DNA from: Cheilinus undulatus
Lineage: Eukaryota > Chordata > Actinopteri > Labriformes > Labridae
Direction of reading: 5' to 3'
DNA length: 64,000 bases
Assembly: GCF_018320785.1 (NCBI RefSeq)
Contig: NC_054882.1
Span: forward strand, 31,438,719 to 31,502,718
Position numbers and translations under genes: made by a program. Shown here piece after piece: positions 1 to 64,000 of this stretch; within the stretch, counting starts at the first letter, position 1; each line of letters begins with the position of its first letter. The notes under the pieces were generated by a model. The model searched no databases, had not been told where the DNA came from, and saw only the letters and a program-made list of their open reading frames with translations.

Positions 1-2689
1 ATCAAGTATGCGTCTGCCCACGGCGTTCAGATGATGACCTTTGATAGCGAGGTGGAACTGATGAAAGTAGCACGTTGTCATGACAATGCCAAGTAAGATT
101 TTTCTTTTTTTCACCATTAAAGCTTGATTCTTATCTGCCTTTTCCATTTAACTTTCACCCTCTTAAACTTTCTGCTCTCTTTGCTCAGGTTGGTCCTGCG
201 TATTGCCACAGATGACTCAAAGGCAGTTTGTCGACTGAGTGTGAAGTTTGGGGCCCCACTCAAAGCTTGTCGAGGGCTTCTGGAGCGGGCTAAAGAGCTG
301 GGTTTGGATGTGATTGGAGTCAGCTTCCATGTTGGCAGTGGCTGCACTGATCCTGAGACCTACACCCAGGCTATCACTGACGCCCGCTGCGTTTTTGACA
401 TGGGGGTAGGTTTGGGTGAATGCATTCATGATTGCAGTTATATATTTGCTGCTCACAGAAAATAAACATGTCTTTAAATTTGTGAACTAGGATGAGCTGG
501 GCTTCAACATGGATCTGCTTGACATCGGAGGGGGTTTCCCTGGTTCAGACGACACTGAACTTAAATTTGAGGAGGTATGTACTTTTTCAATAATGTACAG
601 TGTCCTGATGGCAAATCAGTAGCCTTTTTACATATTAAGTTGTTTTGTTTTATCACATGGACTGATATTAGTTCATAAGGCATTTTTTTTTCTTGGTAGA
701 TCACAGCAGTGATCAATCCTGCCCTGGACAAGTATTTCCCTGCTGACACTGGTATCAAGATCATTGCTGAGCCTGGGCGCTTTTATGTAGCCTCAGCTTA
801 CACACTGGTTGTTAACATCATTGCCAAGAAGGTCATCATGGACGAGGAGTCAGCATCTGATGGTAACAGTCTTCATTTTAAAGTCTAATTCAGAAATGTG
901 GTTTTGATCTGGCATTTTTTAAACAAAAATGTATCCTTCTGTCACAGAGGAGGACGAAGGGACCAATGACAGGACCCTGATGTACTACGTCAACGATGGA
1001 GTGTATGGATCCTTCAACTGTATTCTTTATGACCATGCTCACTGCTTGCCAACACTACATAAGGTAACATTGTTTTTAAAAAATGAATGGCCTTGTGTGT
1101 GTAAAATAAAACAAAAGTGGATCTATGAAAGGTGAAACAATTAGCAGTGCTAAACACTTTGTGTTAATCTGTTGTGACCCTAATAGAAGCCAAAGCCGGA
1201 TGAGGCCATGTACCCTTGCAGTATCTGGGGCCCAACATGCGATGGCCTGGATCGCATTGTTGAGCAGTGCAGCCTGCCTGACCTGCAGGTGGGTGACTGG
1301 CTGGTCTTTGAAAACATGGGGGCTTACACTGTGGCTGCTTCCTCCACCTTCAACGGCTTCCAACGACCAGACATTCACTACGTCATGTCCCGCACTGCCT
1401 GGTGAGTAAAGGTTACAGAAGTTAGAAGTGGTCAACAATCAGACATGCATGTTTTCAGATGTTAACAAGAGATGGCTACAATCTATAGGCCTACAACTAT
1501 AGAAAGGCTTGGGTCAGCGCCACATTAAACCATACTAAACAACCTTTTTCTGCCATATTTGTGCAGAGAGCTTTAACTTGTATCGCACTCAAGCCTCTAA
1601 TGTAGGCTTGTTTCAAGTCAAAAGTCTGGTTAGGATGACAACACACACAACTATTTTCAAAAATAACCAGTTTGAAAAATGCATGAGACAAGGACAGTTC
1701 CATCTGATTTTCAACAGTCCTCCAAACCCACACGTGAAGTTGATACAGGTAGACTATGAGACCACACAGACAAGATCTCATAGAAGCTTTTGATCATATC
1801 ATGGTGAAAGTTCTTTTTGCTTTGAAAAACAGAAAAGAATATGGATGGAATCTTATTGGCTTGGAAGATGGTATGAATGTTAATTACACAACTGCAGCCT
1901 AAGCCTTTGTTGCTTTCATTTATGTACACTGCAAAAGTAGACATCTCATTGGTGATGCTTCACAGCCTGCCCGTCATTTGCGTTTGTGGTTGTTCCATCA
2001 GGGGCAGTCTGATCTGGAGTCACACATATCAGTCATGTTAGTAATTTGTGATTCCAGATTGGGGAGGCTCTGACTTACTCAGGAGAAGAATTACTTACTT
2101 TAAGATCATGTGGCAAATCTGACCATAAATCATCTAGAGTATAGGCAGCCTAAGCAGTCCAATTATCTTTTTATCTAATAAGTGCTACTTAGGTTTTCTG
2201 AACATGCACATCCAAACTAAGGTGGGCAAGTGCTGAGTCAAAAATTAATATGAAGCTAATATGATACGTCTCGCAAACTGCAGGGCTTTATTGTCAAAGT
2301 TAAATATTGATTTGCTTTAGAGGAGCAGTCCTTGAAATGTTGCTACTTTGGAGTTATACAGAATTTGGACGTTAGAGGTCTGCAGTAACATTTTTTGTTT
2401 CTTCACAAAGCTTCCAAGCATGCCTACTCTGGCTTTCATATTGGATTTATTTCTAAAATATGGCCGTCTGATCAAAGGTAAAATTAATTGCTTTTGCATT
2501 ATTTTACACTTCGTAAGCAAACTGAACTCTTGTTTGTTTTTTGTCCACAGGCAACAAGTGCAGCAGATCTGTTCCCAGGGCATGCCAGCTCCAGCAGAGG
2601 ACTCTAGCGTGTTTGAAGTTCCAGCCTGCTGTGGCAGAGAGAGCAGCTTGGAGATGCCCACTAAGCCCTACCAGGCCCATGTGGTTTGA
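1..2689 (+). CDS. odc1: Ornithine decarboxylase, 3' part (seven exons, 5' end outside window)
   Basis: Cytosolic PLP enzyme that converts ornithine to putrescine, the first committed step of polyamine synthesis. Exons read here: 1-92, 189-405, 491-574, 700-862, 948-1063, 1187-1401 and 2551-2689. All junctions are GT-AG and in phase, giving 341 codons plus TGA, about the last three quarters of a roughly 455-aa protein. Visible family signatures are [15 protein letters not shown] at the window start, [13 protein letters not shown], the PLP phosphate loop [34 protein letters not shown] (the second-subunit catalytic cysteine) and [10 protein letters not shown]. The PLP-binding lysine lies upstream of the window. 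The last exon, which encodes the C-terminal degradation tail, differs from the mammalian form and ends [10 protein letters not shown]. Intron 6 is the only long intron (about 1.1 kb). The identity is secure; whether it is one of several fish paralogues cannot be told. Confidence 0.95.
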
Positions 2690-3960
2690 ATGAAAACTGT
2701 TCATCCAATCAGTGTCAACATCTCATATCATTTTGTCATCGGTTACCGAAGTTTCTTTCTTTATCTTTTTGTCTCCTCCCCAAAATGTAAAACGTGACAT
2801 TTTAAGGCCAGTTACTTGACAGGAGAATGAGAGGCGCTTGTCGTTGCACAAATTTTTGTCCTGTATGGAAGCTGCCAATCAATCCTCATTGTAATGAGGC
2901 TAAATCACACTCCCAACGTCCCTGTGTTCCTGGCAGAGAGTTACAGGGCGGCTCTGTTCTTTACCATTTTACTCCAGTTGCTTTTTGGAGTCTGACTGTA
3001 AGAGCTAAAGCACTGTAGTTCGTGAAGATCTTATTTCCTGAACTTGAAACTGTTTCTTTGCAAAGACATCTCACAACTACTTCATGTTTCCCCATCACCA
3101 TACGACTCACAACACTTGAAGCTGTAGCAATAGTCCAAGTGGTGAGGGGTTACTCCTGCTTATAGTTTAATACTATTAATCTAAATAGTAGCAAATTCCT
3201 GCTGTGAGATGGTTTATTATTGAACTGCAAATCCTCCGTAGCCCTTTTTAACAACAGAAGTAGTTGGTAAATGCAAAGATGTGGTTTGGAGGTGATTTTA
3301 TTCCTCAAAACATGGCTGCTATGTTTTTTTAATTTATATTTTCCATGATTGCAGCTTCCCTACAGAACCCCTTAAGTGTTAATCTTTAATATGTTTACAA
3401 GAAACATATTTATTCTTTATATTAATATTTGAAGTCTGTGTTTGTTTGTTTTTTACTTTATGTAAAGGCCTGTCTGCTGATTATTCACAGAGCCAATGCA
3501 ACATTTGAATATGTAAAAGTATACACAGAAAGGTATGAAAATGCATGCATCACATTTTGCATGTCAAAGCACCATACAGTGTATCTCTACTAACATTGCT
3601 GAAGCACTTCAGAAAACTGTAATGTACGTACATGTTCTCCTTATTCAGCATGTGAATTTTCTGTAGTTACACCACAACTGCTCCAATAACTGGATCTTAA
3701 GGATTAACACTTAAAAAAGACAGGGACTCAATGAGCAGACTGCATCTCTCCTCTTCTCCTCCTATTATTTTTTATCTTTATTTTTTTGTAGAAGGCAAGA
3801 AGTGTGTTTATGATATAAATAAGGAGCAGTGTTTAACCGTATGTTTGAAATGGATACGAAAGAGTCGGGATTGCAAATTCATAACGCTTTCCTATGGAAA
3901 CTTTTTGAAGTTTTGTATTTTTTTAATAAATAAAACATTAGGTGCAGAGCCAAATTGTTT
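2690..3960 (+). other. odc1: odc1 3' UTR
   Basis: AT-rich sequence after the odc1 TGA with no convincing reading frame. Two overlapping AATAAA hexamers at 3925-3934 lie about 1.24 kb after the stop and are the best polyadenylation signals. The UTR end near 3950-3960 is inferred from them. Confidence 0.6.
3925..3934 (+). terminator. Overlapping AATAAA polyadenylation hexamers (odc1)
   Basis: Two canonical hexamers overlap in AATAAATAAA, at the end of the odc1 3' UTR. No closer AATAAA is followed by as clear a change in sequence character. Confidence 0.55.
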
Positions 3961-4639
3961 CTTTTTGATTTAAGTGTTTGTACTTCTTGTAGTTAAACAG
4001 GACTTGAGATGTGTAAAGAGCTCTATCTGGTGGTTAAAGATGAAACTTGTCAAACCTTTCATACTGGTGCAACAGGTTCTGCTTTGCATAAACACAGCTG
4101 AGTTATGAGTGAGAGAAACACTGAGTTACTGAGTCAGTATGTGAGTTAAGAATCGACATCCTAAGGTAAGGATCAGGTTTGAAAAGCATTCTTAAATGAA
4201 CATGGGTTAAAAAAATTCCTTACCAATTACATCCTGCCATTTGGAGGCCCAGTCCCTTTTTACATCTCAGTGTGGCTGTGCATTTTTAAGATTCATTTTT
4301 TGGCTTTTTTGCATTGTATTTGCTTGGGGAGTGACCACAGGTGGTTTTACTATAAACCCACACAGACTTTCAATCAATTGTTTATTTTAATAGTCAAACA
4401 GACAACATACAGGACAAACCCTGCTCCCCTGGCACATATCCCCTACAGACTACTGGAAAGTACAGAATAACCATTTAAAAAAGGAAAAACAAAATAAAAA
4501 TAAGTCAAAAATAGTAAGGCACACCAAAACTGATCAATGCAGTACTAACTCCAAAGAAATATGGCATATTGTACTATTTACATAAGACAGAAATGGAATC
4601 CAGGCCTTTTAGCAGCACAACAGAAAGTCAGCTTATTAT

Positions 4640-5340
4640 TATTATTTTTTGATAAGATAAAACACCTCTTTAATCCAGTTTGAATTGGCAAGTGGAGTTG
4701 AGGATTCCACATTAACATTATCAACCTTCTGGACAATAAAGCTTTAAAATGCTATCAAGTTCTAATTAGCAGAAGAGAAATTAAGTGGAAAGGGCAGCAC
4801 ACCAAACAGTACAGTAAAAACATGAGGAATAACATTCTTCCCATTTACCTTTGAGAGTGTATCATAGATTTCAGACCAGAATCTATTCATAAAGGGGCAA
4901 TCCCAAAACGTGTATATTTTGCTCTAGCTTGTTGCTATCAATCACATAGAGGAGACACTACTTCAGATGTTTTTGCTTCGGTGTACTGAGCTCGATGTTA
5001 AATCCTACATTTAGTGAAACCATGTTTGGTATAGATCAATGACCTGTGTACCCTTCTTAAATCTCTTTTCCAAAATATTACTTGAAATGATCTCTTCCAA
5101 ATCCTTCTCCAAAATAGTTTTATGGGCACTGGAAGACCATGAATGGAGATTGTAAATGTTAGAATAAATGGGGGAAAGTTCTCCTTTCCGTGTGGAGAGG
5201 CTCCAAAAATATCTAAATCAAAAACACAAAGAAGAGCAAGAAAGTCTGCAAATAAGTTTCAAACAAAATTGAGAGCTTAAGGATACCTAAAGAAATGTCC
5301 TTCAGTAAGTGAAAACTTTTCCGCTTATTGTTAGAAGGAA
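4640..5340 (-). mobile_element. Decayed L1-like LINE, ORF2 C-terminal remnant
   Basis: The minus strand around 4840-4925 reads IYTFWDCPFMNRFWSEIYDT, which fits the FWxCPxxxxFW motif near the C-terminus of L1-type ORF2 proteins. Further downstream on the same strand the sequence reads NWIKEVFYLI, also usual there. Stops and frame breaks show a dead copy. Its ends are not clear, so the limits are approximate. Confidence 0.5.
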
Positions 5341-5872
5341 GCAAAAACAGACTCTATGTATGAGTCTGTCAAAGGTTTTATACCCAAACCAGCCCAGACA
5401 GAGAAAGTACTACCCAGTTAAGATTGGGGGTAATATGATTGGTGTCTTAAAGAAAGTAACGTAAGCTAAAATAGCATCTAAACTGGAGCCAGATTTTTTC
5501 TTTACTTTAAAAAAGTAGCAGTCTATGATTACATTGTTACATAACGTTGTTCCCTACCAGAAGTAAGTCATTTTCTTTTAAAATAAAAGCAGGTTTTTTA
5601 TCCAAACAGAAAGTAAATTACCCCAATCTTAAGACAGTATTACAAAGTAAAATCCTAAAAAATAAGTTTGTTGGAAAAATAAATTTAACTGATCTACTTT
5701 CACAGAGAAAGCAACTTAACATGGAATAAACTTGATTGAGTCATTGTGTACATTCACTTCTGCATATTTCTTAATGTCTAACAGTTTTTATAAGTGCTTT
5801 TCACAGAATAAGCACTTTAAGCTGAAGCTGTTTGCAGAACCAACTCAAATGATAAATCTCTAAAGGTCGAGA

Positions 5873-6480
5873 TCATAAACTGGCAAAAATGGCATCCATG
5901 GGAGGGTTCCAAGGCCAAAACCACTGCTGACAAAAAAGAACACAAAGGCTCGTCTTACATTTGCCAAAAAACATCTTGATGATCCCCAAGACTTTTGGAG
6001 AAATATTCTGTGGACTGATGAGACAGAAGTTAAATTTTTTTTTGGAATGTGTGCAGCTCATTACCAGCAAGTCCACCTCTGACTGGCTAAAAGAAACAGC
6101 ATCAAGGTTTTGGAGTGGCCAAGTCCAATCCGGACTGAAATCCAATTGAGATGCTGTGGTGTGACCTTAAACAGGCAGTTCATGCTGAAATACCCTCCAA
6201 TATGGCTGAGTTAAAACAATTCTCCAAAGAAGAGTGGACCAAAATTCCTCCACAGTGACGCGAAAGACTCATCACCAGTCATTGCATATGTTTGATTTCA
6301 GTTATTGCTGCCCAGGGTGGCACAACCAGTTATTAGGTTCAGGGGGCAGTTACTTATTCACACAGGGGCAGATAGGTTTGGATTTTTTCCTTTAATAAAT
6401 AAAATAATAATTTAGAAACTGCATTTTGTTTTTACTTGGGTTGTCTTTGTGAGATATTTAAATTGGTTTGATGATCCGAA
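5873..6480 (+). mobile_element. Tc1/mariner-type transposon, internally deleted relic
   Basis: The plus strand encodes broken Tc1 transposase pieces, including KHLDDPQDFWRNILWTDET with the first catalytic Asp. It then jumps to a degraded form of the [13 protein letters not shown] block. The middle of the transposase, including the second Asp, is missing. The end (6300-6480) resembles the 3' part of fish Tc1 copies. It is the same broad subfamily as the copy at 62094-63330. The 5' end is truncated. Confidence 0.75.
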
Positions 6481-6513
6481 ACATTTAAGAGTTAAATTCA
6501 TGAAAAAATGAGA

Positions 6514-9500
6514 CTATGATTTTACCACAGCGATATTTTTCTGCTCAAAATGTTTCCTGATGTACTCAGTGATGGCTCTCTCATTATTGATCTCTTTTCT
6601 GAACAACATGATGTAACATTTTGGGGCCAGGTGAAAGCCAAGGATGCTGTAGCTAAAAACGAGAATGGCTGCACTCTCTATGGCTCGTTTGTACTTCCCA
6701 GACTTGCTGATGTAAATTGGGATAAAGAGGATCCAAATGATCAGAAACAGCATCATACTGATGCTGATCAGACTTGCATTTTTATACAAGTCTGGGAGCT
6801 GTTTGCTTTTGAAAGCAAATAGGAAACAAATGAAAGCCAAGGCAGCATTGTAGCTCAACATTGCAAAAAAAAAAGGTTTGGAGCCTTTGGTGCATTGCAA
6901 TAAAATGGTTTGTGGTGACTTATGATCGACAATTTCAGGGGGGTAGAAGTACAACCATGGCACACACAGTGCCACCTGGATCCCGCAGACAACAGTTACT
7001 ATTGCTGCCGGCTTGTTGAGCCGTTTTATCCACGTACCCAGCTTTGCATTGAAGTTGAAGCCTAGTAAGATCTGGAGCAGGTTGGCCAAAATGCACGCGA
7101 TGCAAAGGGAACAGGAAATGCCAAATAACGGCATACCTAACCTGCAGGAAGCTTCAGTGGGTTGTCCAGTGAAGGTGAAAGTGAGGCAGAAGCAAGCCAG
7201 CAAGGCGACAAGCTCCAAGAAACACAAATAACCCCCAACAGCCTTCACGATGGGAGTGCAACAATAAATCTTAAACAGAACGGCAAAGACGATGACAACA
7301 ATGATCCCAAGCACAGCCAGGCAACTCAAAATGACAACAAAGTGGTTGGACCAGTAAAGGTATTCCTTTTTTTTGTCCACACAGCAATCCTTATTTTGAG
7401 AAGAAAACTCAAACTCGTTACAGCGGCCACACTTGTCACCTGTGGAAACAAAGACATACACATGAGATGACTGCATTAGGAAAGGACAAATACGTTTTCA
7501 TATTTATTATAAAGCTTCTGTGAGGAACTAGGGTTTGTGTTGATTTTGGTCGCCCATGTGGACAAAGGGATTCCTCTTTTGTGCCCAAGTTTTGACTTTA
7601 TTGGCATTTGTGTGCGCAGTGATTCACAGGAATACTAAATCCTCACGCATTTTTCAGTTTATTCAGTAAATGTTTGAAGTTTGTGAAGAAAATAAGACAC
7701 TCTTTTGAGCAGCCAAATGTTCCTTGATTTGCTTTCTTTAAAGTCATAGCAAATTTGATATTTTTTTCTTCATGTTTTGATTTGGAAAAGAATGTGCAGT
7801 GTTGCACATGCATTTACAAGCACGGAAATAAAAGCTATTAAGAGCAATTATGAGCTTTACTCCGTTTTTTTTTAAGCACACTGCTATTATTTTGAACACA
7901 ACTGTACATCACGTTAGCCATTGTACATACCAGCTTATAGCCCACAACTTTCAAGAGCAAAAATGTCTTTTCCATGATGAAAAGCTTTCAGTGCAGTTCT
8001 TTTCTCTTTTTTTAACAAAGAAATGTGGTCTAGTTCCGATAAAACTGCTGCTATACTACAGCTACATTTGAGCTAAATGCCACTGAGAATTAACAATGAC
8101 AGTGGCCACCTGTTAGGAATTTGACAGACAGAATGTTTGTCCAATCACCTCCAGAGATTTTTTTTAATGGTCCTGCCTTTCCCAAACACAGAGTTGCTGC
8201 AAAGATGGATGTGAAATACATTTATGTTATTGAAATACAAAGCAGTATATGTGGTATGTAAGATTATAAGGAAGTGCTGAAATGCAGCACGGTCACAGTG
8301 AAGCAGTATGACAGTAACGTTCTGTTATATTTGCATATTGATGCAAATTGACTCTACATCTAAAAAGAACAAGAAATATTCCTACAGTAGTTCCTACTCT
8401 GAACCTCACGCTAGACCACGTCACCCATCACTTTCACACATCACCTTTCTCAACACAACATAAACAAAACACACCAACACATTAGACCCCAACACACAAT
8501 AGCCATTACCCAAATGGGATGAAAACAGTGATCGTATCACAATTAAACAGCATTGTGTGGTGTTTTGTACTTCAAACAATGTAAAAACTATAATCTGTTT
8601 TTTCACACTCTAATTATGAATGAGTGTAAAAGAAGAGCTCAGTGGCTTTGGGCTGAAGCAGGAGAGTAGTCACATCCAAATAGATACGTCTACTTTTTCC
8701 TTTATGTCTTTAAGTTTGTATGTGTTAATTAGTTTCTTTGATTTCTGTCACTATTGCCCGCTAATATTATGTTTTGTATTGTATTGTATCGTATTATACC
8801 ATATTTTATCATACCCTCTCATGCCATACTGTATCATATCCTATTGAGCCATATTGTACCGTACAGTATTGTATTGTACCATATCATACCATACTGTACA
8901 ATATCGTATCACTCTGTCCTGGACCGTACTGCATTGTATGGTATGTTATTACCTCCACCAAGGAGGTTATGTGATCAGCAGGGTTTGTTAGTTTGTTAGC
9001 TACGTAACTCAAAAAGTTATGGACAGATTTTGATGAAATTTTAAGGACGTGTCACAAATGGCATAAGGAAGAACTGATTAGATTTTGGGACTGATCCGGA
9101 TCCGTCTGGATCCAGGAATTTTTTGAAGGATTCTTTACTATTGGGAGATAGGGCTAATGGCGGAGGTCTGCACTCTCCGAGTGCTTTTCTAGTGTTATTG
9201 TATGTTATTGTATGGTTACGTCTCGTTTTGTATCGTATCGTATCATATCGTATAGTGTCCTATCGTAATGTATCGTATCATGCAGTGTTGTCGTCAAGCC
9301 ACTTCACAAATCTCTTCAATTTTTTATTTTAAAGGAAAAGAGGAACTGTTTAGTTGTGCACGAACAAAACCAGGCATTTACGACTCCATGGTGGAGTAGC
9401 CTTAGAGACAGGGTTAATTTTGGTAAACATTTTTAGTTTTATTCTTTAGACAAAAATACTTTTAGCTTTAGTCTCACTTTAGTCCTGATCACCTTTCATA

Positions 9501-12500
9501 GTTTTATTCTAGTTTTAGTTGATGAAAACTGAAAAACATTGCAGTCCAGGATGAGGGTCATTGATTTTTATTGATATTGATACTCTTATTAATACTCCTT
9601 AATGATCACACTCTTCATCGATAATATTAGTTATATTAGCATGATTATTTGTGTATTTAGGACGGAAAAATGAGACTACATGTTTCAACTGAACTCATGC
9701 TTTACATCTACCTTACACTTAATATTCTCATTTAAAATGACTGTATTTATTCAGATTTCTCACTACAAACTAAAATTCCAATTTTCTCCGTGGAACATTT
9801 GAACACATCGTAAAAGGGTCTCATCTTCGTAGTCCCTTCAATAATCTAAAGTCTGAGTTGTCATTAAATATATCATAATTTTACTGTATGCCACCTTGTT
9901 TAGCTCACTAATCAGCGTTATCTTGCCAATGTTCACGCAGATTTCAATGTTGGATTGATATTTTTAACCAACAGGACTCACTACAAGGTTTTAAGACTTT
10001 TTATCACTCTGTCCAAGGCTGAGGAGGATTACTGGACATCAGCAACAGCAGCTAATATGACGAGTCTGAGCAGCTGATGGAGATTTTCCCAGATTCAAAG
10101 GTAGGTCAACAGCGATTTAGTTTAATTTCTTGTAAAAATTACTGCATGAAAACAGAGACGAGCCACAGGTTTAAGCCTCCTATCATTTTGTGTTCCATCG
10201 TATCCCTTTGTACTGTTTGAGTCACTGTTTGTCCATGTTTATTTTATCATCATGTTTAGGGTTTAACTTACCATTTCCAGCGGAAAACTCTCCTTCAGCA
10301 CACGGTATACAGTATTTGCAGCACTTCTTTTGTAGTATCTTCAACTCCTGTCCTGGCGGACAAGTTTTGGAGCAGTTGTAAGCAGTTGTCTATAAAAGAC
10401 AGAAAATAATTATTAGGAAATTATATGTTCAATTATTCTCAGAATTAAATTTTACATTGTGTAGTTCATTGTGCATGATTTGATCTTACCAGCAGACTGG
10501 ACATTTTTCCGACAAGATCTTCCGGGACTTTGATTGTTTTGTTCGGCCAGTACTCTCCAATAGTTTCTATTTGTGGATTAGTCATGACCCAATAGACAAT
10601 ATCATATCCCAAACTAGGGTCTCCACTGGAGTCAAAGTTTATGTGGGTAGTGTTCACAGTGAGGCTGACATTTCTGATTTCCAAAAGAAGCTGTGGACAA
10701 AAACATCAGTGGAAGTTAATTGGTGTGAAACCACAAATTGCTGTTGCTTCCATGCTATTCAGAAAACTTCTAGTTCTTATATTTTTTTATTCTTTAACAA
10801 AGTAATAGTTTGATGATGTGGGATAAACAAATACATCCATTTATTCATTTTCATGTGAATTTACAAAAAGAATATTAAGAACAGTCCTGTAATCATAGGG
10901 CTACAGTCTGATTTTTGAATCTCCCAAGAGGAAAAAGGTTTCAATATTCCTTCTGTGTGATGATTTCCATTTTGTTCAGCTAAGTCCACAATGTGCAGTT
11001 TCTATACAGCTGTGTTGCTTCTCTAGTACCACCCTGAGGAGACTGAGCATCTATTAGCTATAATATGTGAGCAAAGATCTCATTTCAAAATAAGAGGAAT
11101 TATAAGAGATGAAAATGTTATGTTTAGAAAGTAGGGCTGTCAGAATTAAGCTTGTTAATCGTGACTAATTAAGGTCCAAATTAAGTGCACTTATATTCTA
11201 ATTGAGATTAATCGCATGATTTAAAGTCCCTTTCAACACACTTTGGTTAGGGTGTGTCAGCATCTCTTTGCAGTCACAGTGATGTAAAATAAATCCACCA
11301 CTGCTTCTTAATGTCTCATTTCACTTTAAAAACTCATAGACAGCTCAGTGGACAAGTCAGAGACAAGTCTGCACTTTTTTAATGATGTTATTTTCAATCC
11401 ATAGCAAGTTCCTTTTTCCATGTTAGGTCTATGTAGGTCTGTGTAACTGTCAAAGTGAGACACCCGGTCAGGTGTGTGCATGAAGACTTCATAAACAAAA
11501 TGTCAGAATGTCTGGGAGGGAGGCCTTGGATTCAGTCTTATAAATAAACTGAAAAACATGTCTGTGACGCTTCATGAAGTGATCGTATCCAATGCTTTAA
11601 CAGTTTATATTAACCTTGCAAAGCAGATGGATTCACCCATTTCTAAGTTTTGTTACTGGCAAATCCATCTCGCAAAGCTCCCATCTGAACCATTTGGGCC
11701 TGGTTTGAAAGTGACAGGACCAATCAGCTTCAAGGGGCAGTACTTTCAGGTGCGGTGGATTGGTGACGTAAGCAAGCAGTGACAAGAGGCAGGTGCAATT
11801 ATAGCGGAAGACATTAGCCTGGATGCTGCTAAAGCGGCACTTTTAGCAGAACTTGACAACATTTCCTCATTAAAAGAAGAACAAAGAACTGCATTGAGTT
11901 GTCTTCTTTTCAAAAACGCCAAAAGTCATGTACTGACATGTCTACTGTCGCCATAGTTCGTGTTATGCAGCTCTCTATGGAGTATAATCGTTGGTAGCAG
12001 CGTACCTCAGTTTGGGGCTACGTCACCTGTTTTGTTGCTCTGATTGGCCCATAAAGATGTGAAAGAAAAAAGGTTCATCTAATCCCCCTTCGGGTTTTTT
12101 TTTTTTTTTTTTTAAAAGGCTGTGCCCTTTCCCAAACGCCGTCTATGGAAGTTTTTTCCAGATGGATGTGTGAAACAAATATGCCCATACATTTGATTTA
12201 AATGCCAGCAGTGCATCCCTAATGTCCTTCCCTGGTGCTGCCATATTTGTTTTACTGTCTCCTGCTGTGTGTCCGTCACCTTTGCCAACCTTAACGGACA
12301 AAGCGTGCTACAGCATCGTCAAGTGGACAGAAAAAGCAACTGATTTTATCTTTCTAGTATCATTTACTTCAGTTTATATTCAAAAATTAATATGAAGAAA
12401 ATCAATACTTGGTGAACATGAATTTATACAATATTGCCACACTAAATAATTGGATACTATGCTGTAACAACTTTTCTTCTCATCCCTACAATTAGCCTAC

Positions 12501-15500
12501 TCTGAAATAATCCTTTTCCCCTTTTCTCAGTTTTGTTAAAGCAAGAGGTTTTTTGGATTCCCTGAATCAAACTAAACTGATAAACCAGATCAAACTGGAG
12601 CGGGCTGAATTGTTCCATATGAAATCAAATTGTAGCCTATGAATTTAGATTCAAATTGAATCATCTTGAAAAGGAGCGATTCACGCCCCTACTGCAAATC
12701 ATTTTATGGAGTTTAAAACAACCTTTGTCACAGTAACTTCTCATTTATAACAGCAACAATGAATGGGCTAACTCTAACACAAGCAAACATCATTACAATA
12801 TTTCAAATTTTACTGTTTACTGGCCAAGTTAATCCAAGCGAGATATAAGCACAGAAAAATATTCAGGATTGCTTCTTTGTGCCTCTCTGTGTGGTTTTAT
12901 GAGCATATTTTTTTTCATTTTAACTGAAACACTAAACACAGATGCATTCATGTGGACTTCTATGTAGACTTTAGTATGCTGCCTGTGTATTTGGAAAAAA
13001 GGCCAAAACTCTGTAACTTCTTCCATTAGACATGTCTGTAAAAGGTCTGTATAAAACATGGAAGTTTTTTAATTGGTACAGACTTTTTGGTGCAAAAACA
13101 TAACATATTGTTCCTTTAAGCCAGTGGTTCTCCACTGGTGAATCAGGACCTAAAGGTTGGTTGCAGAGCAGTTTTCAGTGGGTCGCGACAAGGGAGACTG
13201 TAAAAAACAATGGTGGCAAAAATCTTGTCCCTAGTCCCTATTAGACATGTATCGATACCTTCTATTTCACCCTGTTTTACAGTGAAATTTTGTAAATCAC
13301 TGATTCTTGGGAATTTGGATAAAACATGTCTCACTAAGAAAAGTGCTAATTCTGTCGGAAATTAAAAACATTTTCATGAATAAAAAGAATCAAGGTTATA
13401 ATCAGGGGTTCCTTTGCACAAATGTAAGTTTCTTTTATAGGTTTATTTTTATTTTTTATTGATTTAATGATTATATGCTGGTCCATTGCCTACAAAATCA
13501 GTTGTCCTCAGATAGGATATAATCATTTCAAGTTGATTAAAAAAACAAAAAGTAATAATTGAATTGAATATCTTTACCAAATGAAAGAGTAAATCATAAT
13601 ATGTATTAAAAACTAAAAACAGTGAGTTTTTAACAATATTTACTATTATTTTGTGGTTGCTCTAAATGTGTCCCACATATTCATCAGATATTTATAAAAA
13701 GCAATAAAATCAGGCAACTACAAGGTCAACTACATTCCTGAGGACCCCGTTTTCAAACCTTAAGCTCTACTGCGTGCTTCAAGATCACTCAAGCTCCTTT
13801 AAGTTTGATATTTTCTCTTAAACTTGTTCATATTTTTGGACAATGCTACTGTCACAACCATAACATGTCAACATCGTCTCTTCTGTATAAAAAATATTGG
13901 AATAGATTATGAGATAAATGTATACTTTTTAAGAAGAGGTCTGAAGGAGCTAGCAACAGAGGGGAAACAAGATGGCTAATGTGAACAACTCATGCATATC
14001 ATGTGAAAGAGCAGGTTTTTTTTGTCACCCACCGTCAGACGTCACTACCGTCAGGTTTTCTGTCTGACGGTGGTGACAAAGACCTCCAAGTGGTCCTAAA
14101 TGGAGGCTAGAATATAATTGTTGATCACAATAAATACCAATATGATCTTTAATGTTTCATTATCCTCTTTTATATTTTTATTTATGTAATTCCTCCTATA
14201 TTTCTTCTATAACGTCCATCCTAGGGGATGAGGTGTGCCTCCCCTCTCTCACTTCACTATTATGCCATGTTTATTTGGCTTACGTTATTTGGAATGCACA
14301 TAGTGCACCTACTACCTACCTACATAGCACATAGTTTACAGTATCCCTTTTAGGCTATGCAACAACAACATTTAACCAAATCTAACAGTCACTGTAAGTT
14401 TACAGAAGAATATAATGTATTATTTTATGAGTAGAGGGCACTAGATGACAGTTTAAGTTGATGTCAGTGGTGCATTGTACATTATTCCTACTGGTAATGA
14501 CTTATTTTTTACTATGATGATTGATATTTGATTATATGGGGATGGGGTACTTAATAATGATATTGCTTCATTGTACCTTATATTCCTTGAAAAATGTTTA
14601 TCACAGTGCTCAGGATTGTTATTTTTTTGGACCAAATAGTTAAATAAAGTTGTTCAGCAAGAAGCCATTGACTTGAGTGGTATACATTTCAGAATTGTAT
14701 GTTGTAATGAGGCCACTGTCACCACAGTCAGATTACAGATTTAACAGTGTATATGTGTACCAAGAATCCCAGATAATGATTTAAAAACTCTAAATACATA
14801 TTAGACCAAATAAATAAAAAATAATTTGCTTTTTATTGTGTCTGACGGTGTTGACAAAAACAGAGTAATAACTGATAAAAATGCCTATTTTATAAAAAAA
14901 ATAAAAAAAAAAAAAATCAGGAGGTTGCACCGATACATTGCTGAACAGCCAAGATTTTGGTCTATAATGATATACCTTCAGATTTTGTAATTTGACTTAC
15001 TTTTTATTTTGAAAATTAAAACCTGATTTATCCAAATTCTCAAGAATCAGTGAAATTTAAATGTTTGATCAATATTTAAACTAATTTATCTCATTTTCTT
15101 GCAATGGAAAAGCTACTTTTCCCATGATAAAGAAATTTCTGAAGATCTCTGGAAAATAGGCAAAAATTTACAGATAATGATTGGGGAAAGAGGGTAAAAA
15201 AATTTTCAGTTTTTGTCTCCTCTCTTTTTCATATCATGTATTTTGGTCCAATCATGCTCCAAACTGCAAAAAATTCAATCAACTAAACATGCATTGTTGA
15301 AAATATTTTGGAAATTTGAGTCACAATTTGATGTAAGGCAGACTGGTGGGTCCTGAGGCTGGACCAGTTGAGAAGCACTGCTTTAAGCTTTGCTAAAGCT
15401 TCGATAAAGCATTTAAAACTCTGTTATGAATTACATACAAGACATTTAGATAATGAGTTAAGTATTTAATACTTTTTGACTACTGATTTATTATTGTTAA

Positions 15501-18163
15501 AAGTGTGTTGTTATACGTAAAATTCTCTCCTACGTATAATCAATCTATGTTGTTGAAATATAAACAATGCAAAATTGGTCAGTAAGTTTTTTCCATTTTA
15601 CCTCCTGGGCTGTAAAGTTGGTGCTGCGTTCACAGCGTTGGTTGTCACACTTCAGCAGACGCCTGAGACCCTCAGCGATGACTTGAACAGCTAGGTAGAT
15701 GTTGTACGACTGATCCTGGTCAATGTAATTCACCAAACATCCCAGGTCCAGACATTGCTTGGATCCTTGTTGGTCGTTTAATATCGAGCAGTTTTTTTCT
15801 CCGCTCTCCTCCAACTGGTTAGAACAGAGTGGATACTGTGACAGAAAATGACTCAGGAAGGGGTTCATGGTTTTGTTGAATTTTGAGAGGACGTAGTCTT
15901 TAAAACCAGGCACCTCATTTCTCTTAGAGATAAAGCCAAACACCTGACCTGCCATCTCAATGCCGGGGAGCGCAGCTATGTGTGTGGAAGTGGACCAGCT
16001 ATCACTGGCAATCCAGGTTCTGTTGAGTTGGCACTCGATTGCTGCTTTCATGATGACATCAACATTTGACTCTTTGGTGAACAAGATGACAGCCTCAGCA
16101 GAGGATTTGTTAATATTCTCCATCAGATCAGCCAGCCCCGTGTGGGTTTTGTAAAAGTCACCAGGCAGGATTTCAATGAATTCAATGCAAATGTCCTCGT
16201 CTTTCCTAAAGATGTCTAAAAGGTTATCACAGCCGTACTTCCCGTACTCATCATCACTTCCTACAATGGCAACTGTTTCCCAGTTGAACTTCTCCACCAG
16301 CTTAGCAATGGCCAGTGTTTGATGTTTATCACTCGATATTGTTCGCAGGAAAGTGGGGAACTTCAACTTCCTGCTGAGAAGCTCACTAGTTGATGCATAG
16401 CTAATCTGTAAAAGAATTAACAGATCCCAATAAATTGTCCTGAAGGAAGTTGCATGTATGTATACGGGGAATGAAAGCCAAGTACAGAAACTCATAGGGC
16501 AAATCAGCTCAAATCAGCTACTGGGCATAAATACTCATCAACACAAAGGTGTAATATGACAAATATACAGAAACCTGGGCCATTGCAGATCTTTCATCAT
16601 ATTTTGTCAGTCTCTAACAGTAAACTCTCTGGTATCGCTTCAGTTTTCATACTTTAAGGCCAAACATTTCCACTCCCAATAATATATCATAGAAACCTTG
16701 ATTACAGGGATTCCAGGTTGGTATTCAGCCTTGCCCATTATTTGCAGAGATTATTCCTGATTCTCTGAATCTTTTGTTGATATTGTGGACTAATGGACTT
16801 GTATACATTTTTATACATTTTTTTGAGTTAAATCTTTAGATGAACTTCAGTTCTGAGCAAAACTACCAAATATTTAAACATTGTCAAAATTATAACCCTT
16901 TAAATGTCAGTTTGATTAATGACGTCACTTCTCTAATAAATAAAGATCTACAAACATGATTTATTTTCTAAACAGTAGAGAGTTGAGGGATTTTTCTCTT
17001 CTGTATAACTTGTTAGAGTACTCAGATTACTTTTGTGGTAAGAAGGCACCAATTTTGTTATTAATGGCTTTAATTTTGTATACTTTCCAATACATTTTAA
17101 TGCATCAAATCAATTTTGTGGCTGATCTTTGAATAATCCAGGACTGTGATTTAAAAAAACACCCCTGGCCAACAATCATTTATTTCTAATCCATTCTTTG
17201 GTTGTTTTTCAGAAAAGACAACAGTGGTATTATGGGATCAAACTAACATTTAAAGGGTTAAAATCTTGAAAACTTTGCAGTTTTGACCAGAAATGAAGTT
17301 GATTAAATGTTTTAGCCCTACAATATTTGCAAGTATTTGAAATATAATATTTTTACAGCAGTTTCATTAAAAGTGGACTTTTTTTGTCCTTAATGGCCTC
17401 AACATGAGTATTTATGCAGTATATTATACACCCATTAAAATCAGACTTTCAAATTCATCAAATAAAACCTTTTTTTAAAATCCATGACATCTGCAGTAAT
17501 ACAGTCAAAGTGATTACAAAATAAAAAACTGAAAAATGGCTCAAAATCATGGTACCTGATGGTTAAGAATGAATTATGATAAATAACATAGAAGACAAAC
17601 CTGCGTGACTGAGGCCAGAGCCACAACCCTTGCAACAGCTATCGACACTTCTGAATGCCTTTCACCGATCACCACCTTTGTTTTGGGGTCAGGCAAAGCA
17701 GGCTGAAAGTTTGCTGGTACCAAACACTCCTGGAGGTCTGAATGGCCCTTCAGAAGCTGCAGCATTGATAAGATGGCAATGCTGACATCCCCACAGCTGT
17801 CGTAGATGTCATATCCGAGAGTGACATTGGGAAGAATCCTTGGTGTGCGCTGGTTTATTTCACTGATGGCATATATCATCACCTGACTATGGAGGAATGA
17901 CCCTATATCAATCCTAAAAAGGAAAAAAAAAAATCACATTACTTCTACCACATTATAGCAGTGACTGTAAAGGGGGCTGTGTACTGTACTTACTCTCTAC
18001 ATAAGGATGGTCCATGTGTTGTTTCTCTGTTCGTTTGTCTGTGAAAGGGGAAAAGTCCTCCGATGATGACATCTCCAGGAGAGAAGGCATGAAGAAAATT
18101 GCTCTCACCTGAGGAAAGCAGGAAAGTCGCACTCAGAGTTATGAAAAATAAGTCAAAAGGCAT
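6514..18163 (-). CDS. Class C G-protein-coupled receptor, GPRC6A-like (six exons, complete)
   Basis: Predicted plasma-membrane receptor of 843 aa. Coding exons in transcript order: 18163-17994, 17913-17601, 16405-15602, 10690-10490, 10389-10272 and 7439-6514, with stop TAG. Every junction is GT-AG and in phase. Exon 1 gives a signal peptide ([19 protein letters not shown]) and [14 protein letters not shown]. Exons 2-4 form the Venus-flytrap domain ([51 protein letters not shown]). Exon 5 is the Cys-rich linker, and exon 6 holds the rest of it, all seven membrane segments and the tail ([14 protein letters not shown]). The VIG..SE and GYDIYDSC blocks fit GPRC6A better than T1R or V2R/OlfC, and the six-exon layout is shared by all three. 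The start was chosen at the signal peptide; an upstream in-frame ATG exists at 18259. GPRC6A-type receptors sense amino acids and cations; the ligand here is inferred only. The tail is shorter than in mammalian GPRC6A. Confidence 0.9.
8117..8222 (+). mobile_element. Fragment of Kolobok-like nonautonomous element
   Basis: About 105 bp similar to the 3' part of the elements at 11614-12200 and 36301-36843: GACAGACAGAATGTTTGTCC, then a T-run, TTTCCCAAACAC and AGATGGATGTGAAA. It lies in intron 5 of the GPCR gene. The 5' part is absent. Confidence 0.5.
8768..9285. repeat. TATCGTATTG-type degenerate minisatellite, split by an insert
   Basis: Blocks at 8768-8950 and 9194-9285 consist of imperfect 5-bp and 10-bp units (TATTG, TATCG, TATCA, TACCA). 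They lie in GPCR intron 5. The two blocks flank the unrelated repeat at 8951-9193. Open frames across this area are low-complexity artefacts. Confidence 0.75.
8951..9193. mobile_element. Short interspersed element inserted in the minisatellite
   Basis: 243 bp starting ACCTCCACCAAGGAGGTTAT and ending near GGCGGAGGTCTGC...CTTTTCTAGT. It resembles a widespread fish repeat that begins with ACCTCCGCCAAGGAGG. It is flanked by GTTATT on both sides (8945-8950 and 9194-9199), which could be a target duplication, although the host minisatellite also contains GTTATT units. Confidence 0.5.
11132..11235. repeat. hAT-type nonautonomous repeat fragment
   Basis: Begins TAGGGCTGTCAGAATTAAGC and contains GTTAATCGTGACTAATTAA and GATTAATCGCATGATT. 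This AATCG-rich pattern is typical of short hAT-derived repeats in fish. The far end was not located. It lies in GPCR intron 3. Confidence 0.4.
11614..12200 (+). mobile_element. Kolobok-like nonautonomous element, copy 1
   Basis: Preceded by TTAA (11610-11613) and starts CCTTGCAAAGCAGATGGATT. The body carries a broken frame (around 11800-11930) that reads [11 protein letters not shown], resembling the N-terminal part of a RecQ/DEAD-type helicase. The right part contains a poly-T tract and CCAGATGGATGTGTGAAACA. It lies in GPCR intron 3. Homologous copies are at 36301-36843 and 58814-59362. The right end is approximate. Confidence 0.55.
13122..15380. mobile_element. hAT-superfamily nonautonomous transposon with 8-bp target duplication
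   Basis: The left end CAGTGGTTCTCCACTGG and the right end CCAGTTGAGAAGCACTG form imperfect terminal inverted repeats of the hAT type. The element is bounded by the perfect 8-bp direct repeat CTTTAAGC at 13114-13121 and 15381-15388. The 2259-bp interior is AT-rich with no transposase frame. An inner inverted repeat lies at 14024-14040 and 14062-14077, with a third copy at 14839-14855. The element sits in intron 3 of the GPCR gene. Confidence 0.85.
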
Positions 18164-21100
18164 GATGGCGTGATGATGGAGTGCATATGTTCTTCTGTGT
18201 ACTGTATGAACAAATCCTGGATAACTGCTGTCATATAACTTCCTCTTGTGGGAAGTCACATAAGATAATTTGCATCATCAAAACCTGTTATTCCATGCAA
18301 AACATACATACAAACACATCTTCAAAAACCCCAGACATGAACAGCATGTTGATTTGGACTACTCATAGATGATTAATGCACAGATAATAATTTGGTGCTT
18401 TGACTCTTTTTTAGTGCTAATCCTAAAAAAAGATATATATTTTTTAACCGTGCATAACCCACTCCTTTTAGTAAAAGACAAACAATCTAGGATAATTTAC
18501 AGAGGAGCCCATGAGAGGGCAGCATCCTACATGTAGACAATATGGGCAGACCACCATGTACCTCAAAACTTAGAAGGCTCTGTGGTGTATCACAGTGAAT
18601 TTACACAGCTCATTAATATTACTCTGAGCTATTACTCTTTTCATTGTATTTTGCAAATAAATTCAGACTCTAATAAACAGATAATTACTTGATCCAGATA
18701 GCCAGAAACTTTTAAAAAGACAACCAAACTAGAGCTGCTGATGAAAAGATTCATCCACTCATTACCTAAAACTGCTTGTTTCATTTCAAGCTCACATGGG
18801 GCTGAATATGGAAAGTGGTGTAGCCACACTTTCATGCCTGGCATGGCCCAGTTGTGGCAGTGACTTGGTGGCACACTCACGCTAGGCAACCGCACTGTTC
18901 CTGAGCACACTTGAGCCCCAAAGTCAATTTCGTTTGACCACTGTGAGTGCTCCAAACTGTGCTCAAGCACTTGGCCTGCAAGAAGAGTCGGGCTTCGGCG
19001 CAGTATGATGTGAACGTACACAGCATGGGTGCTTAGCGTGAATAAGACTAACAATCGATACAACTGTTACTCGCGACAATCATTCTAAATGGTAGAGTGT
19101 TAAGGGGCTGTATCTGACTAAAAAAGCCTCAAAATAAGCCACAAAGTGAGTAAAATAACTGTTGCGCTATCTATGTATTTCTTCATTCTGATGATTTGGT
19201 CTATATGAAGGGTTGGCCTGAAATGCATACAAGAATAAACAGCATGGAAACTATCTAATGAAGCAACAACCACTAAAGTATTCTGCAGATGCAGATCCCA
19301 TCTAAACCAAACCCTCTAAGATGGCTGTGGCAGCATTTCTGGTGAGTGAGACAGTTTTAAAACAGCTTTAAAGATGAAGAAAATGATCATAGAAAACCTT
19401 TGTGTGAGCTGTGCATGCTCTAAATATGTGGTTCCTACGTGCTTACGGCATGCAGGGCCATAGTCAAGCTCATAAATGTTCATGGATGTTGGATTTTGTT
19501 CAGTCTTTGCTTGCTGATAGCCAGCTAAATAAGCATAAAACCCCAATGGCCCTTTTAAACTACCAGGAATACCACTGGTGGACTGAGAGCGGGGTCAGTG
19601 TGTCCCAGTCTTCAAATAAGTGCAGAAAAAGGACCTTTTTGGACACTCCTATGGTACAAAAAACATGATGTGCCCTACAGGGTGCCCTGTATTGAAACTA
19701 TCAATATGGCGGTATATCGTCATGTGCTCCTTGCTGATACTTGTATTTCTGAAGGTGCTACAGAATCAATATGGCTGCAAATGCTGTGATGGTAGTCTTA
19801 AAATATGCATCCCCTAAGGTGTATTTAACAAAAAGCCAAGAGTTGGCAGAAGATGCTAAATTACTTGATGCAGCGCACACTTCAGATCAAAACAAACTGC
19901 CCATAACATGGATGAGAAAGCAAGCAAGACTTAAAAGATACTGGATTATTTTAGGTTACCAAAAAGCAGAAAGTCAGGAGTTGGAAGTAGGGATATCCTG
20001 ATACCACATTTTTTACAAGTATGAGTATACGTACTTACATTTGGGTACTCAGTGATACCGAGTACACGTATGAGAACTCTATTACAATCATGATCAGTAT
20101 CGGTAACATAGTATCGGTATCTGTGCACCCCTAGTTTTAAATGAATAATGCAATATGTAAGTTGTGCAAAGCAAGTTAAAATATTGCAGCAACACCAAGG
20201 TACATGATAAAATGCTAGGCTAATCATCAGTTAGGAACAACAGCTAGCCTCGCTACGAACCGCCTGTTGTGTGCCATCCCATCTACCATGAAGATGTTTT
20301 TGCAAGTACAAATGGATTTATGCTTGAGTGAAACCAAACTCCTTCATGAGAAATCTCTAAGGATCTGGAATTAAGAGTTTTTAACAAGTAAGATCCCAAA
20401 CTTTGCTTTGCTTATGTTCTCGACAAAAACAAGAACAGCTGCTGTAGTGAATTCAGAGTCCAACATGACATGAGGTTGTGGGAAATACCCAGCCCTACCT
20501 GCAATGGACACAATGTGAGAAAGGCCCTTCCCTTAGCAAGCACCTTAAAATAATGTAGCCCACATAGCCAGACTAGAGTGTTCATTCTCCAAACCCACCA
20601 CACACAGCAGGTGCTCTGTTTATCATTTCCACCCCTGCTCCTCAAACATCCTAAGTCTGCCACTAAATAACAGTCTACAGAAACACAAGCCTTACGCAAT
20701 AAAATTTGTCCAATGTAATTTTTCAAGTCCCTGTAGAGTGAAATCCAAACTTTGTGTCTTGACACCCTAGATATGTTGGAATATGGATGCTGTTAACTTG
20801 CAAAGACACTAAGATCTATGTGTGACTGAATATTTGATTTAGAATGTTAGAAGGTGTTCACCTCTTTCCTGGCTTGGTTTATTTTGAGCAGGGCATATAT
20901 AAGAGCCCATGACATCACTAGTCTTGATGGGGGATTACCTGCTCCCCTAATGCTACATTGATGTAAAGTCAGTGAGCAGTTTATCTCAGTAGTCTGTTGT
21001 TAGCTGAAAGTTGACAACCAGTGCTGTGTTTTGGTCATTGTGAGGTAAATTTCCCAAATCTATTAGCTACGGTGGCCTACGGGTCATAAAGAGTATCATA

Positions 21101-21918
21101 ACAGAAAGATTTGTGCCAGAAAACAGTAAATTGAATCCTCAATTTATGTCTCCCTGCTCTGGCACAGAGCAAGCAGATGCACCCTGATCTGAAGTATTTT
21201 TTTTTAAATTGAGAGGATCTATTTTTCATAAGTGGGCGTGGCTTCAACTCATTTAACCGACATGCCCACACAATCCTAGCCAGATTTTACTGCCTCATTT
21301 TTCATGATTTTGAAGCTTACTTTATAAACTTATTTGTGACTGAAATTTGGCATGGTGGTTCTTAACACAGTGACCTGTCAAACTACCAGCCTAAAGTAAA
21401 GTTTTTTTTTATTTTTTGTAATCACCTCACAGGGACTTTAATTTCAGGCACTATTCAAACTCAGTGAAAGCAAATATATCTAAAATGCTCAGGATACAGC
21501 CCTAAATAGAGATTAAAAGTGCTGTCTCAATCACCCACATGTTACCAGAAAAGCTGTTTTTGGACCAGTTTACACTAAAGTTCCCTCTTGTGACATGATA
21601 AAACCATTTCTCCTCAAATGGATAGGTTATGTAATATTCTCAGTGTTACAGAAATCTATCATTGGAGCTTTTCCCTTGAATTAAATGCTAATTTAACTAC
21701 TATAAGACAAATGTTCAAAAGTGTCCCACCTCTGACGTCACACTATAAATGTAAGTTGGCTATACTGTAAATTTGACGTTTTTCATTTGTTTATTTTGGC
21801 ACTAAAACGACTCCATTCACCCCCCTGCCCCTGCAAAGCTCTCCTCACCTCTCTCAGTTGACTCTGGATTGGGTCCTTGAGTCTCGTGCTCCCCACGCTC
21901 TATCAGAACTGGAGGGTT
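18164..21918. other. Divergent intergenic region between GPCR and matn3
   Basis: The two genes point away from each other across about 3.8 kb. One MITE-like repeat is seen (19988-20134). The block at 18820-19060, rich in GAGCACAC and TTGAGC, and the stretch at 19560-19980 look like decayed repeats of unknown type. No conserved coding exon was found on either strand. Confidence 0.5.
19988..20134. mobile_element. Short MITE with TAGGGATATCCTGATACC ends
   Basis: The left end TAGGGATATCCTGATACC and right end GGTATCTGTGCACCCCTA are imperfect inverted repeats. The interior is full of GTATCGG/TACTC motifs. The pattern matches common fish MITEs that start TAGGG. No clear target duplication was found. 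Confidence 0.6.
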
Positions 21919-21928
21919 CATATAAAGG
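21919..21928 (+). promoter_or_regulatory. matn3: TATA box of matn3
   Basis: CATATAAAGG lies 46-55 bp upstream of the matn3 ATG, so transcription would start about 25-30 bp later, near 21950, with a very short 5' UTR. A TATA promoter fits a tissue-restricted matrix gene. Confidence 0.65.
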
Positions 21929-21973
21929 CGTCACGTTGAGCTTTGGAAGTGGACAGAAGGACAGGGCGCCAAC

Positions 21974-24900
21974 ATGACTCCATCACTGTGGGGACTGCTG
22001 TGGTTTTTCAGCCTCCTGTCACGGGGGACTCTAGGAGCTAACCCTCAGTCTGGGCCGCAGAGCCGCCGGCAAATTCACTCCATCAGTCCTTCACTTCCAC
22101 GGGTTTCCCCACAGGCTCCTCCGAGGGTCCAACAGCGAAAACATGATATCAAAACTATTGAGCAAACGTTCGACGAAGAACCGAGTGCTGAAACCTTTCA
22201 GGAGCTGCAGCTGACTGGGCATACAACTCAAGACTTCCAGGAGCAGCAAGGAGCGCGACCAGGTGAACACGGCTACCTGACGCAGGAGAGACGCAGAGCT
22301 GGGGGTTAATTGGTGGACGTTTCATACGAGTTTGTTTACCTATCCACGTGCTCTCCATGCTGTGAATGTGTGTAATATTTTAGTGTCAGAACGGAACAGC
22401 AGAGGGGCTGTTAATCCACTTAAAAGGTCAAACTAAATCTAATAATCTGTACTATTTTCGTTGTTTATGCATGTAAACTTAATTTGTTAATTCACGACAA
22501 CTGATAATGATAATTTAAACCAGTGTTTATCAACGGGTGGGTTGGGGCCCCTAGTGGGTCATGAATGATGTATCTAAGCTCTAAGAGGACATACATCTGT
22601 ATATTTTATTGAACTCTTCCTGTGGTGGGGTGTACATTTTGGTAGTCTTCTTGAGATCTAAACTTATGTTAATATTTTGTGATAAAAAGATGATTTTCTT
22701 ACAAAAATAAGCACCAACCACCAGCCAAATGCAGGTACTTTTGAGCAGTTTTAGAATCTGCCCAACTTACGATCCTATAAGAAGCCTTACCTGACAGTTA
22801 TTTTGTTAAAGAAAAAAGTATAAATTAAACCCAGTTTTTGATTTTAAAAAAAAGTTTTGGGCATTTAGATTTTTTTTTATCCCCCAGCCATAGGCAGGTA
22901 GAAGACAAATTCCAACCCTGCTAGCTAAAGATCTTTAGAAAATAAACAAAAAAGTACTTTATCACTCAGGCTGACCCCAAATAGTTGGATATTGGATGAT
23001 TTGTTTGGAAGAGCCTCAGACGACTGCCAATGTCATTGTTAACACCTACTTATGGAGCAAGGATCTTTCTATTCTAGCAAAATAAGACTGTAAAATGTCT
23101 AATTTGACATTTGTCTTTTTTCCAGTTATTTAATGTCTCATAGCCTATGGTAAAAGTGTAAAGTTATTAATACATTTAAAGCAAGTCTGAAAAGAATTTC
23201 ATTGCTTTTATTTATGAACTTATCACCATCCAAACTCAGTAAACTAATTAATGATCTCAACTCACTGTCCTGCTCTCTTAGACACCTAAGGTCAGTGGTG
23301 TGGTGTCCCATGTTGAACCTTAGTCTTCTTAAGAGATTTTATGATAATTTCTCCAGCTAAAGCTGTCTATTTTTCTTGCACTATCAATTTTAGATTGCTG
23401 CGTTATGCATAAGTAACAATCCTGCAGTATATCACATGCAGATCAACTGTTGTGATGGCTTTGAATTGGGTCACCATTTAAAAACGAGAGTGTGTTACCT
23501 GTGTAATTTTTTTACATGTAAAGCTGAAGAATATTGACATTAGATCAGTAAATAGAAGCCGTAGCTTGACCTGGTGGGTGAATCACTGTTAAGTGAAAAG
23601 AGCTGAGCGAGGTGTGGATAGTACATTAAAGGAATCCAGCTATTGATTGACTATATAAAATTTTTGACAAATTGTTCCTAATAATTCACAAAAAAAATGT
23701 ATAAATAATATTTTGATTTAAATATTGTTATTATTCATAAAGATTATGTGCTTTTGAACAAACTGCTAGACAGTCTTTTGATTAACATGTTGGAATTAGA
23801 CCATATTATGTGTGGCATGTCCCAAGTTACTACCTTTGTCTGTATGAAAAAAGGCTGGTGCAATTTTTACAAGACATGAAAAATGAAATTGCACTCTTAA
23901 ATATCTCAAGTGTGTGACATAACAATCTTGGGTACAAAATAATGGAAAGAAACATTAATTAACACAAAAAGAATAGCATGTTACATTTGGGTCATATTGT
24001 ACAGATCAGGTAAAAATTGTATTTCCAATCTAATATTTGTAATTGTGAAGAAAAGGCAAGCTATTCAAATAGATAGTTATAAAAGCAAGGTTATTATTGA
24101 ACCATCTTCAAACATGAAGTTAACACTGGGTTTCTTTCAGATAATCATCTGCTTAGCTCTTTAAATCAGATGCAGTGTTAATACAGGAGAGATGCAGACC
24201 AGGAGAGCTAAATTAAGTAAACATTTTCCACAGTCAGAAATATCAAGCAACTGATTTTATAAAGCAGAATTATGTTTAGGTATTATTCTTCATTTGATCA
24301 AGATATAAAACATAAATAAGCTGTAAATTGCATCCATATTAACTTCAGTCTTGTTCAAACAGTACTAAAGACAAACTAAATTGATCTCATAACATTGTGC
24401 CCAGTGCTGCTTGCATTATTGTTTAGAGACAAGCATTTATCCACTGTATTGAAGCCCAAACATGCATATTTGTAGGCAACTGGCAGTATACTGTATCTAA
24501 TGTATCCACAGACTCTCGTCAACGCTTGCCAAAAAAGTTTTTGAATATAATTTATGTCTTTTGTTTTTTTTCCCCACATTGAAAAAGTGTCATGAAATTA
24601 TGCATGGATTCAGCATTATACTACAATTTCTCTGCCCCCCCCCCCCTTTTTATTAAAGGGAGCTCTAATTCGAGGTCTCAGCAGGCCTCCCCCAAACGGC
24701 CACCCAAGAGAAACCAGCCACAACATAGAGCTACACCTGGTGCACTGTGGGACTCTGCGAGAGACTCCAGAGGCTCTCCTGCACCGATTAGAGCCAGCGC
24801 AGGTACTTTACTTTAGCTACAACCAACATGTTCTTATTCAACTCTGTACCTAAAGCTTAACTTTTCTTAGAGAGAGAGGTGGGTAGCTTTGAGGAAAAAA

Positions 24901-27900
24901 AGGTTGGGAACCACTGATCTACTGATCTAGTACATTTCTGCTTTATGTATTTGTACAGTACCTATAAAAGTATTTACCCCTTGGATGTTTTACCCTTTTA
25001 TTGATTTTATAAAATTGCTTTTTTTTTTAAACAAAAGAATACAATAAACCTCTCTACTGTCAAAGTGAAAACAGATTTCTACAAAGTAATGCCAGTTAAA
25101 AATAGGCCATGTACAATAAGTGACTGCATTAATATTCCACCCTTCAAGTCAGTATTTAGTAGATGCACCTTTGGGTGATAGTTCTCAATCAGGCTTGCAC
25201 ATCTGGACACTGCAATTTTACTCCTTCCATGCAAAACTACTCAAGCTCTGTCGGGTTGCATGGGGATCGGCATGAACAGCTCTTTTCAAGTCCAGCCACA
25301 TATTCTCTATTAGACTGAGGACTGGGCTTTGACTCGGCCACTCCAGAACATTCACTTTGTTGTCCTTAAACCTTTTCTGTGTAGCTTTTGTTGTATGCTT
25401 CCGGCCATCGTCTTGCTGGGAAAAATCTTCTGCCAAGCTCTAGTTCTCTTGCAGACTTTACAAGCCTTCCAGGGCTGGCTGCTGAGAAGCATCCCCACAG
25501 CATGATGCTGTCACCACCGTGCTTCACAGTGGAGATTTTTTGTTTGTAGTGATTTGCAGTGTTTGTGTCCACCAAACATTGCATCTTGTCTGATGGTGAA
25601 AAAGCACCATTTTTGTTTAATCAGACCAAAGAACTTTCTCCCACTTGCATCTCCCACGTGCCTTTTGGCAAACCCTTGTTGAGATATAATGAGTTTTCTT
25701 TAACAGTGGCTTTTGCTGTACGCTTTGGGCCACTGGCTTGCAGGAAAATAAATCGTCTTCCAAGCCCCGGAAAATAAACATCTTCTGAGCAACACATAAA
25801 CTGAAAGAGGAGCTGTCGTGTAATTGTTAAAAGAAAGCTAAGAGCAACAAACCTAGAAAGAGTTACAAATTTTAAACAATACATCCGTCACTGCCCACAT
25901 ACTTATACACTCCTCTGCCCAGCTGTTCTGTTGTAGTTTATGTCTCTGTGCCCTGGAGAACAAACATGATAATGATAATGGTTCTCCCAAGATAAAGCAA
26001 TATTTCCTCTGAAAGTTCTGTCATTTTTCAAATTATTCTTCTCTATCATGTTTTGTTGCTCTGGCTTGAACCGTTGGCTACACTGCCTAACAGTGCCCCT
26101 ACAATTAGCATTGGTATTGCAATGTTTGGTCCGTATCTGTAGGATTCAAGAAAACATGCAGAAAAATGAACAAAATGAACAGAATAAGGATAGGAAGCAC
26201 CTTCCCTAATTGTGTATGTTTCCTAAAGAGCGTTAATAAGCCTGCAGAAGACAAGATTTGCATTCTGATTGGTTGTGAGGCTAATTGCTAAACCAGATAA
26301 TGACATTCCTATATCACTTGAAACATCTTTCATTTCTAAACCTTTGTGTTTTTAACAGCAACAAGGTCCAACTGCAGAAACCGGCCCATAGACCTGGTGT
26401 TCATCATTGACAGCTCCCGCAGCGTCCGCCCTGCTGAGTTTGAGAAGGCCAAAGACTTCCTGGTGGACATGGTGGACAGCCTTGAGATTGGCGTTGATGC
26501 CACCCGGGTTGGCCTGGTCAACTATGCCAGCACGGTGAAAATCGAGTTTCTACTAAAGACTTATTTTGACAAATCGGCCCTGAAGAGGGCGCTGGCCCAG
26601 GTGGAGCCCCTTGCTTCAGGCACCATGACAGGCATGGCCATCAAAACTGCCATGGAGAAAGCTTTCACCTTAGAGGCGGGTGCCAGAGCCGGCAACACGA
26701 ACATTGCCAAAGTTGCCATCATAGTGACAGACGGGAGGCCGCAGGACAAGGTGGAGGAAGTATCAGCGGCAGCTCGGAGTTCTGGGATCGAGATCTATGC
26801 GGTGGGAGTAGACAGAGCCGATATGGCGTCCCTCCGTCTCATGGCCAGCCAACCACATGATGATCATGTCTTTTATGTGGAGACATATGGGGTCATTGAG
26901 AAGCTCACTTTCAAATTTAAGGAAACCTTGTGTGGTAAGGATGATGATAATGGGAGTGCGGATATTCCATTAAATGGCCAAAATGGTGAATATGGTCTAG
27001 GCTTAGACCACAGAAAAGACCCTAATGGAATGAATATTAAAAATCCAGATAAAGGAAACAATGGTATGTCAGTTCTATCTTTTAATGCACTTGTGATTGT
27101 TTTGGCAGCACCATAGAGAGAATCTCCTTTTTAAAGTCGCTGGTCCTCTTCTTTGGTTTTACAATCAGTGACAGAAAAAATGTAGAAAAAGAGGTAGAAA
27201 AAATACTTTCTGCCTCTTGTTGTGTTTGGATTTCAAACATTTAGGACCCTGTTATTTGCCTTGCACAAAGCGTTATGCCATGCAGGGCAGCTGTCTTCCC
27301 CCCTTATTTCTTAATTAAGTTACACTGTTGTTTAAGTGACAGTGTTTATCATTCATCTTTTTTATCGTTTCTGATTATGTGGGAATGCGTCAGTAAAATA
27401 TAACTGAAAATCCTCCATCATGATATTGCGTTAAGAGTGCTGTGTGTTGAGTGACATAATGATGGGAGAGAAGTTTAAAGAGCTTTCTAGAGTTCAAGTC
27501 ACCAGGTCCCAGTATAATCAAAGTGATTGCTGTGTTTGAATCCGAGGCACACAGCCAAGCACATTCCGGTGTGTGTTGGCCTCCGCCAAGCTTCCCCTTA
27601 TCTTCAATTCTGCTCCTTCAGCCAGGGACCTCCAGCAGGCACTAGGGCTGTTTGTAGCTGAGTGCTAAGCAGTCAGGATGAGGGTCAACACCTTCAGGTC
27701 CAGAAAACAGTGGATTGCTCTTTTCAGGTGGGGAGGGTGTCTTTGCCCCAAATGAAGGAGTTCAAGTATTTTGGGGTCTTGTTAACGAATGGGCCACAAG
27801 AATGACAGGCAGATTGGTGCAGCATTGACAGTAGTAAACGTTGTACCATGCTGTCTTGTCCAAGAAGGAGCTGAGCCAGAAGGCAACACTCTCAACTTAC

Positions 27901-30900
27901 TGGTTGATCTTTGTTCCAACTCTACTAATAATAAGGAATTAATTTTTAAAACCAGATAAATTATCTAACACTTCTTAATCTAAGTTTCTAAATCTTAGTA
28001 AGCACCAAATAATTTGCAGTGTGAAAGGAGATAGTTGAGGTGGTTCAGGTGTCTGATCAGGATGCCTCCTGGTCGTCTCCCTGTGGAGGTCTTCCGTCCG
28101 ACTGGAAGGAGACCCCAGGTTAGACTCAGGTCTTGCTGGAGGGATTACATATTTCATCTGGCCTAGGAATGCCTTGAAATTTCCCAGGAAGAGCTGAAAA
28201 ATGTTGCTGGGAAGAAGGATGTCTGGGTAGACTTGCTTATGCCTGCTGCCACCACAACCTGGCCCTGGAAGAAAATGGATGGATGGATGTTAGGGTTAAT
28301 GCAGTACAAAACAATGCATGAGTGTACTGGGATTACTTTTTGCCTTTTCCATCCAAGGAAAGGGGATTTAGAAGTGAGTATACTCTTTGAAGACTAAAAA
28401 GTACATTGCTATACTCTATTAACCTCAATCGCCCTTCACTGCACTACTGGACACGCCCAGAATCACCATGCCTCACACGCCTTTACACCCTACATGCAAA
28501 ACAGGGCCCTGAAATGTTCACTTACTGTTGATGGGGACAAGAAGTCTGCAGTCAACAACAAATATCAACAATGTGTCGTGTATAAACCAAATAAAGAAGA
28601 AGCCAAGCTGCAGATCACTGGGTAATCTGCTGATTCAGATCAAACTTTAGTACTTTAAAATGGTTGAATCTCGTTGTGGTGCTGCCTTTACTTTCACAGT
28701 GGGCATGCTGCTCTTTGCTCTCAGTGCTGCAGCTTGCACCTCATGCTGCATCTTCCAGCTTATTTTCCATGATTTGGGCTTACACGTTCACCGACATTAA
28801 TGGCTTGTTAATCTGCACGGCAAGAACTAGACTATATTTAAGTGAGATATTTTAACTGAACATTATTTTACAGACTTTACAGATAAAAACCTTTTCTAAA
28901 ATGTGTATAACTATGCACAAAGATTGATATTTAAAGATGCTTATTATAATGTTAAGTCAACAAACTTGTTTTACAGAAAACTTAAATGCATTGGGATAAA
29001 CACTTGTCACCTTTAATGCACCAAAAAGGAAGAAAACTTTGAAATACTGATCCATTTTTTTCTGAAAATATTTAATAGTGTTAACAGAAGGAACTGCATG
29101 GATTAAAATAACTATTCACAAGTTAAGAAATAGTTTAAAAAGTCACCTAATTGTGTCTGGTTTAATTTTGGGTACTTTTTAAAGCAGCAAAATAACCACT
29201 GAGGTTACTCATCCTAATCATACTAATTTTTCCCTGAATCTATTGCAATCATGCAAATTGGAAGTTGTAAAACATTGTTATTCATAAACAAAGAGATAAC
29301 AGACAAATTAGTCTCTTTCAAATAGAATTTTTTTTTTTTAGTTTATTCAGCTTTGGAAATCCTCCATCTTTAATGGTACAGCAGGTTATTTAATGCAGTT
29401 TGGATCATGCAAACACAGAATTTTCCAGAATTGAACGCTCTCATTGAATGTATTGGTTATGGAAACTGTTGGTTTAGTTTGAAAGTGGGCTTAGAACGTA
29501 GTCCTCAGAGACAATTGTCATAAAAAACAAGCTATAGGACTTGAAAAACCTTTCCCAACTTTACAAAAAACCCCACTATTCTCTAGTTAAATTTTACAGT
29601 AGGTATTTTTACCCAGCAAGAAAAATACAAAGTCTACTCATGCTATAATGAAGACGTACCATGAGAGCTCTCATTTTAGCAGATTTTGTGTTTGCGTGAT
29701 CTGAACTGCATCAAATACACCTTTAGTGTGCTGGAACACTGGGATGGATAGTTGTGAAAGTTAGACAAATTAAAATGCCTTGGTCTTGGCCTTGGTCGTC
29801 TTGTTTCATGAATAACAGTGGGTTTACAACAAAAGTGAATTTACTGTAACATCACTTCATGATGCACAGCAAGCTAATCAAGCTAATTAAGCTGCATGTG
29901 GTCCTTTGGATTAGGACCTTCACAATAATTCACTTACAATAAGCTAACAAAGGACTGCTGATTTTTCTTAAGCCAATCAGACAACAGATGATCTCTTTGC
30001 AGGTTTGGATGCTTGTGTTCTCGGACACAGCTGCCAGCAGATTTGTGTCAGCAATGAAATCTCGTATGACTGCCAGTGTCGTGCTGGATATGTCCTGAAC
30101 CCCGACAAGAAGACATGCAAACGTAAGAATCTTTATCTTTTCATAAAATAGTTTTATGGCTCAGTGTTACAAATCTAATTTTGATTTTTATTGAGTCATT
30201 ATTAAAAACACCAAGGTACAAAGTTAAACAAAGTTGAAAGTTTAATTTTGTTTCATTCTTGCCGATAATTTGGGATACGATTGAAAAGGTCTTTTTATAT
30301 TTAGCAAACAGTGTTCTTGATGTAGAAACTTTTGAAAGACTCTGACAGTTCTCTTTGGTCAGACATTTTAGTGAACTGCAGACACGTTACACACAAGTTC
30401 TTCTAACTGATGTTTTGTGTTGCAATCAAAGATCAGAGCTTGCACTATTCATCACAAAATGAACAGAGAGGACACATAACAGCGTAAACAGAGGGACATA
30501 AATTTAGAAGGAGATACTGGTCACTCATAAAATGCCTTCTTACCAGAGGTTTACCACTTATGATACTTATTCTGCCTGAGGCTGCACAGAGTTGTCAGAG
30601 GGTTGCAGAGGAAGAGGAAAACAGTTAGGTCTGAAGGACAGGAGGGGGCTTCAGGAACCTCAGAATTTCATCTCTGCTTTTTGCAGATGATGTGGTTCTG
30701 TTGGCTCCCCCAGCAGACACTGGGGCAGTTTGTGCTGCTAAGTGTAAAGCAGCTGGGATGAAGGTCAGCACATCCAAGTCTGAGGGCCAGGGTTCTTTGC
30801 TGGAAAATGGTAGATTGCTTGCTCTCTTTGGATGGGGAGTGAGTGATTTCCTCAGGCTGAGGAGTTCAAGTATCTTGGGGTCTTGTTCATGACTGCAAGT

Positions 30901-33900
30901 ATAATGGGCAATGAAATACAGGCTTATGTCCAAGGAGAGCTTAGAGTAGAGCCACTGCTCCTTTGCATTGAACAGAGTGAGTTGAGGTGATTTGGGCATG
31001 AGGCCTCCTGTTTGACCCCCTGTGGAGGTCTTCCAGGCACCTCTAACAGGGAGGAGACCTTGGGGAAGAAACTGCTAAGGGATTATAAACTAAACACTAA
31101 AAGTTAGGAAATTTGTGTTTGGTAGATTATTTTTTGTTGGAACAATTCATCTTGGCAATAAAGCTTATACCCTTGGAAAGTCTGTTTTTCCCCTATCAAA
31201 CAGTGCCACATTTGTAAAGAACATGCATTTGTGGGATAAGAAGAGGAGCTGAGTATGGGGTTGCATCCATGAAAAATTTGCCAAATCTTCTTTGCCAATG
31301 CCAAACAGCTTATTCTGCCATTGACTTTTGTTAGGTGAACTGGAAGATTGCAGCCTGAAAAAACAAGACAAATTGGCAATTTTGTAATTTTTTTGCTTCA
31401 GTAGTGTGTGTAAGAACCATACACAGCCACAACAGCCTGGTGCCTCCTCCTTATGCTGGTCACCAGCCTAGTCAATCACTACTGTGGGATGGCATCCCAT
31501 TCTTCAACCAGCCAATGTGGTTGTGCTGGTTACTCTGGCACAAACAGCAAGCCCAAGCTGATCGCATAAGTGTTCAACGGGGTTGAGGTTGTTCCATCTG
31601 CTCCACACGCAGTCTCTGGAGGTAGTCTCTGATAAACCCCGCTTTGTGGGGGTGAGCGTTGTCATCTTGGAGGATAGAGTTCGATACCAGGCATCCAACT
31701 GCAGTAGGCAGAATTTGGACTCATCACTGAACATAACAGGTGCTGATCAGGCACCAAAATTTGTCAAATGTTTCATTTGAGCAACCCACAGCTCTGCTGC
31801 TCATCCCACTAATGCATGTACTTTATAAATGTGGCACCATTGAAAGGGAAATAAACAGGCTTTCCAACAGTGAAAGATATATTGCCAAGGAACAAGCAAA
31901 ACATAGAACAAGATGGACTTAATACAAATTATGGCTATCACTTCGGGATGCACAAATTGTGGTTTTAGGGTTTAAAAGTGAGTGGTAACAATTTGCACTT
32001 TGTCCTCACACTTTTGAGTTTCTTGAATGTGAAAGTTTTTCATTCCAGTTTCAGATTCATGTGTCCATGGACATGAATGCCAGCATATTTGTGTCAGCAC
32101 TGATGAATCCTACATCTGCAAATGTGAACAGGGATATGTGTTAAATACAGACCAGAAAACTTGTTCACGTAAGGCTTTTAAGGTTCTTTTCCTTTCTTTT
32201 GACCTGTCATTTCCCCTGTTCTTCCCTGGACTCTGCATGTTTTCACGGTACACTGTGCACAGAAAAACTTATGATACTCTGAACTTAACTAAAGGACTTC
32301 ATGTTACTTGTTGCAGTCTTGTCTTCAGGTTTATGCTCTCTGGGACATGACTGTGAGCATATTTGTATCAGCACTGATGATTCGTACATCTGCAAATGTC
32401 CAATGGGATATGTGTTGAATGCTGACCAGAAAACATGCTCGCAAAAGAATCTGGACTTTTCAGGTAGACTTTTTTGATTCATTAAATCTGAAGAAATACA
32501 TCTGGGAGTATGTGATGTGAGTCAGTCTGTTTGTGAGGGGGCTGAGGGAGAGACTGAACATGTTGCAGCTTAAAGAGAATGCTAGATTTTGAAGATGTTT
32601 GACAGGTGATTTGATTATGGCACATTTCAGGTGTGAAATCAGCATGCTAGTAGGCATCACTCCATTTCTGCTCCTTTGATTAAAATCTATGCTGGTGATG
32701 TCAATGTTAGTTGTGGAAGTGTCTCTTTTCAGGGTTTGACCATGTGAAACCATGTGACCACGGACATGACTGCCAGCATATTTGTGTCATGAATGGTGAT
32801 TCATATCTTTGCCAGTGTCATGAGGGATATGTATTGAATGCAGACCAGAAAACATGCTCACGTAAGACACTTTTCTCTATACATGTACTCTACCTGCCAA
32901 AGTCAGGCTACGGTGTCTTGACTTTTTGAGATTGTATTCTTGGATGGATTGAAAGTTTTGCTGTTTTCTACTGCAGAGATTGCATTTGCTGAGCATCAGA
33001 TGGCTATGTACTCTTCTTTGGCACCACCTTTGGATGTTATCAGACCATTAAACCAGTGGAAGCCCCATCTCCCGGGTAAAAACCATACCATCTCTTGACA
33101 CAGAGTTCCTTGCCCATTAGACTATCCTATCTTAGGGTCTACTAAGACAAGATTTAGGAGCAGGAGGCCCATAGTACCACCAATTCCAACAGCTGGTCAC
33201 CTTGTGATTGAAGAAGTTTCAGGAGGTGTCTAAAACAGAGTTTAAACAGTGTCCCATCCAATGGCCAATGTCATGGAGGAGGTTAGGTTTATGACTAATA
33301 CCGCAGCCAGACAATAGGGGGAGCGCTAAAAATTGTCTTATTATTTAAAGGGCTTTGCATTCATCTGTCTTTTTACATAGCCATTAAAATAAACAGAGCA
33401 AGTGCATGTTGTTTAATGCTTCCAAAGTCTACGGGGCAACTATATGACAAAAAGCATTATTTCTGATTTTGTATGAAGATATACTGACAAGATGTCAAGA
33501 TAGAGCTGTTATTCACCAAGCTAAAGATGTGTTTGGGCACTGTCTGGGTTTGTAAAGGTCTCAAGTGGGACCATCTATAATTCAGTGAAGTTCTTAACAA
33601 GTTGTGGGCGTGTCTTTTCAGATTCAGATTCATGTGCCCAAGGACATGACTGCCAACATATTTGTGTCAGCACTGATGACTCGTACATCTGCAAATGTGA
33701 AGCGGGATATTTATTAAACACAGACCAGAAAACTTGTTCGCGTAAGCAGCGGTGCTTTTTGTTTGCTTTTAAAAATTGTCTACCCTAGCTTTACCAAAAA
33801 GGCAACATAATTGAATCTAACTTTGGAAGTGTGTCTTTTCAGTTTCAGACTTATGTACCCAGGGACATGACTGCCAACATATTTGTGTCAAAAATGGAAA

Positions 33901-36900
33901 TTCTCAGCTCTGCATGTGCCATGAGGGGTACATGTTGAATGCAGACCAGAAAACATGCTCACGTAAGAACTTCAGTTATAATCTGTGTGTCTGATTTGGG
34001 TGTTTTGCTGTAGAAAACCACAGTCACTATAATTGTTAACCGCAAGAGGGTTTTGGCTTGGCCATTTACTGACGATGTAGAGTCACTTGGGGCCTCGATG
34101 ATGATCTGTCATGTTTTGATTTGTTTCAGTGACGTTGATACTTTGAATGATTAACTTTGCCCCAGCTTATCAATATGAAAAACCATTTTAGATACAGATA
34201 TGTGTAGTTGGATGTCATCAGCACAGTAGTGGAATCAATTTAAATAGACTAAACTTGTACCAAGAATAGAGTTTTGAGGGACTCCACTGCAATGTTTTTT
34301 GGATTTAGTGTTGCTTAGTTCACCATCCAGAAAACTGCAGTGGTTTTTAAGGTGTCTTAAATCAAGAAAAGATGCTCAAGTAAGAACCTGGACATGATTT
34401 CAGATTTGATTCACATTTCTGGGTATGCTTTACCCTTCATTTTTCATGGGTTCAAAAGAAACTCTATATGGCAAATTTATTCTACATGTTCCAGAGCTTG
34501 ATGATCCATGGTGTCAAGTAAAATGTAAGTGTTTCTTTTCAGGCTTAGTTTTGGATGCATGCGGCCAGAGACATGACTGCCAGCACATTTGTGTCAACAA
34601 TGGGAGTCTGTATATCTGCAAGTGTTATGAAGGATATGCATTGAATGCAGACCAGAAAACATGCTCACGTAAGACCCTGATTTGTTTCAATTTGCATATG
34701 TTGTTTCCATGATGTTATCCAGCACTTGGGATCTTCTACAAAGCAAATGCTTGGAGTCTTAGACACTAAATGCTCCAACTGGAGAGTTAGGGTGTTGTTA
34801 CAACTTACCCATTTGGTTTGGTTAAAACTACCTTGAGTCTGCCAGTTAAGTGCAGTTTTTTGTGCTGGTGTGGAACCTTCCTTGTTGCGGCCTGCACCAA
34901 GATGTTGTGAAAAATGGGTCTTATCCATTTTATTTTAGACCATTGCTGTTTGTTTGTAGATGCCAGCTAGTTGTACATCTACTGGGGTAATTGGAATACT
35001 CACTGCATCTTTGGAAATAATTTTAGTGGAAGAGAAAGTCGTGGCCTTCAGCAAGTCATTAACATATTTTAGATCCACTGTTGCACCTCATTTTAAATGG
35101 CATCATTTGCCTGCAGTAATAAACACAAACAATATAAAAATTAGTGACCTGGGCCAGCCTTGTGTAGTTGTCTGTCAATTCTGAATTTGGAAAGTGGCTT
35201 TGGAGCGGCCACAGACAGGCAGGAGTCAATGAGTCTTTGTTTACTAATGGGATTTTTTCCAGCAAGAAATTTTGACCAATTAGAGAGAATGTTCCTCACG
35301 CATCACACATTTTGGTAAATGTTCCCATGTAGATACAGACGAGACTTGAGGTAATTATGCAACAATTTAACAAGTTGGTTGATTCAGAACAGAGCAAACA
35401 AACTATAGGTGTGAAAACAACGGTAGAGATCATTAGGCACTTAGTCATATTGATTTCTTTCAGCGTGAATGAGCAGGTGACATGGAGACTAGAAATGTCT
35501 TCGTCACAGGACTTGGACATGTGCACTGAAAAAGAGTTATGAATTTCAAATCTTGCGACTGTAATTAAGGTGCAGCTTTTCTTTTGCAGGTTTAGTTTCA
35601 AATGCATGTGCCCAGGGTCATGAATGCCAGCACATTTGTATCAACAATGGGGACTCATATATCTGCAAATGTAATGATGGATTTGTGTTAAATACAGACC
35701 AGAAAACATGCTCACGTAAGCACCTGCTTTCGTTGAATATAAATGTTTAGTTTCCATGGTTTGATCAGATACTTCAGCAATTACTACAGAAGAACATTTA
35801 TGTTATCCATAGCTAAGTTAGCTTTAGCAATGTGACCTATAGCAAACAAAGCTAAAGCTAACTTAGCTATACGGATAATGTAGATATGCAGCTTCGTAGC
35901 TTCTTTGTGAGCTTAGCTCTTGCTCCGTAAGCTACGTAGCTACCCTATCTACGCAGGTAATGGAGCTACGTAAGTTACACTAGTTGCATTGAAATGTTTT
36001 CAAAGAAGACAAGCTTTGTTTCCTGTAAGCAGACTGTTGGTTTGGCTTTGTTAAACATTTCGTAATCAGGTTTTGCAGGTGAGTTTTTTGACTTAACTCT
36101 TGGTATCCTAACCCTTACCTCAACCTTTACCCTAACCCTAAACAGAAGATTAATCCGATTTTATTTCAACGTTTTAGCGTCTGTTTCCATTCTGAGATAT
36201 ACAGCGCTTCAGGTTAACAGCTGTGAGAGTGGCCGTCAGAGATGAGCCAGCTGCTTCCAGACTGTTTTGGAACATCTGGAGTTCTGAAAGGTTGCTCTAA
36301 CCTCGCAAAGCAGATGGATTCGCCCATTTCTGTGTTTTTTTCACTGGCAAATCCATCTTGCAAAGCTCCCATCTAAACAGATTGGGCCCGGTTAGAAAGT
36401 GACAGGACCAATCAGTGCTGAAGGGGCAGTAATTTCGGGCGCAGCGGAGTCGGGACATAAGCAAGCAGCGACAAGAGACCAGTGCAAATATGGCAGAAGA
36501 CATCAGCGTGGATGCTGCTGTAGCACCAGCTTTATCAGAACTTGATGATATTTCTTTGTTAGAAGAAGAACAAAGAACAACACTGAGTTGTTTTCTTTTC
36601 AAAAAAGACAAAAGTCTACAATCGCTGTGGTTTGCTTTATGCAGCTTTCTATGGATTTTACTCCTTGGTAGCGGCTACGTCCCGTGTTCTGTTGCTCTAA
36701 TTGGCCCGCAAAGATGTGACAGACAGAATGTTCATCCAATCAACCTCTGAGTTTTTTTTTCAAAGGCTCTGCCCTTTCCCAAACACCGTCTCTGGAAGGT
36801 TTCCCAGATCGGAGTGTGAAACACATTCATCTGGCGTGTCAGGTTAGGGTTGCTCACCAAAGCCTAAAAAGTTTTATCTGTTGAGAAGGCATATTAGAGT

Positions 36901-39900
36901 AGTTAGTCCTGTGTCACCACAAGTTTTCTGAATGTATTCAATTTTTATGATCTGCAAAATTGAACAGGGAATATAGAGATTATGAATATTGTAATGTTTT
37001 GGTCATATAGCTTAGAAACCAGCTTATATTCAGAGAAAACTGCAATCGAAGGTGCTCAGAAAAGGCATATGAATGTTTTCACAAGATTCTGCTATTGATG
37101 TGCAAGCTTTTCCTTTTCAGGTTTAAGTTTGAACGCTTGTGCCCAGGGACATGACTGCCAGCACATATGTGTGCTTGATGGTGACTCCTATATCTGCAAA
37201 TGTAATGACGGATATGTATTAAATGCAGACGAGAAAACATGCTCACGTAAGACACTTTGCACTCTTTTTGTTTTTATGTGCATAACAAGTATCCATGCTT
37301 TGATCCAGCACTTTAAATATTTCTTATTGCAGCAGATTTGGAGTTTCAAGGGATTATTCAACAAAGCACCAAAGTTTCAACTGGTGAGCGACAATCTTTT
37401 GGCAGTTAGATACTGGACACACCACAAGCCTTTTGGATATTTATTCCATTTTCACAGCCAGCAAGAACAAGCAGAAGATACAGAGGACTGGAAATGCTGT
37501 AAAGTTTTGGTCAAAGGGCTTAACATGTGCTTCTTCTTAATGGAACTGTGCCAAATGATCCGCAACAACCAGAGTGAATGGTTTTAATGTCATAAGACCA
37601 AAAAATTAAGATGTAAGTTTTCTTTTTAGATGAGAGTTTGAAGGGATGTGCTCAAAGACATGACTGCCAGCACACTTGTGTCGACAATGGGGATTCTTAT
37701 ATCTGCAAGTGTCATGAAGGCTATGTATTGAATGCAGATCAGAAAACATGTTCACGTAAGCACCTGATTTGACATTACTTTCAGATTTTTTGACCATGGT
37801 GATATAGCAATTTGCGTTTAGCATGTACACACATTTTGACTTTTAAAGGATGGTTCAACAAAAAAGCACTTAAATGTTATGATTGATACCTAAGGCTTTG
37901 ACGTATGCATCTTTTAAGAGTGTAACCTTTGGTGCTCCATCAAGCTGTATGAATTTGACTCTGTTATTGAGGTGTGAGCTTTCCTTTTCAGGTTTGGGTT
38001 TGAATGGATGTGCCCAGAGGCATGACTGCCAGCACATTTGTGTTGACAATGGGAACTCGTACATCTGCAAGTGTAATGAAGGATATGTATTGAATGCAGA
38101 CCTCAAAACATGCTCACGTAAGCTTCTGATTTGTTTTAAGATCCATGCATGGTATAACTTTTGGAAGTCCAAGGGAAGCTTCACTAAACTACCAAAAGCT
38201 CCATCTTAAAGTTGAATATGGTAAATTATGGGGATTCTTATAGCTGCAAGAGTCATGATGTCATCTTACATTCTTGAGGTATGAATGAATATGAAGGAGA
38301 TATAAAGATAGGGAGTCTTCAAACCCAGGGCTATAACATACACCAAGCTTCCTTGTATGGCACTGTGACCAAGGCTCTGCACCAGCAATGTAAACATTTT
38401 TCATATAATATGATGAAGAAGTAATGTACATTTTTCTTTTCAGGGTCAGGTGCAGATGCGTGTGCCCAAGGTCATGACTGTCAGCACATTTGTGTAAAAA
38501 GTGGAAGCTCCTTCACCTGCAAATGTCGAGTGGGATATGTATTGAATATGGACCGTAAAACATGCTCACGTAAGAAAGTTTCCTCTTACATTTAAAGACC
38601 GCCAAAGCTACATAAAATGTTATTTCACCATGTTTTTCCAAGGGACATCATTAGTACCAATAGGATGATGATGCAGACCTCTTTGCCCTTGAATTACCTA
38701 CAGTGCCTATAGAAAGTATTCACTCCCTTGGATGTCTTACCTTTTTACTGATTTTATAACTCAATCATGGTCATGGCTTTTTTGACAAGAAAATTCAAAA
38801 AACCTCTTATATTTCAAAGTGAAAAATGATTTCTAAAATGTCATTTGGATTAAAATATGTAATCTAGAATGAGTGGCTACATAAATAATCAGCCCCTTAC
38901 GGTCAGTATTCTTTAGATGCTTCTTTAGCTGCAATCACAGCACTGAGTTTGGATAGGTCTCAGCTGGACACTGCAATTTTGCTCCATTCTTCTTTGCAAA
39001 ACTGCTAAAGCTGCTGAGAAGCATATCCACAGCATGATGCTGCCACCATCTTCCTTCACAGAGGGGGTGGTGTGTTTGTTGTGATGTGCTGTGCAATAGC
39101 GTCTTTTCTGATGGCCCAAAAGCACCATTTTAGTCTCATCAGATCAAACAACTTTCTTCCACTTGGCCGTGGAGGGAGTCTCCTACATGCCTTTTGGTAA
39201 ACTCTAGTTGAGATTTAATTGGAGTTTTCTTCAACAGTGGCTTTCTCTTTGCCACTCTCCCATAAAGCTTTGACTGGTGAAGAACCAGGCAACAGCTTTT
39301 GTATGCAGTATCTCCCATCTCAGCTGTTGAAGCATGTAACTCCTTAGGACTAGGCGTCTTTGTGGCATCTCTCACTAGTGTCCTTCTTGCATGCTCATTC
39401 CTTTTTGTAAGGACCACCTGATTTAGGCAGATTTAAATCCTTCCATTTCTTGATGACGGAGTTAATTGAACTCCAGGGAATGTTCTCTGCCTTGGAATTT
39501 TTTGTGTCCATCTTGACTTGGACTTTTCAATCACCTTTTCTCTGAGTTGCTTGGAGTGTTTCTTCATCTTCATGGTGTAATGGTAGCCAGGAATACTTAA
39601 TAACCTGTCACTGGAGCTTCCAGGCACATGTGTCTTTTCACTACAATCAGTTGAGACACATTCACTGTTCTGAGATGATCTCCATGTCACTAACTGTGAG
39701 AATACTAGCACTGATTGGCTAGACCTCTGTTGAATTAGGTCAGTCACAGTAAAGGGGGTGAAGATTTTATGAAATCACTTATTTTACCTTAACTATCTTT
39801 ATTTAATGGACGTTACGTTTTAGAAAACTGTTCTCACTTTGACAGTATTTTTTTTTGCAATTTTTTAATGTTTAACAAACAAATTATATTGACTATAATT

Positions 39901-41607
39901 GATTTATAAAAGCAATTAATGAATAAAACATCCAAGGATGTATATAATTTTTGGAGGCACTGTACATCAAGTCAGTCGTGAGTGTTTCTTTCCAGGCTCA
40001 GATGTATGTGCGAGTGGACATGACTGCCAGCATGTTTGTGTCAACAATGGCGACTCGTACAGCTGCAAGTGTCGAATGGGATATGTGTTGAATGCAGATC
40101 AGAAAACGTGCTCACGTAAGCTTTTGGATTTCTGTCAATATATTTCAGAGTTTCTTTATATTAAAACCAAGGTTGTCAACATTTTTGATACTTGGATGCC
40201 TTTTTGATGCCATGGGCTTGATATTTGTTTGATAGTACTGATGTTTTAGAGAAAAATAATTTTAACCCAGAGATGCTGTGTGTAGAGAGAGACACGCAAA
40301 CAGCAATGGGGAATCAAATGAGAGTGAGCACTGGTGTCCTGTTGCCAAAACACAGTGGTGAGACAGAGAGATGTTATTTCAGATTGTTTGACAGCAGTTA
40401 CTCTCTAAAGAAGCTAGAAAACCCATCACTAGCCTCTATCACCGCCAACTTTAAATTTGTTTTATTTAGTCTCTTTAGGGCCTCATTCAAATATACACAC
40501 AGTAATGTAAGCGTCCGTTTGAGACAGACCAAGAGCAAAGGAGAGAAACAGAACTGTGTCCTGGTCCCTAAAAGTTTTCCTTATCATTGAATTGCTGGTT
40601 CATCTAAAAAAGACAAAGTGGGTAAAAAAGTGACAAAATTAAAGATTTAATAAGGTCCATGCAAAAAGATGAAAAAAAAAACTTAATTTGGAAGGTACAA
40701 AGTTTGGAAGGAAGGAATGTAGGTAGGAAGAAAGGATGGAGGGACAGAAGGTACATTGCAAGGTAGTGGTGCTGATAAGAAAAGAGGTTGGATAGAAAAA
40801 GGAAAGGGTGCCGACGGTAAGGTTTAAGCCAGAGAGAAGTTTGGTCAAACAACTCCAAAAATATGGTTGTAATTGATTTGTCTATAATCTGTTATGATTG
40901 TATTTTTCAGGGGAGTGGTATTAAATACATAAGTGAGTATATTGTCAAAACAGTGTCCAAATCGTATCCTCTATAATGCTATCCACATCTGATTTCTGCA
41001 ATAAAGGCTGGGAAGTGACTGATAGACTTCTAACCCAATTTCTAATCTCATTTACTAAAGAAAAGGAAAATCAATTTTTTAACATAGTATTTTTTCCGTT
41101 CATCATTCAATAGCCTTATGAATTAATGTCTAACTTTAACCTGGCAAAACATGGACTGGATGTGCACTTTCTTCTGCAATGCCTCAGCTATGTTGAACAT
41201 TCACTTAAAGCATTTGACTTTCTGTCTTTTCCTTATTGTTTCAGAGGAAATGAGGAGTGAGATAACTGAAGATGCCTGCATGTGTGAAGCTCAGATTTTG
41301 TTCCAGAAGAAAGTTCATACGACTATTCAGGAGCTGAGCAGAAAAAATATCCTTTTTTGTTTGGAATACTGAGATATTATTTAAAACTGATACATGTTTG
41401 TGTTTGCTTAGGAAGGTGCTATAATTTTGTCTTTTTTTTTGTTTTCAATAATGGAAAGTTGAATTTTAAGTTTTATTTTGCTGTGCTGTACTCTCATAAA
41501 TGCCTGGTTTCTTGATGAAATGGTGAAACTTTATTTCCTTGACTGTATGTTCACTTGATGAACTTTTAGATAAAGTGAACCTCATCGAGGGTCAACAGAG
41601 GTACTAA
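21974..41607 (+). CDS. matn3: Matrilin-3 with one VWA and thirteen EGF modules (18 exons, complete)
   Basis: Secreted cartilage-matrix adaptor. Coding exons: 21974-22262 (signal peptide), 24659-24802 (basic, Pro/Arg-rich linker), 26359-26934 (VWA), thirteen EGF exons 30003-40115 (listed separately), 41245-41346 and 41555-41607 (coiled coil). All junctions are in phase, and the model gives 931 aa plus TAA. The signal peptide [21 protein letters not shown] is clear. The VWA has the MIDAS motif DSSRS with TDGRPQD and closely matches mammalian matrilin-3. The C-terminus ([16 protein letters not shown], then [14 protein letters not shown]) matches the matrilin coiled coil. The wdr35 neighbour supports matn3 over other matrilins. 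Mammalian matrilin-3 has four EGF modules, so the array is strongly expanded. The VWA exon has an alternative in-frame donor. The share of EGF exons used in mature mRNA is unknown. Confidence 0.93.
22521..22600. repeat. hAT-like left terminus in matn3 intron 1
   Basis: CAGTGTTTATCAACGGGTGG followed by GGTTGGGGCCCC and GTGGGTCATGA resembles the start of hAT elements that begin CAGTGGTTCTCAAC. A possible partner end lies at 24900-24916. Confidence 0.45.
24659..24802 (+). other. matn3: matn3 exon 2, basic Pro/Arg-rich linker
   Basis: A 144-nt phase 1-1 exon between a C/T-rich tract ending TATTAAAG and donor GTACTT. It encodes 48 residues such as [19 protein letters not shown]. The phase fits both exon 1 (ends CCA G) and the VWA exon (starts CA ACA AGG). 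In mammals the signal-peptide exon is joined straight to the VWA exon, so this exon would be extra. It lies between two hAT-like termini (see Findings). No transcript evidence is available here. Confidence 0.7.
24899..24916. repeat. hAT-like right terminus in matn3 intron 2
   Basis: AAAGGTTGGGAACCACTG reads on the other strand as CAGTGGTTCCCAACCTTT, a common hAT-type terminus. Flanking 8-mers do not match those at 22513-22520 (ATTTAAAC versus ATCTACTG), so pairing with the left end is not proven. Confidence 0.45.
24956..25745 (-). mobile_element. Tc1/mariner-type transposon, truncated
   Basis: Starts CAGTACCTATAAAAGTATTT after a TA. The minus strand carries transposase pieces: [17 protein letters not shown] (25366-25584 area) and [20 protein letters not shown] (25218-25436 area) with the third acidic residue. 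Frame breaks and an internal deletion make it inactive. The right inverted repeat and the transposase N-terminus are missing. It lies in matn3 intron 2. Confidence 0.8.
26359..26934 (+). other. matn3: matn3 VWA-domain exon
   Basis: 576 nt, phase 1-1. It encodes [16 protein letters not shown] (MIDAS DxSxS), [11 protein letters not shown] (MIDAS Thr), [12 protein letters not shown] (MIDAS Asp), [10 protein letters not shown] and [14 protein letters not shown], ending KETLC plus one base at the strong donor GTAAGG (26935). The reading frame stays open beyond it to a second donor at 27064. Confidence 0.92.
27640..28300 (+). mobile_element. Non-LTR retrotransposon 3' end (LINE)
   Basis: The plus strand has GAGGTGGTTCAGGTGTCTGA, GGATGCCTCCTGG and CTGGAGGGATTACAT, and ends in tandem GATG units (about 28275-28290). 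This is the well-known 3' end of a LINE abundant in fish. The 5' part (27660-27900) holds GCAGATTGGTGCAGCATTGA. An internal deletion joins them. It lies in the matn3 intron before EGF1. The exact clade is not assigned. Confidence 0.7.
30600..31085 (+). mobile_element. LINE reverse-transcriptase remnant
   Basis: The plus strand reads [15 protein letters not shown] (about 30677-30721), the catalytic FADD box of non-LTR reverse transcriptases, followed by [14 protein letters not shown]. The 3' part (30900-31080) repeats the CTTGGAGTAGAGCC and GAGGTCTTCC pattern of the element at 27640-28300, so it is the same family. The frame is broken. It lies between EGF1 and EGF2 of matn3. Confidence 0.75.
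31130..31905 (-). mobile_element. Tc1-like element with long (about 130-bp) inverted repeats
   Basis: Sequence at about 31150-31280 is the imperfect reverse complement of about 31755-31890; shared pieces include CTTGGCAATA, GTGCCACATTT and CATGCATT. Between them the minus strand encodes a degraded DD34E transposase end (FSDESKFCL, then [14 protein letters not shown]). The central part of the transposase is deleted. It lies between EGF1 and EGF2. Confidence 0.7.
34790..35335. repeat. Dispersed repeat, copy A (matn3 intron, EGF7-EGF8)
   Basis: Shares many blocks with 53030-53700: TTTGGTTTGGTTAAAA, TTGCCTGCAGTAATA followed by an AATATAAAAA stretch, TTGGAGCGGCCA and CATCACACATTTTGGT. Probably a nonautonomous DNA transposon. 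No coding frame was recognised. Ends are approximate. Confidence 0.5.
35802..35880. repeat. Long near-perfect hairpin
   Basis: Arm TTATCCATAGCTAAGTTAGC (continuing CTTTAGC) and its inverted partner GCTAAAGCTAACTTAGCTAT (continuing ACGGATAA) flank a loop of about 22 bases. It lies between EGF8 and EGF9. Confidence 0.65.
36301..36843 (+). mobile_element. Kolobok-like nonautonomous element, copy 2
   Basis: Starts CCTCGCAAAGCAGATGGATT after CTAA and ends with ATCTGGCGTGTCAGG before TTAG, so the ends read as inverted TTAA-CCT termini. An internal frame (36490-36750, plus) begins [20 protein letters not shown] and contains [18 protein letters not shown], then loses similarity. This looks like the first part of a helicase with the ATPase motifs deleted. 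It lies between EGF8 and EGF9. Confidence 0.6.
38227..38262 (+). pseudogene. matn3: Relic EGF exon fragment in matn3
   Basis: TATGGGGATTCTTATAGCTG followed by CAAGAGTCATGATG closely matches the middle of EGF10. The second Cys codon of the CKC motif is AGT, and an in-frame TGA follows soon after. No acceptor or donor of the array type flanks it. It lies between EGF11 and EGF12 and looks like a decayed module. Confidence 0.6.
38701..39962 (-). mobile_element. Tc1/mariner-type transposon, near full-length
   Basis: Inverted ends CAGTGCCTATAGAAAGTATT and (other strand) CAGTGCCTCCAAAAATTATA are flanked by TA on both sides (38699-38700 and 39963-39964). The 1262-bp body holds a broken minus-strand transposase, with [18 protein letters not shown] near the N-terminus (about 39570) and [14 protein letters not shown] further on. 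It is inactive through many stops. It lies between EGF12 and EGF13. Confidence 0.9.
41245..41607 (+). other. matn3: matn3 coiled-coil exons split by a U12-type AT-AC intron
   Basis: Exon 41245-41346 encodes [20 protein letters not shown], with the two cysteines used for trimer disulfides in matrilins. The intron 41347-41554 starts ATATCCTTTT and ends TTCAC, with TTCCTTGAC (41535-41543) as a U12 branch site about 11 bases before the AC. The last exon, 41555-41607, encodes a heptad-like stretch ([12 protein letters not shown]) and TAA. Matrilin-1 is one of the classic genes with an AT-AC intron at this place, so this is family-conserved. Confidence 0.9.
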
Positions 41608-44300
41608 GAAGCCCAATCAAGATTCCAGAAGACGTCCTGGATGCTAAAACATTTTTATCAGAAAAGTAATCTGTTAATTGTCTTGAAGTGTTGGTAAAAA
41701 TGGTAGTTTGTTGCTTTATTACGCAATGTGCTGTACACATTATGGTTTTGTGATATATATATATTTGCATTTTCTCATTTACACTGACAGTTAATTAAAT
41801 ATTTTTAAACTGTTAAGTCAGGGATGACTGGTAATATTGTTTTAATACCTCTGTATATTTGTAATAAAAGGTTTCATTACATATTAATGCTGAAAGCTCT
41901 TGAGACAATGTTGTGCCAACTTATGGCTCTTTTAAGTCTTTCCTGGAAAAACGAATAAATAAAAATGTAAGAGGTAAACACTGTCAGCAGGAATGATTCA
42001 TCACACATCCCACTGATCTATTACACCCCTCACACTCTCCGCTGTATCAACCAATCACCATTTATCCCAGCTCTTGGATTTTTCAGGCCCACGCTTGAAA
42101 CCGAAGGGTATGATGAAATTCCCACCATTCATCACCTTTACTTGCAAAATGGCACAACGGGCCATGAAGCAGGTGCATAAATGTAAATATTTTTGGCATT
42201 TATGATTGATTACAGAAAATATTACAGTGTTTTTTCTCATATATTCAATCTTAAACTACTGGGGATCTGCCATGTGTGATGATGAACAGCAATCAAGTGG
42301 CATCTCATTTCTTAGGGGAATGTTTTTACCCTTACCCCTTTACCACTCTGTTTCAAAGGGAAAGGGTGAGGGGTAGAAATGGGACTGGCTCTTAATATCC
42401 TGCCCACAACACTATCTGAGTGGCTTGATGTGTCACAGAACTACCAGCCAATCAACACTGAGGTCTGAGTGGCACTGATACAGAGAGTGTACAGCACCAC
42501 TTCCTGTTTCCTGTTGCAGTGTTGCTCTGTGATGTTTCTCATGTTGACAGAGCTAGTGCTATATTTATTTTCCTTACATTTTTAACATGCAGTTTTACTT
42601 TTGCCACATTAAATGTCTTTTGTTTGTCATAACAAATGCCTATTGATTCCAAATTTTGATTATCTGTTACATACACTACCAATAATCAGAATCGATATTG
42701 GCCTGAAAAACCAATGTCGTTGGACTGTTAGACACAAGACACATGCAAACTCACTACCCTTATTGCTGTTGAGTGTTATCTTGATTTCTACAGTCCATCT
42801 TCACAGCGTTGCATGCCACACTCTGGAGTGAATTACGCCCTGTCTAGTCAATCTTTGTGTTTCTGCGGCACACACTGCAGTCAGTCTCTGACTCCGCTTG
42901 TGAAACACACCAAATCGTTTTTTTGACCGGCTGCTGCCAGCACACATCTATCCAAGCAGAGTCGATCAACTCTGACAGGAAGTCAAGCATCAATTTCAAA
43001 ATAGAACACCAGGTACCGACTACCAATCTTGTATATCATTGTTTTATCATCATTACGTCAAAACAGGAAGCAGACCTAAAGGAAGCCCCACTAAGACCTA
43101 AACTATTGACGATAATTGGGAGATTATAATGAAAACTTTTTAAAAATTCCATTTGTCCATTCCATTTGTCATAGCCTACTGAATATTTTTTGGTGAAACT
43201 TGTTGCACCTCATTTTTGCTGTATATCCAGAGCTCTGAGAACATTTCTCCATCAGTGACGGTGCTTTATGGACAGAAGCCTTCTTCCGTGACCGCAGCTC
43301 ATTTACTAATCTCTTTCAACAACAGGAGCATTGTTGCTACCCTCCTGATTGCAGCTCCATTACACAGAGAAAAGCCCCTCCAAAAAGAGCCTGATCCACT
43401 TTGCCCACAGGGGTGTTACATCACAGTGTATTACTGTAATCCTTTCCTTTGATATCTGAAATATTTCAATAACTTCATCGCACACCAATTATTGTTGGTA
43501 ACAGGCTGGTACAGTTGTTTTAGGGGGAGAGGAGAAACAATCGCTCATTTGTGGCCATTTCACAGTTTTTCAGCGCACGTTTTGGAACATGAGTTTGGGA
43601 GTTAAGATCAGCTCAAGCTTTTGTGACCAATCAAAAGAGTTGTTCACGGTATCTGACTCAGTACAACACATGCACATGTTCTGTATTTTCTACTTTTTCA
43701 TGCTCTATGGAACCACAAACAGATAGTATATGATCTGAATTGGTGCTTTTGTAATTAGAAAAACTTGCTTGCATTGTTTTTCATGTTTTTCATGATTGCA
43801 TATATATATTACATGTTAAATATTCTTAAACTATTAATGTTATGAAAATCTCATTATGAGTTGTTTTTTTTCGCTGTCTTTTAAATTAGGTTTGTAAGTC
43901 ACCCATAAAATGATGATACAGTTTACAACTAATCTGTTAAAAATAATGTCTGAGAGTAGATAACTGTCATCACTCTGTATATTTTGGCTATCATCATAAA
44001 TAAATACAAACTTGTATCAAAATGTTCTGATGTCTTGTAGTTCTTTTCTTTTTTAAGGTTTCATTATTATAGCATAATGGTGGATTATTTAACAGTTCTA
44101 CTTTTAACCAATTAATAGGTCCTTTTTTCAACCATTATGGTTGTTTTGAGAAAAGTGGGCAAAAGAACAAAGAAGTGTCCAGTTTTATAGTTTTATAGTT
44201 CAATATAAAACAAAAATACAAAACACATCTAAAATTAATGTCACATTTTAGCGTGGAGCAAACGAATACGGAAGAAGATCAAAAGAACTACAACTACCAG
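41608..44300. other. Intergenic region, matn3 to wdr35
   Basis: Starts with the matn3 3' UTR (to about 41.9 kb). The rest is AT-rich, with patches that look like old repeats (42100-43450) but no assignable element and no conserved coding exon. The genes are in the same orientation. Confidence 0.5.
41863..41868 (+). terminator. matn3: AATAAA polyadenylation hexamer (matn3)
   Basis: Canonical hexamer 256 bp after the matn3 stop. Another AATAAA lies about 90 bp further on. Confidence 0.5.
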
Positions 44301-44331
44301 CAAACCTCAAACGAAGCACTTCCGTTTTACG

Positions 44332-44346
44332 GTAACCACGGGAGAC
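44332..44346 (+). promoter_or_regulatory. wdr35: X-box-like RFX site upstream of wdr35
   Basis: GTAACCACGGGAGAC fits the RFX X-box GTNRCC-N3-RGYAAC with a perfect first half-site and four of six in the second. An ETS-type CTTCCG lies just upstream at 44320. It sits about 370 bp before the start codon, where a promoter is expected. RFX control is usual for ciliary genes, and WDR35 is one. The call is inferred from the motif alone. Confidence 0.45.
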
Positions 44347-44718
44347 GGAGGGAAGCTACAGCTTCTGAGAGCTGCGGTCTTCTTTAAACGACATATTTAA
44401 ACAGGTTTTTTTCATGCTGATATTACAAACCACAATGATAGTCTACTTTTCATCTCCCGAAGTTGCTTAAAACTATTATAGGTATTTTTATCGCGTCACC
44501 GTGCTGTCTTTAGTATAAAGCTAGCTAAGCTAACGGTAAATGCTAACGTTATTTTCCCAGGCTATATTGCGGCCGAGTGATGTATGAACGCTATCCCAGT
44601 ATAAGAAGTTTAGTCACTCAAACGGCCACCCAAGGGTTGTTATTCGTGATGTAAACTGGTATGACTTCGCTATGAGCAGTTTGTTTTTGGCTTCACAGAA
44701 GTCTGTAACGCTACCAGC

Positions 44719-61427
<16,709 letters not shown>

Positions 61428-64000
61428 GTGAGAGTCAGACAAGAAAACCTGTGGCGCCAGAGTTTCTCTGTGACACTCACTGATCTTTTGATTAAACACA
61501 TTCAGACAGCTTTGGGCTGCAGTAGTCACTGTGGCACCCACGGTACTCCCACTTCCATCCTCTTCCGGAGTGATATTTAGCTGTATGCTGTGAACGCTGC
61601 TCTCACACGATGTTCTTCCAATGTAAATGTTAACATTGTGGTACAAAAACGGTGTTCACTTTTATTTTCCTCTAACTTGTAGAAGGAAATGCTATCTTTA
61701 TTCAAGTTATGTAAGATGCAGCTGAGTGAAATTTGCAACAACAGCTGGATTTAGTTAAAAGGATGTTCATTTAGGTTGTGCAGGAATTGAGTCTGTGTTA
61801 ATCCAAAAGGAGAAGCTGTCAGAACTTCCTCCCTCCCCGACAATTTCACATACTGCGTTAATGCTGTACTTCTGACAATGGAAATAACAGGCTGTCACTT
61901 AACTTCCTCTTAACCCTCCAGAGCACATCCCCAGAATGTTGGAAAATTACAACATATTATTATGTTATCCAACTGTTCTCTTACTGTGCTTTATGTGGTA
62001 TATGGCTTTTTTTTTAAATAAGACTTTGGATAATGGAAGCAAATAACAGGGATTTTAGTTAAAAAGGAGTCTTTGGAATTTAAACATGGGCTACAGTTCC
62101 ATGAAAAATACTTTGATTTCTTTCTTTTTTTATTTGCATATTTGTCACACTTAAATGTTCAGATCAGACAAAGATTATCAAAGTAAATGCAAAATGCAGT
62201 AATTAAATAAAGATTTCATTTATTAAGGGGAAAACATCCAAGCCTGTATTGCCCAATTTGAAAAAGAAATTTATTTATTAACTGGTTTTAACTACTTTTT
62301 TTTAAAAGCTGAGTTCAATGTCACTAGCCACATCCAGGCCTGATTACTGCTAGACCTGATTAATCAAGAAATCCCTTAAATAGAACCTCTCTAACAAAGT
62401 AGGCTTAAAGATCTCAAAAAGCAACACATCATGCTGCAACCTTAAGAAACTCAAGGACAGATGAGTGGAGAGGATTACAAAGCCTTGGGGTCCCCCAGAT
62501 GAGAGCCGTTATCCACAAATGAAGAAAACTTGGAACTGTGGTGAACCTTCCCAGGAGTGGCTGGCCTACCAAAACTCTGTTGACTGACTCAGTTAAGGCC
62601 AGTGGTTATGACTCTACAATAAGAAAGAGACTGGGTGAAAATGGGAGAGTTCCAAGGCCAAAACCCCTAATGACAAAAAAAAAAAAACCCACAAAGACTT
62701 GTCTTAAATTTGCCAAAAAAAACCCACTTTGATGATCCTCAAGACTTTTGGTAAAATATTCTGTGGACTAATGAGACAAAAGCTGAACTTCTTGGAAGCT
62801 GTGCGTCCTGTTACATCTAGTTTAAAATGAACACAGCATTTCATAAAAGAGCCATCATACCAACAGTCAAACATGGTGGTTGTAAGCTGATGGTCTGGGG
62901 CTGCTTTGCTGCTTCAGGACCCGGATGACTTGCCAGAATTGATGGAACCATGAACTCTGCTCTCTACCAAGAAATCCTGAAGGAGAATGTCTGGCCATCA
63001 GTTTGTGACCTCAAGCTCAAGCACAATTGGGTTATGCAGCAGAACAATGATCCGAAAAACACCAACAAGTCCACCTATGAATTGCTTAAAAAAATGAAGG
63101 TTTTGGAGTGGCCTAGTCAAAGTCAAGACTTAAATCTGAATGAAATGCTTTGTTATGACCTAAAACAGGCCTTTCATGCTTGAAAATTCTCCCATGTGGC
63201 AGAGTCAAAACAATACTGCAAAAAAAGCAAATGCGGTTGTTGCTGCCAAGGGTAACACAGTAAGTTTTGAGGGCCAATTAGATTTGGGAGCCAATTGCAT
63301 AGGGCCAGGTAGGTTTTGATGGCTTTTTACAGTGCCCGAAGAAGGACAAACCTGCAACAGCCCAATGCATTCCAACTGAAACAAAACACCTGCAAAAAGA
63401 GAAAGGCTTCAACTGAAATGTATCACAAACTTCACCACCTTTAAAAGAGCCACCAAATCCTTGTTATTTCAGCAACAGAGCTGCTCTCATGTTTGATTTT
63501 CTGTAACATTGTCACTGTTTAATGTTTTTTTACTGTCTCTATTGTAGCCATTTCCCTTTTTCCCTTTTTAATCAACTGTTTTAGCTTTTTTATTCTTACA
63601 AAAGCCCTTCTAGTGATGGGTGTTTCGAATTAGCATTCGTTACAACCCTATGATACTTGCATGGGATGCCTGTTCTCAGTTGTATATGTTTATTGTATCG
63701 GTCCCTAATAAATAAACCTTAATAATAATATTAATTATAACTTAAGAAACGCAATCAAAAGTCAGACAAAATTCAAACAGGGAAGGTTATACGTTTCCAG
63801 ATGTGTACAAATTTTGCCAAATTTTAAAAATATATGGATTGTCCTTTAATACAGTCTCTAAATGATAGCTTTATTTAAGTCGATGTTCCCTGTAGCTGTG
63901 ACATGTGATTTTTATTGAGAAATCTTTAACAAATATTACATTGTAAAAGCTTCTTACTGAAGTAATGTGTTCTTTATTTTAAACTAAAGTTGTAATTTTC
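61428..64000. other. wdr35: wdr35 intron 23 (runs out of window)
   Basis: No further wdr35 exon was found to the window end. It contains the Tc1 copy at 62094-63330 and otherwise AT-rich sequence. The next expected exon would continue after CVHLNQ. Confidence 0.6.
62094..63330 (+). mobile_element. Tc1/mariner-type transposon, 3' end decayed
   Basis: Starts CAGTTCCATGAAAAATACTT after TA. The plus strand encodes transposase pieces: NLPRSGWPTKTL (N-terminal DNA-binding part), TPTVKHGG-like sequence near 62870, then VMQQNNDPKNTNKSTYELL with the second Asp, and [17 protein letters not shown]. Frame breaks are present and the right inverted repeat is not recognisable. Confidence 0.85.

Follow-up and report, generated by a model that had tools for sequence, protein, structure and literature searches.

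An intact array of thirteen EGF exons in a matrilin-3-type gene of the wrasse Cheilinus undulatus

Mammalian matrilin-3 is described with four EGF-like domains (PMC4849044), a count not matched by a gene of the humphead wrasse, Cheilinus undulatus, that otherwise resembles it and has thirteen EGF exons. The locus raises the questions of whether the array is a sound part of a protein-coding gene, to which matrilin it belongs, and how a gene might use so many modules. We examined them in the window, meaning the whole 64 kb stretch of DNA that was analysed, and in annotated proteins from other vertebrates. To our knowledge, the function of the EGF repeats of matrilin-3 is poorly settled.

Thirteen intact EGF exons lie at 30003..40115 on the + strand, all of them phase 1-1 and all with AG/GT borders, bounded by a single VWA exon on the 5' side and a matrilin coiled coil on the 3' side (Table 1). 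Spliced in silico, the exons of the gene, which we call matn3b, gave an open frame of 974 residues in which all introns were phase 1. The EGF exons sum to 1632 nt, a stalk of 544 residues. A strict six-cysteine EGF pattern had 13 matches in the six frames of the whole window and none in each of 20 mononucleotide shuffles. Pfam found 13 stretches of FXa_inhibition (E 3.3e-89) and 13 of cEGF (E 1.8e-72) in the spliced protein, along with one VWA and Matrilin_ccoil (E 6.4e-12), and the domain set of the matrilin family (one or two VWAs, EGF modules in variable number, C-terminal coiled coil) was completely present. The array is real, intact and protein-coding. A sequence-only reading of this DNA had claimed thirteen in-phase EGF exons without stops, and exon borders, cysteine pattern and Pfam all bear this out. 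Its coordinates were exact, and its phases and exon count were correct; the stalk that it put at over 500 residues is indeed of that size, and the usable exons give about three times the mammalian length, the tripling that it had proposed.

Table 1 Features of the matn3b gene in the window
Feature	Position	Strand	Remarks
matn3b exon 1	21974..22262	+	Start codon, hydrophobic signal-type start, N-terminal segment; GT donor, phase 0-1; identical in deposited protein
Exon 2, Pro/Ser/Arg-rich	24659..24802	+	Phase 1-1; in deposited protein
Exon 3, VWA	26359..27063	+	Pfam VWA E 3e-49; donors after 26934 and after 27063; deposited model stops at 26934
EGF1 exon, 120 nt	30003..30122	+	Phase 1-1; in deposited model
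EGF2 exon, 120 nt	32049..32168	+	Phase 1-1; in deposited model
EGF3 exon, 147 nt	32317..32463	+	Shifted donor; second in-phase AG 12 nt inside; in deposited model
EGF4 exon, 129 nt	32733..32861	+	Phase 1-1; tree group of 6 rows, 99/92; in deposited model
Linker exon, 99 nt, non-EGF	32977..33075	+	From deposited-model peptide; borders inferred from split codons
EGF5 exon, 120 nt	33622..33741	+	Phase 1-1; absent from deposited model
EGF6 exon, 120 nt	33843..33962	+	Phase 1-1; tree group of 8 rows, 100/97; absent from deposited model
EGF7 exon, 126 nt	34543..34668	+	Phase 1-1; in deposited model
EGF8 exon, 126 nt	35590..35715	+	Phase 1-1; absent from deposited model
EGF9 exon, 126 nt	37121..37246	+	Phase 1-1; in deposited model
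Second linker exon, 51 nt, non-EGF	37333..37383	+	From deposited-model peptide; borders inferred from split codons
EGF10 exon, 126 nt	37630..37755	+	Phase 1-1; in deposited model
EGF11 exon, 126 nt	37992..38117	+	Phase 1-1; in deposited model
EGF exon fragment, 31 bases	38228..38258	+	Local alignment to EGF10
EGF12 exon, 126 nt, penultimate	38444..38569	+	Phase 1-1; LNMD motif, same place in other percomorphs; in deposited model
EGF13 exon, 120 nt, last	39996..40115	+	Phase 1-1; in deposited model
Coiled-coil exon 1	41245..41346	+	Pfam Matrilin_ccoil; CMC cysteine pair precedes helix
Coiled-coil exon 2 and stop codon	41555..41607	+	Follows AT-AC intron; protein end identical to deposited model

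EGF7-12 share one exon size, 126 nt, and the ordinary donor sits four bases past the last Cys codon in 12/13 EGF exons. It is lost in EGF3, which is spliced 21 nt further on, after 32463, and so gains seven residues while phase 1 is preserved. The same shifted donor is used in the deposited C. undulatus model, and two forms from Acanthopagrus latus matched the resulting tail weakly (E 0.009 and 0.010). The VWA exon contains two in-phase donors, the longer form having 43 residues more. This acidic and Asn-Gly-rich extension (26935-27063) had a counterpart in 74/235 proteins compared at E ≤ 0.01. The coiled-coil exons are split by an AT-AC intron at 41347-41554 (ATATCCTTTT ... TTCCTTGAC ... CAC), which matches the U12-type consensus. 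Tblastn of the 13 modules found no other whole EGF module in the window (best E 0.06). The best leftover piece is the 31-base fragment at 38228-38258, within the intron between EGF11 and EGF12, in which 29/31 bases are like EGF10. Its local alignment score was 26.0, compared with a best of 15.0 in 200 shuffles of its own intron and of 16.0 in the other 11 introns, and it is either an exon remnant or a short copied-in insertion.

The best database match was a matrilin-3-like protein deposited for C. undulatus (P0001, 859 aa), the sole model of the species among the matches listed. Where exons are shared it was letter-identical to the window gene; the differences are confined to segments that are skipped or added and to the codons at their junctions. 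P0001 contains 10/13 EGF modules (EGF1, 2, 3, 4, 7, 9, 10, 11, 12 and 13) and is without EGF5, 6 and 8. It also differs from the full frame in using the short VWA donor and in two extra linker exons (32977-33075 and 37333-37383), both phase 1-1 and without EGF cysteines, for which there was no match among 234 other proteins compared.

We surveyed EGF number across vertebrates in three protein searches, taking from each the best 120 matches (of 1355, 1203 and 2376), which were representatives of 90%-identity clusters and subject to length limits. Modules were counted by regular expression, and the counts per species refer to the listed rows, some of them partial, rather than to gene maxima. Among the best 120 matches of the first search the counts ran from 4 to 14. 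Both rows with 14 EGFs, and one of at least two rows with 13, were quail, turtle and emu proteins with two VWAs, two of which are named matrilin-2. Many percomorphs have annotated models of at least eight EGFs, up to 13. Single-VWA examples had 12 EGFs in Labrus mixtus, 13 in Micropterus salmoides and 12 in M. dolomieu; Dicentrarchus labrax, also with a single VWA, had 11 in one form and 12 distinct modules overall. Among the other rows listed, eels had 7-9 (Anguilla 7-9, Synaphobranchus 9, Conger 7), as did Aldrovandia (9) and the cartilaginous fishes (two rays with 9 each, the shark Heterodontus with 7). Further fish rows gave 7 in Umbra (mudminnow) and Dallia, 5-7 in Gadus, 5 in Scleropages, 5-6 in Clarias matn3a, 4 in Lampris, Megalops and Osmerus, and 2-5 across osteoglossomorphs, smelts and Salminus. 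The tetrapod rows comprised sloth MATN3 with 6, marmoset with 5, two further mammals with 4, birds with 4 and a frog with 3. One VWA was present in each of the eel, ray, shark, Umbra, Dallia, Gadus and sloth rows that were checked.

Annotated vertebrate rows of matrilin-3 type therefore range from 1 to 13 EGFs among the matches listed. The mammalian four lies near the low end of this wide range, and four EGFs is no family rule for matrilin-3. The sequence-only reading had named transcripts with eight or more modules, and an expansion limited to one clade, as support for its claim. The first of these we found in the form of annotated models, and models only (10 modules in C. undulatus, 12 in Labrus mixtus, 13 in Micropterus salmoides). 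The second did not hold: 7-9 EGFs were also counted in single-VWA rows from eels, rays, a shark, Aldrovandia, mudminnow and Dallia, and 6 in sloth MATN3. EGF expansion is recurrent, and the wrasse array, though large, belongs to this recurring pattern and is not new in kind. A limited search of mainly open-access literature found no report of EGF-number expansion in fish matn3. As a separate observation, a matrilin-3-type protein of the piranha Serrasalmus rhombeus (P0131) has five letter-identical consecutive EGF modules, which points either to duplication in the very recent past or to a mistaken prediction.

All EGF exons start and end in phase 1, so the frame is kept when a module is added or dropped. 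We compared which modules are included in annotated percomorph isoforms, using species picked by hand: ten for inclusion tables, eight for a run test and fourteen for counts of the first and last modules. These isoforms are database models rather than RNA reads, and their exon chains are perhaps partly computed. Across the fourteen species the first EGF was kept in 70/72 annotated forms and the last in 69/72. The first was missing from one form each in Larimichthys and Channa, and the last from one form each in Dicentrarchus, Labrus bergylta and Pundamilia. All 15 forms of D. labrax had the first EGF, and the last three modules occurred in 15, 15 and 14 of them, compared with 3-9 for each of the eight inner modules. 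The first and the last two EGFs were in every form of A. latus (9 forms), T. maccoyii (7) and O. niloticus (6), and in L. bergylta the first was in 4/4 forms and the last two in 3/4. Module order was partly ambiguous in Thunnus albacares and Channa argus, and the Scophthalmus inclusion table has a cycle in module order and columns that are not positional.

Inner modules tended to be dropped as neighbours. With the first and the last two EGFs held fixed, and patterns that skipped fewer than two or all of the inner modules left out, 29/33 informative patterns from eight species dropped a single contiguous inner run, whereas random omission of equally many modules would give an expected 6.2. Nor are the patterns mutually independent, since they include two tunas and two sea-bass patterns that differ solely in the last EGF. 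In sea bass alone, with its eight inner modules, 12/13 patterns were single runs (3.46 expected). Contiguous skips may partly reflect the way in which models are chained. The proposal that any subset of these exons could be skipped without a frameshift is sound as phase arithmetic, but annotated percomorph isoforms mostly show kept ends and the loss of contiguous inner runs instead. We also considered splice-donor strength as a cause of kept and skipped modules and rejected it, as inner and terminal EGF exons in the wrasse gene scored alike on a donor matrix (6.2-6.7, except 4.9 for EGF3 and 4.1 for EGF5).

The history of the array was examined in a tree of protein modules, which used 93 of 94 (one of 37 residues was dropped) over 35 columns and left many forks open. 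EGF4 grouped with modules of Labrus, Micropterus, Dicentrarchus, Seriola and Acanthopagrus (99/92), and EGF6 with modules of Labrus, Micropterus, Dicentrarchus and Thunnus (100/97). EGF7, 10 and 11 clustered together (92/78) near Labrus modules, while EGF8 and EGF9 formed a pair (95/85) that was not placed with that wrasse group. Modules resembling EGF1 and EGF12 formed ladders and not clades, and the group of EGF13 (83/76) included non-terminal modules. The strongest DNA self-matches within the array were among EGF7-11. The simplest reading would be an older percomorph array followed by later duplication in wrasses: symmetric phase 1-1 exons are presumably duplicated and lost readily, and EGF7-11 probably include some of the later wrasse copies. 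Among pairs of the 13 exon cores, dN/dS exceeded 1 in 0/78 (median 0.23). The modules as a set were therefore under purifying selection in the past, which does not by itself prove that each of them is in use at present.

The most durable alternative is neutral turnover, which holds that EGF exons of symmetric phase come and go because their gain or loss never breaks the frame, that their number carries little functional weight and that most annotated isoforms are splicing noise. The annotated number varies widely, from 2-5 in osteoglossomorphs, smelts and Salminus and 4 in Megalops to 7 in mudminnow and Dallia, 6 in sloth and as many as 9 in eels and rays, and the wrasse gene itself has a lost ordinary donor in EGF3, a broken 31-base EGF piece in one intron and linker exons in P0001 that are unmatched elsewhere. 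We nevertheless consider neutral turnover unlikely, if a serious competitor, given the absence of any exon pair with dN/dS above 1, the EGF4 and EGF6 groups that cross percomorph families, and module inclusion that is patterned and not random in the annotated models.

Could the gene instead be matrilin-2, in which ten EGFs are normal, under the wrong name? Some of its fish relatives do carry the database names matrilin-2 or matrilin-2-like, and a long array is what matrilin-2 is described as having (PMC6271824). The same source gives matrilin-2 two VWAs and a unique domain ahead of the coiled coil. Tblastn of the VWA found one in the window, while turtle MATN2 as a positive control yielded two, and at E ≤ 1 the whole window gave no second VWA, the gap at 40116-41244 that separates EGF13 from the coiled coil included. 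The relatives with matrilin-2-type names that were checked (P0002, P0003, P0004, P0006 and P0033) also have one VWA each. Downstream on the + strand, ORFs at 46756-47094 and 49442-49996 encode a WDR35/TULP4 N-terminal propeller. As described in PMC1464127, WDR35 adjoins MATN3 in tetrapods and lies beside one of two matn3 paralogues in Tetraodon, compared with LAPTM4B and KCNS2 as the neighbours of MATN2. With one VWA in the window and a WDR35 neighbour we rejected matrilin-2, which is highly improbable here; these two features and the matrilin coiled coil agree with the matrilin-3 identity first assigned from the sequence. Automatic naming evidently confuses matrilin-2-like and matrilin-3-like among the long fish forms. 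Among the matches listed, many of the top ones are labelled 'Matrilin 3b' and rows labelled 3a rank lower; our choice of matn3b over 3a is provisional, following these labels and the WDR35 neighbour rather than a tree.

An assembly artefact, with the array misjoined or falsely duplicated, had been named in the sequence-only reading as grounds for withdrawing its claim, and we rejected it as scarcely credible: the EGF7-11 cores are alike (mean identity 83%) and intron bases 9-58 past the donor still average 45% ungapped identity (maximum 66%), but bases 59-158 fall to 28%, near chance, all self-matches of at least 140 bases (the shortest listed) within 29501-41700 are at or below 84% identity, a table in PMC12223197 gives a contig N50 of 16.5 Mb for the C. 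undulatus assembly, and the models of Labrus mixtus (12) and Micropterus salmoides (13) also have long arrays. Misjoined duplication is unlikely because the introns diverge beyond about 60 bases.

The explanation that we favour, and regard as fairly probable, is an intact matn3b with a cassette-array EGF stalk from which inner modules are skipped in runs to give several stalk lengths. Splicing would remove contiguous inner runs and keep a short terminal set, producing matrilin-3 chains of several lengths. The VWA of matrilins binds ligands and the coiled coil oligomerises chains, according to PMC6271824. The length of the stalk would then determine how far from the coiled-coil hub the VWA heads extend. 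Such a length-adjustable stalk is plausible but unproven. Alternatively, EGF number could tune ligand capture, given a proposal reported in a review that the EGF domains and coiled coil form a BMP-2 pocket (PMC4849044). The usual N-terminal calcium-binding motif was found in 0/13 modules, so a calcium-stiffened rod should not be assumed; an Asx-hydroxylation-type pattern was found in 5/13. An AlphaFold2 model of P0001 predicted ten four-strand repeats and a C-terminal helix, with very low confidence over the linker exons, and its mean pLDDT of 52.9 is too weak to indicate the shape of the stalk. Searching solved structures returned VWA-type proteins and no matrilin among the best 60 of 63 matches at E ≤ 1e-10.

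A broader version of this account, which we offer tentatively and think doubtful as it stands, would make percomorph matn3b a length-programmable matrix adaptor in which a near-constitutive EGF1 and the last two or three modules bracket an inner bank that is removed run-wise and has been re-expanded separately in lineages such as wrasses. If true, mixed-length chains on one hub would space VWA heads differently across skeletal tissues. Some human multiple epiphyseal dysplasia is attributed to matrilin-3 mutations (PMC2726956), and fishes in which repeat number varies by gene, and apparently by isoform, offer a natural experiment on stalk length. The comparisons suggest that what makes the wrasse gene interesting is not so much its count of thirteen as the way in which inner modules appear to be used, in runs and between kept ends.

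Several other features were observed in the window. Most of the intron that separates EGF12 from EGF13 is taken up by a transposon-like element at approximately 38699-39966, which has TACAGTGCCT inverted repeats at its ends and is presumably Tc1/mariner-like; sequence related to it is present at 51714-52637, with pieces at 24952-25713. Pieces of a class C G-protein-coupled receptor (7tm_3, ANF_receptor) lie on the - strand at 6514-7497 and 15545-16513 and perhaps belong to an olfactory or taste type receptor gene. An exon with an ornithine/arginine decarboxylase-type domain is at 121-465 on the + strand, at the left edge of the window.

Compared with known matrilins, the wrasse gene shares a long EGF array with matrilin-2 (ten modules; PMC6271824) and differs from it in VWA number, in the unique domain and in its neighbour genes. 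With mammalian MATN3 it has in common one VWA, EGF repeats, a C-terminal coiled coil and the WDR35 neighbour (PMC1464127, PMC4849044), the difference being thirteen EGF exons in the wrasse versus the four EGF-like domains described for mammals (PMC4849044). It also resembles the percomorph matn3b arrays of Labrus mixtus, Micropterus salmoides and Dicentrarchus labrax, which likewise combine one VWA, an EGF array and a coiled coil, share the EGF4 and EGF6 groups, and have first, penultimate and last modules that look like the wrasse ones by place and motif. Their inner modules differ in number and kind, and at least EGF7, 10 and 11 appear to form a wrasse group.
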